NCBI RefSeq assembly: GCF_009830285.1
Contig: NZ_WUQX01000001.1
Location: forward strand, 2,914,501 to 2,978,500
Reading direction: 5' to 3'
Length of the DNA stretch: 64,000 nucleotides
From: Sporofaciens musculi
GTDB taxonomy: Bacteria; Bacillota; Clostridia; Lachnospirales; Lachnospiraceae
This document shows, piece after piece, positions 1-64,000 of this stretch (the stretch's first letter is position 1; each line of letters opens with the position of its first letter). The notes below the pieces were generated by a model. It did no database searches. It saw nothing but the letters and a program-made list of their open reading frames with translations, and was not told where the DNA came from. The translations under genes and the position numbers were made by a program.

Positions 1-304
1 ACTCTGTGCAATAGTTCCCCTTAAAGCCACTATCGGGAAATTGCTTTGTAAATGCACCCATATCATAACGGTTATGCAAAAGCCCCTTATCTTCACGCAG
101 GGCATTGATAACCCCGTCCAGACCTGCCTTAAACTCGTCCGTTTTCCATTGCTCCCTTGTATCAAACCAAGTGGTATAAAAGCCATATCCAGAGGGGGCA
201 AAATTACCCCGCAGATGACCGATGCACCCTGTCTGCCCCTCAAGCTGCATACTCTGGGCATAGGTGTATTTCTGTTCGGGCTGTGTCAAAGCTCGTATCT
301 CCAT
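1..304 (-). CDS. Conserved mobile-element protein, 3' end outside window
   Basis: Translation from the ATG at 304 gives MEIRALTQPEQKYTYAQSMQ and stays open for 101 codons to the window edge, so the C-terminus is missing. The start overlaps the stop of the preceding gene by one base (TGATG), which indicates translational coupling as the last visible gene of a minus-strand operon running from 6268. The protein is rich in aromatic and charged residues (GFYTTWFDTREQW) and shows no signal peptide or membrane segment in the visible part. It resembles conserved accessory proteins of Tn1549/CTn-like elements. I do not recognise a defined function. Confidence 0.6.
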   Translation of the reverse strand, partial: MEIRALTQPEQKYTYAQSMQLEGQTGCIGHLRGNFAPSGYGFYTTWFDTREQWKTDEFKAGLDGVINALREDKGLLHNRYDMGAFTKQFPDSGFKGNYCTE

Positions 305-909
305 CAGCGTTCCTCCCTGCTCTTTGATTTTTTTGCTTTTTCCTGTTCCTTGATTTTAGAAAGGGCTTCTTTTGCCCAATCGGGCATCTTCTCTGGCTTG
401 ATTTCCCCAAGCACATCGTACCTTTCCCATCGGGCGTGTTTGCCGTCCGCAAGCGAAGTCCCAAATACCGCCTGCCCCCTGCCGCCCCTTGCACCGTGTC
501 CGCCGTCCACCAACACAAGCTGATAGGCGGAATGCCGGTACTCATAGCGGTTGACTTCGGCATTGATAACAACGACCTTTCCCACAATGCTGTCATTTTT
601 ATTGTCTAGGATGCAGTCGTCTATGGTAAACGGCGTCATGTCGAACTTGAATTGTTCCTGCTCGGCTCTCACAATCCCTATCTGCTCCTGCACCCTGTCC
701 GTAAAAATCTGCATGGCTTCCAGATAGTCGTCTGAGCCGACCGCATCCGTCACCCACTCTGCGGACAGGGGATTGTCATAAGTGCAGTCGCAGACTAAAA
801 AAGGATATTCTTCTTTTAAATCCACACCGAACACCACTTCTTTTTTACCGATATGGATGCTCTGCATGACCTCATAGGAGCTTATCATCCGCTTTTCTTC
901 ATTCTCCAT
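304..909 (-). CDS. Conserved mobile-element hypothetical protein, 201 aa
   Basis: The start at 909 is chosen because AGGAG lies about 10 nt upstream; an in-frame ATG at 948 has no such site and would overlap the preceding gene much more. The N-terminus contains SSYEVMQSIHIGKKEVVFGV and the C-terminus is very basic (KEQEKAKKSKSREER). No signal peptide, membrane segment or catalytic motif is visible. The middle (FTDRVQEQIGIVRAEQ) is probably helical. The gene overlaps its upstream neighbour by 11 nt and its downstream neighbour by 1 nt, so it belongs to a tight operon. It is an accessory protein of the left conjugative element; function unknown. Confidence 0.65.
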   Translation of the reverse strand: MENEEKRMISSYEVMQSIHIGKKEVVFGVDLKEEYPFLVCDCTYDNPLSAEWVTDAVGSDDYLEAMQIFTDRVQEQIGIVRAEQEQFKFDMTPFTIDDCILDNKNDSIVGKVVVINAEVNRYEYRHSAYQLVLVDGGHGARGGRGQAVFGTSLADGKHARWERYDVLGEIKPEKMPDWAKEALSKIKEQEKAKKSKSREER

Positions 910-1057
910 CGGGCTTCTCCTTTCCCTGCTTTTTCTCCCTCTGCTCATCTAAAATTTTTCGGATGCAGACGTCGCAGAAGATAACACGGCTGTCCTTATA
1001 TCGGGGATAAGGACAGTTCGTACAGTCGTATTTCTTATGGTTTTTATTGCTGCTCAT
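899..1057 (-). CDS. 52-aa protein with two CxxC motifs
   Basis: A 53-codon frame begins MSSNKNHKKYDCTNCPYP, carries a second pair FCDVC and ends in a lysine/glutamate-rich tail. The two CxxC pairs, about 18 residues apart, suggest a small zinc ribbon. It starts one base beyond the stop of the 1059-1334 gene and overlaps the start of the next gene, fitting the operon spacing exactly. The reading is direct from the sequence; metal binding is inferred from the cysteines. The role is unknown. Possibilities include a DNA-binding or adaptor peptide of the element. Confidence 0.6.
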   Translation of the reverse strand: MSSNKNHKKYDCTNCPYPRYKDSRVIFCDVCIRKILDEQREKKQGKEKPDGE

Positions 1058-1058
1058 G

Positions 1059-1334
1059 CTACCGCTCACGCCCATCATGCTGCTTCGCCTTTTTATCGTG
1101 CTGTTGATTGTACGGCATCTGGCACTCTGACTGGTAGCGTTCGTTCAATTTCTCCCTTGCGGCTTCAAGGGTATTGCAGTAGCAGCCCCAGTAATAGTTG
1201 TCGCCGCCCTTACAGTACCAACAGACATAAGGGTTCGGGGCTTTCGGGTGATGCCCGATGACAAGCTCCGTATTCCCGATAGTGCAGCTCTCTATGATTT
1301 CATAGCCCTGATTGGAGCGTGTTTCACCGTTCAT
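1059..1334 (-). CDS. Cys/Trp-rich mobile-element hypothetical protein, 91 aa
   Basis: The start at 1334 follows a strong AAAGGAGG site. A frame extending to 1529 exists, but its upstream part is antisense to the neighbouring gene. The protein contains YVCWYCKGGDNYYWGCYC (four cysteines and many aromatics), followed by LEAAREKLNERYQSECQ and a His/Lys/Gln-rich C-terminus. The cysteine cluster could bind metal. It overlaps the upstream gene by 11 nt. It belongs to the left element's accessory operon. I do not recognise a named family. Confidence 0.6.
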   Translation of the reverse strand: MNGETRSNQGYEIIESCTIGNTELVIGHHPKAPNPYVCWYCKGGDNYYWGCYCNTLEAAREKLNERYQSECQMPYNQQHDKKAKQHDGRER

Positions 1335-1644
1335 AGGCGTTCCTCCTTTCCTGCTGTTTTCCGTCCATATATTGCTGCAATTCATACTGGCAGGGGACGT
1401 AAAGCCTGCCATTCTCCACGCAGCGGAAAATATCACATTTCTTATCCGTGGATGCAGCGTAAAAATCGTCATAAGAATAAGGGAATTTCTGGCTTCCCCT
1501 GCCATAATAGTCGGCGGCAAAAAAGCCAAGTTCCCTGTCTGTTTTTAATCTGCGGGTAATCTTGAAAAAATCATCTTCCCGCTTTGTGAACTGCCGCTCT
1601 GGGATAAAATGATACCCTCCGTATTCAAAAGACTTATCCTGCAT
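1324..1644 (-). CDS. Conserved mobile-element hypothetical protein, 106 aa
   Basis: The protein starts MQDKSFEYGGYHFIPERQFT and contains LGFFAADYYGRGSQKFPYSY and CDIFRCVENGRLYVPCQYEL. This is a compact, soluble, aromatic-rich sequence typical of short accessory proteins encoded beside antirestriction genes in Gram-positive conjugative elements. There is no membrane segment or signal peptide. It is 8 nt downstream of the 1653-1958 gene and overlaps the 1059-1334 gene, so co-transcription is likely. No function can be assigned from the sequence. Confidence 0.65.
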   Translation of the reverse strand: MQDKSFEYGGYHFIPERQFTKREDDFFKITRRLKTDRELGFFAADYYGRGSQKFPYSYDDFYAASTDKKCDIFRCVENGRLYVPCQYELQQYMDGKQQERRNAYER

Positions 1645-1652
1645 CTTTCACC

Positions 1653-1958
1653 TCACGATTTTTTGGCATATCTGCGGTATGCCTTTTCGCCTGCGGCTCT
1701 GATTTTCTGCATCCGCACACTGCCTAAAAGCTCTGGGTATTTCTCCTGCAATTTGCGGCGTGTCCTGCCCACGCTCTCAAAGCTCGGCAAGCCAAGCTCC
1801 TTATGCCTTGTCATTATTTCTGCAAGCGGCATATTCCCCGCATCTTTCAGATAAAGGTTGCAGAGGGCAAGGTACAGCACCATGTCGTCATTTCTGGCAT
1901 CCTCATTCTTTTGCAGGACAGCTTTCACTTTCCCCTCTATGGTTTTTAAATTATCCAT
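1653..1958 (-). CDS. Phage/ICE-type conserved protein, 101 aa
   Basis: The start at 1958 follows GGAGGT closely and gives MDNLKTIEGKVKAVLQKNED. A longer frame to 2006 has no better site. The sequence contains DDMVLYLALCNLYL and LPSFESVGRTRRKLQEKYPE and ends in a basic tail. This layout matches small conserved proteins found in clostridial phages and conjugative elements; the RTRRKLQ helix could contact nucleic acid. It is co-oriented with the surface-protein gene upstream and accessory genes downstream. Function is unknown. Confidence 0.65.
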   Translation of the reverse strand: MDNLKTIEGKVKAVLQKNEDARNDDMVLYLALCNLYLKDAGNMPLAEIMTRHKELGLPSFESVGRTRRKLQEKYPELLGSVRMQKIRAAGEKAYRRYAKKS

Positions 1959-2027
1959 AGCTACCTCCATACATGGAAAGAGGGCGGTATCTTTCAACCG
2001 CCCCAATCCACATCAATCTGTCTTAAT

Positions 2028-2114
2028 TTATTTCTTCCTGCGGATATGCAGCCATACAGCCGCACCACCGATAAACGCTACAAGCACAATAACAATCATA
2101 TTTTTTTCTCTCAT
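2028..2114 (-). CDS. 28-aa single-pass membrane peptide
   Basis: The reading frame MREKNMIVIVLVAFIGGAAV..., ending in HIRRKK, is preceded by AAAGGAGG, which overlaps the end of the large surface-protein gene 5 nt upstream. It is one hydrophobic helix with a short charged N-terminus and a basic C-terminus, so it should be an inner-membrane peptide with a cytoplasmic tail. The strong ribosome site and position directly after the sortase substrate suggest a real gene, perhaps assisting anchoring or membrane insertion. That role is inference. Confidence 0.6.
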   Translation of the reverse strand: MREKNMIVIVLVAFIGGAAVWLHIRRKK

Positions 2115-2119
2115 TCTGC

Positions 2120-5100
2120 TTAGTCCTCCTTTTTCTTTCTTCCACACTGGTAGCCTGCAAATCCGAAGATTCCTGCACCGATTGTAAATGCCGCCGCAAG
2201 GCTCACCCACAAACCGAGGTTAAAGTCATCGCCTGTTTTCGGTGTGTCACGCAGCTCGTTGTGCATAGTGACAGTCGCCGTTTCGTCTGTCTTGATGGTC
2301 ACTTTCTGGTCGGCAGGCAGGATATAGCCAGAGGATGCCTTGTCGCTGACCTCAGAAACGGTGTATTCGCCGATACGCAAGCCGTCAATGACGATTTCGC
2401 CGTTTTTATCGGTGGTAAAGGTCTGGTCGTAATCTTTGCCAATGACACGGAAAGAGAAGCCCTCCACTTTGCCGTCCGAGGAAGTCTTGACGATTTTGAG
2501 TGAGCCTTTTTGTGCTTCATTTAAGAATCCTTTGCCTGCTTCATTCTCCACGTTGTAGGTCTTGCCATTTTCCTCAATGGATACAGGATAGACATTCTCA
2601 TCAAGCACAAAGCCTGTCGGGGCGGTTTTCTCACGGACAAGGTACTTGCCATAACGCAGGTCGTCCATCTGGTAAATGCCTTTCTCCACCTCACCCATCT
2701 CGCCGAGCAGTTCGTCTTTCTTATCCAGTTTGCCGTCACCGTTCATATCCGAGTAAACCTCGAATACCGCACCCGTGAGCTTGTTGTCTGGATAATCTTT
2801 ATCTACTTTCGTCAGAGCGATATTGCCTGTGATAAAATAATTGACAAGCTCAACCTCCACAACCTCGTCAACTTCGCCGATTGTCACGCTGATTTCTTCC
2901 TCGGAGAGTACATATCCTTTCGGGCTTTCGATTTCACGGATGACCCATGTGCCATACGGAACTTCTTCAAAAGAAAAACTGCCGTCATCCTCGGATGTGG
3001 CAGTCACAATCGCATTTTCCTTTGTATATTCTGTTGTGCCTGTCTGAAAGATGCCGATTAACGCACCGCCTAAATCTTCGCCGTCCTCATTGGACTTCTT
3101 ACCGCTGACAGAGCCGTAAATCAGTTCGTTTTCAATGGCTTCGCCCTCGTTCGCCGTGATGTTTACAACGGCTGTTTCCTGTCCTGCATATTCAAATACA
3201 ACAGGATACTTTTCATCGCTGACAAGATAAGCGGAATTTGTGCTGATTTCCTGCACATAGTAGCTGCCCATCGGTAAATCGCTGACTGCCTTTCCGTGAC
3301 CGTTTTCATCAAGGAAGATAACCTCAATCAGTTCATCCGCAGGGATAGAAGAACCGTCTGCGGCAGTCAGTTCCTCGGCGGCATACAGACCAAACGTAAC
3401 GTCTTTGATTTCGCCGTTATTTCCCACACCGTATGCTTCATCCACCTCAAGGCTCTTGATTACGTCGATTTCCACACGCTGACGCTCGTTGTAAAAATCC
3501 GTGCCTGCTTCCGTCACTTCGATTTCCTGTCTCGCATATACAAGCTCCACGGCGTGGACTTCCTCGCTTAACACCATGCCATACGGGGCGGTCACTTCCT
3601 TAACCTCATATCTTCCCAGATACAGTTCTTTTGATTCTGCCGTGCCGTCCTCTCCTGTGGTAAGCGTGTCTACAACCTCGCCTTTCTCGGCTCTGACCGT
3701 CCCATCCGTTGTGATAATGTTCTCGGCTGCTGTAATCTCATAAACCGCACCCTCAAGGCTGTCTACTACAAAAATCGGCTGATACAGCCCCTTGTTTCCT
3801 GATACCCTGCTGAATACCTCCCCAGACTTTTCTACCGTGATTTTTCCTTTTTGTGCCACGTTGGAGCGTTCCACTTTGACAATCGTGATGCCGCTTTCAT
3901 CCTCGGAATTTTCCTGTTCTACATCAAAATAAACTGGCTCGGAATCCAGAACGTAGCCATACGGAGCCTGCACCTCAACCAGAGAATATCCCTTGCCGTA
4001 TTCCAGAGTCTGCGGCGTGATAAGCTCACCGTCTGCGGTAGTGTAGAATGTGTCAATCGTTGTCACTTCGGGATAAGTGAACGTCATCGTCACAAGGTTT
4101 CCGTCTGGGTCGTAAATCTGGAATCCTGCACCTGCATATGGGATAACCCTGCCTGTTTCTATATCCTTTTTCACAATCTTGATATAGCTCTCAAAGTTGG
4201 CATTGTTAATGAGATAACGGTAGGTCTGGCTGTCCTTGCAGATAAATACGTCAAAATCTTTCATCAGCTCACGCCCGTCCCATCCAGAGGTCTGGTGAAC
4301 CGTATAAATGCCATACGGCATATCTTTTGTCTGTGCAAAGCCGTTTTCATCGCATATCAATGTGTCACGTTCCGTTTCCTCCGCCGCATCAAAGCTGCCT
4401 GCGGATTTTAAATATACCTCAAATACAGCCCCCTCCTCTGGCGTTTCAATCTGGGTTTCGCCGTTGTCAGTGTGCTTGATGATGGCGATATTGCCTTTGA
4501 TGACCTGCTCGTTTACGTCATTCTTTGCAGAATTATATTCCACGGTGTAAAGCTGCGGCTCTGCCCCTACATGGTGGATTGTGGTGTCCAGAAGATAGCC
4601 CTCGGACGGGGTAATCTCACGGATGCTCCAGTCATCGCCGCATACATAATATTTTGTTGTGAACTGCCCGTTTTCATCGGTGGTGTAAGTGTCAGCCAGT
4701 TCCTCGCCCTTATAGATGCCGTAAACCGCACCTGCAAGGGAAGCGTCGCCCTGCGGCTTCTTTCCTGTTTCCACGTCGGTCTTTAATACCGTGACATTGA
4801 ACTTCTTCAAAATGTTGTGGAAGCTGCGGTTTGTGACCTTTTTCCACTCAATCGGGGCGGTCTGGGATGCAGGGACGACATAGCGGACTGCCGTATCCAC
4901 TTCCTCAAGGGTATAAGGCGTGCTGCCGCTGATAAGGACATTTTCAAACTTCGCAACGCCCTTTGCATTGGTAACGGCATATTCATCAACAGCCAAGCCG
5001 CTTAAAGACGTGCCGTAAAGGTGGAACTTCACGCCCTCCACAAGATTATCCTCGGATGTTTTTACAACTTCCAGACTGCCACGCTTCAAAGTATTGCTGA

Positions 5101-6268
5101 ATGTGACCGTAGAGGTCTTTCCCCCGATAATCGTCACTGTCTGGGTTTTCTGCGGCTCATAACGGTCAATGGACTGCTCCGTAATGGTATAAGTGCCTGG
5201 AAATAAACCCTCCACCGTAATGTTTCCATTCTTATCGGTTTTCACGGTCTTATTGAAGCCGTCGCCCTTGATGGTAAAGGAAATCCCCGCAACAACGCCG
5301 TCCTCGGAAGTCTTTTTCAGTGCAACTGTGCCTGTCGGCGTTTCCACGTTGATATATGCCATCATGGTGTCCACGTTTTCCACGCCCGTAATGACATCCT
5401 GTAAGTTCGGGTCGCCGTAGGCAATCATCATCGCACCGCTGCTGACAGTCGGCGTGTTGTTCCTTGTAGCGGTAATCCTTGCCTTGCCGTCAATCGCCTT
5501 TGATGATGTGATGGTCAGCTTGTTCCCAGACTTGGACACCTTTACATTGCTGTCGGAGCTTGTAAAGGAATACTCGGACAACACGCCGTTGCTGTCGGTC
5601 AGCGTAAGACTGTATTTGCCGTCCTTATAGGCAAGCTCCTTTGTGACGTCTTTCTTCCCTGCCGACATAAAGCTCGGAATCGTGCTGTGCCTTGTAAGCA
5701 TCGACACAATCTGGTCGTAAGCCGCCCTCGCCCCGCTGTTAGCATAGTTTGAGCCAAAGTGCAGGCTGTAAACGGTCGTGCTTGTCTGGCTGTACGGGCT
5801 TGTGGCGTTGCGGCATCCCGTGACAAACTCCCACACAAGGGTCTGGGTGGCAAGCCATTTTTCATCATCACTCCCAGACAGGTTTCCGCTGTTGCCCTGA
5901 TACCCATAGAGCAGGGCAAGCCCCACCGCCTTTTTCTGGTCTGCGGAGAGGGCGTTCCATGTGTTGGAAGATGCTTTTGCAAGCGTATTGCCTGTTTTTA
6001 AGGGTACGCCCGGCTGAAGGCAGAACGCCGTTTCCCGGTCCACATACATACGGTACTTATATTCGCCTGTCCCTCCTGCGGTATGACCTCCAATGTTCGC
6101 ACTGGAATTGTATCTCATGGCGTTCCCTGCACCATCGTAGGTGTGGGTAAAGCTAATCGTTCCGATGTCGCCCGCCGCAAACGCTGTCGTGGCAGGGACG
6201 GCGGACAATGCCGTGACCGCAGCCAAAGCAAACGCCGCAGCCCTTTTGAATATTTTACGAATCTTCAT
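2120..6268 (-). CDS. Thioester-domain, CnaB-repeat (SpaA-like) surface adhesin with sortase signal
   Basis: This is a 1382-aa secreted wall protein. Residues 1-32 are a signal peptide (basic, then hydrophobic, ending TTAFAA). A TQXA/thioester domain follows, with the predicted cross-link between Cys83 (AFCLQPG) and Gln142 (TQTLVWE). About ten CnaB/SpaA-type beta-sandwich repeats fill the rest, recognisable by recurring G-Y/T-x-L/V-x-E endings such as YSLVEVQAPYGYVL and TYTITEQS. The C-terminus has a TPKTG sortase motif (1342-1346), a hydrophobic helix and the tail GRKKKED. Such proteins form isopeptide-stabilised adhesive stalks; thioester domains bind host surfaces covalently. The start follows AGGAGG. 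Carriage on a conjugative element suggests a role in recipient or host contact. Confidence 0.9.
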   Translation of the reverse strand: MKIRKIFKRAAAFALAAVTALSAVPATTAFAAGDIGTISFTHTYDGAGNAMRYNSSANIGGHTAGGTGEYKYRMYVDRETAFCLQPGVPLKTGNTLAKASSNTWNALSADQKKAVGLALLYGYQGNSGNLSGSDDEKWLATQTLVWEFVTGCRNATSPYSQTSTTVYSLHFGSNYANSGARAAYDQIVSMLTRHSTIPSFMSAGKKDVTKELAYKDGKYSLTLTDSNGVLSEYSFTSSDSNVKVSKSGNKLTITSSKAIDGKARITATRNNTPTVSSGAMMIAYGDPNLQDVITGVENVDTMMAYINVETPTGTVALKKTSEDGVVAGISFTIKGDGFNKTVKTDKNGNITVEGLFPGTYTITEQSIDRYEPQKTQTVTIIGGKTSTVTFSNTLKRGSLEVVKTSEDNLVEGVKFHLYGTSLSGLAVDEYAVTNAKGVAKFENVLISGSTPYTLEEVDTAVRYVVPASQTAPIEWKKVTNRSFHNILKKFNVTVLKTDVETGKKPQGDASLAGAVYGIYKGEELADTYTTDENGQFTTKYYVCGDDWSIREITPSEGYLLDTTIHHVGAEPQLYTVEYNSAKNDVNEQVIKGNIAIIKHTDNGETQIETPEEGAVFEVYLKSAGSFDAAEETERDTLICDENGFAQTKDMPYGIYTVHQTSGWDGRELMKDFDVFICKDSQTYRYLINNANFESYIKIVKKDIETGRVIPYAGAGFQIYDPDGNLVTMTFTYPEVTTIDTFYTTADGELITPQTLEYGKGYSLVEVQAPYGYVLDSEPVYFDVEQENSEDESGITIVKVERSNVAQKGKITVEKSGEVFSRVSGNKGLYQPIFVVDSLEGAVYEITAAENIITTDGTVRAEKGEVVDTLTTGEDGTAESKELYLGRYEVKEVTAPYGMVLSEEVHAVELVYARQEIEVTEAGTDFYNERQRVEIDVIKSLEVDEAYGVGNNGEIKDVTFGLYAAEELTAADGSSIPADELIEVIFLDENGHGKAVSDLPMGSYYVQEISTNSAYLVSDEKYPVVFEYAGQETAVVNITANEGEAIENELIYGSVSGKKSNEDGEDLGGALIGIFQTGTTEYTKENAIVTATSEDDGSFSFEEVPYGTWVIREIESPKGYVLSEEEISVTIGEVDEVVEVELVNYFITGNIALTKVDKDYPDNKLTGAVFEVYSDMNGDGKLDKKDELLGEMGEVEKGIYQMDDLRYGKYLVREKTAPTGFVLDENVYPVSIEENGKTYNVENEAGKGFLNEAQKGSLKIVKTSSDGKVEGFSFRVIGKDYDQTFTTDKNGEIVIDGLRIGEYTVSEVSDKASSGYILPADQKVTIKTDETATVTMHNELRDTPKTGDDFNLGLWVSLAAAFTIGAGIFGFAGYQCGRKKKED

Positions 6269-6315
6269 TCATTACCTCCTGTTCGTTCTCATGTTGATAG
6301 TTGACTTTCTGGCAG

Positions 6316-6343
6316 AAAAAAAGCCGCCCATGTGGACAGCTTT
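6316..6343 (-). terminator. Intrinsic terminator downstream of parB
   Basis: On the minus strand AAAGCTGTCC, a 4-nt loop and GGGCGGCTTT form a 10-bp stem (two G-T pairs) followed directly by a T-run. It separates the parB transcript from the surface-protein operon, so that operon probably has its own promoter in the roughly 45 bp between the terminator and 6268. Confidence 0.6.
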
Positions 6344-6533
6344 AATAATTCTTTTCTCGGATAGTTACTGGCAGTATCTAGGGGGAGAGGTGTGGAGAGG
6401 GGGTGCCGTGTGCCAGTGGCACACGTTTAGCACCGACCGAAGCGGAGCGGAGACAGCGGAAAAAAATTTGCTGTCCCTCAAGGGGCAGACTTCTCCCTCG
6501 GCGTTCCATGCCAAAATCCCTATTTTGCCTGTT
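6344..6533. other. Non-coding region with 19-bp palindrome between parB and the adhesin
   Basis: About 190 bp without a plausible gene. It contains the perfect interrupted palindrome CGTGTGCCA-G-TGGCACACG at 6407-6425, itself inside GGTGC...GCACC arms, and a second hairpin CTGTCCC...GGGCAG near 6470-6488. A perfect palindrome next to parB is a natural candidate for a ParB centromere (parS), an operator or part of a transfer origin. The choice between these is inference. Confidence 0.45.
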
Positions 6534-7481
6534 TTACCTCTCGTGAGCTTTGTTCCGCTGCAAATGGCGGTTATAAAACTCCAACGCCTTTACGACAAAA
6601 TCCGTTTCCTGCCCTCTGGGGATGGATTTCGGTATAAGCTTGGTTATCCGCTCGTCCTTAAAGGCGGGCTTCTCTTTCTGGTTTGGCTTGTCCTCCTGCA
6701 TGATGCTCTGGATAACCTCGTCTGTTAGCTTATCCTCCTGCATAAACTTTTTCATTTTGATAGCCTGTGCAAGTGAGGGCGTGGCATCGTTGTAGCCCAT
6801 CGCTTCAAGCAGGGTGTACTGCTGTTCCTCGGAAAGATAGGAAATCTCTACCGCAGGACGGAAAGCAATCTGGCGTTCATCTACCATTTGCAGAATTTCA
6901 GGTACAAGCTCGGTCAAGCGGATAAATCGGCGTATCTGCTCACGGCTCTCACCAACCTCTTTTCCCAACTTCTCATTTGTTCGGGGAGTTTCTAAATCTG
7001 ACACCACTGGTGTCAAATTATCTTTTGGTGGTCTGCCCGCTTGTCTGTTCATTGCTTCAAGCCGCATCTTATACGCAAAGGCTTTCTCACTCGGCAGAAT
7101 AACAGAGCGTTGGAGATTACTTTCAACCATGACAATAATCGCTTCATCATGGGTCAGCTCCTTAACCTCACATTTGAGCGTTTCAAGCCCTGCAAGCTCA
7201 CAAGCCTTTTTCCGCCTGTGACCGCTGATAAGCTCGTACCGTCCGTCCTCTTTTTGCCGAACTGTCGCAGGGGTCATTACGCCGCTCTGACTGACACTTT
7301 CCACAAGCTGCTCCATATCCTCATTCATCAAAACCTTGAATGGGTGGTCTGGGAACTCATCAATCTCGGAAATGGGTATCTCCCTTATCTTGCTTAGATT
7401 CGCTTCTGCTCGGCTCTCGTCTGTTTCAAAGAGGTCATCGTATGCGGTCAGCTCGATTTCTGTTCTTTTGTTTCTCGCCAA
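6534..7481 (-). CDS. parB: ParB/Spo0J-family partition protein
   Basis: The 315-aa protein has an N-terminal ParB nuclease/CTPase-like domain (residues about 35-130), including ELISGHRRKKACELAGL (GHRR box 2) and DEAIIVMVESNLQR (box 3). A central helix-turn-helix follows around residues 170-200 (LGKEVGESREQIRRFIRLTE). The family binds parS sites and loads onto DNA using CTP, working with ParA in segregation or maintenance. Translation begins at TTG 7481, preceded by AGGAGG with good spacing. Its usual partner parA lies upstream on the same strand, but two insertion sequences now separate them, so parB must use another promoter or read-through. Confidence 0.92.
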   Translation of the reverse strand: MARNKRTEIELTAYDDLFETDESRAEANLSKIREIPISEIDEFPDHPFKVLMNEDMEQLVESVSQSGVMTPATVRQKEDGRYELISGHRRKKACELAGLETLKCEVKELTHDEAIIVMVESNLQRSVILPSEKAFAYKMRLEAMNRQAGRPPKDNLTPVVSDLETPRTNEKLGKEVGESREQIRRFIRLTELVPEILQMVDERQIAFRPAVEISYLSEEQQYTLLEAMGYNDATPSLAQAIKMKKFMQEDKLTDEVIQSIMQEDKPNQKEKPAFKDERITKLIPKSIPRGQETDFVVKALEFYNRHLQRNKAHER

Positions 7482-7871
7482 TCTCTGCCACCTCCTAGTA
7501 TAATAATGGTGTAGTCAAGAATGACCACTGGTTAATAGTTACAAAGTCCAATCTAATAAATCTATATAGATATAACAGAAGGAGGAGTTCCCCCTCCATC
7601 AGAAGTTATAAGGCAACATTATTTACCCTGTCTGAGGTTTCCTTAATGCACCAGACAAAACATAGAGGTATAATCACTGGAGGCAGGATCATTGACGACG
7701 CCTCCTTGGGAACTGGCCTTCCGGCTGGTGAAACCTCTTAGAAAGTCTGTCAGTCCATTCGGTGGTGATTTATGTTTTGGCTGGTTGGGAAGCCCCAGGC
7801 TATACCTGTATAAACCGCTAGGTTGTGTATCCGCCCTCTGGAAATGGATACCTGCCTGAAAGGATAAAACC
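7482..7871. other. Non-coding left end of IS110-type element plus parB leader
   Basis: No convincing protein is encoded. Roughly 7482-7620 looks like parB leader sequence, including the GGAGGAGTTCCCCCTCC palindrome near 7580-7596. From about 7650 the sequence becomes rich in short stems and leads into the transposase ATG at 7872. The boundary between element and leader cannot be placed because IS110 elements lack clear terminal repeats. Confidence 0.4.
7650..7868 (+). ncRNA. Candidate IS110 bridge RNA
   Basis: IS110-subgroup elements encode a structured bridge RNA in the long non-coding left end just before the transposase; it pairs with target and donor DNA. This region has the right position and strand. 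It shows several stems: GGAGGC/GCCTCC near 7679-7707, ACTGGCC-TTCC-GGCTGGT near 7714-7732, and GTATCC/GGATAC near 7830-7850. The exact ends and guide loops cannot be fixed without covariance analysis. Confidence 0.45.
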
Positions 7872-9205
7872 ATGAAATACCAAAAAGTACTTATGATGCT
7901 TGAAAGCATCCCTTATCTCTCAGTCGGGCTTGATGTCGGCGCAGACTTCACCTGGATGTCCATCATGCTGCCCAATGGCATTCTCTCTGGAAAACCTTTT
8001 AAGATCATTCATTCTGATCCGCAGTCCCGTGAGCAAGCTGTCGCAAAAATAAAGGAAGCACAAGAGATGTATTCCCTCGAAAGCCGCTGCTTCCTTGAGT
8101 CCACCGGGATCTACCACATCCCGCTCCTGTACTTCCTTCGTGATAAGGGGTTTGACTGCTCAGTCATTAATCCTATCATCACTAAGAATAGCACAAATAT
8201 GAACGTTAGGAAACTGCATAATGATAAATTTGATTCAAAAAAAGCTGCCAAAGTCGGCCTGGATGCTTCCCTGAAGACTTCCATCATACCAGATGATGAG
8301 GTCATTGACCTGCGCAACCTGGTACGGGACTACTATTACTTCAAGGACCTGCAGTCCGCTGTCGTACTGAAGCTCACGGCGGAACTGAAAGTGTCCTTTC
8401 CCGCATACCGGAAAGTGTTTAGCAAGGTCACTACCCAAACTTCCTTAAAGCTCCTGGAAGCTTACCCCTTGCCGCAGACATGCTTGCCGCCCCAAAAGAC
8501 ATACTTGTGGAAACCATACGCAAAACCGCACGTTTCGGTGAAAAATATGCCGTTTCCAAATATGATGCCATACGTGCTGCCGCAAAGGACGCCGCTGTTT
8601 TCGGACGTGCGCTTCAAAGCAGTGCACTCCGGATCCGGCTGTATATCAAAACCTACCGGGAATACCAGGAGCATCTGGACAATATACTTGAGGACCTGCA
8701 TAAGGCTGTTGATAAGCTGGAAGGGACGCCGGTTTATGACCGTATCTTCCTTCTCCAGTCCCTGCGTGGTGTCGGTTTTCTCAGTGCAGCCGTCCTGATC
8801 GCTGAAATGGGCTCCTTTGACCTGTTTTCTTCCCCAAAGAAGCTTTATGCTTACTTCGGCTTGGATCCTGCCGTGAAGCAATCCGGCAAGTTCAATGGGG
8901 ATAAAGTCCACATGTCCAAGAGGGGTTCTAGCCTTGCCAGGCGTATCCTGCATATGGTGGCTATCAATAATCTTAAGGTGGATAAAGGGACAAAAACACC
9001 AGTAAATCCAGTTATCCACGGCTATTATACCGACAAATGCAAAAGCAAGAAGAAAAACGTGGCTGTCGGGGCTGTCATGCATAAAATCTGCAATATCATT
9101 TTTGCCATGCTCCGGGATAATAAACCATTTGAGATCATCACTCCTCAGGAACACTGTGAGCGGTATCTGGCAGCGCAGCCTGACAAGGTACGGAACGCAG
9201 CCTAA
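7872..9205 (+). pseudogene. IS110-family transposase, frameshifted
   Basis: The first frame (from ATG 7872, preceded by AAAGGA) encodes the DEDD RuvC-like domain, with Asp in GLDVGADFTW, Glu in FLESTGIYH and Asp in NDKFDSKKAA. Near 8464-8468 the frame changes. The second frame, open to 9205, encodes the C-terminal Transposase_20 domain (LQSLRGVGFLSAAVLIAEMG) with the serine region HMSKRGSSLARR. Restoring one C in the C-run rejoins the frames as LLEAYPLAADMLAAPKD at about 445 aa, the usual family length. Either the copy is inactivated or the consensus has lost one C. It lies between parA and parB. Confidence 0.8.
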
Positions 9206-9550
9206 CAGGTCTTATGAATTTTAAATAGTTCCACATGGGTGGGCTTATTAAAGTTACCCTTTTTACATCAAATGCTTCTGAAAAACTTTTTGTAACAGTT
9301 CAGCCTTGCGACTGGCAAAAGAGAGAAATTGAAAAAGTTTTTTCTTCTGATTATCCACATGGAAACACGTAATTTCACGAATTTTATTGCTTTGTGATTA
9401 GTATGTGGATAACTTTTGAACAACATGTCTGTTCAGAATCCCATTTTTCATAGTTTTTGTGACCGGTATTCCACAGAACCTCTGGAATACACAAAAATAA
9501 TCCACCGTCATTTTGACGAACCTATTCTAAAGAGGATTTTTCTTTTCTAT

Positions 9551-9583
9551 TCATTTCTGATAAACTATGGTTATCAGAAATGA
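9551..9583 (+). promoter_or_regulatory. 13-bp hairpin just upstream of IS66 transposase
   Basis: TCATTTCTGATAA, a 7-nt loop and TTATCAGAAATGA form a perfect 13-bp stem ending 17 nt before the transposase ATG. No T-run follows. Such hairpins in IS leaders commonly limit translation from read-through transcripts by hiding the ribosome site. That function is inferred from position. Confidence 0.5.
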
Positions 9584-9600
9584 ACGGAAGGAGATGCCCC

Positions 9601-11064
9601 ATGGGAAGAAAAAGCAACTATGAAAATGGAATGTACCAGCAGCTCATGGAAATCATGGGGCGTCTGGATACGGTTGAAAAAGAACACAAACAGGAAGTTG
9701 GGGAATTGAAAGCGGAAATCGCAGATTTAAAAGAAGAGAACCGGCTCTTACGTCAAGAAAACCGACTGCTTAAAGACGATAATGCACGTCTGAAAAGTAT
9801 TATCAATCATGACAGCTCCAATACTTCCCTTCCACCATCTACCGATCAAAAAGGCGGAAAACCTGCAAATACCTATAACGGAAGAAAGAAAACAAAACGT
9901 AAAGCAGGCGGACAAAAAGGGCATAAAGGAACAACGCTTACAAAAGCAGAGATAGAAGTAAAAATTGCTTCCGGCAAATGCAGACATGAAGTAAAAATGA
10001 TTGGTAATGCAGCCGGACAGAAATACGTCACAAAATATGTGGTTGATCTAGCTGTGGAACCGATGATTACAGAAATCCGTATCTATGCAGATAAAGAAGG
10101 GGTTTTACACATTCCAAAAGAATACCGCAGTGATGTTACCTATGGAGCAAATGTAAAAGCGCTGGCTGTATCCCTGTATAGCGAAGGGGTTATGTCAAAC
10201 GACAGGATTGCTTCTTTTTTAAATGCAGCCGGTAACGGAGAACTCGAATTATCAGAAGGGAGCGTCTATGGATTTTGCAAAAAACTGGCGTCGTTTTCTC
10301 AAACAAGCATTTCAAATTTGGAAAACGGACTGTTGAACCAAAAGGTTGTTGCAACCGATGCCACAGTGGTAACAGTAAATGGGAAACAGAATTATATCCG
10401 GAATTTCAGCATAAAAAACAGCGTGGTATACCATGCCATGGACAGCAAATCCATAGAAGCACTGAAGGGACTGTATTTTTTGAAACACTATACAGGGATT
10501 CTTCTGCATGACCATGAAACCGCTTTGTACCACTTTGGCACGGATCACGCAGAATGCAATGTCCACATCATGCGTTATCTCCGAAAAAATACGGAGGAAA
10601 CAGGGAATGCATGGTCCGGGGAGATGAGTGCGCTCCTGTGTGAAATGAATCGGGAACGGAAAGAATTACTAGGGCAGGGGTTCCCATCATTTCCGCCTGC
10701 AATCCTAAGGGAATATGAAGAAAAATATTTTTCCCTGATACGAAAAGGAGAGGCAGAAAATAAAACGACCAGACATAAATATGCGAAAAAAGAGGAAAAG
10801 ACATTACTTAACCGTATGGATAAATACAGTCATAACCATCTTTTATTCTTGCATGATTTTTCCGTGCCCTTTGATGACAATATTTCGGAACGAGATTTAC
10901 GGAAAGCAAAAAATCGCCAGAAAATGGCTGGAGGTTTTCGCAAGGAAAGCGGCAGTGAAATGTACTGTTCCATTATGACAGTCATAGAAACCCTTAAGAA
11001 AAGGAAAATGGGGATTATAGAAAATATAAAAATGTTATTTATGGGCACACCGGCTATATTTTAG
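9601..11064 (+). CDS. IS66-family transposase (TnpC-type)
   Basis: A 487-aa DDE transposase. The start at 9601 follows GGAAGGAG; an upstream in-frame ATG at 9580 lies inside the hairpin. Residues about 10-75 form a leucine-zipper coiled coil (ENRLLRQENRLLKDDNARLK). The IS66 signature DSSNTSLPPSTDQKGGKP follows, then a basic linker. Catalytic residues are Asp in VATDATVVTVNG, Asp in LLHDHETALYH and Glu in NISERDLRKAK. The length and frame are intact, so this copy may be active. A 10-bp hairpin (11047-11071) spans the stop codon. Confidence 0.88.
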   Translation: MGRKSNYENGMYQQLMEIMGRLDTVEKEHKQEVGELKAEIADLKEENRLLRQENRLLKDDNARLKSIINHDSSNTSLPPSTDQKGGKPANTYNGRKKTKRKAGGQKGHKGTTLTKAEIEVKIASGKCRHEVKMIGNAAGQKYVTKYVVDLAVEPMITEIRIYADKEGVLHIPKEYRSDVTYGANVKALAVSLYSEGVMSNDRIASFLNAAGNGELELSEGSVYGFCKKLASFSQTSISNLENGLLNQKVVATDATVVTVNGKQNYIRNFSIKNSVVYHAMDSKSIEALKGLYFLKHYTGILLHDHETALYHFGTDHAECNVHIMRYLRKNTEETGNAWSGEMSALLCEMNRERKELLGQGFPSFPPAILREYEEKYFSLIRKGEAENKTTRHKYAKKEEKTLLNRMDKYSHNHLLFLHDFSVPFDDNISERDLRKAKNRQKMAGGFRKESGSEMYCSIMTVIETLKKRKMGIIENIKMLFMGTPAIF

Positions 11065-11147
11065 CCGGTGTAATACCCGTTAGGTCAATCGCAAGGCTGA
11101 ACTGTTACAACTTTTTTAACATTTTTCATTTTAGCTATTGACATTTC

Positions 11148-11924
11148 TTAGCTGGACTTTGCAAACTGTTCATAGGCTGCGGCTACTTTGCCGCCTTTGT
11201 CGTAGGCAAAAATGCTCTTTCCCTCTGCGGTAGCTTCAACCGCACGGATAGAGTGAGGTATCTGGGCATCAAAAACTTTAATCCTCTGCCCGTAGGCATT
11301 CTTTACCGTTGCGGTAATCTCCTTAGAGATGTTCGTGCGTGGCATTACCATCGTCATTAAGATGCCGTCAATCCGCAGATGGGGATTGATTTGCCGTTTG
11401 ACTTTAGACACGGAGCGAAGCAACAGCTCTAAACCCTTTGCAGAAAGATAATGTGGCTGTGTCGGGATAACTACGCTGTCAGCCGCCGCAAGTGCGTTGA
11501 TTGTCAGCATCCCCAAGCTCGGCATACAGTCAATAAGGACAGTATCGTAATTCTTTTTTACTTCATTGATGCAGGTTTTCAGCACGCTTTCACGGCTTAT
11601 GGCGTTAATCAGCCTTACTTCCAGTCCCGACAGTTCAATGTTGGATGGGAGCAGGTCAACGCCCTCATCATGGTGCAGGATAGCTTTCTGGACACTGGCA
11701 GGCTCATCGTCTATCACGTCCTGCATGATGCTTGAGAGCGTATCAGACAAATCATCTGGTCTGCCATAGCCAAGCGACATCGTTAAATTTGCCTGTGCAT
11801 CGGCATCAATCAGCAGGACTTTTTTGCCCTGCTGTGCCAGACTGACACCCAGATTGACCGCCGTGGTGGTCTTTCCCACGCCGCCTTTCTGGTTCGTCAG
11901 AGCAATTACTTTGCAATTTGACAT
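11148..11924 (-). CDS. parA: ParA/Soj-family partition ATPase
   Basis: A 258-aa deviant-Walker ATPase. The P-loop is at residues 10-18 (QKGGVGKTTTA), Walker A' at LLIDADAQAN and Walker B at DTVLIDCMPSLGML. The family polymerises or forms gradients on DNA and moves ParB-bound DNA. In conjugative elements it supports maintenance of the excised circular form. The start is preceded by AAAGGAGG. The gene lies upstream of parB on the same strand, with IS66 and IS110 elements between them. Confidence 0.93.
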   Translation of the reverse strand: MSNCKVIALTNQKGGVGKTTTAVNLGVSLAQQGKKVLLIDADAQANLTMSLGYGRPDDLSDTLSSIMQDVIDDEPASVQKAILHHDEGVDLLPSNIELSGLEVRLINAISRESVLKTCINEVKKNYDTVLIDCMPSLGMLTINALAAADSVVIPTQPHYLSAKGLELLLRSVSKVKRQINPHLRIDGILMTMVMPRTNISKEITATVKNAYGQRIKVFDAQIPHSIRAVEATAEGKSIFAYDKGGKVAAAYEQFAKSS

Positions 11925-12097
11925 AGGTGCGTCCTCCTTTCATTTAGATTTAGCCACTTTGTCAAGGTGGCTATGTAACAGTACCAGAGAACGCAGCTCG
12001 ATTAGCATCTCGCTGATCGTGACAGTCGCCAAATGGAAATTCAAGCATTTCCACTTGGCTCGTTGCAACACGCAAAAAAGCCGCTTACTCTCAAAAC
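11925..12097. other. parA leader with two inverted repeats
   Basis: No gene is seen. TAGCCAC/GTGGCTA (around 11950-11974) and TGGAAAT/ATTTCCA (around 12031-12050) can form small hairpins ahead of parA. They could be operator or attenuator elements of the partition operon. The left half of a terminator stem (AAGCCGCTTA, 12078-12087) lies at its far end. Confidence 0.4.
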
Positions 12098-12164
12098 TGA
12101 TATGCTCCCCTTATGGTAGACAGATGAAATAATAAAACTGTCACTATAAGGAGGAGCATATTTT

Positions 12165-12848
12165 ATGGGACAACATTCAAAATACTCTTTTGAAATGAAA
12201 TTAGATGCCGTTACAAAATATTTGGAGGGAAGCTGTTCAACAGAAAGTATCGCCCGAAGCCTGGGAACAAATGGAACACGTATCGTCGAGTGGGTGACCT
12301 TGTATCAGTCTTTAGGAATAGAGGGGTTAAAAACAACTCCAAAACTCCGTATCTATTCCGCCGAAACAAAACAAAATGCTGTTGCCGATTACCTTTCCGG
12401 CAAAGGAACATTAAGGGAAATCCAGAAAAAGTATGGAATCCGCTCAGATAAGCAGCTTCGCAACTGGATTATGAAGTATAATGGTCATGAGAAGTTAAAG
12501 ACTTCTGGAACAGGAGGAACCAGCGTCATGACCAAAGGAAGAAAAACCTCATATGAGGAACGGGTGGAAATTGTAACATACTGCATAGAGCATGGAATGG
12601 ATTATGCCCAGGCAGCAGAAAAATACCAGGTATCCTACCAACAGATTTACCAATGGACAAGGAAATACCAGTCAAACGGCGTAGAAGGGCTTATTGACAA
12701 AAGAGGGAAAAGAAAATCTGAAACAGAAATGTCGGAACTGGAGAAGCTGCGTGCGGAAAATAAGCTTCTTCAAGCGGAAAAGCGCAGAGCCCAGCTGGAG
12801 GTTGCTTTCTTAAAAAAACTCGACGAAATCGAAAGGAGGCGGTTCTAA
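12165..12848 (+). CDS. IS3/IS150-type transposase OrfA (DNA-binding subunit)
   Basis: The 227-aa protein has two to three helix-turn-helix units: SIARSLGTNGTRIVEWVTLY, TLREIQKKYGIRSDKQLRNW and DYAQAAEKYQVSYQQIYQWT. A C-terminal leucine-zipper coiled coil follows (ELEKLRAENKLLQAEKRRAQ). It recognises the element ends and, when fused by frameshifting to OrfB, forms the active transposase. The start is preceded by AAGGAGG. A slippery A_AAA_AAA run at 12812-12818, near the 3' end, allows the -1 shift into OrfB. Confidence 0.85.
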   Translation: MGQHSKYSFEMKLDAVTKYLEGSCSTESIARSLGTNGTRIVEWVTLYQSLGIEGLKTTPKLRIYSAETKQNAVADYLSGKGTLREIQKKYGIRSDKQLRNWIMKYNGHEKLKTSGTGGTSVMTKGRKTSYEERVEIVTYCIEHGMDYAQAAEKYQVSYQQIYQWTRKYQSNGVEGLIDKRGKRKSETEMSELEKLRAENKLLQAEKRRAQLEVAFLKKLDEIERRRF

Positions 12849-13735
12849 GCCAGACACAAAATGAAACGGTTTATCTGGCGATACAGGAAATATATGACGA
12901 GCAGGGATGCTCAATATCAGAACTCTGCAGATTTGCGGGAATTTCGCGTTCTGCTTATTATAAATGGCTGAACCGAAAACCAAGTGAAAATGAGAAATTC
13001 AACCAGAAATTATGTGTCCTTATCAGAGATGCGTACGAGGAAAAAAGCGGAATTCTGGGTTACAGGCAGATGACGATTAAATTGAACCGTGAAAATGAAT
13101 TTCAAGTCAACGCAAAGAGAATCTTGCGCCTTATGCGGATTTTACATCTGAAATCTGTGTGCCGGCGCAGGAGAAGAAACTATGTAAAATCAACGCCAGA
13201 GGTTACTGCCGAAAACATCTTAAACCGGGAGTTCCATGCGGAACGTTTTGGGGAAAAATGGCTTACGGATGTAACGGAGATGAAATATGGAGCCAGTGGG
13301 AAGGCATACCTGAGCGCCATTCTGGACTTGTCAGATAAAAGTATTGTTTCCTTTGTCATTGGACATTCCAATAATAATGCCCTTGTTTTTGAAACCTTTG
13401 ACACTGCCCATGAAAACCATCCAGATGCAAGGCCTTTATTCCACAGTGACCGTGGATACCAATACACCTCAAAATACTTCCGTAAAAAGCTTAACAAAGC
13501 GGGAATGACACAAAGCATGTCAAGAGTATCCAGATGTATTGATAACGGACCAATGGAAGCGTTCTGGGGGATGCTGAAATCAGAAATGTATTACCTGAAG
13601 AAATTTCAAACATATGAGGAGCTAAAGGAGGCTGTATCAGATTACATAGATTATTATAATAATCATCGGTATCAGAAACGCTTAAACTGTATGACACCGA
13701 TAGAATATAGAAACTATTTGAAAGATGCTGCATAA
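12839..13735 (+). CDS. IS3/IS150-type transposase OrfB (DDE catalytic subunit, by -1 frameshift)
   Basis: This frame has no good start of its own and is continuous from before 12820, so it is probably expressed as OrfAB after slippage at A_AAA_AAA 12812-12818. It contains the HTH_21 region (KSGILGYRQMTIKLNRENEF) and an rve integrase core with DDE residues: Asp in WLTDVTEM, Asp in LFHSDRGYQYTS and Glu in NGPMEAFWGMLKSE. The D-E spacing is normal and the C-terminal YNNHRYQKRL motif is present. No frame damage is seen. Confidence 0.82.
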   Translation, partial: AVLSQTQNETVYLAIQEIYDEQGCSISELCRFAGISRSAYYKWLNRKPSENEKFNQKLCVLIRDAYEEKSGILGYRQMTIKLNRENEFQVNAKRILRLMRILHLKSVCRRRRRNYVKSTPEVTAENILNREFHAERFGEKWLTDVTEMKYGASGKAYLSAILDLSDKSIVSFVIGHSNNNALVFETFDTAHENHPDARPLFHSDRGYQYTSKYFRKKLNKAGMTQSMSRVSRCIDNGPMEAFWGMLKSEMYYLKKFQTYEELKEAVSDYIDYYNNHRYQKRLNCMTPIEYRNYLKDAA

Positions 13736-13849
13736 AAGCTCTGCCAGTCCTCTTTGCGACTGGCAGGTAAAAATTTTTATTTTTTTAACTGTCTACTTGA
13801 CAGGGAGCGGTTCAAACAAATAAGAATAAGCGGCTTCTAATAATGTGCC

Positions 13850-14029
13850 TTAGACATATTCAATTTTCATTCTCTTAATCGGTGCGTTTACTACCTTGAA
13901 TATCAACTCATCAACGCAGTCTGTATATCTGCCATGTTGAATAAGCTGATTTTTCAGCTCCACAAGGCTATGTAATAAAATGCTTCGTTCTTGGCTATCC
14001 ACATACAAATGATTTTTCTTTTCTTTCAT
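13850..14029 (-). CDS. Small conserved mobile-element protein, 59 aa
   Basis: The frame from ATG 14029 begins MKEKKNHLYVDSQERSILLH and ends in a basic beta-like segment (NAPIKRMKIEYV). It resembles short conserved proteins near partition or regulatory genes of Gram-positive conjugative elements. No known domain is visible. It is followed by the split terminator and lies between the deoxyribosyltransferase-like gene and parA, so it marks the end of the recognisable ICE backbone. The ribosome site is weak. Confidence 0.5.
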   Translation of the reverse strand: MKEKKNHLYVDSQERSILLHSLVELKNQLIQHGRYTDCVDELIFKVVNAPIKRMKIEYV

Positions 14030-14075
14030 AAATGCCAGTGTTCTTTCCTAACAACACCTAATATTTTCTATTGCA

Positions 14076-14870
14076 TCATTTAAAATTTAGACCTACTTCA
14101 TAAGGAAACGGAATTGTTAAATCTTTAGGTCTTTCTGTAAATATTATTCTTTTAGAAATAGCCACCATAAAACCAAACTCAAACATTGTACCTTTTCCAA
14201 TAAAGCCATCAGGATTACATACAATAATAGCATCGGATTGCCGAAATTTATTCATATGTATATATTTATGTTTCCAAGCATCACGCTTATTTTTTAGAGG
14301 CTCTTGACCCTCCAAAAGAATAAAATCAGTTCCTAAAGTTTCTGGTACAACCTTTGTTGTCCAAGGACTTAATACTTCAATGTTGTATTTTTGCAAAACA
14401 GTCATTATATCACCGATTTCATCCAAATGCTGTTGAAAGCTACCACATACTACAACTTTTCTGAATTCCTGATGTATCAAACCCTCCATTATATTTTTAG
14501 ACCCATAAATGGATATGCTTTTTTCCAAATAAAATTGTTCCAAATCGGGCTGTATAATATTAAAATAAAGCCCATAATCCACAAAAGTATGAATTATTAG
14601 TTTGGTTTGATCTGTAGAATTAAATTTTTGAAATATTCCAATAGCATACAATCGGATACGCTCATTATTAACCGTTCCAACACTCTTTTCCAAAGTATCT
14701 AAAAATCCATCAAGTTTTTCCAATAATGCCTCTGTCACAGAGCATCCTTCAAAAGTAACACATTCCTCACTCAACAATTTTAACGTATTTTCTTTTAAAC
14801 TATAGACCTTAATGACATTTGTATTAAAAAGAACCAGTACTCTATTTTCTACTATCAACATATCATACAT
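14076..14870 (-). CDS. Nucleoside 2-deoxyribosyltransferase-like protein with unknown N-terminal domain
   Basis: The C-terminal half (residues about 135-260 of 264) has the deoxyribosyltransferase/Rossmann-like layout. KVVVCGSF begins the fold, SDAIIVCNPDG holds the acidic loop, and GTMFEFGFMVAISKRI matches the xGTxxExGxAxAxGK signature with the candidate nucleophilic Glu. Family members cleave or exchange N-glycosidic bonds of (deoxy)nucleosides or nucleotides. The N-terminal 125 residues (including VTEALLEKLDGFLDTLEKSV) form a separate domain I do not recognise. It is the last gene of an AT-rich minus-strand set with two DNA glycosylases and a methyltransferase, so it may act on a modified or damaged nucleotide. 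AGAGGGT precedes ATG 14870. Confidence 0.6.
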   Translation of the reverse strand: MYDMLIVENRVLVLFNTNVIKVYSLKENTLKLLSEECVTFEGCSVTEALLEKLDGFLDTLEKSVGTVNNERIRLYAIGIFQKFNSTDQTKLIIHTFVDYGLYFNIIQPDLEQFYLEKSISIYGSKNIMEGLIHQEFRKVVVCGSFQQHLDEIGDIMTVLQKYNIEVLSPWTTKVVPETLGTDFILLEGQEPLKNKRDAWKHKYIHMNKFRQSDAIIVCNPDGFIGKGTMFEFGFMVAISKRIIFTERPKDLTIPFPYEVGLNFK

Positions 14871-14956
14871 ACCCTCTTTCTTATAGACCTAACCTTACTC
14901 AACCATAAAACCAATAAATTTACAACTACACTCTGAAAATGATAAGCATAGTATGT

Positions 14957-15592
14957 TCAACTACATAAGGCGTTGATATATTTCTCCATAAACACATCTT
15001 TACGCTTTGAATTGTATTGCATAATAAAGCGTGGATGTTCTAATGGTATAATTGTGTTAAAAAAATTATATTCACTGTTAACTTTTGATAAGAAGGCATA
15101 GTTTTCTCCACTTCCAATACAGTAGCATACCGAGGTGTCAATTCCAAAATTTATTTGACTACGTATTGCACTAATAATGAAAGAATATAAAGTCTCTTGT
15201 AATTTTTTGTTTTCATAGTAATTACAATTAACTTCATTACCTTTTGCATTTATCCTAACTATACCAAGGGGACAAACAAAATTCATATAAAAATCAGTAT
15301 AAAATTTCTTACAACCTCCATACTCTTTCATAACATCATATAAAAATCCTGATGATGATTTATTTACATAAAATTTATCAATAAAAATTCCCGTTTCACT
15401 CTGAAGATGTTTGGCATCTTCGAAAGGAATTCCTGTTACAGCTGTGCCTCTTCGTGCGGGCGAGCTGCCAAGTATTAAACGACGAGTAGAGGTATCATTA
15501 TAGTATTTTTTATAAAAAGCAGTTGTTACCTCCTTAACTTGCTGTTTTTGCTCTCCTACAAAAGGATTAATAATTTTATATCCTGATGGCAA
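14957..15592 (-). CDS. SMUG2-type (DUF4918) uracil-DNA glycosylase, 5' end disrupted
   Basis: The body has the SMUG2 signatures: INPFVGE, LILGSSPARRGTAVTGIPF (catalytic loop region) and LEHPRFIMQY near the C-terminus (distal motif), 211 aa from TTG 15592. Homology-like sequence continues upstream (TFAEQVLQFNEKLSHELFEL) to about 15655, where the frame meets TGA at 15656-15658. The best ribosome site and ATG (15667) lead into ATG TAT GAG TGA, or in another frame to MSEK. The 5' end therefore carries a nonsense or 2-nt frameshift change. It may be a pseudogene, be made from TTG, or reflect a sequence error. The family removes uracil or oxidised pyrimidines from DNA. Confidence 0.68.
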   Translation of the reverse strand: MPSGYKIINPFVGEQKQQVKEVTTAFYKKYYNDTSTRRLILGSSPARRGTAVTGIPFEDAKHLQSETGIFIDKFYVNKSSSGFLYDVMKEYGGCKKFYTDFYMNFVCPLGIVRINAKGNEVNCNYYENKKLQETLYSFIISAIRSQINFGIDTSVCYCIGSGENYAFLSKVNSEYNFFNTIIPLEHPRFIMQYNSKRKDVFMEKYINALCS

Positions 15593-15800
15593 TTCAAATA
15601 ATTCATGCGAAAGTTTTTCATTGAATTGTAATACTTGTTCAGCAAATGTCTTTTTTCACTCATACATTATTACTCCTCTTTTTTCATTTTCCAATGAAAC
15701 AAATTTTTTATTTTACTATTATCCGTCACTGTGGTTGGCATATGAACCTTTCCATAAATTGAAAAAACAATTGGATTTAATCGTTTAGTAATGAATACTC

Positions 15801-17048
15801 CTAGGCAGCAATCGCCGATAAATATATCTCTGTATTAGTAGGAATAAGTTGTATATTCTTAAATCCTAATCGAATAAATTCATTATGTATTAGTTTAGAT
15901 GTATTTATACCACGATAAATATCAACAAATTCTGTTCCAGGAATGATTAAGCCAGGAACAATACCATGTTTCTCCGAACACAAAAAACCATTAGCCACAG
16001 AAATAATAATTACTGCGTCAGTTTTTAGCACCCTATGTGCTTCTGATATTGCTTCCTTTATATCAAAAAACGATGAGTTGTATGTCCTTAAAGATACATA
16101 TAAATCATAACTATTATCAGGTATAGAAAACAAACTTCCAGCACTAGAAACAATAATCTTTGATAAAGGAATATGTTCTTTTATCCTTTCCAAACTACTT
16201 TGTACGATATCTACAAAAGTAACATGGGTACAATTGGAAAACAGAGCTATTGCCTCATGCCCACCACCAACACCAACATTTAATATATTAATAGCGGACA
16301 TATTTTTTTCAGATGACCTCTTATAAACAGATATAAAATTTTCTTTCCAGTCCACATCAAGCGAACGAGTATCATCTGAATAATTATACGATGCGTATTT
16401 ACTACTAAAAGCCTCGGATATCACACCAGATACAATACCGTTAGCTTCCGAATATTCAATCCCATATCTATCACAAAGTATTGATGCTATTGCAGATTTG
16501 CTTTTATTTGTATTAAGTTCATCCTTAGAAATAACAAACCCTCTTAATTTCAGCTTTTCAATAACCAAATTGCTAATTCTATTTTCAGAATAGTAAGGAC
16601 TATATTTGATATGTTGTTTACTTTCTGAAAAAAATTGATAGTTCTGTTCTAATATCTCACGCTGCAATTTATCAGGATAACGGTATACACAATCAAATAC
16701 AATAGCAGGATCATTATCCCAATAACATGTTAAAGTAGGGTCTGGAAGACCCACGTATATTTCATTAATGCTAATCCTCTTTAACAGTTTAATTAAATCA
16801 AATGAACAATCCTTTGATATTGTATTTATCGTAAGATAAATACTCTGTGCATGAGATATTTTGAGTTTCTGTATCTTTCTTAAAAGAACAAAATACCATG
16901 ATTCATTGCAAGTTTCACCTGAGTAAGCAGAACAGAGTAATTTGTTTTGTTCAGATACAAGAACAGTGCCTACCCGCAAAAGTGAAGGAGATACTTTCTT
17001 TGATATATCAATCGAATATTGCATCCAATACATACTGTTAACATTCAT
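15801..17048 (-). CDS. Degenerate RibD-like deaminase domain fused to SAM methyltransferase
   Basis: A 415-aa two-domain protein. Residues about 1-110 align with the RibD/CDA deaminase fold (YWMQYSIDISKKVSPSLLRV, then INEIYVGLPDPTLT). The zinc signature is abnormal: the usual HAE is CNE in ETCNESWYFVLL, and the PCxxC element is missing (ITINTIS-like region), so deamination is doubtful. Residues about 240-415 form a class I methyltransferase: NILNVGVGGGHEAIALF is motif I, VTFVDIVQSS is motif II, and YDLYVSLRTYN and EAHRVLKTDAVIIISVANG follow. It starts within 3 nt of the glycosylase stop, with GGAGGAT overlapping that gene's end, so the two are translationally coupled. A nucleobase, nucleotide or small-molecule substrate is likely; the identity is unknown. 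Confidence 0.65.
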   Translation of the reverse strand: MNVNSMYWMQYSIDISKKVSPSLLRVGTVLVSEQNKLLCSAYSGETCNESWYFVLLRKIQKLKISHAQSIYLTINTISKDCSFDLIKLLKRISINEIYVGLPDPTLTCYWDNDPAIVFDCVYRYPDKLQREILEQNYQFFSESKQHIKYSPYYSENRISNLVIEKLKLRGFVISKDELNTNKSKSAIASILCDRYGIEYSEANGIVSGVISEAFSSKYASYNYSDDTRSLDVDWKENFISVYKRSSEKNMSAINILNVGVGGGHEAIALFSNCTHVTFVDIVQSSLERIKEHIPLSKIIVSSAGSLFSIPDNSYDLYVSLRTYNSSFFDIKEAISEAHRVLKTDAVIIISVANGFLCSEKHGIVPGLIIPGTEFVDIYRGINTSKLIHNEFIRLGFKNIQLIPTNTEIYLSAIAA

Positions 17049-17051
17049 ATT

Positions 17052-17720
17052 TTATCCTCCTTGTCCCAAAATCGCTTCGTCAAAGGGCTTTTGTGTTAAC
17101 CCTAATGAGATAGACTTCCACAAGTACGAAGAAACAATCGTGGCATATTCATTCCAATTAGTAAAATATTTTGCTAATTCTTTTGAAGAAGGCAAGTCTT
17201 CTAAACCATACATCCATTGAATAGTACGCCTAATTGTTCCATCTCCTTTTGAAAGTACATTTTCTCGTCCTAATGAAAAAATTAAATACATTTCAGCCGT
17301 CCACTGCCCAATGCCCTTTAAAGCCGTTAACCTTGTGATAATCTCCTCATTTGAAAAGTTTTTAAACTCCTCAAAATCTATTCTCTTCTCAACAACACTT
17401 TCTGCTAATATTTTAATATACTCTACTTTACGACTGGACAACCCTACCTCCCGAAGATCACTAGTGCCTGTTGAAAACATTATATCGGGCGTTACATTAC
17501 CAAAAATGGTACAGATTCGTTGCCAAATGGTTTCACGAGCTTTATCGCTTATTTGCTGCCCTACAATATATTTGACAAGACATTTAAAACCATCTTTTTC
17601 CATAGCTAATTCGCTAGTACCGATGTATCTAATTAACCTTTCTAACGTCTTATCAGTACGAATAAGATATTGTACCTTCTCATCATTTAAATCATATTTT
17701 AAGTAAACCATATCTCTCAC
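17052..17720 (-). CDS. AlkA-type HhH-GPD DNA-3-methyladenine glycosylase
   Basis: The 222-aa protein contains the HhH-GPD core: KYIVGQQISDKARETIWQRI, then LTALKGIGQWTAEMYLIFSL (helix-hairpin-helix) and, after it, KGDGTIRRTI with the catalytic Asp. The family excises alkylated or otherwise damaged purines. It lacks the N-terminal beta domain of E. coli AlkA, which is common in Firmicutes. GTG 17720 is the longest start; ATG 17711 is also possible, and neither has a strong ribosome site. It heads an AT-rich gene set downstream of rlmD on the same strand and is coupled to the deaminase-methyltransferase gene. The context suggests dedicated base editing or self-protection rather than general repair. 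Confidence 0.85.
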   Translation of the reverse strand: MRDMVYLKYDLNDEKVQYLIRTDKTLERLIRYIGTSELAMEKDGFKCLVKYIVGQQISDKARETIWQRICTIFGNVTPDIMFSTGTSDLREVGLSSRKVEYIKILAESVVEKRIDFEEFKNFSNEEIITRLTALKGIGQWTAEMYLIFSLGRENVLSKGDGTIRRTIQWMYGLEDLPSSKELAKYFTNWNEYATIVSSYLWKSISLGLTQKPFDEAILGQGG

Positions 17721-17854
17721 TCACTCTAATCATTATTATAATCATTTACTTATTTTAATCTTTTCCCCATTCAGAAACACATATTTAAGGTTCAATTTTC
17801 CGCAATGTCCATCATTTCCTCAAAGGAAACCGTCCCACCATTTCTAAGCTACAA

Positions 17855-19522
17855 TCAAATCATACGAAAATGTTCCAATGCTTCTCTTATAGCCATTTCT
17901 TTCTCTAACGGACATTTTGGCTGTCTGGAATTTTCCGATTTTGGCAGATTATAATTTGCCCTCTCAATAATACCACATTTCTCCTTTACCTGTGCTATAT
18001 ATAAACTGCTGACTTTCAATCCCGTATGCTCCAACACATAATCCTTGATTTCCTCATAGGTGGCTTTGCTCTCCGCAGCCGTCAAATCAAGCTCGTCCAT
18101 CTGAAGCTCTACCTCGATATGTTGGTCTGCATGAAGTTTGGACAATAAACATACCGTCTCTACATGCACCGTCTGCGGAAACTGATCCACCGCCCTCACC
18201 CTCTCAACCTCATACCCTTCCCCCCTCAGGTACTTCAAATCCCTCGAAAGCGTCGCCGGATCACAACTCACATACACAACCCTCTTTGCCCCCATCTCAA
18301 CAATCGTCCTAAGCAGCCCCTCATCGCACCCTTTCCTTGGCGGGTCAACCACTACCACATCCGCATAATATTTTCTCCCCTCATGCTCCTCCTCATATTT
18401 CTTCCCAAATTCCGGCAGAACCTTCTCCGCCTTCCCCTCAAAAAACTCCACATTCCCAATCCCATTTATCTTAGCATTCATCCTTGCGTCCAAAACCGCC
18501 TGAGGCACAATCTCCACCCCATATACCTGTTTTGCCTTCTTTGCCAGAAACAGCGAAATAGTCCCAATCCCACAATACAGATCCCACACCGTTTCCTCAC
18601 CCGTAAGCTGCGCATATTCCATTGCCACCCCATAGAGCTTCTCCGTCTGCACAGGATTCACCTGATAAAAAGACAGCGGAGAAATCTGATACTTCACATC
18701 CCCAATCACATCTGTAATATACGTCTGCCCCCACAACAGGCGAATCTCATTCCCCATAATCACATTTGTTCTCTCCCGATTAACGCTATAAGTTATACTG
18801 GTCATACCTTCAATCCCAGACAAACGTTCTGCCAGTACCTCCCCATGTGGAATCCCATTCCCATTAATTACCAGACAGACCATAATCTCTCTGGTCCGGA
18901 AGCCGTATCGAATCAACACATGTCGAACCAGCCCCCTATGCTCCTCCTCATGATAGGCGCTGATACGAAATTCCTCCATAAAATCAATCACGCACCGCAG
19001 AATCCGTTCATTCACCTCCACCCCCAATGCACATCTGGTATTTGGAATAATACTGTGGGTTCTACCAGCATAGAACCCTGCGACAATCCTCCCATCTCTA
19101 TCCGTTCCAACTGGAAACTGGGCTTTATTCCTATATGCAAATGGATTCTCCATCCCCACAATCGGCTCCATAGCTTTTGAAACAATCTCCTCTGGTATCC
19201 CCCCAATCCGTATAAGCTTCTCTCTTACCTTGTCCTCCTTGAAGCTCAACTGCCTGCCATACTCCATCTCTTGAATTTGACACCCGCCGCAGCTTCGGGC
19301 CATGGGGCAGACAGGCTTTTTTACACGGAATTCGGAAGGCGTGACAATATTCACTAATTTTGCATATGCATAATTCTTCTTTGCCTTCATAATCTTGGCT
19401 TCCACAACATCCCCAATGACAGCGTCCTTAATAAACAGCGCATACCCTTCTATTTTCCCAATCCCTTCGCCATTGCTGCCTATATCCTCAATCCTTACTG
19501 TAGCAATATCATTCTTCCTCAT
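17855..19522 (-). CDS. rlmD: 23S rRNA (uracil-C5)-methyltransferase RlmD/RlmCD type
   Basis: A 555-aa enzyme. Residues 1-58 form a TRAM RNA-binding domain (MRKNDIATVRIEDIGSNGEG). A four-Cys iron-sulfur region has CPMARSCGGCQIQ. The methyltransferase core has VWDLYCGIGTISLFLA (SAM motif), VVVDPPRKGC and the catalytic VVYVSCDPATLSRDL. It methylates uridine in 23S rRNA. About 95 extra C-terminal residues (from LHADQHIEVELQMDELDLTA) form an appended domain found in many Clostridia homologues; its role is unknown to me. This is a chromosomal gene; the left mobile region begins within about 135 bp of its 3' end. Confidence 0.92.
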   Translation of the reverse strand: MRKNDIATVRIEDIGSNGEGIGKIEGYALFIKDAVIGDVVEAKIMKAKKNYAYAKLVNIVTPSEFRVKKPVCPMARSCGGCQIQEMEYGRQLSFKEDKVREKLIRIGGIPEEIVSKAMEPIVGMENPFAYRNKAQFPVGTDRDGRIVAGFYAGRTHSIIPNTRCALGVEVNERILRCVIDFMEEFRISAYHEEEHRGLVRHVLIRYGFRTREIMVCLVINGNGIPHGEVLAERLSGIEGMTSITYSVNRERTNVIMGNEIRLLWGQTYITDVIGDVKYQISPLSFYQVNPVQTEKLYGVAMEYAQLTGEETVWDLYCGIGTISLFLAKKAKQVYGVEIVPQAVLDARMNAKINGIGNVEFFEGKAEKVLPEFGKKYEEEHEGRKYYADVVVVDPPRKGCDEGLLRTIVEMGAKRVVYVSCDPATLSRDLKYLRGEGYEVERVRAVDQFPQTVHVETVCLLSKLHADQHIEVELQMDELDLTAAESKATYEEIKDYVLEHTGLKVSSLYIAQVKEKCGIIERANYNLPKSENSRQPKCPLEKEMAIREALEHFRMI

Positions 19523-19809
19523 TTTTACCCTCCATCTTGCACCTGACTCCCTCTAATACTTCGTCTGCCCCTAAGTCCCTGCCTTTTGGTATCCTTCCAA
19601 GCGTCGTCGCCTAATTTCCTAATAATACTTCATCCACTTCCCTGATTGGCCCTGTAAAAGCCAAAATGACCCTCAGCCGGCAAAGAACCACTCCTAACAA
19701 CCATTTGCTTCTCTGCCCACCAAGGGTTTTCTCATGCTAAAATATAAATCTCCAAACTACTTCATATGCTGTCAGAGCAAATACCTCTGTTCTAAATATC
19801 CCAATCCAA
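19523..19809. other. Intergenic region with no recognised feature
   Basis: 287 bp between yhaM and rlmD, both on the minus strand. The region is pyrimidine-rich on the plus strand. I see no convincing small gene, RNA or strong terminator. Confidence 0.4.
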
Positions 19810-20757
19810 CTATATCCCCATAGTCGTTTTTCTCAGATTCGACTCAAACAACCGATTATACCCCAACCAGTCATTGCTGTTCTTATCCTTAAAAATCTCC
19901 GTCAATGTCTGCATCTTTGCATCCGCACAGTCTGCAAAATTAAGGGCCAGAGCCTCTGCAAGCGCAGGCTTCTTTGGAGAGCCGTACTCTAGCTCACCGT
20001 GATGAGCCACGATACAGTGCTTCAATTCGCTTGCCAGCCTCTCCGGAAAGTCCGGTATCGACCTTACCGCATCACTCACCATCTCCACTCCAATGACAAT
20101 ATGCCCCAGAAGCTGCCCGTCGTCCGTATAGTCATTCTCTGGAAATGCAGACAACTCTCTGACCTTGCCGATATCATGGCAGATTGCCGCCGCGCACAAA
20201 AGATCCCTGTTCAAAATGGGATAAGCCCCAGCCATATATTCGCAGAACTTCACCACACTTAACGTATGCTCTAAAAGCCCTCCCGAAAATCCATGATGCA
20301 CACTCTTAGCCGCAGAGTGCGCCTTGAACCGCCGGATAAACGCCTCGTCCTTCACGAAATAAAATTCAATCATCTGCTTAAGATATGTGTTCCCAATCCT
20401 CCCCACATATCCCATAAGCTCACGAAACATCATCTCCGTATTTTTCTCACTGGTAGGCAGATAATCCGCCATAGCATACTCTTCCTCCTGCGCCTTGCGA
20501 ATCTGCTTGATGTTCAGTTGAAGATTATTGTTGTAATTAATTACCTCACCGTAAACCTCAATGAAATCCATTTCCTCATAATCCGCAATCCCGCCGGAAT
20601 TGGGGTCCCAAACCTTTCCGTCCAGAACTCCCGTCTTGTCCTGGAGAATCAGATTGTCATATGGCTTCCCGTTCCTTGTCTCCGCTGAACGCTTTCCCTT
20701 ACATAAATAAATATTCCTAATTGTCTCACCCTCACGAAGAGTATTGATATACCTCAT
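19810..20757 (-). CDS. yhaM: YhaM-type 3'-5' exoribonuclease (OB-fold plus HD domain)
   Basis: The start MRYINTLREGE at 20757 is chosen because AGAGG precedes it closely; an ATG six codons upstream lacks a site. Residues about 1-100 form an OB-fold nucleic-acid-binding domain (NLILQDKTGVLDGKVWDP). Residues 150-300 form an HD phosphohydrolase domain with metal ligands in GFSGGLLEHTLSVVKF, AAICHDIGKVREL, GHIVIGVEM and HCIVAHHGELEYGS. YhaM degrades RNA, and can degrade DNA, from the 3' end in Firmicutes. The length (315 aa) is normal. It stands alone as a chromosomal minus-strand gene. Confidence 0.92.
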   Translation of the reverse strand: MRYINTLREGETIRNIYLCKGKRSAETRNGKPYDNLILQDKTGVLDGKVWDPNSGGIADYEEMDFIEVYGEVINYNNNLQLNIKQIRKAQEEEYAMADYLPTSEKNTEMMFRELMGYVGRIGNTYLKQMIEFYFVKDEAFIRRFKAHSAAKSVHHGFSGGLLEHTLSVVKFCEYMAGAYPILNRDLLCAAAICHDIGKVRELSAFPENDYTDDGQLLGHIVIGVEMVSDAVRSIPDFPERLASELKHCIVAHHGELEYGSPKKPALAEALALNFADCADAKMQTLTEIFKDKNSNDWLGYNRLFESNLRKTTMGI

Positions 20758-20775
20758 TTTTCTGCCTCTTTTCAT

Positions 20776-21176
20776 TCTGTCAAAATTATTGTGTTTTTAT
20801 CTTAGTTAATCCTTTGCCCAAGCAGCCGCACATCGAAGGTGCCTAAGCAATTTTTCGCAGGATTTCCTACATCTCCTTACTCTATTCCTCAATCATTAGG
20901 TAATTGCGAAACTCTGGAAACCGCATAAATACTGGCTTTTTTGTTGCCATATTTTCTTTCGCTCCTCATCTCGTTTTAGATACATTACACAAAAAGTTTG
21001 CTTAAATGTAGATACTAAAACTCCTTTATTGTGTAGTTTCTACAAATTCTGAATGATGTGTTTCGCAATTGCCTATTCCTCAATCATGCAGATGCATCAC
21101 CATAGCTCTCCCATTCTCTTATGCATCTCCTGACTCTATCCTTCAGTCGCACAACCAAGCGACTCTCCCACTCCCT
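20776..21176. repeat. Intergenic region carrying a small inverted-repeat (MITE-like) element
   Basis: TAGGTAATTGCGAAAC (20897-20912) and GTTTCGCAATTGCCTA (21060-21075) are inverted repeats with one mismatch, about 150 bp apart. CTATTCCTCAATCAT (15 nt) occurs as an exact direct repeat at 20882-20896 and 21073-21087. Related CATCTCCTKACTCTAT strings recur near 20868, 21123 and 21178, the last at the 3' end of the HtrA-like gene. It could be a miniature transposable element or a locally duplicated tract. No protein is encoded. Confidence 0.5.
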
Positions 21177-22487
21177 TTACATCTCCTTACTTCCCACCGT
21201 CACCTTAAAATCTATATCCACATAACCATCCGCACCCTGGCGCTGTCCCTTAATCACCGCCTCACTTCCCACCTTCTTTTCCATTAGTGTCCCATGATAA
21301 ATCCCATAAGAGGTGATCTCCACATCATCTATGCCCGTAATGACGTCGCCGCTCTGGATGCCTGCCGCCATGGCCGGAGAGTCGGCATCCACATTCTTCA
21401 CATACAACCCCTTTGGAATACCCTGTTCTTCAATCTCCTCCGTGACATCCACGCCCCAAATCCCGATATAGGGAACGCCCTGACCGTTGGAGAGAAATTC
21501 GATTACATCCTTCACATCCGTAATCCCATATCCGATAATCAGCTCAGTACTCCCCTCCTCCGCGGCGCTCTGGTCGATTAAGGCAATAATCTCCCCCTTA
21601 AGATTCACAATGAACCCGCTTCCATTCTTAGAGCCTGCAATGTCCGTATTAATCAGCCGATATTGTCCGTCAGCCGAATCCAGCGTGTTTTTGCCAGAGG
21701 CAATCGAGCCGAACCCCATTGCACCCGCATACCCGAAAGGTTTACCAAGGACAATCGCAATATCCCCCTTAGAAACCGCATTGGAGCTTCCAAGAACCGC
21801 CGTATCAATCTGCGCCCATGTAGAATCCTGAATATCCGAACGGTTCACAGCATAGACGCCAAAGCCCAGATTACCGTCACTCTTTTTAAGGGTTGCCGGA
21901 TATGCCTGACCGTTGTTAAATACAATCTTTAATTCCTTCGCGTCCTTTGCCACCGAGGATTTCCCCAGAACCAAAAGCTCACGCCCGTTGTCTGCCACAA
22001 TCAAGCCTGACACACTATTCTTATAATCCTTGGACTCCTCCGTCCAGTCCTGGTCCTCCAAAACACCCGCAATCTCCACCACCGAACGGTTCGCCTTGAC
22101 GCCAATGGTCGTCAAGGACTGCTGCATCTGCCGATAACTGTCCGCGTCCAGCGGCGGCTGCACAACCTCCTCCACAGGCGGAGGGGCTTGTTCTTCCTCC
22201 TCCTGAGACTCCTCCTCCTGGGGAATCGTAACCTTCTGCGGGTCGTCCTGAAAAATACTGTCCATAGCGGGCTTCATGGCGCTGAAGCTAAAACAGGCAA
22301 ACACGCCGAACACCAATCCCAGACCCGCCATCCGGAAAAAGCCCTTCCGCTCACCCCTCCGGTCCCGCTTAATCGTCTCCTGCAAAAATGAATACTCCCT
22401 AAACTCCTCCTGCATATCCTCCTGCGCAGCCTCCGAAGTATCCTCCTGTGGATGTAATTCTTCCCTTGGATCTTTCCGTTCTTCCAT
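21177..22487 (-). CDS. HtrA/DegP-like membrane protein with PDZ domain, catalytic triad lost
   Basis: A 436-aa protein with an acidic cytoplasmic N-terminus, one membrane helix at about residues 52-72 (FFRMAGLGLVFGVFACFSFS), an acidic/proline linker, a trypsin-like S1C domain and a C-terminal PDZ domain (GLYVKNVDADSPAMAAGIQS). The expected catalytic residues are replaced. The His position is Ser (GKSSVAKDAKEL instead of TNxHVV). The Asp position is Gly (NLGFGVYAV instead of TDLAVLK). The nucleophile position is Gly (KNGSGFIVN instead of GNSGGPLVN). It is therefore probably a non-proteolytic PDZ scaffold or envelope sensor. The gene diverges from mutS2. Confidence 0.85.
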   Translation of the reverse strand: MEERKDPREELHPQEDTSEAAQEDMQEEFREYSFLQETIKRDRRGERKGFFRMAGLGLVFGVFACFSFSAMKPAMDSIFQDDPQKVTIPQEEESQEEEEQAPPPVEEVVQPPLDADSYRQMQQSLTTIGVKANRSVVEIAGVLEDQDWTEESKDYKNSVSGLIVADNGRELLVLGKSSVAKDAKELKIVFNNGQAYPATLKKSDGNLGFGVYAVNRSDIQDSTWAQIDTAVLGSSNAVSKGDIAIVLGKPFGYAGAMGFGSIASGKNTLDSADGQYRLINTDIAGSKNGSGFIVNLKGEIIALIDQSAAEEGSTELIIGYGITDVKDVIEFLSNGQGVPYIGIWGVDVTEEIEEQGIPKGLYVKNVDADSPAMAAGIQSGDVITGIDDVEITSYGIYHGTLMEKKVGSEAVIKGQRQGADGYVDIDFKVTVGSKEM

Positions 22488-22673
22488 AGACCCACCCTTC
22501 TCTTTCTTTCCATAATGAACCGCCGAAAACCTCTGGCAATTTTGTCCCGATTGCCACTCACATCCCTAAATACATCCTATCGGATATAGTATACTCCAAG
22601 AAAGACGATTGTTCAATATTTATCCTTCCCTTTATGGCGTAAATAGGTTAGAATAGTTCTAGGTGATTAAATT

Positions 22674-25049
22674 ATGAATAAGAAAACATTAAACAAACTA
22701 GAATACAATAAAATAATCGAGTTACTGACAGACCATGCCTCCTCCTTTAGCGGCAAAGAACGATGCAAAAGACTTCGGCCTATGACCCTGCTGGCGGACA
22801 TTAACGCTGCACAGCAGCAGACAGCGGCAGCATTTACCCGAATCGTCAAGAAAGGACGACTCTCTTTTAGCGGGTGCAATCCGGTAAATGATTCCCTGAA
22901 GCGTCTTGAGGTGGGCGCCGCCTTAGGAAGCGGCGAGCTTCTGCGCATCTGCAAGCTCTTAGAGACAGCCGGACGTGCCAAGGCTTACGGAAGGCATGAT
23001 AATAACGATGAAGAAGAAGACTGCCTGGATTCCTTTTTCCAGCAACTTGAGCCAATCAGCCTGCTTACCACAGAGATTCGCAGGTGTATCCTGGAGGAAG
23101 ACGAGTTAAGCGACGACGCCAGCGGGACATTAAAGCACATCCGCCGTTCCATCAGTCAGATGAACGACAAGGTTCATGCCACCCTGTCCGGCATGGTCAA
23201 CGGCTCTCTTCGCTCTTATTTACAGGACCCCATCATTACCATGAGGGGCGACCGCTACTGCATACCGGTAAAGGCAGAATACCGAAGCCAGGTATCCGGA
23301 CTGATCCATGACCAGTCCTCCACAGGCTCTACACTATTTATTGAGCCCATGGCCGTGGTAAAACTGAATAACGATTTGAAAGAGCTCTACGGGAAGGAGC
23401 AGGAGGAGATTCAGGTCATCCTTGCCCGTTTAAGCGAAGATACGGCACAGTATATTGAAGAAATCCGTACAGATTACACCGTACTGGGTGAGCTGGATTT
23501 CATTTTCGCAAGGGGAAGCCTTGCCCTTGATATGAATGCGTCCATGCCAAGCTTTAACACAGAAGGGCGCATCCGCATCCGAGAGGGACGACATCCTCTG
23601 CTGGATAAGCGGCAGGTGGTTCCCATCACCGTCACATTAGGAGATGAGTTTGACCTGCTCATAGTGACAGGGCCCAACACAGGCGGTAAGACCGTCTCCC
23701 TGAAAACAGTGGGCCTATTTACCCTGATGGGCCAGGCCGGACTGCACATTCCAGCCCTAGACCGCTCAGAGCTTGGGGTGTTTGAACAGGTTTACGCAGA
23801 TATCGGGGATGAACAGAGCATTGAGCAGAGCCTCAGCACCTTTTCCTCCCATATGACGAATATTGTTTCCTTCCTCACCCATGTGGATGAGCGCTCTTTA
23901 GTTCTGTTCGACGAACTGGGGGCAGGGACAGACCCTACAGAGGGCGCGGCCCTTGCTACGGCAATCTTAAGCCATCTGCATAACAGAGGCATCCGCACCA
24001 TGGCTACCACCCACTACAGTGAGCTTAAGGTCTACGCCCTTTCTACTGCGGGAGTGGAGAATGCCTGCTGCGAGTTTGATTTGGAGACCCTTCGCCCCAC
24101 ATACCGGCTTCTTCTGGGAATCCCTGGAAAGAGCAACGCATTTGCCATTGCAGGAAAGCTTGGACTGCCAGACTATATTATCGCAGAGGCAAAGACCCAT
24201 TTGACCGAGCAGGATGAGTCCTTTGAGGATCTGCTGACCGATCTTGAGACCAGCAAACGGACCATTCAGAAGGAGCAGGAGGAGATTGCCGCCTACAAAC
24301 GAGAGCTTGAAAGGCTCAAAATGGAGGTGCGTCAGAAGCAGGAGAAATTAGAAGCCCAGAAGGAGCGGATTCTAAGGGAAGCCAATGAGAAGGCCCACGC
24401 CATTTTATCTGACGCCAAGGAGACTGCCGACGAGACCCTGCGTAACTTCCGCAAGTTCGGCAAGGAGAATATTTCCGCCGCAGAGATGGAAAAAGAGCGG
24501 GAGAGACTTCGCAAAAAGATGGCTTCTGTCAGCTCTGGCTTAACCCTTGAGGCCAAGAAGCCCAAGAAGCAGCACAAGCCTTCGGACTTTAAGCTTGGAG
24601 AGACGGTCAAAGTCCTAAGCATGAATCTGAACGGCTCTGTGATTTCCCTTCCTGATTCCAAGGGAAATGTCACCGTCCAGATGGGTATTTTACGCTCACA
24701 GGTTCACATCTCTGATTTGGAGATTATTGAAGAAACTCCCTCCTACTCGGCAAAGCAGATGCACAAGACCTCCAAGGGCAAGATGAAGATGGGCAAATCC
24801 TTCTCCGTCAGCTCAGAGATTAATCTTCTTGGCAAGACTGTAGACGAGGCCATTGCAGAACTGGACAAATATTTAGACGACGCTGCCTTAGCCCACCTTT
24901 CCAACGTCCGTGTGGTTCACGGCAAAGGAACCGGCGCTTTGCGTACCGGCATCCACAATTATCTGAAACGCCAGAAGCATGTGAAGTCTTTCCGGCTGGG
25001 CGCATTCGGTGAGGGAGACGCCGGCGTCACCATCGTAGAACTTAAGTAA
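22674..25049 (+). CDS. mutS2: MutS2 endonuclease/ATPase
   Basis: The 791-aa protein has the MutS2 layout: core and clamp domains, then the ABC ATPase with Walker A GPNTGGKTVSLKTVG, ABC signature region LSTFSSHMTNIVSFL, and Walker B LVLFDELGAGTDPTEG. A long coiled coil follows (EEIAAYKRELERLKMEVRQK). The C-terminal Smr nuclease domain (residues about 715-791) contains EINLLGKTVDEAI and VRVVHGKGTGALR. In Firmicutes it splits collided ribosomes and/or suppresses recombination. It lacks the MutS mismatch-binding domain, as expected. Probably the first gene of an operon with the two-component system, 31 nt downstream. Confidence 0.95.
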   Translation: MNKKTLNKLEYNKIIELLTDHASSFSGKERCKRLRPMTLLADINAAQQQTAAAFTRIVKKGRLSFSGCNPVNDSLKRLEVGAALGSGELLRICKLLETAGRAKAYGRHDNNDEEEDCLDSFFQQLEPISLLTTEIRRCILEEDELSDDASGTLKHIRRSISQMNDKVHATLSGMVNGSLRSYLQDPIITMRGDRYCIPVKAEYRSQVSGLIHDQSSTGSTLFIEPMAVVKLNNDLKELYGKEQEEIQVILARLSEDTAQYIEEIRTDYTVLGELDFIFARGSLALDMNASMPSFNTEGRIRIREGRHPLLDKRQVVPITVTLGDEFDLLIVTGPNTGGKTVSLKTVGLFTLMGQAGLHIPALDRSELGVFEQVYADIGDEQSIEQSLSTFSSHMTNIVSFLTHVDERSLVLFDELGAGTDPTEGAALATAILSHLHNRGIRTMATTHYSELKVYALSTAGVENACCEFDLETLRPTYRLLLGIPGKSNAFAIAGKLGLPDYIIAEAKTHLTEQDESFEDLLTDLETSKRTIQKEQEEIAAYKRELERLKMEVRQKQEKLEAQKERILREANEKAHAILSDAKETADETLRNFRKFGKENISAAEMEKERERLRKKMASVSSGLTLEAKKPKKQHKPSDFKLGETVKVLSMNLNGSVISLPDSKGNVTVQMGILRSQVHISDLEIIEETPSYSAKQMHKTSKGKMKMGKSFSVSSEINLLGKTVDEAIAELDKYLDDAALAHLSNVRVVHGKGTGALRTGIHNYLKRQKHVKSFRLGAFGEGDAGVTIVELK

Positions 25050-25080
25050 CTCCGGTAAACACATATAGGAGACAGCATAA

Positions 25081-25785
25081 ATGGTAAATAAACAAAAAAT
25101 ATTAATCGTAGACGATGACGAGAACATAGCCGAACTGATTTCTTTGTATCTGACCAAAGAATGTTTTGACACAATGATGGTGCATGACGGAGAGAAAGCC
25201 CTAATCGCCCACGATACCTACCAACCTAACCTGATACTCTTAGATTTGATGCTTCCGGGCATCGACGGCTACCAGGTATGCCGCGAGCTTCGGACCAGAT
25301 CTAACGTACCGATTATCATGCTATCGGCAAAGGGTGAGGTCTTTGACAAGGTACTGGGACTGGAGCTAGGCGCAGACGACTATATTATGAAGCCTTTCGA
25401 TTCCAAGGAGATGGTTGCCCGCGTCAAGGCGGTTCTCCGCCGTTACCAGGTAACGCCTAAGCAGGAGGATGCCCCTGAGAATAAGGGGAAATGTGTGGAG
25501 TACCCTGGCATTTCCATTAACCTTACCAACTATTCTGTTCTGGTGGACAACACCCAGGTGGATATGCCCCCCAAGGAGTTAGAGCTTCTGTATTTCCTTG
25601 CCGCCTCCCCCAACCAGGTATTTACGCGGGAACAGCTTCTTGACCAGATTTGGGGCTATGAGTATATTGGGGATACCCGCACCGTAGACGTCCATATCAA
25701 GCGGCTGCGGGAGAAAATCAAAGACCATGGCTCATGGAGCCTCAGCACAGTCTGGGGCATTGGCTACAAGTTTGAGGTCAAATAA
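25081..25785 (+). CDS. OmpR/PhoB-family response regulator
   Basis: A 234-aa protein. The receiver domain (1-120) has acidic residues at DDDEN, phospho-acceptor Asp55 (LILLDLMLPGIDG), a switch Ser in IIMLSAKGE and Lys in YIMKPFD. The C-terminal winged helix (140-234) has FTREQLLDQIWGYEYIGDTR and the recognition segment VDVHIKRLREKI. It is activated by the kinase encoded 36 nt downstream and should bind direct repeats as a dimer. AGGAGA precedes the ATG. The stimulus cannot be read from the sequence; the kinase's ligand domain is not diagnostic. Confidence 0.93.
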   Translation: MVNKQKILIVDDDENIAELISLYLTKECFDTMMVHDGEKALIAHDTYQPNLILLDLMLPGIDGYQVCRELRTRSNVPIIMLSAKGEVFDKVLGLELGADDYIMKPFDSKEMVARVKAVLRRYQVTPKQEDAPENKGKCVEYPGISINLTNYSVLVDNTQVDMPPKELELLYFLAASPNQVFTREQLLDQIWGYEYIGDTRTVDVHIKRLREKIKDHGSWSLSTVWGIGYKFEVK

Positions 25786-25821
25786 ACAGGCAAATGAAAT
25801 CACAAAGGAGTATGAGACCAC

Positions 25822-27228
25822 ATGCGCAGTACATTATATCTGAAATTCGTAATCGTATACGTCATATTCGGATTCCTCAGCATTTTTATTGTGGCGACCC
25901 TGACATTTAACCTGACAGAAAGCCCCCTGGAAATTGAGATGGCTACCTCCCTCTACCGAGAGGCGAATCTTTTTGCCAACCACTATCTCCCCTCCTACTT
26001 TTCGGAGGGGGTGGACGACTCCCAGGTACACCTACAGTTGTCCGGCATCGAGATACAGTTGGAGGCAGCCGTGTGGTTTGTTGACAAGGACGGTGTCATG
26101 ATTTCCTCTGCGGTATCAGAGGAATATCCCTCAGCCCCCTATGAGATTGAAGCTTTTGACCCTGTGGAGAGCAAAGGAAGCCAGTACCAAATAGGCGATT
26201 ATCATGAATATTTTGAGGAGGATGTGATTACCGTCATTGCTCCGGTGGTCTACAGCTACTCCCCCAAAGGCTACCTGCTGATTCACAAATATGTTTCTGA
26301 TTCCCTAAAGCCTCAGAAAATCCTGCTTCGGGCTTCGGTCATTACCGTGTTTGTCATTTATATTCTCTCCTTCATGGTACTCCTTGCCTTCCAGTATTTT
26401 GTCTATCTGCCCCTGCGCAAGATTACAGAGGCAGCCACTCAGTATGCCTTGGGCAATCTGGAATACGAGATACCGGTAAACACCGAGGATGAGATGGGAT
26501 ATCTGTCCGCCTCGCTGAACTATATGTCCTCACAGCTTCGGGACATGGAGGATTATCAGAAAAAGTTTGTGGCAAATGTGTCCCATGATTTCCGCTCTCC
26601 TCTGACCTCCATCAAAGGATACGTGGAGGCTATGGCAGACGGTACCATCCCGCCTGAGCTTCATGAGAAATATCTGAAGATTATTTTATTTGAGACAGAA
26701 CGTCTGACGGATCTGACCCAGGACCTTTTGACTCTGAATGAATTTGACACAAAAAACATGCTGTTGAATAAGGAGGTTTTTGACATTCACGAGATGATCC
26801 GGAATGTGGCGGCCTCTTTTGAAGGAACCTGTAAACAGAAAAAGATTTCCATCGAGGTCATTTTTCCGCCAAAGAAGCTGACCGTCAATGGGGATAAACG
26901 GAAAATCCAGCAGGTTCTATATAACCTTTTAGACAATGCCATCAAGTTCAGCGAGCCTGATTCCGTGGTTACGATTGAGACTACGGAGCGTGGCGAAAAG
27001 GTTTACACCTCGGTCAAGGACGACGGCATTGGAATACCGCGGACTTCACTGAATAAAATCTGGGAGCGTTTCTACAAATCAGACCTCTCCCGCGGGAAGG
27101 ATAAGAAGGGGACTGGACTTGGACTTGCCATTGTCAAGGAGGCGATTCAGGCCCATGGGGAGAATATTAATGTGGTCAGCACAGAAGGAGTCGGGACGGA
27201 ATTTATCTTCTCCCTGCCCAGAGGATAA
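25822..27228 (+). CDS. Membrane sensor histidine kinase
   Basis: A 468-aa kinase with TM1 at about 9-28, an extracytoplasmic sensor region of about 140 residues, TM2 at about 171-193 and HAMP at 195-247. HisKA has the phospho-His at 255 (NVSHDFRSPLTSIKGYVEAM). The HATPase has an N box (QVLYNLLDNAIKF), a G1 box (DDGIGIP) and a G2 box (GTGLGLAIVKE). It phosphorylates the regulator encoded just upstream. AAAGGAG precedes ATG 25822. Its last codons lie within the terminator stem-loop, so this gene ends the mutS2-regulator-kinase operon. Confidence 0.93.
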   Translation: MRSTLYLKFVIVYVIFGFLSIFIVATLTFNLTESPLEIEMATSLYREANLFANHYLPSYFSEGVDDSQVHLQLSGIEIQLEAAVWFVDKDGVMISSAVSEEYPSAPYEIEAFDPVESKGSQYQIGDYHEYFEEDVITVIAPVVYSYSPKGYLLIHKYVSDSLKPQKILLRASVITVFVIYILSFMVLLAFQYFVYLPLRKITEAATQYALGNLEYEIPVNTEDEMGYLSASLNYMSSQLRDMEDYQKKFVANVSHDFRSPLTSIKGYVEAMADGTIPPELHEKYLKIILFETERLTDLTQDLLTLNEFDTKNMLLNKEVFDIHEMIRNVAASFEGTCKQKKISIEVIFPPKKLTVNGDKRKIQQVLYNLLDNAIKFSEPDSVVTIETTERGEKVYTSVKDDGIGIPRTSLNKIWERFYKSDLSRGKDKKGTGLGLAIVKEAIQAHGENINVVSTEGVGTEFIFSLPRG

Positions 27229-27246
27229 TGGGCAGGGTTCTTTTTA
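27212..27246 (+). terminator. Intrinsic terminator after the histidine kinase
   Basis: CCCTGCCC (27212-27219), a 10-nt loop containing the TAA stop, and GGGCAGGG (27230-27237) form an 8-bp GC-rich stem followed by TTCTTTTTAT. The stem overlaps the 3' end of the coding sequence. It also separates the convergent amidase gene. Confidence 0.85.
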
Positions 27247-27253
27247 TGCCTTC

Positions 27254-28006
27254 CTACTTCACAATTACGGTCGGGAAGCCCGCCTGTTTTAGACGCTGCT
27301 CCATCTGTACCGCATCGTCCATGTCGTCAAAATCTCCGACCTGGACTCTAAGATAGGGACCAGAATCGTCAATATATGCGGGGAAGCCTTTCTCAAGAAG
27401 TTCGTTTAACAATCTTTCTGCATATCTGCGGTTGCGGAATGCGCCTACCTGGACGCGGTAATCTTCGTCTTTTATGATTCCCTGCGAGTCCAAAGTGTCT
27501 AAGACGCCTGCTGCGATTGCCTGTGCAATATCCTGAAAATTTTCGTCAAACAACTGATTATCCACATCTGAGTTAATGAATCCGGCTTCCACCAGAAGCG
27601 CCGGCATGTTGGTTCTTCTAAGTACTGCCAGATTGGGGCGTTCCTTCACTCCAAGATTCACGAAGCCAACAGCCTCTAACTGGTCGTTGATGTCCTGTGC
27701 CATCTGATATTTCAGCCCTGACAAATCGTACACCAGTGTTTCCACACCTGATACCTCGTTATCTGTGGGAAATGAATTCCTGTGGATGGACAGGAAAAGG
27801 TCAACTCCCGCCTGGTTTGCTTCCATTGCTTTCTGAATGGGTGTCTCGAATACATCTGTGGTCCTGGTATATTCTACGTCAATTCCATGGTTCTGGAGGA
27901 TTTCACCTACCGCAAGGGTCAGACGCAGTGCGTCGTCCTTCTCCTGGCGTCCGTTGTAAACTGCGCCGGGATCGCTTCCGCCATGTGCTGATTGTAGTTT
28001 ACGCAA
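27254..28006 (-). pseudogene. N-acetylmuramoyl-L-alanine amidase with SPOR domain, 5' end cut by mobile region
   Basis: The sequence encodes most of an Amidase_3 zinc domain and a C-terminal SPOR peptidoglycan-binding domain (YRVQVGAFRNRRYAERLL...). Zinc ligands remain in SAHGGSDPGA, NGRQEKDD and LFLSIHRNSF. The expected start of the domain (signal peptide and strand before DPGHGG) is replaced by non-homologous codons reading RKLQSA from TTG 28006. The junction falls within or just before the conserved GHGGSDPG motif, about 50 nt from a serine recombinase gene, so integration cut the gene. The missing 5' part should be at the far end of the inserted DNA. Confidence 0.8.
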
Positions 28007-28057
28007 ATTGTGATATGTATTCCCCAGTATATATGGGGAGTTAGAAATGTATTGAGA

Positions 28058-29563
28058 TTAGATAGCCTTTTTCTCCAAGTCCTCACAGTAAACGCTTGAA
28101 AATAAATGTTCCAGCTCATTTCCGAAGTTGTATGAGATTTTAAGTTTGCGGTTTTCATAAACTGTTATCTGGTCTATCATTTCCACAATAATATCTCTGT
28201 CTAATTCTTCAATGTCTTTCAGTTCCAACAACCGCCTTAACCACGGTGTTTCAAAAACATCTTCTGTTACACTTTCCTTTTTCTTTTCTTCCAGCGTTAC
28301 AATCTGTTTGGAGTAAAGCGTTTCTTTTTGTTGATAGTCCTCTCGATAAGAAAGAAATTCTTCTTTAGAAATCAGTTCGTCTTTGTAATCTTCATAAATT
28401 GACTTTTTCAACTTCTTCACTCTTTCAAGCTCTGCTTTTAACTTTGTCAGTTCTATGTCTGTTGATTTTCTGATTTTTGTTGCTGTGAAAGATTGTGATT
28501 TTACAAGTTCCTGCAAGTTCTCTACATTGCGGATAATCTGCTTTAAATCTCCCAGCACAATATCATTCAATACTTGAAACGGGAGCGTGTGCGGAGTGCA
28601 ATAATCTTTTCCACTTCTTTTGTAAGTTCCACAATAGAATGAATAGGACTTACTTCCGTCAGCACGTCGCCAGAAATTTTTCATCATTGCCCGACCACAA
28701 TCACCACACTTAATAAAACCTGCAAAGATATTTTTATTTGTTTCTAAATCAATATCCCTATGCTTTTTCGTCAGCAGTTTTTGTACCTTATCCCACAGTT
28801 GACGGTCTATAATCGGTTCATGTGTATTTTCAACCCTTATCCAGTTTTCTTTCTCAACTGGACGCTGTTTGCTTCTCATACGTTGATGTTTCTTTCCTTG
28901 TACCATGTTTCCAATATAAAGCTCATTTTGTAACATCACTTTAATCGTGGAATACGTCCAATAAGAAGTTTTCTCTAAACGGTTGCAATTTTTGTAGTTT
29001 TCGCCGTTGAGCTTTTTATATTCCGACGGACAAAGGATACCCTCTGCATTTAGTATTTTTGCAATGCTTTGTTTTCCTATTCCTTGTGCATACATATTAA
29101 ATACTCTTTTTACAATTTCGGACGCATATTCATCAATCACAAGTTTATTCTTATTTGCAGGAGATTTCTTATAACCATAACTTGTAAAAGCTCCGATAAA
29201 TTCTCCTGCTTTCTGCTTTGATTTTACTGTCGCTTGAATTTTATTAGAAATATCTCTGGCATACTGTTCGTTGAATATATTTTTAATAGGAAGTAACATA
29301 TCGTATGCCTGCTTCATACTATCAATATTATCTGTTACAGAAATAAAACGAACATTAAGCTCTGGAAATATTCTTTCCAAATATCGCCCCGTATCAATGT
29401 AATCTCGTCCGAAACGGGAAAGGTCTTTTACAACAACACAATTTACCTTGCTATCTTCAATGTCAGCAATCATTCTATGAAAATCTGGTCTATTAAAAGC
29501 TGACGTTAGATAACGATACTTTTGAAAACACTGGAAAATCAAGGTTTTTCGAGCGACGGACAA
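28058..29563 (-). pseudogene. Large serine recombinase, N-terminal catalytic part missing
   Basis: Visible are the end of the resolvase domain (SAFNRPDFHRMIADIEDSKV, VVKDLSRFGRDYIDTGRYLE), the Recombinase domain (GAFTSYGYKKSPANKN), a zinc ribbon (CGDCGRAMM) and a long C-terminal coiled coil (LTKLKAELERVKKLKKSIYE). The first roughly 60 residues, including the catalytic Ser and an Arg, are absent. The 28 or so codons before SAFNRPDF are not homologous. Truncation is at about 29475-29490. It cannot catalyse strand exchange alone. Its position beside the amidase junction suggests that it mediated that integration before being cut. Confidence 0.78.
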
Positions 29564-29599
29564 GCAGGGTATTGTACTAAAAACTGAATACGACGCAGA

Positions 29600-29648
29600 A
29601 GCGGCGTTTCTTACTCTCTACATGGGAGAACAGGAACGCCGCTTTTTT
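29600..29648 (+). terminator. Intrinsic terminator upstream of the ICE initiator gene
   Basis: AGCGGCGTT (29600-29608) pairs with AACGCCGCT (29635-29643), followed by a T-run. It insulates the ICE's first genes from upstream transcription. Confidence 0.6.
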
Positions 29649-29658
29649 CATGCCCTTT

Positions 29659-29770
29659 GTTACGCAGTAGGGGCAGAAAAAGCCTTGCTACAAGCGGTTT
29701 TGCGGGTGTGTATCTGGCGCGGCAAGGGATTTATACCTTATTCCCCGAAACCGCGCTTCTACTGCGTAAC
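29659..29770. repeat. Long inverted repeat upstream of repA-like gene
   Basis: GTTACGCAGTAG (29659-29670) and CTACTGCGTAAC (29759-29770) are perfect 12-bp inverted repeats. Inside them AAGCGGTTT (29692-29700) roughly matches the complement of GAAACCGCGCTT (29747-29758), so the 112 bp can fold into one long interrupted hairpin. It is 27 bp from the initiator gene. It could be a replication origin, transfer origin or structured leader. Confidence 0.5.
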
Positions 29771-29797
29771 AAATCCAAAGCAAAGGAGCTATGAACT

Positions 29798-30781
29798 ATG
29801 GCAGTTTTCAGAGTGGAACGGAACAAGGGCTACACCGTAATGAGCAACCACCACCTACGCAACAAGGAGCTTTCCCTAAAGGCAAAGGGGCTGTTGTCGC
29901 AAATGCTGTCACTCCCCGAAGATTGGGACTACACCTTGAAAGGCTTATCCCTTATCAACCGGGAGAAGATAGACGCTATCCGCGAAGCCATTAAGGAGCT
30001 TGAACGCGCCGGGTATATCGTCCGTTCAAGGGAGCGCGACGAGAAAGGATGCTTGCGGGGCGCGGACTATGTGATATTCGAGCAGCCGCAGCCGCCTACG
30101 CCGGATTTACCTACATTGGAAAATCCAACATTGGATAATCCAACGCAGGAAAAACCAACATTGGAAAAACCTACGTTGGAAAATCCAACGCAATTAAATA
30201 AAGATATACAAAGAACTGACTTACCAAAAAAAGAAAAAATAATTACTGATGAACAAAGTACCCATTCCATTCCTATCCTTTCCCCTACCCCCTCTCCTTG
30301 CAGAGAAGCGGCTACGCCGCCGGAACGGAAAGGAACGGAAGCGACAGCACAGAGCGCAGTTGATATATACCGGGAAATCATCAAGGACAATATCGACTAC
30401 CACATTCTCAAACAGGACATGAAGTTTGACAGTGACAGGCTTGACGAGATTGTAGACCTCATGCTTGAAACCGTATGCACCGCCAGAAAGCGGGTACGGA
30501 TTGCAGGGGACGACTACCCGGCAGAGCTTGTGAAATCTAAGTTTATGAAACTGGACGGCGAGCATATCCGCTTTGTGCTTGACTGTATGCGGGAGAACAC
30601 AACGAAAATCCGCAACATCAAGCAATATCTGAAAGCAGCCCTTTTCAACGCCCCGTCCACTATCGGCAATTATTACACTTCCCTTGTCGCCCATGACATG
30701 GCAAGCGGCGCACTGTCACCGAAGAAGCCGCAGTACGGCGACCCGGACTATTATTCATGCAACGAGGGCGAAAGCCTGTAA
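29798..30781 (+). CDS. ICE replication-initiator-like protein (RepA/DnaD-like helix-turn-helix)
   Basis: A 327-aa protein. The N-terminal domain (about 1-95) is a winged helix: NHHLRNKELSLKAKGLLSQM, then NREKIDAIREAIKELERAGY. The middle is a low-complexity linker with six or more repeats of PTLENPT/PTQEKPT. The C-terminal domain (about 190-300) is helical (DYHILKQDMKFDSDRLDEIV). This pattern is shared by initiator-like proteins at the left end of Tn1549/CTn-type elements. AAGGAG precedes ATG 29798. It heads the conjugation operon on the plus strand. Confidence 0.8.
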   Translation: MAVFRVERNKGYTVMSNHHLRNKELSLKAKGLLSQMLSLPEDWDYTLKGLSLINREKIDAIREAIKELERAGYIVRSRERDEKGCLRGADYVIFEQPQPPTPDLPTLENPTLDNPTQEKPTLEKPTLENPTQLNKDIQRTDLPKKEKIITDEQSTHSIPILSPTPSPCREAATPPERKGTEATAQSAVDIYREIIKDNIDYHILKQDMKFDSDRLDEIVDLMLETVCTARKRVRIAGDDYPAELVKSKFMKLDGEHIRFVLDCMRENTTKIRNIKQYLKAALFNAPSTIGNYYTSLVAHDMASGALSPKKPQYGDPDYYSCNEGESL

Positions 30782-30812
30782 CCACCCACAACCACAAAAG
30801 GAGGATTTTATT

Positions 30813-31034
30813 ATGGCACAGAAAATGACAGGAGCATTGGTATTTGACGAGCGCACCGACCGTTACGACATCCGCTTTGACTTAAACAGCTACTACGGGG
30901 GCTTGCATTGCGGCGAGTGCTTTGACGTATTCGTGCGGGGCAAGTGGAAGCCGACCCGGATTGAGTACGGCGACAACTGGTATCTTGTGGGTATCAGAGC
31001 CGAGGACTTGAACGGGCTGCGGGTGCGTATCTGA
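30813..31034 (+). CDS. DUF5348 family protein, 73 aa
   Basis: A short all-beta protein: GALVFDERTDRYDIRFDLNS, HCGECFDVFVRGKWKPTRIE and WYLVGIRAEDLNGLRVRI. It corresponds to the DUF5348 family, found almost only in conjugative elements, between the initiator and PcfB genes as here. AAAGGAGG precedes ATG 30813. Its role is unknown; it is probably cytoplasmic and expressed with the transfer genes. Confidence 0.75.
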   Translation: MAQKMTGALVFDERTDRYDIRFDLNSYYGGLHCGECFDVFVRGKWKPTRIEYGDNWYLVGIRAEDLNGLRVRI

Positions 31035-31075
31035 CCGCCGCCCCATAAAGAAAAGCGAAAGGAGGACGCGAGAAA

Positions 31076-31552
31076 TTGCAGGACGAAGTAAACGAAAAGA
31101 CCATAGCCCTTTACATCAAGACCGGGAAGCTGACCGCCCAGACGCTCCAAAAGGCAATGAAAGCCATACTGTCAAAGGGAAAAAAGCAGCTTTCCAAACC
31201 GCCACAGGGCAAGCAGAGCTTAAAGCAGCTTATGAAGCAGAACGCGGGCGTTTCCAACATTGAGATTACCGAGGGCAATATCAAAGCCTTTGAGAGTACG
31301 GCGAAAAAGTACGGTATCGACTTTGCGCTGAAAAAGGACGCGACGGAAAGCCCGCCCCGCTATCTGGTTTTCTTCAAGGGGCGGGACGCGGACGTGCTGA
31401 CCGCAGCCTTTAAGGAATTTTCCGCAAAAAAGCTGACACAGGAGAAAAAGCCCTCAATCCGAAAGCTGCTCTCTACCCTCAAAGAAGCTGCACAGGGCAG
31501 AAACGCGGAACGGGCAAAGGTCAAGAACAAGGACAGGGAGGTATCGCTATGA
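31076..31552 (+). CDS. PcfB-family (DUF3801) conjugation protein
   Basis: The 158-aa protein starts at TTG 31076 after GAAAGGAGG. It contains TAQTLQKAMKAILSKGKKQL, a basic middle, and YGIDFALKKDATESPPRYLV followed by FFKGRDADVLTAAFKEF. This matches PcfB/DUF3801 proteins, which act with the VirD4-like coupling protein and relaxase at the cytoplasmic face. The stop overlaps the start of virD4 by 4 nt (ATGA), as expected for partner genes. Confidence 0.8.
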   Translation: MQDEVNEKTIALYIKTGKLTAQTLQKAMKAILSKGKKQLSKPPQGKQSLKQLMKQNAGVSNIEITEGNIKAFESTAKKYGIDFALKKDATESPPRYLVFFKGRDADVLTAAFKEFSAKKLTQEKKPSIRKLLSTLKEAAQGRNAERAKVKNKDREVSL

Positions 31553-33015
31553 AGCCGGAAATCAAGAAGCTGCTTATCCTAAATCTCCCGTATCTGCTCT
31601 TTGTCTGGCTCTTTGATAAAGTGGGCGCGGCTGTCCGGCTCTCCCCCGGCGCGGACGCAAGCGCAAAGCTGCTACATCTTGGGGACGGTTTTACCGCCGC
31701 CTTTTCCAGTATCGCGCCGAGCTTCCACCCGGCAGACTTAGCTTTAGGCATTGCGGGGGCGGTCATTGTCCGGCTGATTATCTACACCAAAGGCAAGAAC
31801 GCGAAGAAATACCGCCGCGGAACAGAGTACGGTTCGGCGCGTTGGGGGACAGCCGACGACATAAAGCCGTACACCGACCCGGTATTTGAGAACAATATCC
31901 CCCTAACGCAGACGGAACGGCTCACCATGAACAGCCGCCCGAAGCAGCCGAAATACGCAAGAAACAAAAATATCCTTGTAATCGGCGGTTCCGGCAGCGG
32001 CAAGACCCGGTTCTTTGTGAAACCGTCGCTCATGCAATGTACGTCAAAGGATTTTCCAACGTCGTATATCGTCACTGACCCAAAAGGAACACTGATTTTG
32101 GAAACCGGGAAAATGTTACAGCGGTACAAATACCGTATCAAAGTGTTAAATACGATTAACTTCAAAAAATCCATGAAATACAATCCCTTTGCCTATCTGC
32201 GGAGCGAAAAGGACATTTTGAAGTTAGTCAATACCATTATCGCCAACACCAAAGGCGACGGGGAAAAATCCGGCGAGGATTTCTGGGTGAAAGCGGAAAA
32301 GCTCTACTACACCGCGCTAATCGGCTATATCTGGTATGAAGCCCCGGAGGACGAGAAGAACTTCACGACGCTGCTTGAAATGATAAATGCGTCGGAAGCC
32401 CGCGAGGACGACGAGGACTTCCAGAACCCGGTTGACCTCATGTTTGAACGTCTGGAAGAAAAAGACCCGGAACATTTTGCAGTCAAGCAGTACAAAAAAT
32501 ACAAACTTGCGGCGGGCAAGACCGCAAAAAGCATACTTATCTCATGCGGCGCGAGGTTAGCCCCATTCGACATTAAGGAGCTGCGGGAGCTTATGGAAAC
32601 CGACGAAATGGAGCTTGACACCATAGGCGACAGAAAGACCGCCCTTTTCGTGATTATCAGCGACACCGACGATACTTTTAACTTTGTCGTGAGTATTCTC
32701 TACACACAGCTATTCAACCTTTTATGCGACAAGGCAGATGATGAATACGGCGGGCGGCTTCCCGTCCATGTAAGGTGCTTACTTGATGAATTTGCGAATA
32801 TCGGGCAGATACCAAAGTTTGAAAAGCTCATTGCAACGATACGGAGCCGGGAAATATCCGCGTCAATCATCTTGCAGAGCCAGTCACAGCTAAAAGCAAT
32901 CTACAAGGACAACGCCGATACCATAGTCGGCAACTGCGACACCACCCTTTTCTTGGGCGGCAAGGAAAAAACGACGCTCAAAGAAATATCGGAGATTTTA
33001 GGCAAGGAAACGATA
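31549..33015 (+). CDS. VirD4/TcpA coupling protein, exon 1
   Basis: The 489 codons before the group II intron encode an N-terminal membrane segment, Walker A (VIGGSGSGKTRFFVKPSLMQ), DPKGTLILETG and Walker B (VRCLLDEFANIGQIPKFEKL). They end ILGKETI. The type IV coupling protein uses ATP to pass relaxase-DNA to the transfer channel. Reading on into the intron stops after 9 codons at 33042, so the full protein requires splicing to exon 2 at 35564. The phase is exact: 489 codons end on a codon boundary. The spliced product is 602 aa, the family's usual length. Confidence 0.9.
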
Positions 33016-35563
33016 GTGCGCCCGTTAGGGTGTATGCCATAAACCGCCTTTAGCAAGCGGTAGACAAAGATATCAAAGAAAGGACGGTGAAAATTTATAG
33101 TCTATCATTCCACGACTTATCCGTGAGGGGAAACCCTCTGGGGAGTGTAGCATGTCGTTGTTATAGCCGCCACTATTAACGCTATAACTGGCATAAAACG
33201 GCGCAATCTTCTAACCGCTGTTTTATGTGGGGATGAAAATCCGTGTATGAGGATGAAAGCTAAACTGCTTGATTGGTAGCCGGAGCCTGGGAGTATCTGG
33301 CCTACGTGCGAAAGAAGATGAAACGCACGGTGCTTTGGCGTCTGTCGCTCAATCGTCGGCAGACGTGCGATATCCAAAGCAGGGCAAGCCTTAGATTAGG
33401 TTGAACGGCGAACGCCACATATCTACAAAGATTACCGACAACACGGAACGCTAAGTATGGCATACGCTACCGGGGATGACCTAAACCCGCCCATATGCGG
33501 GCATGGTTACACAGCTCCCATAGTAGCCCGTGGACTCTGGATTTACAGGGATAGCCGTAAAAACGGAAGCGGGAGAGCCGCCCACATGACGAAGGGGAGC
33601 AGTATGCTTTTAATACAGAGAAAGAAAGGAAGGTGCGTGAGGCATCATGAGAAATCCAACTGATGTATTGAATAGCCTAAACAAACAGTCTAAAGATTTA
33701 TCGTATAGGTTCCAAAGGCTCTACCGGAACCTGTACAACCCGGAGTTTTACCTTTTGGCATATAGAAATATCTACGCCAATGAGGGAAGCATGACGCCGG
33801 GTGTGGATGGTGAAACACTGGACGGAATGAGCAGTCCGAGAATAGAGCGTATCATCAGCGCATTAAAAGACCGTTCTTACCGCCCAAAACCTGCACGGCG
33901 TACATATATTGCAAAGAAAAACAGCAGTAAGAAGCGTCCGCTTGGGATTCCTTCCGGGGATGACAAGCTGGTGCAGGAAGTAGTCCGAATGATATTGGAA
34001 AGCATTTATGAGCCAACCTTCTCCGACTATTCCCACGGATTCCGCCCGAAAAGGAGCTGCCATACAGCCCTCGAACAGATACAGCGGACATTTGCGGGGG
34101 CAAACTGGTTTGTGGAAGGTGACATTCAGGCATGTTTTGACAGCTTCGACCACCATGTTATCATTGATATTCTGCGCAGGCGCATTGATGACGAAGCTTT
34201 TATCTCATTGATGTGGAAATTTCTGAAAGCCGGATATATGGAACAATGGCAGTACAACAGGACTTACTGCGGCACTCCGCAGGGTTCCGGTATCAGTCCC
34301 ATATTGGCAAATATTTACCTGCATGAATTGGATATGTATGTGGAGGAATACAAAGAAGGCTTTATAAAAGGGAACCGGGTAAACCGTAAAGTGAACCCGG
34401 AATACGCCAGACGGAACCGTGAAGTGCAGAAGTTCATGCGCCAGAACAGGGAAGTATGGGATACGCTTACCGAAGCCGAAAAGAAAGAACGTGCCGGGGA
34501 ATTACGCAGACTGCGGGAGAAACAGAGGGAAATCCCGTCTAAGCAGTTCAGGGATGAAACCTATAAAAACCTGCAATACGTCCGTTATGCGGATGACTTT
34601 ATCATAAGCATTATCGGGAGCAAAAGGGATGCGGAAGAATTAAAAGCAGACCTTGCTGTATTCCTCAAAGAAAAATTAAACCTTACGCTGTCAGTGGAGA
34701 AAACCAAAATCACCTATGCTACTGACCGGGCGAGATTCCTCGGCTATGATATCTCTATTTCAAAGAGCCGGGAAATCACAAAACGCCAAGGCAGGAAAGT
34801 GAAGGGGTACAGCGGCGCAGTAAAGTTATACATGCCGCATGAAAAATGGGAATCAAAACTGTTGGAGTATGGCGCAATCCGTATCAAGAAGGACAAAGTT
34901 ACACAAAAAGAGCATTGGAAAGCCATTCACAGACCACAGCTCATTAACCGTAAGGATATCGAAATCCTGTCAAAGTACAACTCTGAAATCAGAGGTTTGT
35001 ACAACTATTACTCACTGGCATGTAATGTATGCGCAATGAGCAAGTATGCGAGTTTAATGCATTATAGTATGTTGAAAACATTCGCAAATAAATACCGCAC
35101 AAAGACCAGAAAAATCAAAAAGAGATATTTCAGAAATGGACGGTTTACAGTCATTTATAAGACAAAAGGCGGTATGAAGGAGAGCGTATTTTACAGAGGG
35201 CCTTTTATCCGCAAGGACAAGCCTAATGTGCCGCAGGCAGATATCCTGCCCGCCTATAAGCGGTATGATAAACCGAACCGCATAGCGGCAAAACTGCGCT
35301 CCAAAACCTGTGAACTCTGCGGACAGTACACAAATGACGTGGAGATTCATCAGGTGAAACGGCTGAAAAGCCTTAGCGGTAAATATGAGTGGGAAAAAGT
35401 TATGTTAAAGAACCATAGGAAAACGCTGGCAGTATGCCCGGCGTGCCACCGTGAGATACACGGAAAAGACTGATTTTGTTAGTTGATGGCATATGGAGAG
35501 CCGTGTGCATCGAGAGGTGCCCGCACGGTTCGGGAGGGAGCGTCCACGAGGCGCTTACCTCAT
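33016..35563 (+). mobile_element. Group II intron in virD4
   Basis: The 5' end GTGCGCCCGTTAGGG fits the GTGYG consensus and the 3' end ...CTCAT fits the AY rule. Domain V is visible near 35496-35533 (GAGCCGTGTG...CCGCACGGTTC). Domain VI follows immediately. Domains I-IV fill 33016-33646, and domain IV holds the intron protein. Removal of 33016-35563 (2548 nt) joins virD4 codons GKETI and DSFNT in frame. All parts appear complete, so the intron may splice and move. Confidence 0.9.
33647..35473 (+). CDS. ltrA: Group II intron reverse transcriptase/maturase/HNH endonuclease
   Basis: A 608-aa LtrA-type protein. Residues about 60-360 form the reverse transcriptase, with KKRPLGIPSGDDKLVQEVVR, FVEGDIQACFDSFDHHV, GTPQGSGISPILANIYLHEL and the catalytic YADDF in VRYADDFIISIIG. 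A maturase/thumb domain follows (SRYASLMHYSMLKTFANKYR-like region). The C-terminus is an HNH nuclease with CELCG, HQVKRL and CPACHREIHG. It promotes splicing and target-primed retrohoming. The start follows AAGGAAGGTG. The domain set is full length. Confidence 0.92.
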   Translation: MRNPTDVLNSLNKQSKDLSYRFQRLYRNLYNPEFYLLAYRNIYANEGSMTPGVDGETLDGMSSPRIERIISALKDRSYRPKPARRTYIAKKNSSKKRPLGIPSGDDKLVQEVVRMILESIYEPTFSDYSHGFRPKRSCHTALEQIQRTFAGANWFVEGDIQACFDSFDHHVIIDILRRRIDDEAFISLMWKFLKAGYMEQWQYNRTYCGTPQGSGISPILANIYLHELDMYVEEYKEGFIKGNRVNRKVNPEYARRNREVQKFMRQNREVWDTLTEAEKKERAGELRRLREKQREIPSKQFRDETYKNLQYVRYADDFIISIIGSKRDAEELKADLAVFLKEKLNLTLSVEKTKITYATDRARFLGYDISISKSREITKRQGRKVKGYSGAVKLYMPHEKWESKLLEYGAIRIKKDKVTQKEHWKAIHRPQLINRKDIEILSKYNSEIRGLYNYYSLACNVCAMSKYASLMHYSMLKTFANKYRTKTRKIKKRYFRNGRFTVIYKTKGGMKESVFYRGPFIRKDKPNVPQADILPAYKRYDKPNRIAAKLRSKTCELCGQYTNDVEIHQVKRLKSLSGKYEWEKVMLKNHRKTLAVCPACHREIHGKD

Positions 35564-35905
35564 GACAGCTTCAACACTTCCGAAACAAGGGGACGGGAGC
35601 TTTCGCATGGGCTGAACTATCAGAAATTGGGAAAGCAGCTTATGACGGAAGATGAAATTGCAGTCATGGACGGAGGGAAATGTATCTTGCAGCTACGCGG
35701 GGTGCGCCCGTTCTTTTCGGATAAATTCGACATAACGAAGCACCCGAAATACAAGTACCTGTCCGACGCAGACCCGAAGAACGCCTTTGACATGGAAAAG
35801 CACCTTAAACGCCGCCCCGCCATTGTCAAGCCCGACGAGGTTTTTGACTATTACGAGATTGACGCGGCAGACTTACAGGAGGGCGCAGACCATGAGGAAA
35901 CGTAG
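35564..35905 (+). CDS. VirD4/TcpA coupling protein, exon 2
   Basis: The 113 codons after the intron resume as DSFNTSETRGRELSHGLNYQ and continue through the conserved C-terminal region (KCILQLRGVRPFFSDKFDIT, KHPKYKYLSDADPKNAF). Joined to exon 1 they complete the coupling protein. Translation from an internal start would lack the ATPase domain. The end overlaps the next small gene by 14 nt. Confidence 0.88.
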   Translation, partial: DSFNTSETRGRELSHGLNYQKLGKQLMTEDEIAVMDGGKCILQLRGVRPFFSDKFDITKHPKYKYLSDADPKNAFDMEKHLKRRPAIVKPDEVFDYYEIDAADLQEGADHEET

Positions 35906-36062
35906 CGCAGAGGAAAAACAAAAGCAGCTTGAACGGTTTTTAATGAATGTTGCGGAAGCCGCCGACGCTGCATTATGGGAGTATTGGCGGGAAAAGGAAG
36001 CGGAACACCGCCGTTTTGCAACGGAGTATGTCACGCGCCGGGGGCTTATCCCGCAACAGTGA
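35892..36062 (+). CDS. Small conserved ICE protein, 56 aa
   Basis: The frame from ATG 35892 encodes MRKRSAEEKQKQLERFLMNV and a highly charged helix (LWEYWREKEAEHRRFATEYV). It overlaps the end of virD4 by 14 nt, typical for coupled transfer genes. It is probably a helical cytoplasmic peptide. I recognise no family beyond its usual position after virD4 in such elements. Confidence 0.6.
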   Translation: MRKRSAEEKQKQLERFLMNVAEAADAALWEYWREKEAEHRRFATEYVTRRGLIPQQ

Positions 36063-36087
36063 CAGCATGGCAGACCGCCGGGGGACA

Positions 36088-36189
36088 GGGGAAGCTACAC
36101 TTCCCCTACGCTGCCTTGCGGCAGCTACCCCTTTGTGAACTTGCGGGAAGCGAACACCTTGCTACGCAAGCTATTCACTTCCCGCAAGT
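36088..36189. repeat. Three-hairpin structured element, copy 1
   Basis: Three stems occur in order. H1 is GGGGAAG(5)CTTCCCC at 36088-36106. H2 is GCTGCC(4)GGCAGC at 36110-36125. H3 is the perfect 12-bp ACTTGCGGGAAG...CTTCCCGCAAGT at 36139-36189, enclosing CTTGC(3)GCAAG. The linker CAGCTACCCCTTTGTGA is conserved in the other copies (38123, 42981). Copy 3 keeps the stems with different bases. It is non-coding on both strands and lies upstream of maff2. Confidence 0.65.
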
Positions 36190-36594
36190 CTGAAAAAAAC
36201 GTCCGGCAGCACAGCGGGACACAGAAAGGAGCGATTGAAGCAATCACATCTATCCATACCGGCTACATGATACGCGCCCCCACTTTCCGGCGCAGTACAC
36301 AGCGGCAGGAGCCGCACCCCTTACAACTGAATACCGCCGCGCCGCAGGACTTACGCAGCGCGGGGACAGCCGCCTTTACCAGAGGGCGGTTTTTTTGTGC
36401 GGCGGCATATGCTGACCGCCTTTTGTCCGCTTGCCGGACAGCCGCAGACGCGGCAGAAAGGATATATTTATGGCATTTTTCAATAGCGCAGTAGACGTTT
36501 TGCAGACCCTTGTTGTAGCACTTGGAGCCGGGCTTGGTATCTGGGGCGTAATCAATCTGATGGAGGGCTACGGCAACGACAATCCGGGCGCGAA
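36108..36594 (+). repeat. Direct repeat copy A (about 490 bp), upstream of and into maff2
   Basis: This segment is about 95% identical to 38121-38609 by eye. It covers hairpins H2-H3, a terminator (CCGCC...GGGCGG plus T-run near 36370-36396) and the first 41 codons of maff2. Identity stops at GGGCGCGAA in both copies, and the two are about 2.0 kb apart. The intervening DNA holds an Xre gene, two membrane-protein genes and element scars. Confidence 0.8.
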
Positions 36595-36610
36595 TGCTCA
36601 TGTGCGGTAA
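36470..36610 (+). pseudogene. Truncated Maff2-family membrane protein (first copy)
   Basis: The 46-aa frame has the Maff2 N-terminus (FFNSAVDVLQTLVVALGAGL) and the first membrane helix, but switches after NDNPGA to the unrelated NAHVR and stops. Full Maff2 proteins are about 71 aa with a second glycine-rich helix. The break coincides with the end of repeat copy A, so this copy was cut by the rearrangement. Confidence 0.75.
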
Positions 36611-36725
36611 AGTAACAAGCAAAGATTTTGATAGGCAGCCGCCCGCTATTCCGTAAATATTTCTAAATCTTTATTTCACAAAATGCAAGAAATATGTTAT
36701 ACTTACAAGCGCATGAGAAAACAAA

Positions 36726-36974
36726 ATGGAGAAAGGCGGTGAGCCAGTGGCGAACAAGAATCAATACCACTTTGACAGTAAAATTCATATATATCGAGCC
36801 ACAAAAAGAATGACACAACAAGAGCTTGCCGATTTGGTGGGCGTTTCAAGACAAACGATTATGCAGCTTGAAAGAAACCGATACAATCCCTCTATGCTGT
36901 TGGCTTATGCTATTGCAAGAGTATTTGACGTTTCGATTGAAGAATTATTTGATTTTTGGGAGGACGAAAAATGA
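36726..36974 (+). CDS. Xre-type transcriptional regulator, 82 aa
   Basis: A single helix-turn-helix domain: RMTQQELADLVGVSRQTIMQ, then LERNRYNPSMLLAYAIARVF, and a short C-terminus typical of YgzD-like regulators. ATG 36726 or GTG 36747 could start it. A -35/-10 pair TTTCAC-17-TTATAC lies about 40-60 bp upstream. The stop overlaps the start of the membrane-protein gene (ATGA). It probably regulates this small operon. It lies in the extra segment between the two maff2 copies. Confidence 0.8.
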   Translation: MEKGGEPVANKNQYHFDSKIHIYRATKRMTQQELADLVGVSRQTIMQLERNRYNPSMLLAYAIARVFDVSIEELFDFWEDEK

Positions 36975-37288
36975 TTGAAATATTAAATGAGATTGCCAAC
37001 AGCACAACACTATTCATTGTGGGCGCATGGTTTGGATTAGTAATTACAATCGTTCTAATCATATTGTTTTTCGTTAAATCTTCCCGTGATGAAAGAGGTC
37101 GGTCTATTATCGGCAAAGCAAGCATTATTTCTACGATTGTATTTATCGTTCTTGTAAATTTTGTTTGTAAAATATTGGATAATATTGAAATTAACTACGT
37201 TACTATGGGCTTTTGTTTTCAATGGATTTATGATATTGTCCTTGCCGTAGAGGTTATTGCAATTCTGATTTACAAAAGAATTGAATAG
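36971..37288 (+). CDS. Small multi-pass membrane protein, 105 aa
   Basis: Three or four hydrophobic helices: TTLFIVGAWFGLVITIVLII, ASIISTIVFIVLVNFVC, and IYDIVLAVEVIAILI. A short basic loop (KSSRDERGRS) lies between the first two. No known motif is seen. It is coupled to the Xre regulator by a 4-nt overlap and followed by a strong terminator, making a two-gene operon of the regulator/DUF2178-like membrane-protein kind often seen on mobile DNA. Function is unknown. Confidence 0.65.
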   Translation: MIEILNEIANSTTLFIVGAWFGLVITIVLIILFFVKSSRDERGRSIIGKASIISTIVFIVLVNFVCKILDNIEINYVTMGFCFQWIYDIVLAVEVIAILIYKRIE

Positions 37289-37300
37289 ACGATAACCGAA

Positions 37301-37341
37301 AAATTCAGCGGTTGCTTTCAAAATGCCGCTGAATTTTTTTG
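37301..37341 (+). terminator. Intrinsic terminator after Xre-membrane operon
   Basis: AAATTCAGCGG (37301-37311) and CCGCTGAATTT (37326-37336) form an 11-bp perfect stem followed by TTTTGTTTT. Confidence 0.9.
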
Positions 37342-37432
37342 TTTTATAATGTATGAAATACTTTACTTTGAGCAAGAAATATGATATGATAGCGTTGGTC
37401 GGAAAGACTGAAGAAATTATGGAGGTAATGAT

Positions 37433-37723
37433 ATGATTGAAACGATTATCGAGGTACTTATCATTGCAGGAACATTAGTCTGTGCCAGCCTGCAAATGAG
37501 AAAGGACGCACTGAAAGCCAGACGAGTGTACGCCATAGCGTTTGTTTTAATGATTGCCGTCTGCATTGCTTTTGGCATTGCACAGGGCGCAGTTGCCGCA
37601 GGAATATTCTATACTACATTGTCCTTTTCTCCTATTGAGGTATTATCTCTCCTTGCAGTTATCTACTGGATTTCCTTAATAACCGAAAAAGGGAAAATGT
37701 TCAACAAGGTAATCGGAGAATGA
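37433..37723 (+). CDS. Small membrane protein, 96 aa
   Basis: Three hydrophobic segments (TIIEVLIIAGTLVCASLQM; VYAIAFVLMIAVCIAFGIAQ; VLSLLAVIYWISLI) with basic residues between the first two (RKDALKARR). ATGGAGGT supplies the ribosome site, and TTTACT-17-TATGAT lies just upstream as a candidate promoter. It is monocistronic after the terminator at 37341. I recognise no family. Together with its neighbour it could form a membrane module of the inserted segment. Confidence 0.6.
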   Translation: MIETIIEVLIIAGTLVCASLQMRKDALKARRVYAIAFVLMIAVCIAFGIAQGAVAAGIFYTTLSFSPIEVLSLLAVIYWISLITEKGKMFNKVIGE

Positions 37724-37742
37724 AATAGCAAAACCAGCCGAG

Positions 37743-37791
37743 CCAGTCAACGGCAAGATGAACGGGCTGCGCCCGCCGTTGACAGCCCCGA
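37743..37791. repeat. Inverted repeat GTCAACGGC/GCCGTTGAC
   Basis: A 9-bp perfect stem with a loop of about 20 nt downstream of the small membrane-protein gene, without a T-run. It may be an element scar or a leader hairpin of the sigma-factor remnant that follows. Confidence 0.4.
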
Positions 37792-37904
37792 CTGTTTTCG
37801 CTGATAGGCAGCTAAGGGGCGACAGCAAAAAGTGCTGCCGCCCTTTACTATCATAAAAATCAAATTTCAATCCACGCATTTGTAGAGGAAAGGGGGAAAT
37901 TTCC

Positions 37905-37961
37905 ATGACCTGTACAGAAGAATACAAGGAGCCTATCGTTTACACATTCCATGCCTTTTGA
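37905..37961 (+). pseudogene. Remnant of an ICE sigma-70-like regulator (18 codons)
   Basis: After AGGAAAGGGGG, ATG 37905 opens MTCTEEYKEPIVYTFHAF and meets TGA. The peptide matches, from memory, the N-terminus of small sigma-70-family regulators carried by Tn1549-like elements, which normally continue for more than 100 residues. The rest is missing, and relaxase-leader-like sequence follows immediately. It is a deletion scar rather than a functional gene. Confidence 0.45.
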
Positions 37962-37996
37962 CAACTGAATAACCGCCGCCAGAGGACGGCACACCG

Positions 37997-38032
37997 AGCA
38001 GGAAATCAGCAACAAGGTTTCCTGCTTTTTTT
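37997..38032 (+). terminator. Intrinsic terminator resembling the relaxase leader at 44309
   Basis: AGCAGGAAA...TTTCCTGCT forms a stem followed by seven T residues. The same arrangement (CCGCCGCC...CCGAGCAGGAAATC) precedes the mobilization relaxase at 44283-44343, so this is probably a remnant of a related mobilizable element. Confidence 0.65.
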
Positions 38033-38073
38033 GCGCTTTGCGGTTGCCGGAATCGCCCTCTTTGCATTACTTA

Positions 38074-38122
38074 TGCAGAGCCAGTCACAGCTAAAAGCAA
38101 TCTACAAGGACAACGCCGATAC
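38074..38122 (+). repeat. 49-bp displaced fragment of virD4
   Basis: Bases 38074-38122 are identical to 32873-32921 in virD4 exon 1 (encoding QSQSQLKAIYKDNAD). They then join directly to repeat copy B at the shared GATAC. This is the scar of a deletion in another copy of the element that removed the end of virD4 and its downstream sequence. Confidence 0.8.
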
Positions 38123-38609
38123 GCTGCCTTGCGGCAGCTACCCCTTTGTGAACTTGCGGGAAGCGAACACCTTGCTATGCAAGCTATTCACTTCCCGCAA
38201 GTCTGAATAATACCCGTCCGGCAGCACAGCGGGACACCGAAAGGAGGAATGGAAGCAATCACATATATCAATATCGGCTACATGATACGCGCCCCTACTT
38301 TCCGGCGCAGTACACAGCGGCAGGAGCCGCACCCCTTACAACTGAATACCGCCGCGCCGCAGAACTTACGCAGCGCGGGGACAGCCGCCTTTACCAGAGG
38401 GCGGTTTTTTTGTGCGGCGGCATATGCTGACCGCCTTTTGTCCGCTTGCCGGACAGCCGCAGACGCGGCAGAAAGGATATATTTATGGCATTTTTCAATA
38501 GCGCAGTAGACGTTTTGCAGACCCTTGTTGTAGCACTTGGAGCCGGGCTTGGTATCTGGGGCGTGATTAACCTCATGGAAGGCTACGGCAACGACAATCC
38601 GGGCGCGAA
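38121..38609 (+). repeat. Direct repeat copy B, including three-hairpin element copy 2 (H2-H3)
   Basis: This is the second copy of the roughly 490-bp repeat. H2 is at 38123-38138 and H3 at 38152-38202, with the inner loop TAT instead of TAC. H1 is missing because the copy begins at the deletion scar. The terminator and maff2 start are retained. Confidence 0.8.
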
Positions 38610-38643
38610 AAGCCAGGGCATGAAGCAGTTCATGGCTAATTAA
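38485..38643 (+). CDS. Maff2-family membrane protein, 5' part, interrupted by the mobilizable element
   Basis: The frame runs MAFFNSAVDVLQTLVVALGA to KSQGMKQ and then reads FMAN and stops. The missing 3' part (LMAGGGVALIGMTLVPLLSG) is found in the same phase at 50219-50290. Joining CAG (38626-38628) to CTC (50219-50221) rebuilds a 71-aa two-helix protein of the Maff2 family, encoded before the VirB6-like gene in these conjugative systems. The interruption is therefore the insertion site of the 11.6-kb element. Confidence 0.85.
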   Translation: MAFFNSAVDVLQTLVVALGAGLGIWGVINLMEGYGNDNPGAKSQGMKQFMAN

Positions 38644-38705
38644 AGGGAACAAAAAGAAAGGGAAAGCCAATCCAGACGGTATCAGCGGCAGGATACAAGA
38701 ATAAA

Positions 38706-38734
38706 TTGTGATTTCACAAGATTGGTGCTATAAT
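38706..38734 (+). promoter_or_regulatory. Sigma-A-type promoter of the element's left operon
   Basis: TTGTGA (38706-38711), a 17-bp spacer and TATAAT (38729-38734) lie 64 bp before the Xre gene at 38798. The hairpin CCGGGGC(4)GCCCCGG in the leader, near 38754-38771, could be a regulatory site. Confidence 0.7.
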
Positions 38735-38797
38735 AAGAGAAAAGTTCCTGCCGGGGCAGCCGCCCCGGTGGTATGGATAGAAAGGCAGGAAAACAAT

Positions 38798-39070
38798 ATG
38801 CACATCAGCTATAAACCACTCTGGCACACACTGTTAGAGCGTGATATGAGGAAAGAGGATTTAAGGCTTGCTGCTGGTATGACAACAAATATGATTGCCA
38901 ACATGAGCAAAGAGGGAAAGCACATCAGCATGGATACATTAGCCCGTATCTGCGAAACGCTGAATTGTGAGATTACCGATGTGATTGAGTTAGTACCAGA
39001 CGAGCCTGCTTCCACAGGAGGTAAGGAACATGAGAGAATTGAAACCAAGAATAACGGAAAACGGAATTGA
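38798..39070 (+). CDS. Xre/YozG-type regulator, 90 aa
   Basis: The helix-turn-helix domain spans KPLWHTLLERDMRKEDLRLA, AGMTTNMIANMSKEGKHISM and DTLARICETLNCEITDVIEL. ATG 38798 is preceded by AAAGGCAGG. Similar proteins precede tnpV-like genes in mobilizable elements and probably repress the left operon, whose promoter is 65 bp upstream. It overlaps the next gene by 41 nt in a different frame, with a Lys/Asn-rich tail. Confidence 0.8.
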   Translation: MHISYKPLWHTLLERDMRKEDLRLAAGMTTNMIANMSKEGKHISMDTLARICETLNCEITDVIELVPDEPASTGGKEHERIETKNNGKRN

Positions 39071-39419
39071 TTATATCCTTGTCGGAGATTACTACATCCC
39101 GGACTTGAAACTGCCGGAGGAACACCGCCCTATCGGAAAGTACGGACGGATGCACCGGGAATATTTAAGGGAAGTCCACCCAGCCAGATTGAATACATTG
39201 ATACTGACCGGAGAATTGTGGACATATCTTGCAGACCTGAACGAACAGGCACAGGAACGGTTAGACACTATCATGGAGCAGATGAAAGCCACCGAGGGCG
39301 TGACAGAGGAATTGAAGCGAACTCAACAAATGGAATGGGTGCAGCGTTGTAATAACATTCACAACCGGGCAGAAGAAATTGTTTTGCATGATATAATTTA
39401 TTCATACGGGAGTAATTAA
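39030..39419 (+). CDS. TnpV-like transposon protein, 129 aa
   Basis: The protein begins MRELKPRITENGIDYILVGD and contains YYIPDLKLPEEHRPIGKYGR, then MHREYLREVHPARLNTLILT. This is the pattern of TnpV proteins of Tn4451-like and related mobilizable transposons, about 120-130 aa. The later part is a helical pair (LNEQAQERLDTIMEQMKATE). The function is not established. Overlap with the upstream Xre gene implies co-translation. Confidence 0.78.
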   Translation: MRELKPRITENGIDYILVGDYYIPDLKLPEEHRPIGKYGRMHREYLREVHPARLNTLILTGELWTYLADLNEQAQERLDTIMEQMKATEGVTEELKRTQQMEWVQRCNNIHNRAEEIVLHDIIYSYGSN

Positions 39420-39435
39420 ATCGGAGGTATATAAG

Positions 39436-40398
39436 ATGATTGAAATTGTATTTGGTGAAAGTGCCTGTGGAAGTTTGAAAATTGCCCAAACTTACGGTAA
39501 GGGAAAGTATAGAGGAAGTGCAGTTTCGGTCTTTATGAGGCACGAAGATGGGAGTGTTCCATCTTCAGATGAAATGAAAGAAGCACAAATTCAAGCACAG
39601 GAACAAGAACATATTGCTTGGGAGAATGCTATTCCATTGGGAGGCAAGAGCAGTGATGTTTATTGTTTTGATATGGCTCTTAGTGTGGGAGATATTTCTG
39701 ATAATGGAATTGGCGAACAGCGGAAAAATGTTCTCAAGAAAATGCTGTCTGTCTGGTTTGTAGAGGATTTAGACTATCAGGTTGAAGAAAAAATACAGAA
39801 AATTAAAACTACATTGTCTTCGGTTATTGAACGATATGTAGCTGGGGAAGAAGTTCGTATTTGGTATAGCTATAATCCGGATGAACTTTGCGGTATGTAC
39901 TGGCTTATGAAACAACTTCGACCATTAAACTGTCAGACAACAATTTATTTGGTTAAGTTACCTGCCTGGGAATATGGAAAAGAAAATACTATGATATCCA
40001 AAATAGCATGGGGTGAGGTTTCTCCTGGCGAATGGGGAAAATATATAACTCTACAAGAAAAAGCTAAGCCTGTATTTCTTTCAGCTTGTGCTATGAAATG
40101 GAATCAACTTCAAAATGAAAATGCACCTTTGCGTGCAATGCTAAATGGTAAATTGCAAAGTGTTTCAGAAGATATATATGATAGTTTCATTCTTCGTGAA
40201 ATTGCGGAACAGCCAGAGCAATTCAAAATGGCTATTGTTATAGGTAATGTTTTAGGAAAATATCAACTTGGAATTAGTGATGTATGGATTTCTAATCGCA
40301 TTGATAAAATGCTTGAAGATGGTGTGTTGGAAATTATACAGGACGCACCAAAGGGAGAAACAAATTATCGCCGGATATTAAGAAAACGAATGAAATAA
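39436..40398 (+). CDS. DUF1835/DUF3658-like protein
   Basis: The 320-aa protein starts with IEIVFGESACGSLKIAQTYG, a Rossmann-like N-terminus typical of DUF1835 (predicted nucleotide or small-molecule binding). RIWYSYNPDELCGMYWLMKQ and YLVKLPAWEYGK follow. The C-terminus (LGKYQLGISDVWISNRIDKM then YRRILRKRMK) matches DUF3658. CGGAGGT precedes the ATG. The gene is AT-richer than the mobilization genes, so it is probably cargo. Its role is unknown. Confidence 0.7.
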   Translation: MIEIVFGESACGSLKIAQTYGKGKYRGSAVSVFMRHEDGSVPSSDEMKEAQIQAQEQEHIAWENAIPLGGKSSDVYCFDMALSVGDISDNGIGEQRKNVLKKMLSVWFVEDLDYQVEEKIQKIKTTLSSVIERYVAGEEVRIWYSYNPDELCGMYWLMKQLRPLNCQTTIYLVKLPAWEYGKENTMISKIAWGEVSPGEWGKYITLQEKAKPVFLSACAMKWNQLQNENAPLRAMLNGKLQSVSEDIYDSFILREIAEQPEQFKMAIVIGNVLGKYQLGISDVWISNRIDKMLEDGVLEIIQDAPKGETNYRRILRKRMK

Positions 40399-40411
40399 TA
40401 ACCACAGCAAG

Positions 40412-40462
40412 AACCGCTGCTACATGGAAGGCACCCCAACCATGCAACAGCGGTTTTTTTTA
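40412..40462. terminator. Bidirectional terminator between convergent genes
   Basis: AACCGCTG (40412-40419) pairs with CAGCGGTT (40448-40455), extended inside by CATGG/CCATG, followed by a T-run on the plus strand. It separates the DUF1835 gene from the convergent Xre gene, whose last codons overlap the T-run. Confidence 0.8.
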
Positions 40463-41266
40463 CCGTTTTTTCCTCTGGCTGATAGGCGTTCCCATTTTCT
40501 TTGATTTTTTGAGAATCCGAATCAGCCAGCGAAATTCTTCGTCTGACAGATTTTTATAGTTGATACCGAGCTGCTTGCAGTAAAGGACAACCAGCTTTTC
40601 ATCCCGGCTGCCCTTGAAATTTTCGACTGCTTCGAGATTTTCTTTCAATTCATCGGCAACGGTGGTCTGGGGCGCACTCTCACTGTCCTTTTTGTGGGCT
40701 TCCCGAATATCCCGGATAATCAGGTTGAGGTCATCCAGAACCATGTGACTGAAATACTCATCATCACTGATATGGGCGGCTTGCAGCACTTTCAAATGCG
40801 GGTCATCTTCGCCTGGGCGATACCGTTCAATGATTTCATGCCGGACGGTATCGACAAGTGCATTGAGGTTTTGAATCTGCATGGTAGCAATCCCGTCCAC
40901 ATAAATCTCAATGTCTGCAAGAAACTTGATAAAATCTTTATGTGTAGCAAGCTCACAGAGCAGACGGTTGTTAATCCGACCGCTTTTCAGCAGTGCCACC
41001 ATCTCATCATTCAAATGCAGCTCCGTCAATGGTGTGTTGATCTGCTCCCTGTTCTCTGTCCGGCACAGTAGATAATCAACAGAGACCCCATAGAAGTCTG
41101 CCAGCGTGATAAGGTTGCCATGATTGATTTCCTTAAAATCCTCTTTTTCATAACTTCCAAGAGCTGATTTGGAAATGCCTGTCAGCTTTGATAGTTCTTC
41201 CAGATTTAAGCCTTTGTCCTTGCGGAGTTCCCAAAGGCGTTCCTGTATGCTTGTTGCTCCTTTCAT
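40460..41266 (-). CDS. Xre-family regulator with long C-terminal domain
   Basis: The 268-aa protein has an N-terminal helix-turn-helix at about residues 8-70 (RKDKGLNLEELSKLTGISKS, ALGSYEKEDFKEINHGNLIT, LADFYGVSVDYLLCR). A roughly 180-residue helical region follows, ending in the basic ILKKSKKMGTPISQRKKR. It is the only minus-strand gene of the mobilizable element and faces the replication operon across a 480-bp intergenic region. It is a likely master repressor of replication/transfer; this is inference from layout. Confidence 0.82.
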   Translation of the reverse strand: MKGATSIQERLWELRKDKGLNLEELSKLTGISKSALGSYEKEDFKEINHGNLITLADFYGVSVDYLLCRTENREQINTPLTELHLNDEMVALLKSGRINNRLLCELATHKDFIKFLADIEIYVDGIATMQIQNLNALVDTVRHEIIERYRPGEDDPHLKVLQAAHISDDEYFSHMVLDDLNLIIRDIREAHKKDSESAPQTTVADELKENLEAVENFKGSRDEKLVVLYCKQLGINYKNLSDEEFRWLIRILKKSKKMGTPISQRKKR

Positions 41267-41749
41267 GGGCGCACGCTCCTTTCCAATGGTTTCATTGCTG
41301 CCGCTTATCTGGATTATATCACACTTTCCGCAATCGTGGAAATTTCTGATTTTTACCCCTAATTCCTACTTTGTGGACATACGGCACAGGGCACAAAAAT
41401 GTTCTATGATACAGGTAGTTCATCGATGGATTATTCCAATCGAATGACCAGCCTGTGTGGGATATGCTTCCCCGGCGATGTAGCGCCATGACTTTTGGCA
41501 GGGATGTGGAGGAACCCTGACCGAAACGAGCGTACCAAAGGGAGCGATACGCCGCTGTGAGATTCAGGGGAGGAACGACACCGGGGAGAACTGGCGAACT
41601 GACACCGAAATGATACCGAAACACGACAATCTGATAGGGGGATAGTCTACCCTATCGCTGATACTTCGGGAGATTTTAATCGGCTCTATGACCGTAATTT
41701 TGCCGAAAATCGCCCCGAAACCATACACTAAAACGGGAGGAAATACAAT
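41267..41749. promoter_or_regulatory. Divergent control region of the mobilizable element
   Basis: 483 bp without a plausible gene between the repressor-like gene and the replication operon. It contains TTGTGG...TATGAT near 41372-41409 as a possible plus-strand promoter (spacing is long) and the hairpin GATAGGG(10)CCCTATC near 41633-41656. A conserved-looking GC-rich stretch spans about 41450-41600. This region probably holds operators and a structured leader. Confidence 0.45.
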
Positions 41750-41938
41750 ATGCCGAGAATGAGCAAAAAGAGGAAGCATGAGCTTTCCTTTTACCTCAAT
41801 GACCGGGGGCGTGTCACTTACAACGAATTATGCCGGAAATGCCAGCATGGGTGCAAGCAGAGCTTCCGGGCGGTTGTGATTGACTGCCCCCGTTATTTAT
41901 TCAAACGATCAAAGAAAAAGGAGGAACACACCGAATGA
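41750..41938 (+). CDS. Small cysteine-containing basic protein, 62 aa
   Basis: The frame MPRMSKKRKHELSFYLNDRG continues with YNELCRKCQHGCKQSFRAVV and IDCPRYLF. Four cysteines (CxxC, C, C) could bind zinc, and the ends are strongly basic. ACGGGAGG precedes the ATG. It overlaps the next gene by 4 nt (ATGA), starting the element's replication operon. Nucleic-acid binding is plausible but not shown. Confidence 0.7.
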   Translation: MPRMSKKRKHELSFYLNDRGRVTYNELCRKCQHGCKQSFRAVVIDCPRYLFKRSKKKEEHTE

Positions 41939-42276
41939 ATTTTGAATTTATGACGATAGACACACCATTGCCGCCCTGTATGCCATTTCCCAGAGCGTTG
42001 ACAGGATTTCCAGTCAGCAGCACCGCAAAGGTCATGTACTGCCGGATGCTGGACGCTATGCTATCCAAAGGGCAGGAGGACGAGAACGGAATCCTGTTTG
42101 TCTGCTTCCCTGTCACAGCCATTGCCGCAGTCCTGTCCCGCAGTCCCATGACGGTCAAGCGTTCTCTGAATGAACTGGAAAACGCCGGACTTATCATGCG
42201 GGTGCGTCAGGGCGTGGGAGAACCGAATAGGATTTATGTGCTGATACCGGGAAAGGAGGACGCTGCCCTTGCCTGA
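41935..42276 (+). CDS. Replication-initiator-like winged-helix protein, 113 aa
   Basis: A compact winged helix: TAKVMYCRMLDAMLSKGQ, FPVTAIAAVLSRSPMTVKRS and LNELENAGLIMRVRQGVGEP. It resembles the RepA N-terminal domain of Firmicute plasmids and mobilizable elements. It is translationally coupled to genes on both sides. About 300 bp downstream is a cluster of TTATCTCGGATAA repeats, which it could bind as an initiator. Confidence 0.72.
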   Translation: MNFEFMTIDTPLPPCMPFPRALTGFPVSSTAKVMYCRMLDAMLSKGQEDENGILFVCFPVTAIAAVLSRSPMTVKRSLNELENAGLIMRVRQGVGEPNRIYVLIPGKEDAALA

Positions 42277-42565
42277 TACCTCGAAGCTGGAAAAGCTCAA
42301 CCGGGAGCTGGAGAAAAGCGAAAAGAAACTGCGGAAAGCCATCAATGATGAAAAGGCATTGCAGCACCAGTTAAAGCAGCTTACCCGAAAGGAACGGACG
42401 CACCGGCTCTGCACTCGTGGCGGTATGCTGGAAAGTTTTCTGCAAGAGCCGGAACGCCTAACAGATGATGATGTCATGCTGTTGTTGAAACTCATTTTTC
42501 ACAGGCAGGACACGCAGGAACTATTGAAAAAAATGCTGGAACGGGAGAAGCCGGAAACCCCTTAG
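42269..42565 (+). CDS. DUF3847 family protein, 98 aa
   Basis: It starts at TTG 42269 after AAAGGAGG. The first 40 residues are a charged coiled coil (LEKLNRELEKSEKKLRKAIN), then TRKERTHRLCTRGGMLESFL and LLKLIFHRQDTQELLKKMLE. This matches DUF3847, usually located between the RepA-like gene and the relaxase gene of mobilizable elements. It may be a MobC-like accessory or replication factor. Confidence 0.75.
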   Translation: MPDTSKLEKLNRELEKSEKKLRKAINDEKALQHQLKQLTRKERTHRLCTRGGMLESFLQEPERLTDDDVMLLLKLIFHRQDTQELLKKMLEREKPETP

Positions 42566-42572
42566 TTTACTA

Positions 42573-42858
42573 AGGGCGCATTATCCGAGATTTCCAATTA
42601 TCCGAGGTAACTCTCAAAGCTGCCGATATGAAAGGCTTTCAAAGAAATTATCTCGGATAATTATTTATGAAAAGAGCAACTGCCATTTCAAAAATTATCA
42701 GAGGCAAAGGTGTGATTTACCCAATTATCTCGGATAAGTACAAATCACCCACAATTGAAAGCGGGGTTAATTATCCGAGATAATCGTTTTCAAATGCTGT
42801 ATTCATCGGATTTAATCAATTTACCTCGGATAAGTTTTTATCTCGGATAATGCGCCCT
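42573..42858. repeat. Iteron-like origin: TTATCTCGGATAA repeats inside a 19-bp inverted repeat
   Basis: The 13-bp unit TTATC-TCG-GATAA (reverse TTATC-CGA-GATAA) occurs at 42581, 42598, 42648, 42725, 42771, 42821 and 42838, four times perfectly, with a degenerate copy at 42695. The cluster is bounded by AGGGCGCATTATCCGAGAT at 42573-42591 and its exact complement at 42840-42858. The spacers are AT-rich. The layout, just downstream of an initiator-like gene, is that of an origin of replication. Confidence 0.78.
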
Positions 42859-42881
42859 ATCCAAGAACTCGGATAGGGCGC
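42852..42881. repeat. 11-bp GC-rich hairpin at the origin edge
   Basis: GCGCCCTATCC, an 8-nt loop and GGATAGGGCGC form a perfect stem sharing bases with the right 19-bp repeat. The two structures are therefore mutually exclusive, which could act as a switch. Without a T-run it is not a standard terminator. Confidence 0.6.
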
Positions 42882-42980
42882 AATTATACACCACCCAGAG
42901 GTTGGTGCATTGCGTTCTCCGAAGGCTCCTCGCCGGAGGGCTGTGATTTTCCGCAGTCATGGTCTGCTCCAAATCATACA

Positions 42981-43082
42981 GGGGACGCTACGCTTCCCCT
43001 GCGCTGGCTGCCGCCAGCTACCCTTTTGTGGACTTGCCATCTGGGGACACCTTGCCTTGCAAGCTGTTCCCAGCCGACAAGT
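42981..43082. repeat. Three-hairpin structured element, copy 3 (divergent)
   Basis: H1 is GGGGACG(5)CTTCCCC at 42981-42999 with one mismatch. H2 is GCTGGC(4)GCCAGC at 43003-43018; relative to copy 1 one C-G pair has become G-C. H3 has ACTTG/CAAGT outer and CTGGG/CCCAG inner stems at 43032-43082, enclosing CTTGC(3)GCAAG. Primary sequence differs across H3 but the fold is kept. Confidence 0.65.
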
Positions 43083-43156
43083 TTCATAAAATATGCTATC
43101 TTTTCGATAGGCAATACAGTATAATGATGTTGATAACAATTTAAGTAAGGAAGATA

Positions 43157-43543
43157 GTGACGAAAGACTTATATGATATTGCCTTGTGTACGGTAAAAAA
43201 CATAAATTTAAAGAAAAATGGTAAAGCAGGTCATGTGGCTTGTGCTTTAGAAACAGTAAGTGGTATTGTTTATACTGGCATTTGTATTGATGTGCCCTGT
43301 TCAATTGGAATTTGTGCAGAACAGGCAGCTATTGCCGAAATGCTGAAACATGGAGAAACGAAAATCAAAAGAATTGTATCTGTTTATGAAGATGGCAGCA
43401 TCCTGTCGCCTTGTGGAAGATGCAGAGAATTGATTTCACAGTTAGATCTGGATAATGAAAATACAGTAGTTGCCATTAACAATGACCAAAAGGTTACATT
43501 GAAAGAATTATTACCTGAAAGGTGGGACAAAAAATGGGATTAA
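43157..43543 (+). CDS. Cytidine deaminase-like enzyme, 128 aa
   Basis: The zinc deaminase motifs are intact: CAEQAAIAEML (Cys-Ala-Glu, catalytic Glu) and SPCGRCRELISQ (PCxxC), with length typical of homotetrameric cytidine or blasticidin-S deaminases. The reaction is hydrolytic deamination of cytidine or a nucleoside analogue. The start is GTG 43157 after TAAGGAAG. It overlaps the MBL-fold gene by 10 nt, so the two are probably one cargo unit. Pyrimidine salvage or detoxification of a nucleoside antibiotic would fit; the sequence does not decide. Confidence 0.85.
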   Translation: MTKDLYDIALCTVKNINLKKNGKAGHVACALETVSGIVYTGICIDVPCSIGICAEQAAIAEMLKHGETKIKRIVSVYEDGSILSPCGRCRELISQLDLDNENTVVAINNDQKVTLKELLPERWDKKWD

Positions 43544-44226
43544 ATAAATTAACCAACAGAATTTATTTTTTAGAACACGCCCCCGAAGTGGACAGACCGA
43601 TGTTAGCTTATCTTAAAGGAGATAAAATTTCTCTGGCGATTGATGCTGGATATTCGGCATCTCATGTTCAGGATTTTTACAGGGCAATCGAAGCGGAACA
43701 GTTTAACAAGCCGGATTTTACGGTTATTACACATTGGCATTATGACCACACCTTTGGTATGCACGCAATCAATGGAATAAGTATTGCCTATGGCAAAACA
43801 AATGAGTTCCTCAAAGACCAGCAAGAACAGGCAAAAAACCTCAATTATATCGAAATTCTGAAAAAGGAAGATATTCATTTTAGAAAAGAATATTGCGGAC
43901 AGGACAAATTAAGTATTGTGCTGTCCGACATAACTTTCTCGGATAAAATGACTTTGGATTTAGGTGGCATTACTGCACAAATCTTTCATACAATTTCGCC
44001 ACATTCAGAAGATACTACTTGTGTTTATGTGCCAGAAGAAAAAGTTTTGTTTTTAGGAGATTCAACGAGTGAAGATTTCTTTAATAATGGATATATGGAT
44101 AAGGATAAACTGTATTCTTTGGTTCAGACTATTCAATCTATCGATTGTAAATATTGCATACTAAGTCATTGCGAACCTCTTAGTAAAGAGGATTTGCTTG
44201 CTTATTTGTTGTCAGTAGAAGCTTGA
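43534..44226 (+). CDS. Metallo-beta-lactamase-fold hydrolase
   Basis: The 230-aa protein has the MBL motif HWHYDHTFG (HxHxDH), a later histidine in HTISPHSEDT, Asp in VLFLGDSTSED and a terminal His in CILSHCEPL, so a two-metal site is predicted. There is no signal peptide, so it is cytoplasmic and not a classical secreted beta-lactamase. ATG 43534 follows AAAGGTGG. Coupling with the cytidine deaminase suggests successive steps on a small molecule or joint resistance. The substrate is unknown. Confidence 0.82.
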   Translation: MGLNKLTNRIYFLEHAPEVDRPMLAYLKGDKISLAIDAGYSASHVQDFYRAIEAEQFNKPDFTVITHWHYDHTFGMHAINGISIAYGKTNEFLKDQQEQAKNLNYIEILKKEDIHFRKEYCGQDKLSIVLSDITFSDKMTLDLGGITAQIFHTISPHSEDTTCVYVPEEKVLFLGDSTSEDFFNNGYMDKDKLYSLVQTIQSIDCKYCILSHCEPLSKEDLLAYLLSVEA

Positions 44227-44308
44227 AATTCCATTTTGCTATTTTTCTACATCGGGTCAACTTGCCCCGAACTTTTACAACTAAATACCCGCCGCCCAGC
44301 GGCATACC

Positions 44309-44343
44309 GAGCAGGAAATCTGAAAAAGGTCTCCTGCTTTTTT
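44309..44343 (+). terminator. Intrinsic terminator before the relaxase gene
   Basis: AGCAGGA...TCCTGCT forms a stem followed by TTTTTTT. It ends the cargo transcript and is closely similar to the remnant at 37997-38032. Confidence 0.75.
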
Positions 44344-44357
44344 TCTGCCCAAAATGA

Positions 44358-44374
44358 GGTGGCAAAACGCCACC
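44358..44374. other. Candidate oriT hairpin of the mobilizable element
   Basis: GGTGGC-AAAAC-GCCACC is a 6-bp hairpin 33 bp upstream of the relaxase start. Transfer origins of MobQ-type elements usually lie just upstream of the relaxase and contain such a hairpin beside the nick. No nick consensus is recognised with confidence. Confidence 0.4.
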
Positions 44375-44407
44375 CCATCCACCAAGCATAGAAAGGAGGG
44401 ACACGAA

Positions 44408-45988
44408 ATGCCCTGTCCACACAACGAAATCACGATTGTACAGCGAAGCCAGCGGCAGTCTGCGGTTGCCGCCGCTGCTTACCAGAGTGGCGAAAAGCTT
44501 TTCTGTGAATATGACCAGCAAGTGAAGCACTACCCGGAAAAGCGTGGTATCGTCCACAATGAAATCCTGCTCCCGGCAAATGCCCCACAGAAATATGCAG
44601 ACCGCAATACCCTATGGAACGCCGCCGAAGCGGTGGAGAAACAATGGAACTCTCAGCTTGCAAGGCGGTGGGTGCTTACCATCCCCAGAGAGATACCACC
44701 TGACCAGTATGCTGTCCTTGTCCGGGAGTTTTGTAAACAGCAGTTTGTTTCCAAAGGCATGATTGCTGACTTTGCCATCCATGACCCCCATCCGCCGGGA
44801 CACAATCCCCACGCCCATGTCATGCTGACTATGAGGGCAATGGATGAACATGGGAAATGGCTTCCCAAGAGCCGCAAGGTTTATGACCTTGACGAAAACG
44901 GGGAACGGATAAAACTTCCCTCCGGCAGATGGAAAAGCCACAAGGAAGATACGGTTGACTGGAACGACCAGAAGTATTGTGAAATCTGGAGGCATGAATG
45001 GGAGGTCATCCAGAACCGCTATCTGGAAGCCAATGACCGCCCGGAGCGTGTGGACTTGCGTTCCTATGCCAGACAGGGGCTTGATATTGTCCCCACTGTC
45101 CATGAGGGTGCTGCTGTCCGGCAGATGGAAAAACGTGGTATCCAGACGAATATCGGCAATCTGAACCGGGAAATCAGAGCCGCCAACCGCCTGATGAAGT
45201 CCATCCGGCAGCTTATCCAAAACCTCAAAGGCTGGATTACCGAGCTGGGAGAAAAACGGAAAGAGCTGCTTGCACAAAAAGCGGCGGAGGAAGCGGTCTT
45301 TCTTCCAAATCTGCTGATGAAGTATATGGAGATACGAAAGGAAGAACGGAAGGACTGGACAAGGGCTGGACAGAACCGGGGGACTTCACAGGACTTAAAG
45401 GCAGTCAGCGAAGCCCTGTCCTATCTCCGGCAAAAGGGGCTTTCTACTGTGGAGGACTTAGAAGTATTTCTGGAATCTTCCGGGAAATCAGCCGCAGATT
45501 ACCGCAATCAGATGAAGCCAAAGGAAGCCCGCAGCAAAGTGATTGACGGGATTCTTGCCAGCCGGACAGACAGCAAGGAATGTAAGCCCGTCTATGACAA
45601 GTACCAGAAGATATTTTTTAAGAAAACAAAGGAAAAATTCAAACAGGAACACCCGGAGGTTGCCCGGTATGAGAAAGCCGCCGCCTACCTTGCTAAGCAC
45701 CCGGACGATAAGGACAGCACTCAAAAGGAACTGCAAGAGGAGCAGGAAACGCTTCTCAGCGAAATCGCAGAGCTGAAAGTACCGCTGACCGAGGTACAGG
45801 AGGATTTGAAGAAGCTGCGGGACATCCGTTATTGGGTACGGAAAGCCACACCCGGCACAGAGGAAAGTAAAGAGCCACCCAAGAAACAGCCCATCAAGGA
45901 AGCCTTGCAGGATAAGGTGGACGAGAAAAAGGCTAAAAGAACTATCCCGGCGCAGACAAAACGCAAACAACAGGATATGGAACTTTAA
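44408..45988 (+). CDS. MobA/MobL (MobQ-type) relaxase
   Basis: The 526-aa protein starts at ATG 44408 after AAAGGAGGG. The N-terminal relaxase domain (about 1-210) has SAVAAAAYQSGEKLFCEY with the candidate nucleophilic Tyr, VHNEILLPANAP, and the metal-binding HDPHPPGHNPHAHVMLTMR. The C-terminal 300 residues are coiled coil (EKRKELLAQKAAEEAVFLPN) and basic. It nicks oriT and leads the strand through a helper ICE's coupling protein and channel. The element lacks its own type IV secretion genes, so it depends on a helper such as the host ICE. Confidence 0.9.
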   Translation: MPCPHNEITIVQRSQRQSAVAAAAYQSGEKLFCEYDQQVKHYPEKRGIVHNEILLPANAPQKYADRNTLWNAAEAVEKQWNSQLARRWVLTIPREIPPDQYAVLVREFCKQQFVSKGMIADFAIHDPHPPGHNPHAHVMLTMRAMDEHGKWLPKSRKVYDLDENGERIKLPSGRWKSHKEDTVDWNDQKYCEIWRHEWEVIQNRYLEANDRPERVDLRSYARQGLDIVPTVHEGAAVRQMEKRGIQTNIGNLNREIRAANRLMKSIRQLIQNLKGWITELGEKRKELLAQKAAEEAVFLPNLLMKYMEIRKEERKDWTRAGQNRGTSQDLKAVSEALSYLRQKGLSTVEDLEVFLESSGKSAADYRNQMKPKEARSKVIDGILASRTDSKECKPVYDKYQKIFFKKTKEKFKQEHPEVARYEKAAAYLAKHPDDKDSTQKELQEEQETLLSEIAELKVPLTEVQEDLKKLRDIRYWVRKATPGTEESKEPPKKQPIKEALQDKVDEKKAKRTIPAQTKRKQQDMEL

Positions 45989-46054
45989 CAGACACTTGCC
46001 ATTTTCAATCAGAGAATGTCAGGTGTTTTTTCTTTTTTTCAAGGAGGGACAGAT

Positions 46055-46699
46055 TTGAATGTATTTGAAGCTGTGAAGCAGTCCGTCACAACCAGACAGG
46101 CTGCGGAGCATTATGGAATCCATGCAGGGCGGAACGGGATGGCTTGCTGCCCGTTCCATCACGATAAAACCCCAAGCATGAAGCTGGATCGGCGTTACCA
46201 CTGCTTCGGTTGCGGTGCGGATGGGGATGTGATTGATTTTGCCGCCGCCCTGTATGGGCTGGGAAAGAAAGAAGCCGCCGTACAACTGGCACAGGACTTC
46301 GGGCTTTCCTATGAGGACTGGAAGCCGCCGGGAAAGGCAAAAAAGCCCAAGCCCTGGCAGAAATCCCCGGAGGAACAGTTTCAAGAAGCAAAGAGCCGCT
46401 GCTTCCGTATTCTTGCCGATTATCTCCATCTGCTTCGGGCATGGAGAACGGACTACGCCCCACACTCCCCGGAGGAAGCCTTTCATCCCCGGTTTATAGA
46501 AGCCTTACAGAAGCAAGACCAAGTGGAGTATCTGCTGGATGTGCTGCTGTTCGGGGAAACAGAGGAAAAAGCGGCTTTGATTACGGACTACGGAAAGGAT
46601 GTGATACAGCTTGAACAGCGAATGGCAGAGCTTGCCGCCGCAGACGCAGCAAGAACTAAAAAACACCATGAACGCCATGCAGCCACCCCAGAGCATTGA
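46055..46699 (+). CDS. CHC2 zinc-finger primase-like protein
   Basis: The 214-aa protein is read from TTG 46055, which follows AAGGAGGG. Its N-terminal zinc finger is CCPFHHDKTPSM followed by RRYHCFGCGADGDVIDFAAA, as in DnaG-type primases. Only the zinc-binding domain is present; no TOPRIM motif is visible. The remainder is helical. It overlaps the start of the VapE-like gene. Split zinc-finger/helicase pairs of this kind support replication of mobilizable elements and satellites. Confidence 0.85.
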   Translation: MNVFEAVKQSVTTRQAAEHYGIHAGRNGMACCPFHHDKTPSMKLDRRYHCFGCGADGDVIDFAAALYGLGKKEAAVQLAQDFGLSYEDWKPPGKAKKPKPWQKSPEEQFQEAKSRCFRILADYLHLLRAWRTDYAPHSPEEAFHPRFIEALQKQDQVEYLLDVLLFGETEEKAALITDYGKDVIQLEQRMAELAAADAARTKKHHERHAATPEH

Positions 46700-48005
46700 G
46701 GAAATCAAGGAGGGGCTGGAAACTACCGAGAAAGGCGGCGTCCGTCAGAGTATACGGAACTGCCTGACTGTATTCCAGCGTGACCCGCTGCTTTCCGGGG
46801 CTATCGCATACAATATCCTGACTGACCGCAAGGACATCATAAAGCCCATCGGCTTCCACAGGGAAAGCACCCCCCTGAACGATACAGATATGAAGTATCT
46901 GCTTCTCTATCTGGAAGAAACCTACGGGCTTACCAATGAGAAAAAGATTGATAACGCCATCGGGATTGTGGCGAATGAAAACAAGTACCACCCCATCCGG
47001 GATTATTTAAGTTCCCTTGTGTGGGACGGGACAGAGCGAATCCGCTTCTGCCTGCGGCACTTTCTGGGGGCTGACGCAGACGATTACACCTATGAAGCGT
47101 TGAAGCTGTTCCTGCTGGGTGCAATCTCACGAGCCTTTCAGCCGGGGTGCAAGTTTGAAATCATGCTTTGTCTGGTAGGCGGTCAGGGGGCTGGCAAGTC
47201 CACCTTCTTCCGTCTGCTGGCAATCCGGGACGAGTGGTTCTCCGATGATTTGCGGAAGCTGGACGATGACAATGTGTACCGCAAGCTGCAAGGTCACTGG
47301 ATTATCGAAATGTCGGAAATGATGGCAACCGCAAACGCCAAGAGCATTGAGGAAATCAAGTCATTTTTAAGCCGGCAGAAAGAGGTTTACAAGATACCCT
47401 ATGAAACCCACCCGGCAGACCGCCCCCGTCAGTGCGTGTTTGGCGGCACTTCCAATGCCCTTGATTTTCTTCCCCTTGACCGTTCCGGCAACCGCCGCTT
47501 TATCCCCGTCATGGTGTACCCGGAGCAAGCCGAGGTTCACATTTTGGAGGACGAAGCCGCTTCCAGAGCCTATATCGAGCAGATGTGGGCGGAAGCGATG
47601 GAGATTTACCGAAGCGGCAGGTTCAAGCTGGCTTTCAGCCCCGCCATGCAGCGGTATCTCAAAGAACACCAGCGGGATTTTATGCCGGAGGACACCAAAG
47701 CCGGAATGATACAGGCGTATCTTGATAAGTACACCGGGAGCATGGTCTGTTCCAAGCAGCTCTACAAGGAAGCCTTGAACCATGCCTTTGACGAACCGAA
47801 GCAATGGGAAATCCGGGAAATCAACGAGATTATGAACCAGTGCATTTCCGGCTGGCGGTACTTCCCGAATCCAAGAATGTTTTCAGAATATGGCAGACAA
47901 AAGGGCTGGGAGCGTGAAAACCCGGCAACGGACTCCGGCAACCCGTCTGAAAAAATGGTGGACGGTTTTGTGGAGGTCACAGAACAGATGGAGCTTCCAT
48001 TCTGA
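46611..48005 (+). CDS. VapE-like SF3 helicase/primase
   Basis: A protein of up to 464 aa with the virulence-associated E domain: RDYLSSLVWDGTERIRFCLR, Walker A LVGGQGAGKSTFF, Walker B region HWIIEMSEM and VFGGTSNALDFLPLDRSGNR. The family couples ATP hydrolysis to DNA unwinding and replication of mobile elements. TTG 46611 gives the longest frame, overlapping the primase gene by 89 nt; ATG 46668 is an alternative. It works with the CHC2 protein and the origin near 42.6-42.9 kb. Confidence 0.87.
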   Translation: MNSEWQSLPPQTQQELKNTMNAMQPPQSIEEIKEGLETTEKGGVRQSIRNCLTVFQRDPLLSGAIAYNILTDRKDIIKPIGFHRESTPLNDTDMKYLLLYLEETYGLTNEKKIDNAIGIVANENKYHPIRDYLSSLVWDGTERIRFCLRHFLGADADDYTYEALKLFLLGAISRAFQPGCKFEIMLCLVGGQGAGKSTFFRLLAIRDEWFSDDLRKLDDDNVYRKLQGHWIIEMSEMMATANAKSIEEIKSFLSRQKEVYKIPYETHPADRPRQCVFGGTSNALDFLPLDRSGNRRFIPVMVYPEQAEVHILEDEAASRAYIEQMWAEAMEIYRSGRFKLAFSPAMQRYLKEHQRDFMPEDTKAGMIQAYLDKYTGSMVCSKQLYKEALNHAFDEPKQWEIREINEIMNQCISGWRYFPNPRMFSEYGRQKGWERENPATDSGNPSEKMVDGFVEVTEQMELPF

Positions 48006-48246
48006 AAATGACAGCCTGTTGCACACCCTGTTGCTATCCCGTTGCCGAGCCGGTTGCCGGAGAAAATCCCATAACTGCGGGCTTTTCTCCCCTATGACAA
48101 CCAAAACAACAGAAAAATAAAAGAAAAATATAAATAGTAACCATCGCCAGATTGAGATTGTTTGCAAGGTCTTTTGAAGCCCGTTGCCGGACTTCGTTGC
48201 CGACACCCTCTGTCTGGCTATTTTCATGTATGGAGGATAACTGCCT
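48006..48246. other. Intergenic region with phased GTTGC repeats
   Basis: 241 bp. GTTGC occurs at 48018, 48030, 48041 and 48053 (11-12 bp spacing, one helical turn) and again at 48183 and 48196. A purine-rich AAAAATAAAAGAAAAATA tract lies between the two groups. This suggests a protein-binding array upstream of the recombinase module. Confidence 0.45.
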
Positions 48247-48444
48247 ATGGCAAAAAACAAAACAGAGATTCATGTGACTACTGTGTTTGACGGGGAGCTT
48301 GACGCAACCGATGTGTTCGTCAGCCTGATTTCCCAGAAATATGGAAAGACAAATTCAAAAGAATATCTTGCTAAAAAGAAAGATTTGAAGTATAATGAAG
48401 ATGAGGTTCAAAAGAGCCAGATACCGTCTGGATTGTGTGGGTAA
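48247..48444 (+). CDS. Small conserved protein before the recombinase, 65 aa
   Basis: MAKNKTEIHVTTVFDGELDA continues with TDVFVSLISQKYGKTNSKEY and a Lys-rich end. GGAGGAT precedes the ATG, and the stop directly abuts the recombinase ATG. Similar short proteins regularly precede the serine recombinase gene in these mobilizable elements and may serve as a directionality or expression factor. No domain is recognised. Confidence 0.7.
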   Translation: MAKNKTEIHVTTVFDGELDATDVFVSLISQKYGKTNSKEYLAKKKDLKYNEDEVQKSQIPSGLCG

Positions 48445-50115
48445 ATGGCTATGATGAACGAAATGGAATACAGAACAATCGGTTCGGCACTTGCCGGGGG
48501 CTATCGTGCAGCGGTCTATTGCAGACTGTCAAAGGACGATGACCTGCAAGGCGAAAGTGCCAGTATCGCAAACCAGCGTGATATGCTGGAAAAATACTGC
48601 GAAAAGCAGGGATGGGAGGTTGTGGCAGTCTATCAGGACGATGGCTTCACAGGTCTTAATATGGAGCGTCCTGATTTACAGAGAATGTTGAGAGCCATTG
48701 AGCGCAGGCAAATCAACCTTGTCATCACGAAAGACCTCAGCCGACTGGGGCGGAACTATCTGCAAACCGGGCATTTGATTGAGGACTTTTTCCCAAGAAA
48801 CGGTGTCCGCTATATCGCCATGAATGACGGTATCGACACCCTGCGGGATAACAACGATATTGCCCCGTTCAAGAATATCCTGAACGAGATGTACAGCAAG
48901 GATATTTCCAAGAAAGTCCATTCCTCTTATCTTCTGAAAGCGCAGAAAGGACAGTTTACCGGGTGTCTTGCCCCGTTTGGGTATCGGAAAGACCCGGAGG
49001 ACAAAAACCATCTGCTCATTGACGAGGAAACCGCCCCGATTGTGCGGCTGATTTTCGGATATGCCCTGAACGGTCATGGTCCGAACTATATCCGCAGACG
49101 GCTGGAGGAAGAAAAAATCCCCTGCCCCACATGGTGGAACCGGGAACGGGGGCTTCGCAATACCCGCACCAAATGGGAAAAGAAAGACCCGGAAAACGGG
49201 CGGTATATGTGGGACTTCTCCGTTATCAAAGACCTTTTGATGAATCCCGTCTACACCGGGGCGATTGCTTCCCAGAAAAAAGACTACCGCTTCAAAATCG
49301 GCACGATTGGGGAAAAGAAGCCGGAGGACTGGATTGTGGTGGAGGGACAGCATGAACCGCTGATTGACCGCATGAGTTTTGACATTGTGCAGAACAAGCT
49401 GAAATCCCGCCAGCGTCCGGGGCAGACCAATGAAATCAGCCTGTTTGCCGGACTGCTAAAATGCGGCGAGTGTGGGAAGTCGCTGACGATACGCTACACA
49501 AACGCAAAACATCCCCAGCGGATATACTCCTGCAAAACCTACAATGCCTTTGGAAAGAACCACTGCACCCAGCACCGGATTGATTATGACACCCTTTACA
49601 GCCATGTGCTGCGGAAAATACGGGAATGTGCCAGAGCTGCCCTGATGGACGGGGAAGCGGTTGCCGACCGCCTGACCAATACCTGTGAAGCCGAGCAGCG
49701 GGAACAGCGGGAAGCAATGGAACGCTCCCTTACAAGGGACGAGGAACGGATTGAGGTTCTGGACAAAATGGTAATGCGGCTTTATGAGGATATGATTGCA
49801 GGGCGTATCAGTGAGCAGAACTTCAACACCATGCTGGAAAGGACACAGACCGAGCAGACGGAGCTTAAAACAAAAGTGTCCGAGGGCAGGAAGCGGCTGT
49901 CCGATGAAGTCCAGCTTGCCAATGACGCAAAACAATGGGTGGAAGCCATTCAGGAATACGCCAACATCACAGAGCTGGACGCAGCCACCCTCAACCGCTT
50001 AATCAAAGAAATCGTCGTGCATGAGCGCATTGACGAAAATAAAACAAGACACATTTCTATCGAAATTCATTTTAATCTCAAACCCATCCCGGAGGTGGAA
50101 CAGGTCACTGCCTGA
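48445..50115 (+). CDS. Large serine recombinase (site-specific integrase)
   Basis: The 556-aa protein is complete. The resolvase domain has catalytic Ser in VYCRLSKDDDLQGESASIAN, GFTGLNMERPDLQRML and ITKDLSRLGRNYLQTG. The Recombinase domain has FTGCLAPFGYRKDPED. A zinc ribbon has CGECGKSL plus a later Cys pair (CKTYNAFGKNHC). A C-terminal coiled coil runs DEERIEVLDKMVMRLYEDMI. It should catalyse integration and excision of the element whose right junction is 100 bp downstream. Starts at 48445, 48451, 48454 or 48463 cannot be separated. Confidence 0.92.
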   Translation: MAMMNEMEYRTIGSALAGGYRAAVYCRLSKDDDLQGESASIANQRDMLEKYCEKQGWEVVAVYQDDGFTGLNMERPDLQRMLRAIERRQINLVITKDLSRLGRNYLQTGHLIEDFFPRNGVRYIAMNDGIDTLRDNNDIAPFKNILNEMYSKDISKKVHSSYLLKAQKGQFTGCLAPFGYRKDPEDKNHLLIDEETAPIVRLIFGYALNGHGPNYIRRRLEEEKIPCPTWWNRERGLRNTRTKWEKKDPENGRYMWDFSVIKDLLMNPVYTGAIASQKKDYRFKIGTIGEKKPEDWIVVEGQHEPLIDRMSFDIVQNKLKSRQRPGQTNEISLFAGLLKCGECGKSLTIRYTNAKHPQRIYSCKTYNAFGKNHCTQHRIDYDTLYSHVLRKIRECARAALMDGEAVADRLTNTCEAEQREQREAMERSLTRDEERIEVLDKMVMRLYEDMIAGRISEQNFNTMLERTQTEQTELKTKVSEGRKRLSDEVQLANDAKQWVEAIQEYANITELDAATLNRLIKEIVVHERIDENKTRHISIEIHFNLKPIPEVEQVTA

Positions 50116-50218
50116 CCTGTCCCGCCGGGACGGTTCTCTTAACAACACCATATAGATTTTTTGTACGCCGCCGCCCGCCATCGAGCAGAGTTTTTACACC
50201 TAATTGGGGATAAAACAG

Positions 50219-50290
50219 CTCATGGCGGGCGGCGGCGTTGCCCTTATCGGCATGACCCTTGTACCGCTGCTTTCCGGGCTGTTCGGTTAA
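50219..50290 (+). CDS. Maff2-family membrane protein, 3' part
   Basis: The 23 codons LMAGGGVALIGMTLVPLLSG... to the TAA at 50288 are the second, glycine-rich membrane helix missing from 38485-38643. Phase and sequence fit exactly. As it stands it may be made as a 22-aa peptide from ATG 50222, but it has no good ribosome site. Confidence 0.8.
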   Translation, partial: LMAGGGVALIGMTLVPLLSGLFG

Positions 50291-50309
50291 GAAGCGTGGG
50301 TAAAGGCTT

Positions 50310-51179
50310 ATGCAGAGCATACTTGACGCGATTAACGAATGGATAAAGGAAATCCTCATAGGAGCCATAAACGGTAATCTGTCAACTATGTTCGGGGACG
50401 TAAACGAGAAAGTCGGCACTATCGCCGCAGAGGTAGGGCAGACCCCGCAAGGGTGGAACGCAAATATATTCTCCATGATACAGACGCTTAGTGAGAATGT
50501 AATCGTACCCATTGCGGGGCTTGTCATTACCTACGTCCTATGCTATGAGCTTATCAGCATGGTAACGGAAAAGAACAATATGCACGACGTTGACACTTCC
50601 ATGTTCTTCAAGTGGGTGTTCAAGGCGTTTGTGGCAGTCTACCTTGTGACGCACACCTTTGACATCACTATGGCGGTGTTCGATATGGCGCAGCACGTTG
50701 TTTCCGGCGCGGCGGGGGTAATCGGCGGCAGCACAGAGATTGATGTTGCCGCCGCCCTTGCTTCCATGCAAAGCGGGCTTGACGCTATGGAAATCCCCGA
50801 ACTGCTCTTACTTGTCATGGAAACAAGCCTTGTGAGCTTGTGCATGAAAATCATGTCCGTACTGATAACCGTTATCCTCTACGGGCGCATGATAGAAATT
50901 TACCTTTACTGTTCGGTATCGCCTATCCCGTTTGCAACTATGACTAACCGGGAATGGGGGCAGATAGGAAACAACTACCTAAAATCCCTGTTCGCTATCG
51001 GTTTTCAAGGCTTCCTCATAATGATATGCGTCGGCATTTACGCGGTTTTGGTAAACAACATGATAATAGCGGACAACCTGCACAGCGCGATTTTTTCCCT
51101 TGCAGCCTATACCGTTATCCTCTGTTTCTCCCTGTTCAAATCCGGCGCACTGGCGAAGTCGATTTTCTCCGCGCATTAG
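50310..51179 (+). CDS. VirB6/TrbL-like conjugation membrane protein
   Basis: A 289-aa polytopic protein. An amphipathic N-terminus (SILDAINEWIKEILIGAING) is followed by about six membrane helices, including VIVPIAGLVITYVLCYELI, FKAFVAVYLVTHTFDITM and IMSVLITVILYGRMIEIYLY. A conserved cytoplasmic YCSVSPIPFATMTNREWGQI segment lies before the last pair. It should form part of the inner-membrane channel of the type IV secretion system. It stands after maff2, the usual order in Tn1549-type elements. Confidence 0.85.
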   Translation: MQSILDAINEWIKEILIGAINGNLSTMFGDVNEKVGTIAAEVGQTPQGWNANIFSMIQTLSENVIVPIAGLVITYVLCYELISMVTEKNNMHDVDTSMFFKWVFKAFVAVYLVTHTFDITMAVFDMAQHVVSGAAGVIGGSTEIDVAAALASMQSGLDAMEIPELLLLVMETSLVSLCMKIMSVLITVILYGRMIEIYLYCSVSPIPFATMTNREWGQIGNNYLKSLFAIGFQGFLIMICVGIYAVLVNNMIIADNLHSAIFSLAAYTVILCFSLFKSGALAKSIFSAH

Positions 51180-51356
51180 CGGCGTGTCAAGGGCAGGGTG
51201 GAGATTTTCAGAGCGAAGCGGCGAAAATACGACCCGACCTTGACGCGGATAACCCCCATATAATACGGGCGGGCAAAGGGCATAGATTGACCTTTGCCTT
51301 GATTACCCTTATGGAAAATTACAGCAACACCAAACCCAGAGAAAGGAGGTTTTCAC

Positions 51357-51758
51357 TTGGCGTATGTACCCGTACCCAAAGACTTATCCAAAGTCAAGAC
51401 AAAAGTAGCTTTCAACCTTACCAAACGGCAGATTGTATGTTTTGCGGCAGCTCTCATTATCGGCTTGCCGCTTTTCTTTCTGCTCAAAGACAGCACAGGC
51501 ACAAGCCTTGCGTCTATGGCTATGATTGCCGTCATGCTGCCCTGTTTCCTGTTCGCCATGTATGAGAAGCATGGACAGCCCCTTGAAGTGGTGGTGAAGA
51601 ACATTATTCAGACGAAATTCATAGCCCCCAAAGAACGACCATACAGGACAGACAACTTTTATTCCGTCTTAGAACGGCAGAGAAAACTTGAAAAGGAGGT
51701 ATCAGCGATTGCAAAAGGAAACACGAAGAAACAGCGCGGCGGGAAGCGCAAAGCCTAA
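51357..51758 (+). CDS. PrgI-family conjugation protein
   Basis: The 133-aa protein starts at TTG 51357 after AAAGGAGG. It has AYVPVPKDLSKVKTKVAFNL, two membrane helices (IVCFAAALIIGLPLFFLL; ASMAMIAVMLPCFLFAMYE) and a basic C-terminus (KGNTKKQRGGKRKA). PrgI is a VirB3-like partner of the VirB4 ATPase, and its gene overlaps the virB4 start by 50 nt. A 177-bp gap upstream shows no recognisable feature. Confidence 0.85.
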   Translation: MAYVPVPKDLSKVKTKVAFNLTKRQIVCFAAALIIGLPLFFLLKDSTGTSLASMAMIAVMLPCFLFAMYEKHGQPLEVVVKNIIQTKFIAPKERPYRTDNFYSVLERQRKLEKEVSAIAKGNTKKQRGGKRKA

Positions 51759-54147
51759 CCCGCCCCGCAAGCTCACCCGCGCCGAGAAAAAGCAGATTGC
51801 GGAAATCATCAGACAGGCAAAGGGCGACGGGAAAGCGCATACCGCGCAGCAGACAATCCCCTATATCCAGATGTACCCGGACGGTATCTGCAAGGTTACG
51901 GGACGCAAATACTCAAAGACCGTCGCCTTTGAAGATATTAACTATCAGCTTGCACAGGCAGACGACAAGACCGCCATTTTTGAAAACTGGTGCGACTTCC
52001 TCAACTACTTTGACGCTTCCGTTTCGGTGCAGCTCTCTTTCATCAATCAGGGGACGCAGCGGGGCGAAGCGGAAAAAGCGGTCAATATCCCGGCACAGGA
52101 GGACGCTTTCAATTCTATCCGCACAGAATACCGGGATATGCTGAAAAACCAGCTTGCAAAGGGCAACAACGGGCTTGTCAAAGCAAAATATATCACCTTT
52201 GCCATTGAAGCCGACAGTCTGGGCGCGGCGAAATCCCGCCTTGCCCGTATCGAAACGGACGTACTCAACAACTTTAAGCTCTTGGGCGTGTCTGCCCGCC
52301 CCATGACAGGCTATGAACGCCTTAAAATGCTGCATGGCATTTTCCACCCGGAGGGCGGGCAGTTTGCCTTTGATTTTTCATGGCTTGCCCCGTCCGGGCT
52401 TTCCACAAAGGACTTTATCGCCCCGTCCTCTTTCCGTTTTGGCGAGGGGCGGTATTTCCGCATGGGGCGCAAAATCGGCGCGGTTTCATTCCTTGAAATC
52501 CTTGCGCCGGAATTAAACGACCGTATCTTGTCGGACATTCTGGACTTGGAAACGGGCGTTATCGTCAATCTGCATATCCACAGTATCGACCAGACCGAAG
52601 CCATAAAGACAATCAAGCGGAAAATCACCGACCTTGACAAAATGAAAATCGAGGAACAGAAAAAAGCGGTACGCAGCGGCTACGACATGGATATAATCCC
52701 GTCCGACCTTGCCACGTTCGGCAGCGAAGCGAAGAACCTCTTACAGGACTTGCAGAGCCGGAATGAAAGAATGTTCCTCTTGACGTTCCTTGTGGTGAAC
52801 ATGGCGGACACGAAGCGGAAACTGGAAAATGACGTATTTGCGGCGGCGGGCATTGCACAGAAGAACAACTGCGCCTTAACCCGCCTTGACTACCAACAGG
52901 AAGCGGGGCTTATGTCCTCTGTACCGCTTGGGGAGAACCTTATCCCCATTCAAAGAGGGCTTACCACGTCAAGCACCGCTATCTTTATCCCCTTTATCAC
53001 ACAGGAGCTTTTCCAGACGGGCGCGGCTTTGTACTACGGCTTAAACGCCCTGTCTAACAACATGATACTCTGCGACCGCAAGCAGCTAAAGAACCCCAAC
53101 GGCTTAATCTTGGGTACGCCGGGAAGCGGGAAATCCTTTGCCGCCAAACGGGAAATGACAAACGCTTTCCTCATTACAGACGACGACATAATTATCTGCG
53201 ACCCGGAAGCAGAGTATTTTTCCCTTGTGCAGCGGCTTGACGGGCAAGTGATACGGTTATCGCCTACGGGCAAGGGCATTGACGGGAAGCCCCAGTATGT
53301 GAACCCTATGGATATTAACCTCAATTACAGCGAGGACGACAGCCCCCTTGCGCTGAAATCCGACTTTATCCTCTCCCTCTGCGAGCTTGTCATAGGCGGC
53401 AAGGAGGGCTTGCAGCCCGTCGATAAGACCGTCATTGACCGCGCCGTTAGGAACGTGTACCGCCCTTTCCTTGCAGACCCCGACCCGGAGAAAATGCCTA
53501 TCTTGGGCGACCTCTACAACGAGCTTTTGAAGCAGCCGGAGCCGGAAGCGGCGCGTATTGCGGCGGCGTTGGAGCTGTATGTTTCCGGGAGCCTTAACGT
53601 ATTCAACCACCGTACCAACGTGGAGCTGAACAACCGCCTTGTCTGCTTTGACATCAAGCAGCTTGGGAAGCAGCTCAAAAAGTTAGGTATGCTCATTGTG
53701 CAGGACCAGGTATGGAACCGCGTCACCGTCAACCGGGCAGAAAGGAAATCCACCCGGTATTTTATGGACGAATTTCATCTTCTCTTGAAAGAGGAACAGA
53801 CCGCCGCCTATTCCGTTGAAATCTGGAAGCGTTTCAGAAAATGGGGCGGCATACCCACAGCCATTACGCAGAACGTCAAAGATTTGCTTGCTTCCCGCGA
53901 AGTGGAGAATATCTTTGAAAACTCTGATTTTGTCCTCATGCTCAATCAGGCGGCGGGCGACCGGGCTATCCTTGCAAAGCAGCTCAACATCTCCCCGCAG
54001 CAGATGAAATATGTCACCCACACCGAAGCGGGCGAGGGGCTTATCTTCTACGGAAACGTGGTGCTGCCCTTTGTAGACCGCTTCCCGAAAGACACCGAGC
54101 TTTACCGGGTAATGACGACGAAGCCGGAGGAAGTGGGCGAAGCATGA
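51709..54147 (+). CDS. VirB4-family conjugation ATPase
   Basis: TTG 51709 is chosen as the start because AAAGGAGG precedes it; a TTG at 51688 has no such site. The 812-aa protein has an N-terminal VirB4/CagE domain (YIQMYPDGICKVTGRKYSKT to about residue 400) and a C-terminal AAA ATPase with Walker A LILGTPGSGKSFAAKREM, Walker B DDIIICDPEAEYFSLVQ and STRYFMDEFHLLLKEEQTAA. It powers the transfer channel. The stop overlaps the methyltransferase start by 4 nt, so the two are coupled. Confidence 0.93.
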   Translation: MQKETRRNSAAGSAKPNPPRKLTRAEKKQIAEIIRQAKGDGKAHTAQQTIPYIQMYPDGICKVTGRKYSKTVAFEDINYQLAQADDKTAIFENWCDFLNYFDASVSVQLSFINQGTQRGEAEKAVNIPAQEDAFNSIRTEYRDMLKNQLAKGNNGLVKAKYITFAIEADSLGAAKSRLARIETDVLNNFKLLGVSARPMTGYERLKMLHGIFHPEGGQFAFDFSWLAPSGLSTKDFIAPSSFRFGEGRYFRMGRKIGAVSFLEILAPELNDRILSDILDLETGVIVNLHIHSIDQTEAIKTIKRKITDLDKMKIEEQKKAVRSGYDMDIIPSDLATFGSEAKNLLQDLQSRNERMFLLTFLVVNMADTKRKLENDVFAAAGIAQKNNCALTRLDYQQEAGLMSSVPLGENLIPIQRGLTTSSTAIFIPFITQELFQTGAALYYGLNALSNNMILCDRKQLKNPNGLILGTPGSGKSFAAKREMTNAFLITDDDIIICDPEAEYFSLVQRLDGQVIRLSPTGKGIDGKPQYVNPMDINLNYSEDDSPLALKSDFILSLCELVIGGKEGLQPVDKTVIDRAVRNVYRPFLADPDPEKMPILGDLYNELLKQPEPEAARIAAALELYVSGSLNVFNHRTNVELNNRLVCFDIKQLGKQLKKLGMLIVQDQVWNRVTVNRAERKSTRYFMDEFHLLLKEEQTAAYSVEIWKRFRKWGGIPTAITQNVKDLLASREVENIFENSDFVLMLNQAAGDRAILAKQLNISPQQMKYVTHTEAGEGLIFYGNVVLPFVDRFPKDTELYRVMTTKPEEVGEA

Positions 54148-55061
54148 TAAAAAACGAAAAAAATATAAAACCACTGACACATTTAAGCCTGTTTACCGGG
54201 ATAGGCGGCATAGACATAGCCGCCGAAGCCGCAGGCTTCACAACCGTCTGCCAGTGCGAATGGGCGGATTACCCAACCGCAGTATTGGAAAAGCACTGGC
54301 CGGACGTTCCACGTTTCAGAGATATACACACTCTGACAAAGGAGGCTTTCTATGAACGGACAGGAAAAAAAGAACTCACGCTGCTCTCCGGCGGCTTCCC
54401 ATGCCAGCCCTTTTCCAGTATCGGGCCAAAAAAGGGGTTTGAGGACACCCGTTACCTCTGGCCGGAAATGTGCCGCGTCATTAACGAACTCCGGCCCCAT
54501 TATGTGCTTGGCGAAAATGTTGCTAACTTCATCAATATGGGGTTCCACAAAACGCTCATTGACCTGGCAAAAGCGGGATATGCTGTTTGGACATTCGTAC
54601 TTCCTGCTTGTGCCGTCGGCGCATGGCATGAACGCAAGCGAACTTTTATCGTGGGGATTGATGTTTCCTACTCCCCTTGCCGCCGACACAGGCTCAAGGA
54701 CAAGGACGGAACGGATAAGCATATCCCCAAACGGGGCGTTCCGCCGGAAGAAACGGGACGGGAGGTACTGGTCGGCGGGGCTTTCGGAAACAATCTATTT
54801 TCTGACGCCGGTAACAGACCCGTCCCTGCGCTTCAACCCGGAATGGGTGGAATGGCTGATGGGCTTCCCACAGGGGTGGACGGAAATATCCTCTGGTGCA
54901 TAGAGCCTACGGATATTCCCCGGCTGTCCCCGAACACAAAGGACAGGTCAAAACGCCTAAAAACGCTTGGGAACGCCGTAGTGCCGGCACAGGTTTACCC
55001 AATCTTAAAATATATCGCGGACATGGAAACCGGGAAATGTGGATCTATGTCAATACTTTAG
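54144..55061 (+). CDS. C5-cytosine DNA methyltransferase
   Basis: The 305-aa protein has motif I (SLFTGIGGIDIAAEAAGF), motif IV with catalytic Cys (LLSGGFPCQPFSSIGPKKG), motif VI (VLGENVANF), motif VIII-like HERKRTFIVG and motif X (LGNAVVPAQVYPILKYIADM). It methylates cytosine, probably shielding the ICE from restriction on entry. There is no cognate nuclease nearby. The last codon and stop come from the adjacent IS; without it the frame would end three codons later at TAA. The region 54640-54903 also reads as methyltransferase-like sequence in another frame. Confidence 0.9.
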   Translation: MIKNEKNIKPLTHLSLFTGIGGIDIAAEAAGFTTVCQCEWADYPTAVLEKHWPDVPRFRDIHTLTKEAFYERTGKKELTLLSGGFPCQPFSSIGPKKGFEDTRYLWPEMCRVINELRPHYVLGENVANFINMGFHKTLIDLAKAGYAVWTFVLPACAVGAWHERKRTFIVGIDVSYSPCRRHRLKDKDGTDKHIPKRGVPPEETGREVLVGGAFGNNLFSDAGNRPVPALQPGMGGMADGLPTGVDGNILWCIEPTDIPRLSPNTKDRSKRLKTLGNAVVPAQVYPILKYIADMETGKCGSMSIL

Positions 55062-55079
55062 ACAAAAAAAGTTGAAAGA

Positions 55080-55965
55080 TTATGCTGCTTTTTTGAGTTC
55101 CTCATCCTCCTTTTGCTGTGGTGTCAGATAACCGATAGAGCTATGGATCCGTTTACGGTTATACCAGCCCTCTATGTATTTAAAGATTGCTCTGCGAGCT
55201 TCCCTTAAATCCTGGTAAGTATGAAGATAGATTTCTTCCTTTTTCAGTACGGAATGGAAAGATTCCATACAGGCATTATCGTATGGATTTCCCTTACGAC
55301 TAAATGAACAGGATTCCTTTACTGCCCAGGCAGTCTTCAAATGCCTGGCTCGTATACTGACTTCCAAGATCACTATGAAGGATGATCCCCTCGGTATCCC
55401 TGACATTCAGGCATGCGTTTTCTACCGCTTTAACCGCCAGTTCCGCCGTCATAGATGTGCCATAGGCATACCCTATAATCTTTCGGCTGCACAGATCCAT
55501 GACAGAAGCCAGATAGGTCCATCCTTCTTTCTGTACATGGATGTAAGTGATATCCGTACACCATTTCTGGTTGATGGTCTCCGTCCCAAAATCACGCCTC
55601 AGGATATTTTTCTTATCCTCCGGGATGCTGCCATGGTTGGCATGATGATTGTACTTCTTTACTACGATAGAGCGCAGTCCCTGCTCTGCCATATGCCTCT
55701 GCACCCTCTTGACGCTGCAAGGTGTACCATTATCATTCAGCACACGGCATATTTTGACAGCCCCATACCTTTGTTTTGAGTCATCATATGCCTGTTTCAC
55801 TTTCCTGCCGAATTCCGCATATGCCTTCTGCTTATTTGAGGGTACACAAACCAGAGCCTTGTAATAGGTACTCCTTGGGAATTTCAGAGCGCTGCAAAGC
55901 TGAGATACACAGTAGCGGGTTAAGTTGTTCTGGATAAAGGAAACAATCTCGGCTATTGTTCTTTC
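55080..55965 (-). pseudogene. IS3-type transposase OrfB, frameshifted
   Basis: Reading down from about 55965 gives ERTIAEIVSFIQNNLTRYCV, the HTH_21 region (DDSKQRYGAVKICRVLND) and two DDE residues (CTDITYIHV, ILHSDLGSQYTSQ). The frame then stops (GSKGILFI). The third residue and end of the protein (NPYDNACMESFHSVLKKEEI) are in another frame. One extra base near 55310-55325 explains this. OrfB would be expressed by -1 slippage at A_AAA_AAG near the end of orfA. As read, no full DDE triad can be made. Confidence 0.78.
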
Positions 55966-55986
55966 GCGAATATGGCGGTCGCTTTT

Positions 55987-56229
55987 TTAATATTTCATTC
56001 TCAATCTTAAGGCGTTGGATTTCTTTCTGGAGAGCCTTATACTCCTTAAGGGTGACCGTCTCCTCCCCGGATACTTTGATGGGGAGAGCTGTTTTACCCA
56101 GTTGCTGAGTGTGCTTCGATTTACGCCATATTCACGCTCCAGTTGCGGATACGAGGTTCCTCCGGCATTATACAGATCCACGATCTGCTGCTTGAATTCC
56201 GGAGTGTAAGATTTCTGGTTTTTCGCCAT
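55987..56229 (-). pseudogene. IS3-type transposase OrfA, frameshifted
   Basis: ATG 56229 follows GGAGATG. MAKNQKSYTPEFKQQIVDLY and SYPQLEREYGVNRSTLSNWV form the helix-turn-helix. After VKQLSP the frame becomes non-homologous (SKYPGRRRSP), whereas another frame gives the expected IKVSGEETVTLKEYKALQKE leucine zipper. Restoring one C in the CCCC run near 56082-56090 repairs it. It may be decay or a homopolymer error. Confidence 0.72.
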
Positions 56230-56349
56230 GTAAAACATCTCCTTTGCTTTTTCACTTGATAGTATAGGTTGTTCAACTTTTCCTGTCCACACTTATATAC
56301 TAACACCAATGTTCGGAATGGTGCGTCTGGGAAAAGGAGGTGGCAGACC

Positions 56350-58458
56350 ATGAAACAGTATAAATCCAGTGACAAGACCATGCTGAAAATGACCCGCGAG
56401 GGGGCTGTCGAGGTAAACGCCGCCACCGGGAAAAAGAAACGTATCAGCAAGCGGATAAGGGACGCGGACTTTGCAAAGACCGAAGCCCCGCCGCAGCCGG
56501 AACAGGCAGCGCAGACCCTACCGGGCGGCGCAGCTCCCGCGCCCACAGCCGACGCGCCGCCGCTTCCCCATGCGCCGGGGGCAGAACGGGAACAGGACAC
56601 CGCAGCAGCCGAGCGCGTCTTGGAGCGTATCGACGGGACGCGTACCAGAAAGGCGAGCAAAAAGGCGGCGAGGAAAGCACAGGCAGAAGCCACAGCAAAA
56701 GAAAAATCTTCCCGCTTGCAGTTTACCGACGAGGAACGGGCAACGCCGGAGCTTGAAAGGTATATCCGAAAATCGGACAAAGCCGCCGACCGTCTGGACG
56801 CGGCAAAGGCAGCTATCCCAAAAGAAAAGAAACTTGTACGGGAGCGCACCTTTGACGAAGCCACCGGGAAAGGCAAGACCCGCCTACATTTTGAGGAACG
56901 GGAAAAGCCCATAGGAAAAGAAAAACCCCACAGCAACCCGCTATCCCGCCCCGCACAGGAAGCGGGTATTTTCGTCCACAACAAGATACATTCCGTTGAA
57001 AAGGACAATTCCGGCGTTGAGGGGGCGCACAAATCCGAAGAACTGGCAGAGCGCGGCGCAAAGTACGGGGCGCGGAAAATCCGGGAGGGCTACCGCAGCC
57101 ACAAGCTCAAACCCTACCGGGCGGCGGCAAAGGCAGAGAAAGCGGCGTTCAAGGCGAATGTGGATTTCCAGTACCACAAAGCCCTGCACGATAACCCGCA
57201 GATTGCGGGCAATCCCCTTTCCCGCTTCATGCAGAAGCAGCAAATCAAGCGGCAGTATGCAAAGGCGGCAAGGAAAGGCGGCGCAAAAACGGCGCAGAAA
57301 GCCGCAGAGAACACCCGCAAGGCGGCAAAAAAGACCGCCGAGGAAACAAAAAAGGCAATCGCTTTTGTAGGGCGGCACCCGGCGGGCGTATGTATCGCCG
57401 TTGCCGCGCTGCTCTTATTCATCATGGTATCGGCGGGGCTTTCCTCTTGCGGTTCCATGTTCTCCGGCTTGATGAACGGCATACTTGGGACTTCCTACAC
57501 GTCGGAGGACAGCGACCTTGTGGCGACGGAGAACAATTACGCCGCAAAGGAAAACGAGCTTCAGCAGCAGATTGACAATATCGAAAGCACCCACCCCGGC
57601 TATGACGAATACCGCTATGACCTTGACAGTATCGGGCATAACCCTCACGAATTAGCGTCCTACCTCACCGCCCTTTTACAGACCTACACCCCGCAGAGCG
57701 CACAGGCAGAACTAAACCGCGTCTTTGCCATGCAGTACACCTTGACGCTGACGGAAGAAACGGAAATCCGCTACCGCACAGAAACAAGCACCGACCCGGA
57801 AACAGGGGAAACGACCACCGAGGAAGTACCCTACGAATACCATATCCTCAACGTGAAGCTGACGAACAAGCCCATTTCCGAGATTGCGGAGGAACTTCTA
57901 ACGCCACAGCAGCTTGAAATGTACCGCGTCTATCTGGAAACAAGCGGCAACAAACCGCTGATTTTCGGCGGCGGCTCCCCCGATATGGGCGCGTCCGAGG
58001 ATTTAAGCGGCGTACAGCTTGTAAACGGCACACGCCCCGGCAACACCGCCGTTGTAGACCTTGCGAAGCGGCAAGTCGGCAACGTGGGAGGGCGACCCTT
58101 TTGGAGCTGGTACGGATTTAACAGCCGCGTGGAATGGTGCGCCTGTTTTGTTTCATGGTGCTACAATCAAGCCGGGAAAAGCGAGCCGCGCTTTGCCGGG
58201 TGCCAGTCACAGGGCGTACCCTGGTTCCAGTCACGCGGGCAATGGGGCGCGAGGGGCTATGAGAATATCGCCCCCGGCGACGCTATCTTTTTCGACTGGG
58301 ACGGGGACGGGAGCGCAGACCATGTAGGGCTTGTTATCGGGACGGACGGGGAGCGCGTCTATACCGTCGAGGGCAATTCCGGCGACGCCTGCAAGATAAA
58401 GAGCTACCCCGTCAATTATGGCTGTATCAAGGGCTACGGCTTAATGAATTGGAACTGA
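56350..58458 (+). CDS. ICE peptidoglycan hydrolase with CHAP domain
   Basis: ATG 56350 follows AAAGGAGG and gives 702 aa. The N-terminal roughly 330 residues are Ala/Lys/Arg/Glu-rich and cytoplasmic. A membrane helix lies near residues 342-362 (VCIAVAALLLFIMVSAGL). The external part has a helical region and a C-terminal CHAP domain with catalytic Cys in VEWCACFVSWCYNQ and His in SADHVGLVIG. It opens the cell wall for the transfer channel (VirB1/CD1107-like). It is the next gene of the type IV module after VirB4 and the methyltransferase. Confidence 0.88.
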   Translation: MKQYKSSDKTMLKMTREGAVEVNAATGKKKRISKRIRDADFAKTEAPPQPEQAAQTLPGGAAPAPTADAPPLPHAPGAEREQDTAAAERVLERIDGTRTRKASKKAARKAQAEATAKEKSSRLQFTDEERATPELERYIRKSDKAADRLDAAKAAIPKEKKLVRERTFDEATGKGKTRLHFEEREKPIGKEKPHSNPLSRPAQEAGIFVHNKIHSVEKDNSGVEGAHKSEELAERGAKYGARKIREGYRSHKLKPYRAAAKAEKAAFKANVDFQYHKALHDNPQIAGNPLSRFMQKQQIKRQYAKAARKGGAKTAQKAAENTRKAAKKTAEETKKAIAFVGRHPAGVCIAVAALLLFIMVSAGLSSCGSMFSGLMNGILGTSYTSEDSDLVATENNYAAKENELQQQIDNIESTHPGYDEYRYDLDSIGHNPHELASYLTALLQTYTPQSAQAELNRVFAMQYTLTLTEETEIRYRTETSTDPETGETTTEEVPYEYHILNVKLTNKPISEIAEELLTPQQLEMYRVYLETSGNKPLIFGGGSPDMGASEDLSGVQLVNGTRPGNTAVVDLAKRQVGNVGGRPFWSWYGFNSRVEWCACFVSWCYNQAGKSEPRFAGCQSQGVPWFQSRGQWGARGYENIAPGDAIFFDWDGDGSADHVGLVIGTDGERVYTVEGNSGDACKIKSYPVNYGCIKGYGLMNWN

Positions 58459-58496
58459 CAACAAAAAAATGAAAATCTGAAAGGAGAAATTTATTG

Positions 58497-58775
58497 ATGG
58501 CTATGAACAAAATTGAACGTATCGACAAGGAGATTGCAAAGACCCGCGAGAAAATCACCGAGTACCAGAATAAATTAAGGGGGCTTGAAGCGCAGAAAAC
58601 CGAAGCGGAAAACCTGCAAATCGTACAGCTTGTGCGCTCCATGCGCCTTTCCCCGCATGAGCTTTCCGCTATGCTTTCCGGGGGCGGTATTCCGGGCATG
58701 GAAGCCGCGCCGGGCTACCCCGCAGAACCCGCAGACCATGACAACGAAGAAATGGAGGACACCGAGAATGAATAA
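58497..58775 (+). CDS. DUF4315 family protein, 92 aa
   Basis: ATG 58497 follows AAGGAG (58481-58486). A helical N-terminus ([20 protein letters not shown]) is followed by [20 protein letters not shown] and an acidic tail. This matches DUF4315, conserved between the CHAP hydrolase and DUF4366 genes in Tn1549-type elements. The stop overlaps the next start by 8 nt. It is probably a cytoplasmic accessory of the transfer machine; function is unknown. Confidence 0.85.
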
Positions 58776-59481
58776 GAGCAAATTTATCCGCAGCTTTTTT
58801 GTGCTGCTTACCACATTTATCTGTATGGGCGGCTTTTCCGTCACCGCCTTTGCACAGACCCCGGAGGGACAGGACGACACCGACGACAGCGGCGTTGTCT
58901 ACGAGGAACCCGAAAGGGAAGAACCCCTTACCCCGGACGGGAACGCGACCCTTGTAGACGATTTCGGCGGCAACAAGCAGCTTATCACCGTAACGACCAA
59001 AAACGGCAATTACTTTTATATCCTCATTGACCGGGACGACGAGGGCGAGAATACTGTACATTTCCTTAATCAAGTAGACGAAGCCGACCTCTTAGCACTT
59101 ATGGAGGACGGAAGCACCGAAGCAGCCCCGCCCGCCGTTTGCAGTTGCACCGAGAAATGCGAAGCCGGGAAAGTAAATGTGAGCTGCCCCGTCTGCAAGG
59201 AGAACATGACCGCTTGCAGCGGCAAGGAAGCGGAGCCGGAAACCGAAGAACCGCCGGAGCAGCCCAAAGAAAAAGGCAATGCGGGCGGGCTTGTGCTTTT
59301 CCTTGTCGTGGCACTTCTTGGCGGCGGGGGCGCGTTCTATTATTTTAAGTTTATGAAGCCGAAGCAAAACGTCAAGGGCGGCACCGACCTTGAAGATTTC
59401 GATTTTGACGACTACGACGAGGACGAGCCGGACGAGGGGGACGGGCTTTCTGATGAAGAACAGGAGGACGAGGAAGCATGA
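58768..59481 (+). CDS. DUF4366 family secreted/membrane protein
   Basis: The 237-aa protein starts at ATG 58768, overlapping DUF4315. It has a signal peptide ([20 protein letters not shown] to FAQ), an external domain containing [20 protein letters not shown], a Cys-rich segment ([19 protein letters not shown]), a membrane helix ([20 protein letters not shown]) and a very acidic cytoplasmic tail. DUF4366 is a regular member of these ICE conjugation modules and probably a surface component of the channel. Confidence 0.86.
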
Positions 59482-59666
59482 CCCTGTTTACCGACAATCC
59501 CTTTGAAAAGATGATGATACAAAGACCGGGCGGGCGGCGTGACAATGCGCCGCCCGTTCCCCATTCCCCGGCTTGCGCTTCCTGTCCGTACAAAGGGCAG
59601 CTCCCTTGTGTGGGCTACTGTCTGAAACAGGTACAGGAGAAAAAGGCAAGTGAGCCGGAACGCTGA
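59478..59666 (+). CDS. Small cysteine-containing ICE protein, 62 aa
   Basis: It overlaps the DUF4366 stop by 4 nt (ATGA). [20 protein letters not shown] is followed by [20 protein letters not shown], with four cysteines that could bind a metal, and a charged end. It is conserved in position before topoisomerase III in such elements. Function unknown. Confidence 0.7.
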
Positions 59667-59681
59667 AAGGAGGATTTTTTC

Positions 59682-61772
59682 ATGGCACTTAGACTTGTGA
59701 TTGCAGAAAAGCCGAGCGTGGCGCAGACTATCGCCGCCGCGCTTGGCGTTAAGGAAAAGAAAGACGGATATATCAAGGGCGGCGGCTACCTCATTTCATG
59801 GTGCGTCGGGCATTTGGTACAGCTTGCGGAAGCTGCCGCCTACGGGGAACAATACAGGAAATGGCAGCTTGACAGCTTACCCATTCTGCCGGAGGAATGG
59901 CAGTACGCCGTTGACCCGGACAAGGGGAAGCAATTCAAAACCCTAAAAGAGCTTATGCACCGCGCCGACGTTTCCGAAGTGGTAAATGCGTGTGACGCGG
60001 GGCGCGAGGGTGAATTGATTTTCCGCTTTGTCTACGAAGCGGCGGGCTGCAAGAAGCCCATGCGCCGCTTGTGGATTTCCTCAATGGAGGACGGGGCAAT
60101 CAAGGCGGGCTTTGCTTCCCTCAAAGACGGGCGGGACTATGACGCGCTCTTTGCGTCTGCCCTCTGCCGCGCAAAGGCTGACTGGCTTATCGGCATTAAC
60201 GCCACCCGGCTTTTCTCCTGCCTGTATGGAAAGACTTTGAACGTGGGGCGCGTCCAGACCCCGACCTTAAAAATGCTTACCGACCGGGACGCGGCTATCT
60301 CCCATTTCCAGAAAGAAAAATATTATCATGTGCGCCTTGATTTATCCGGCGCGGAAGCGGCAAGCGAAAGGATTTCAGACAAGGCAGAAGCCGCCGCGCT
60401 GAAAGGGGCTTGCGAAACACAAACGGCGGTATGCGTTTCCCTCACCAGAGAGAAGAAAACCGCAGCCCCGCCGAAGCTCTTTGACCTTACCTCTTTGCAG
60501 CGGGAAGCGAACCGCATTTTCGGCTACACCGCGAAGCAGACCCTTGACCTTGCACAATCCCTTTATGAAAAAAGACTGCTTACCTATCCGAGGACGGACA
60601 GCAGCTTTCTTACTGACGACATGGGCGGCACCGCAGCGGACATTATCACGCTGCTCTGCGAAAAGCTCCCCTTTATGGCGGGCGCGGACTTCACGCCGGA
60701 GGTTGCAAAGGTATTAGACAGTAAAAAAGTATCAGACCACCACGCAATCATTCCCACTATGGAGCTTGCAAAGGCTGACCCGGACGCGCTGCCGGAAAGC
60801 GAGAAAAATATCCTTACCCTTGCGGGGGCGCGTCTGCTTTTTGCCACCGCCGAGCCGCATATTTATGAAGCGGTTACGGCGGTTTTCTCATGCGCTGATA
60901 CGGAGTTTACGGCGCGGGGAAAGACGGTGCTTTCTGACGGGTGGAAAGAGATTGAACACAGATACCGGGCGACGCTGAAAGATAAACCCGACCCAGAGGA
61001 CGGGGAAAATGAGGGCGTGACGCTGCCGGAGCTTTCCGAGGGACAGGGCTTTCCTAACCCCGCCGTAAAGGTAACGGAGCATACCACAACGCCGCCGAAG
61101 CCCCACAGCGAAGCGTCGCTTCTCTCTGCTATGGAGCGAGCCGGGAACGGGGACACCGACCCGGACGCGGAACGCCGGGGGCTTGGCACTCCCGCCACCC
61201 GCGCCGCCGTCATTGAAAAACTGGTAAAGGGCGGCTTTGCAGAGCGCAAGGGGAAGCAGCTTATCCCCACGCAGAACGGAGCCGCCCTTATATCAGTGCT
61301 GCCGGATATGCTCACTTCCCCGCAGCTTACCGCAGAATGGGAAAACAATCTGACGCAGATAGCAAAGGGAGCCGCAGACCCCGGCGAATTTCTGTCCGGC
61401 ATTGAAGCTATGACGCGGGAGCTTGTGCAGACACACGCCGCAGCACTGGACGGGAAAAAGGATTTGTTCCGGGAGGAAAAGCCCTCTGTCGGCAAATGCC
61501 CCCGTTGCGGTTCCCCCGTCCATGAGGGGAAGAAAAACTATTATTGCAGCAACAAAGAATGTGCCTTTGTCATGTGGAAGAACGACCGCTTTTTCGAGGA
61601 ACGCAAGACCGCTTTTTCCGCGAAGATTGCCGCCGCGCTCCTTAAATCCGGCAAGGCGAATGTGAAGAAGCTCTACTCCCCGAAAACAGGCAAGACCTAC
61701 GACGGAACTATCGTTCTGGCTGACACTGGCGGGAAATACGTCAACTACCGTATCGAAGTGCAGAAGAACTAA
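59682..61772 (+). CDS. topB: DNA topoisomerase III (type IA)
   Basis: The 696-aa enzyme has an N-terminal TOPRIM domain (VIAEKPSVAQTIAAALG; CDAGREGELIFRFVYEA), the central strand-passage gate with catalytic Tyr in RLLTYPRTDSSFLTDD, and a C-terminal zinc ribbon (CPRCGSPVHEGKKNYYCSNK) followed by a second topo-C repeat. It relaxes negative supercoils and decatenates DNA; ICE copies probably help resolve transferred or replicating intermediates. AAAGGAGG precedes ATG 59682. Confidence 0.93.
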   Translation: MALRLVIAEKPSVAQTIAAALGVKEKKDGYIKGGGYLISWCVGHLVQLAEAAAYGEQYRKWQLDSLPILPEEWQYAVDPDKGKQFKTLKELMHRADVSEVVNACDAGREGELIFRFVYEAAGCKKPMRRLWISSMEDGAIKAGFASLKDGRDYDALFASALCRAKADWLIGINATRLFSCLYGKTLNVGRVQTPTLKMLTDRDAAISHFQKEKYYHVRLDLSGAEAASERISDKAEAAALKGACETQTAVCVSLTREKKTAAPPKLFDLTSLQREANRIFGYTAKQTLDLAQSLYEKRLLTYPRTDSSFLTDDMGGTAADIITLLCEKLPFMAGADFTPEVAKVLDSKKVSDHHAIIPTMELAKADPDALPESEKNILTLAGARLLFATAEPHIYEAVTAVFSCADTEFTARGKTVLSDGWKEIEHRYRATLKDKPDPEDGENEGVTLPELSEGQGFPNPAVKVTEHTTTPPKPHSEASLLSAMERAGNGDTDPDAERRGLGTPATRAAVIEKLVKGGFAERKGKQLIPTQNGAALISVLPDMLTSPQLTAEWENNLTQIAKGAADPGEFLSGIEAMTRELVQTHAAALDGKKDLFREEKPSVGKCPRCGSPVHEGKKNYYCSNKECAFVMWKNDRFFEERKTAFSAKIAAALLKSGKANVKKLYSPKTGKTYDGTIVLADTGGKYVNYRIEVQKN

Positions 61773-62011
61773 AAACTTGAATAGCAAGCATAGGAAGCGG
61801 GTACCCACTTCCGTAAATCCCCGTTGCGACGCTGACGCGCCGGACGGGGATTTTGCTTGTTGGGAAGTTTCCCAAACCCTCTTTTGCGGAGGGCTTCACC
61901 CTCTAAAAATTTTCAAAAATATTTGGCAGAAATGCGGGCGTACCCGTAGTAGACCATGCAGCCAAAAAATGCAGCTTATGACGCTGCCGCAGAGAAAGGA
62001 GGTTTTTCACT
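61773..62011. other. Non-coding region with hairpins after topB
   Basis: 239 bp. AAATCCCCGT (near 61815-61825) pairs perfectly with ACGGGGATTT (near 61845-61855) and probably ends the topB transcript. A near-palindrome GGAAGCGGGTACCCACTTCC lies near 61790-61810. The GC/AT alternation around 61875-61960 is unexplained and might hold regulatory or transfer-origin sequence. AAAGGAGG at its end serves the next gene. Confidence 0.5.
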
Positions 62012-64000
62012 ATGGCAAGTTTACGGGACACCGTAAAGGACTATCAAGACGAGCTTAGGGACGGTATCGCATGGGTGGCGTTCTGGAAACAGGGGCGTTC
62101 ATGGAACGCGGAATATTTTCATCTTGATATGGACGATACGCTCTACCCGGAGGACAGGAGCCGGTTAGAGGAAATCAAAAGCACCGACCCCGCCGCCGTT
62201 ATCCTAAACGGCTACTATTGCGGGCATTTAGGCGAGGACATGAGCCTTGACGAGCTGACCGCCGGAGTGCGCTACCACTACGAAAACAGCATGAACGACA
62301 TTGACGGTTTTATCGGGGCGCATGACGACAGGCTTCCCCCGGAGGTTATCGAGGAAGCGAGGGCAGCCGCCCATGAAGCGGGGCTTCCCTTTTCCGAAAA
62401 GCCCTACCGGGACGGAGAGGATTTTGACCCCTATGTATTTGACGGTAGACAGAGCTACGAAGATTACGAGCTTATGCACCGCATGATGAACGAAGAAAGG
62501 AGCAGACAAATGGCAGAACCGATTTTAAGCGGCTATCTTTCCAATCTTGGGAAGTACACCGAGGGCAGACCCGCGGGCGAATGGGTGACGTTCCCCACGA
62601 CTGCCGAACATCTGAAAGAAGTCTTTGACCGTATCGGGATTGACTTCAAGCACTATGAGGAATGGCATTTCACAGAATTTCAATCCCCTATCCCCGGCTT
62701 GACGGAACATTTAAGCGAGTATTCCCACCCCGACGAGCTGAACTATTTAGGGAAGCTCTTGGAAATGCAGTTTGACGACGACCGGGAGAAATTCATTGCA
62801 GCCATTGAATACGGCGACCATGCCGACAGCTTACAGGACATCATCAACCTTGCACAGAACCTTGACTGCTACTGGATTTATCCGTCCGTCCACAATGAAG
62901 AAGAATACGGGCGTTATCTGGTTGACGAACTGGAAGAACCGGAGCTTCCCGAAGAAGCGAAAAAGTATTTCATGTATGAGGAATACGGGCGGGACGCTTC
63001 CATTAACGACGACGGTATGTTTACCGAAAAGGGCTATATCTACAACAACCGCAACACCTTTACAGAATGGTACGACGGGCGCGACGTGCCACAGGAATAC
63101 CGGGTAACGCCGCAGCCCCCGCAGCGGTCACGCCCCGACCCGCAAAAAGCAGATTTTGACGCAGCCACACCGGGACAGAGAACCGCACAGACCGCAGAGC
63201 AGCCACAGGAGCCGCGCCCGGTTATCCCTATCGTGCTGACGAGCGAGAAGCCCGCCGAGAAATTAAAAGAGATTACCGACCGTCTGGAACAGGGTATTGC
63301 GGAACTCTTTGACAGCGAGCGTTACAAGGAATATCTGAAAGTCATGTCAAAATTCCATAATTACAGCTTCCGAAACACCGTCCTTATCGCCATGCAGAAG
63401 CCGGACGCTTCCCTTGTGGCGGGCTTTTCCGCTTGGAAGAACAACTTTGAGCGAAACGTGATGAAAGGGCAAAAGGGAATTAAAATCATTGCCCCGTCGC
63501 CCTATAAAATCAAACAGGAAATGCAGAAAATCGACCCGCACACGCAGAAGCCCATAATCGGCAAGGACGGGAAGCCCGTCACCGAGGAAAAGGAAGTCAC
63601 CATACCCGCCTACAAGGTGGTATCCGTCTTTGACGTTTCCCAGACCGAGGGAAAGGAGCTGCCGGACATTGCCATTGACGAGCTGCCGGGCGACGTTGAC
63701 CGCTACAAGGATTTTTTCGCAGCCCTTGAAAAGACTTCCCCCGTTCCTATCGCCTTTGAGAATATCGAGGGCGGCTCTCATGGCTACTACCACTTGGAGG
63801 ACAAGCGCATTGCTATCAACGAGGGCATGAGCGAATTGCAGACCTTAAAGACCGCCATTCACGAAATCGCCCATGCGAAGCTGCACGACATTGACCTCAA
63901 CGCGCCAAAGGACGAGCAGCAGCCCCACATTGACCGCCGCACCCGCGAAGTCGAAGCGGAAAGCGTCGCCTATACCGTCTGCCAACATTACGGGCTTGAC
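62012..64000 (+). CDS. Multidomain antirestriction/ArdC-like protein with zinc-peptidase motif (partial)
   Basis: The frame is open for 663 codons from ATG 62012 to the window end, so the C-terminus is outside. Residues about 1-165 resemble a YodL-like segment. Residues about 168-370 are ArdA-like (ILSGYLSNLGKYTEGRPAGE, then EYGDHADSLQDIINLAQNLD); ArdA proteins mimic DNA and block type I restriction. Residues about 410-663 are ArdC/DUF1738-like (RYKEYLKVMSKFHNYSFRNT) and include a metallopeptidase motif HEIAHAKLHD (HExxH). The fusion suggests protection of incoming ICE DNA. Domain calls are from motif recognition only. Confidence 0.8.
   Translation, partial: MASLRDTVKDYQDELRDGIAWVAFWKQGRSWNAEYFHLDMDDTLYPEDRSRLEEIKSTDPAAVILNGYYCGHLGEDMSLDELTAGVRYHYENSMNDIDGFIGAHDDRLPPEVIEEARAAAHEAGLPFSEKPYRDGEDFDPYVFDGRQSYEDYELMHRMMNEERSRQMAEPILSGYLSNLGKYTEGRPAGEWVTFPTTAEHLKEVFDRIGIDFKHYEEWHFTEFQSPIPGLTEHLSEYSHPDELNYLGKLLEMQFDDDREKFIAAIEYGDHADSLQDIINLAQNLDCYWIYPSVHNEEEYGRYLVDELEEPELPEEAKKYFMYEEYGRDASINDDGMFTEKGYIYNNRNTFTEWYDGRDVPQEYRVTPQPPQRSRPDPQKADFDAATPGQRTAQTAEQPQEPRPVIPIVLTSEKPAEKLKEITDRLEQGIAELFDSERYKEYLKVMSKFHNYSFRNTVLIAMQKPDASLVAGFSAWKNNFERNVMKGQKGIKIIAPSPYKIKQEMQKIDPHTQKPIIGKDGKPVTEEKEVTIPAYKVVSVFDVSQTEGKELPDIAIDELPGDVDRYKDFFAALEKTSPVPIAFENIEGGSHGYYHLEDKRIAINEGMSELQTLKTAIHEIAHAKLHDIDLNAPKDEQQPHIDRRTREVEAESVAYTVCQHYGLD

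Follow-up and report, generated by a model that had tools for sequence, protein, structure and literature searches.

We found that a RibD-like deaminase domain fused to a methyltransferase (RibD-MT), a SMUG2-type protein of the uracil-DNA glycosylase (UDG) superfamily and a nucleoside deoxyribosyltransferase-like (NDT) protein make up a three-protein core, to which an AlkA-type glycosylase is an accessory. Our results support a unit that was acquired horizontally and is conserved across phyla. Its gene composition, which is what "new" refers to here, matches no system tested in this study, and literature searches for the gene combination, one showing the best 15 of 5,183 papers (none with the word SMUG2) and another the best 10 of 116, gave no description of the cassette among the papers listed, in agreement with the initial annotation, whose author knew of none. 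The window, i.e. the whole stretch of 64,000 nucleotides of Sporofaciens musculi DNA that we analysed, contains the following features.

12165..13735, plus strand: transposase pair, presumably IS3-type, on the far side of the insert from the host gene; absent at the empty site of the same-genus locus L060
14048..17850, no strand: extent of the insert, from comparison with L060
14076..14870, minus strand: NDT-like protein, core gene 3 (264 aa)
14957..15592, minus strand: SMUG2-type UDG-superfamily protein, core gene 2 (211 aa)
15801..17048, minus strand: RibD-MT, core gene 1 (415 aa)
17052..17720, minus strand: AlkA-type (HhH-GPD) base-excision glycosylase, accessory gene (222 aa)
17855..19522, minus strand: flanking host gene with same-genus copies, an RNA methyltransferase that we take to be of RumA/RlmCD type

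The initial annotation had placed four open reading frames on one strand at 14076-17720, and their positions and families were borne out. So was the coupling that it saw between the AlkA and RibD-MT genes, which are separated by a gap of 3 bases, with a GGAGG motif within the end of the AlkA gene. The cassette is an AT-rich insert of 3.8 kb adjoining the host gene. Of 12 same-genus genomes, counting that of the window, 11 have a copy of this gene that is at least 66% identical. At L060, 64-80 bases separate the sequence to the left of 14048 from that to the right of 17850, revealing an empty site. The AT-richness noted initially corresponds to a GC content of 0.315 versus 0.483 in the remaining window; furthermore, GC is below that of the flanks in 34 of the 38 loci described below, by a margin of at most 0.010 in five. 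Together with the empty site in a relative, this difference supports the horizontal acquisition that had been proposed. Exact repeats common to both insert ends did not exceed 8 bases. An Rfam scan around the window's cassette gave no match, and the same scan of 8 other loci returned tmRNA and tRNA only.

To define the unit, we compared 38 loci, 20 non-actinobacterial and 18 actinobacterial, that include related strains and hence are not independent. A single pattern scan over genome contigs gave 32 of them, a number that is a lower bound; another 5 come from plasmid records, and the last is that of the window. The seeds of the scan were placed in the methyltransferase part of RibD-MT, so that a RibD domain devoid of methyltransferase would be missed. 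The initial annotation had allowed that homologues of these genes might never co-occur elsewhere; they clearly do, as 35 of the 38 loci, which come from Bacillota, Alphaproteobacteria and Actinomycetota, have RibD-MT, SMUG2 and NDT next to one another in an unchanged order. Two of the three exceptions are contig ends and the third adjoins a transposase. AlkA precedes the core in 12 of the 20 non-actinobacterial loci and 12 of 38 overall, with the proviso that it could be missed in L044, L050 and L051, where the upstream sequence is short or the gene is cut. The "four-gene set" is therefore reduced to three genes that recur as a unit.

Of 353 Streptomyces genomes, nine have RibD-MT and exactly these nine have SMUG2; G447 is among them by design of the draw. 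The distance matrices of the core proteins are closely correlated (r 0.91-0.95 for all loci, 0.56-0.72 without Actinobacteria, 0/500 permutations as high), a correlation that does not tell shared function from shared descent. Furthermore, dN/dS ranged from 0.04 to 0.44 in 21 of 24 comparisons (three were undefined and some dS values were saturated), and the core is under purifying selection. Several non-actinobacterial loci sit on mobile DNA, and broken or partial copies were found in L041, L050, L051 and L055.

AlkA matches HhH-GPD (E 5.7e-16), and Asp160, presumably the catalytic-type Asp position, is present in 12/12 family members. A NUDIX gene occurs in 4/20 non-actinobacterial loci (one of the four is split), with a fragment in a fifth; one locus has a thymidylate-kinase-like gene and one a Ppx/GppA-like gene. 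Judging from their families, these accessories would be handlers of nucleotides or bases. ABC-transporter-type genes lie near 3/20 non-actinobacterial and 4/18 actinobacterial loci; this is a common family and the proximity may be due to chance. No recurring synthesis gene was seen outside Actinobacteria.

RibD-MT consists of a RibD-like deaminase fold (residues 1-125), a helical segment (126-230) and a class I SAM methyltransferase (234-413; Methyltransf_11, E 6.7e-12). The RibD fold was recognised with an HHalign probability of 90.2 (E 1.5e-6), versus 0.4 and 0.2 for the other two domains, and PF00383 was matched at E<=0.05 by 13 of 23 family members (best 0.0013). We take the zinc ligands of RibD deaminases to be HAE and PCxxxC. 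In residues 1-125, no His or Cys is conserved in 80% of the 35 aligned rows, so deamination is not expected. RibD-MT thus shares its fold and a DP motif after the last strand with the riboflavin deaminase RibD but differs from it by the missing conserved His/Cys, the absence of a reductase domain and the fused methyltransferase. By sequence, the methyltransferase part is nearest to UbiE/NodS-type models, and a DNA methylase model weakly matched 1 of 23 members (E 0.041). The fold list also contains rRNA methyltransferases, e.g. Bud23, and a toxoflavin methyltransferase at rank 21. Toxoflavin synthesis depends on a GTP cyclohydrolase gene; inspection of the neighbours of the core showed none, and we rejected a toxoflavin-type synthesis on that ground.

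SMUG2 matches the UDG superfamily (E 9.9e-13), and its closest solved structure is 5h0j (E 9.3e-61 over the whole length; profile E 1.7e-71). This entry, deposited as "uncharacterized protein", is presumably the SMUG2 of Pedobacter heparinus, a DNA glycosylase reportedly described by Pang et al. in a 2017 paper that PMC10776899 cites. The two proteins belong to one family over their whole length and have motif 2 (EHPRF) in common, and D59 is kept. In contrast, motif 1 reads GINPGRFG in P. heparinus and GSSPARRG here, with GSSPA in 36/36 rows, and a long branch separates the two. The Asn that is missing from motif 1 is the residue of GINPG that we take to be catalytic, and without it glycosylase activity is not assured. 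Of the "two DNA glycosylases" initially reported, SMUG2 has an altered active site and AlkA is optional.

The SMUG2 of relatives has 24 extra N-terminal residues, about 21 of which are readable in frame in the window copy. This frame is open to 15655 and contains no start codon up to that position, the first being TTG at 15592, so the window copy may be shortened; intact copies are present in relatives. A SMUG2 of this type occurs by itself in Listeria. A search of the phage collection with SMUG2 returned only four unannotated records labelled Listeria phage, one of which, L054, is suspected to be host DNA. Nothing was found in the phage collection with RibD-MT, nor in viral contigs with RibD-MT and NDT (single sequence and alignment).

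The NDT protein of the window matches Nuc_deoxyrib_tr (E 2e-6) with 28.4 bits, 0.4 bits under the cut-off of 28.8, and PF05014 was detected in 22/22 family members at E<=1e-3. The assignment as deoxyribosyltransferase-like holds for the C-terminal half (residues 136-245) but not for the N-terminal half, which is a Ppx/GppA-like half domain (residues 9-125). The best 50 matches of a fold search were Ppx/GppA and other proteins, with no NDT among them. Glu231, placed by eye at the catalytic-type nucleophile position from its motif, is found in 34/34 rows. Also by eye, a Phe after GS lies where Phe22 of MilB stacks on the pyrimidine, and a Gly apparently occupies the position of the phosphate-binding Ser of DNPH1 and MilB. 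Among relatives, NDT homologues were found in 1/41 genomes, too few for comparing profiles. In mildiomycin synthesis, MilB releases 5hmC from hmCMP (PMC4081090). MilB and BlsM, CMP/hmCMP N-glycosidases of nucleoside antibiotic clusters, share with our protein a predicted NDT fold, the catalytic Glu and the aromatic stacking position (by eye); they differ in that NDT here carries a Ppx-like domain at its N-terminus and, by eye, a Gln in place of Arg23, and no MilA-type hydroxymethylase was seen on inspection of its neighbours.

In 17 of 18 actinobacterial loci, the core is followed by ACP-ligase, KS, CLF and ACP-TE genes. We did not find this ligase/ketosynthase/thioesterase module in any of the 20 non-actinobacterial loci, except for a 23% ligase match in L022, and therefore rejected the view that the ketosynthase set always accompanies the core. 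The partner set resembles the AmcF-AmcG type II PKS-like enzymes of cispentacin (PMC10698177) in combining an adenylating enzyme and carrier domains with a KS and a further KS-like protein. However, the KS of the one locus scored, L017, is level with FabF (180 bits) and its best model, AmcF, gave 181 bits versus a cut-off of 325; a cispentacin-type label was rejected accordingly. Streptomyces G793 and G778 carry a near-identical ketosynthase without the core. The sequence that they have in common with L017 starts inside the ligase gene, which leads us to read them as probable broken remnants, a reading and not a proof. Of the three initial hypotheses, namely anti-phage defence, synthesis with self-protection and repair of a specific lesion, the second gains from the biosynthetic-type partner genes of the actinobacterial loci.

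We propose, with a probability of roughly 0.4, that the cassette is a mobile module whose central compound is a modified nucleotide of pyrimidine type. All three core proteins seem to come from families with pyrimidine-binding members. The data establish the gene order, co-inheritance, horizontal transfer, purifying selection, the domains and the condition of the catalytic residues, whereas we infer every substrate and every reaction of the cassette. The dead RibD pocket of RibD-MT would hold a pyrimidine nucleotide, and this nucleotide or a closely related base would be methylated from SAM. NDT would then split the N-glycosidic bond of the resulting nucleotide to give the free base, while SMUG2, with AlkA where present, would excise the same or a related base from the host's own DNA. 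The NUDIX protein of some loci would remove the triphosphate of the modified base. In Actinobacteria, the ligase, ketosynthase and thioesterase genes would give a small acyl product, to which the base or nucleotide would be attached or alongside which it would be made. A precedent for pairing NDT-type and SMUG-type activities comes from DNPH1, which has the NDT fold and destroys hmdUMP; when it is missing, SMUG1 removes hmdU from DNA (PMC10603095). There, one modified pyrimidine is handled twice, by an NDT-fold nucleotide N-glycosidase in the nucleotide pool and by a SMUG-type glycosylase in DNA; these are human genes, and the passages considered describe neither RibD-MT nor a Ppx half domain. 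A rather unlikely reading is that the same three enzymes make, release and guard against one modified pyrimidine in gut anaerobes, Alphaproteobacteria and Streptomyces, as a self-contained, mobile chemical weapon or shield in which the dead deaminase would be the substrate holder and the re-tooled SMUG2 the guard.

Alternatively, the set might not make the base but protect its host from a nucleoside analogue that comes from outside, or from the product of a competitor, which we regard as unlikely. NDT would destroy the analogue nucleotide, SMUG2 and AlkA would clear DNA, NUDIX would remove the triphosphate and RibD-MT would inactivate by methylation, each catalytic piece being readable as clearance. 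In Actinobacteria, where it lies beside the biosynthetic-type module in 17/18 loci, the core would give a producer cluster its self-resistance; elsewhere it has no such module and sits in several loci on mobile DNA. The lone SMUG2 of Listeria would also suit a single protective gene. However, a fixed three-gene order across phyla exceeds, in our judgement, the usual need of resistance, and the conservation of RibD-MT is just as strict as that of the two hydrolases. We know of no nucleoside analogue for the cassette.

It is quite improbable that the cassette defends against modified-base phages, with NDT depleting modified dNMPs, SMUG2 and AlkA excising modified bases from phage DNA in the manner of Brig1 and Brig3, and RibD-MT sensing or marking the nucleotide. 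UDG-superfamily glycosylases do defend against T-even phages, and Brig1 and Brig3-BapA resemble the cassette in placing such a glycosylase within a small gene set (PMC11078745, PMC13160076). Yet the best structural match of Brig1 is a family 4 UDG and not SMUG2, and the partners of Brig1 (ADP-ribosylglycohydrolase) and Brig3 (BapA) were not seen on inspection of the recurring neighbours here. The cassette is sporadic, horizontally spread and at times on mobile DNA or beside tmRNA. L025 adjoins a type III restriction gene, and a DrmD match fell in one flanking protein that we take to be the helicase-like L025:5646-8249. Against defence, PADLOC matched the four window proteins only to mad2 (generic methyltransferase similarity, E 6.2e-9) and, weakly, to a nuclease (E 0.021), and to no known defence system protein beyond these. 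The flanks were scanned with PADLOC and Pfam for 101 of 152 proteins of at least 150 aa (the 101 from 18 and the 152 from 19 non-actinobacterial loci). Among the best 25 of 78 matching PADLOC families none had more than 3 members at E<=1e-10; for Pfam, the best 25 of 111 families were considered. The actinobacterial partner module is also biosynthetic in type.

UDG-type proteins are base flippers, and a disabled SMUG2 might flip a DNA or RNA base for methylation in place by RibD-MT, leaving NDT and AlkA as housekeeping. Purifying selection on a gene with GSSPA for GINPG throughout and the presence of Bud23 in the fold list would fit, but the UbiE/NodS-type sequence, the single weak DNA methylase match and the retention of EHPRF and D59, which suits catalysis, make this a poor prospect. 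Finally, although the window SMUG2 frame lacks a start before TTG 15592 and four loci have broken or partial copies, a chance neighbourhood of decaying repair genes is refuted to near certainty by the co-occurrence data, namely the order kept in 35/38 loci over three phyla and the identical sets of nine Streptomyces genomes, and by purifying selection.

Together, these genes are a closely co-inherited set found over three phyla and spread by horizontal transfer. If our proposal is true, the cassette would give a nucleobase product, or a means of policing modified bases, that is new, and would explain the purpose of a SMUG2 without the motif-1 Asn.

Reading of the open frames located the four genes where the initial annotation had placed them, and domain searches of the four proteins upheld its family names in outline. 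The AT-richness that it had described was also confirmed, with a GC content of 0.315 against 0.483 for the remainder of the window. The features concerned are as follows.

14076-17720, minus strand: four-gene set, in gene order AlkA, RibD-MT (RibD-like deaminase domain fused to a methyltransferase), SMUG2 and NDT (nucleoside-deoxyribosyltransferase-like protein with a Ppx/GppA half domain)
17855-19522, minus strand: rlmD-type host gene (RumA/RlmCD-type RNA methyltransferase)
28058-61772: genes from one or more mobile elements, conjugation genes among them (two large serine recombinases, a group II intron-type reverse transcriptase, a coupling protein, MobA/MobL, a TraG-like ATPase and a topoisomerase)
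2120-6268: surface-type protein of 1382 aa that contains a thioester domain and eight stretches of SpaA type

AlkA carries an HhH-GPD domain (E 5.7e-16), has 2h56 as its best solved relative (E 2.8e-37) and is separated from RibD-MT by three bases. The SMUG2 product belongs to the UDG superfamily; among solved chains, phmmer matched only 5h0j and 5h0k at E<=1. Its motif 1 reads GSSPARRG in 36 of 36 sequences, and His186 (in EHPRF) and Asp59 are invariant. The SMUG2 frame of the window is open up to 15655, with the first in-frame start, a TTG, at 15592, and the copies of relatives are about 24 residues longer.

The N-terminal domain of RibD-MT aligned with 14 RibD sequences of relatives with an HHalign probability of 90.2 (E 1.5e-6; controls, 0.4 and 0.2), and 13 of 23 members matched a deaminase family at E<=0.05. 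No conserved His or Cys was found in this domain across 35 aligned rows; Trp51, Asn75 (at the position of Glu in EPC) and Asp103 are invariant. The methyltransferase part retains the glycine motif and an acidic residue. When the predicted structure (mean pLDDT 90.6) was used in a fold search, the best 50 matches were methyltransferases or proteins with such a domain, rRNA enzymes included, and no deaminase was among them. For NDT (pLDDT 87.6), the 33 best fold matches were Ppx/GppA phosphatases, in short alignments of about 118-130 residues at 3.1-3.9 Å; the profile match to this family was weak (E 0.014). No solved NDT was among the best 50 fold matches, and the C-terminal half matched PF05014 in 22 of 22 members.

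Comparison with an empty site revealed how the set sits in its host. Eleven of 12 same-genus genomes, among them that of the window, carry the rlmD-type flanking gene in a copy at least 66% identical; the twelfth, 62% complete, has a best match of 35%. In one of these (L060), 64-80 bases past this gene, the sequence found left of 14048 in the window resumes. Because the two flanks lie so close together there, the approximately 3.8 kb with the four genes is extra DNA, an insert relative to L060. The same flanking blocks are about 440 bases apart in a second same-genus genome, and no clear target duplication was seen. Of 61 genomes, that of the window alone has full-length RibD-MT; 14 others matched the methyltransferase region alone. 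Across 391 genomes of the class, RibD-MT (E<=1e-30) was again found only in the window's own genome, and SMUG2 (E<=1e-10) likewise in a single genome. The empty site bears out the proposed horizontal acquisition. The rlmD-type protein is extended at its C terminus by about 100 aa, and related pieces occur alone several times in same-genus genomes.

Among 72,556 plasmid records, five Streptomyces plasmids encode full-length RibD-MT and NDT with SMUG2 in between. A genome-contig scan with the RibD-MT alignment as query yielded 32 loci in Bacillota (Lachnospiraceae, Oscillospiraceae, Erysipelotrichaceae and others), Alphaproteobacteria (Caedibacter, a member of the Rickettsiales and one further bin) and actinobacteria (Streptomyces, Kitasatospora, Saccharothrix). 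Together with the plasmids and the window, these make up 38 loci. RibD-MT is followed by SMUG2 in 36 of them and then by NDT in 35, so the core families do co-occur elsewhere, in the same order. Of the exceptions, L041 stops within the first 35 residues of the SMUG2 gene (E 2.9e-9), L048 stops 424 bases past SMUG2, in a stretch that matches the NDT start only weakly (E 0.48), and L021 has a transposase downstream. NDT is a fragment in L050, and RibD-MT is broken or partial in L041, L050 and L051.

AlkA, in contrast, is accessory: it precedes the core in 12 of 20 non-actinobacterial loci and in none of 18 actinobacterial ones. Thus the four-gene unit first proposed stands as a recurrent three-gene core, with AlkA at 12 of 38 loci. 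At E<=1e-10, cassette-type AlkA was found in 5 of 18 host genomes searched, each with AlkA in its cassette, and in 0 of 9 actinobacterial host genomes. Other accessory neighbors include a NUDIX gene immediately 5' of the set in four loci (L037, where it is split, L042, L043 and L046) and as a fragment in L050; a thymidylate-kinase-like gene 3' of NDT in L022; and ABC-transporter-type genes of one broad family (3/20 non-actinobacterial and 4/18 actinobacterial loci). In L025 (8421-9323), 7 bases separate the end of a Ppx/GppA-like gene from the AlkA frame, while the cassette NDT protein has a Ppx/GppA half domain of its own.

Pairwise distances of the three core proteins were strongly correlated (r 0.91-0.95, 33-34 loci), and for 15-16 non-actinobacterial loci r was 0.56-0.72; none of 500 permutations reached such values in either set. 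Common descent alone could also yield these correlations. dN/dS was 0.04-0.44 in 21 of 24 comparisons and undefined in 3, with dS saturated in some. Among 353 Streptomyces genomes, in a draw centered on one picked for carrying the set, SMUG2 (E<=1e-10) and RibD-MT (E<=1e-30) each occurred in the identical nine. Counting against strict unity of the core, a lone SMUG2 of GSSPARRG type, 76% identical, occurs in a Listeria monocytogenes record; the tree placed it among cassette copies without resolving its position. This gene (NZ_LR134400.1, L053:8929-9636) lies directly 3' of a TetR-type regulator gene. Four unannotated "Listeria phage" records, perhaps host DNA, hold matches 75% identical to the window SMUG2. 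Partial SMUG2 matches were also found on one Streptomyces and one Streptococcus plasmid, both lacking a RibD-MT or NDT match.

The set has a lower GC content than its flanks in 34 of 38 loci (five of these by 0.010 or less) and a higher one in four; all 18 actinobacterial loci fall below, by 0.05 to 0.13. In L038 (2454-10709) and L052 (7227-15482), the four genes sit in an element that also carries a DUF5655 gene and a serine recombinase and that interrupts a penicillin-binding-protein gene; in L040, the set lies 3' of a truncated gene similar to the latter and is followed by a coupling-protein-like gene (some assignments in these three loci by eye). The set adjoins tRNA and tmRNA genes in L043; in L023 its neighbors code for a coupling-protein-like product and, as judged by eye, for one resembling a relaxase. 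RelA/SpoT-like pieces (by eye) flank the L051 cassette (7170-14030) on either side, which suggests that insertion duplicated or disrupted a host gene.

In 17 of 18 actinobacterial loci, all except Saccharothrix L035, tblastn detected after the core a ligase, a ketosynthase, a second ketosynthase-like protein and a carrier-thioesterase; L029 and L045 have more than 1 kb between two partner genes. In L017, from which the domains were read, the ligase is adenylating and has a carrier domain at its N terminus. Eleven of the 353 Streptomyces genomes have a ketosynthase at least 87% identical: the nine core-bearing ones and two others, in which the sequence common with L017 starts within the ligase gene. 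Distant ketosynthases (53-74%) occur in 39 more genomes without the core, three regions of which were looked at. A conserved 129-aa protein is encoded on the opposite strand in L017 (20113-20502) and 16 other Streptomyces/Kitasatospora loci, and more weakly in L035; it had no Pfam match above cut-off, and its ICGSTRF motif resembles another nucleoside deoxyribosyltransferase-like family. Among NCBIfam models, the ketosynthase scored best against the cispentacin enzyme AmcF (PMC10698177), yet its 181 bits fall below the cut-off of 325 and are level with FabF at 180.

We tentatively propose, at a probability of roughly 40%, that the core may be a module centered on a modified pyrimidine nucleotide. 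This reading is favored above all because all three core folds belong to families with pyrimidine-binding members, because in humans one modified base is acted on both by an enzyme of the NDT fold and by a SMUG glycosylase (PMC10603095), and because in Actinobacteria the core goes together with genes of a biosynthetic type. That the set instead confers resistance is a less likely but live alternative. Anti-phage defense, likewise live, is slightly less likely still: Brig1 and Brig3 show the principle of defense by a glycosylase, but are described with partners other than those of the cassette (PMC11078745, PMC13160076). Among proteins flanking the loci, 78 defense families had a match, of which the analysis covered 25. 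As for the gene composition, the initial annotation knew of no described system that has it, and none of the papers listed in searches of an open-access library was on the combination. None of the known systems compared has all its defining features here, as far as these were examined, so the composition of this set, with its putative function, appears to be new.
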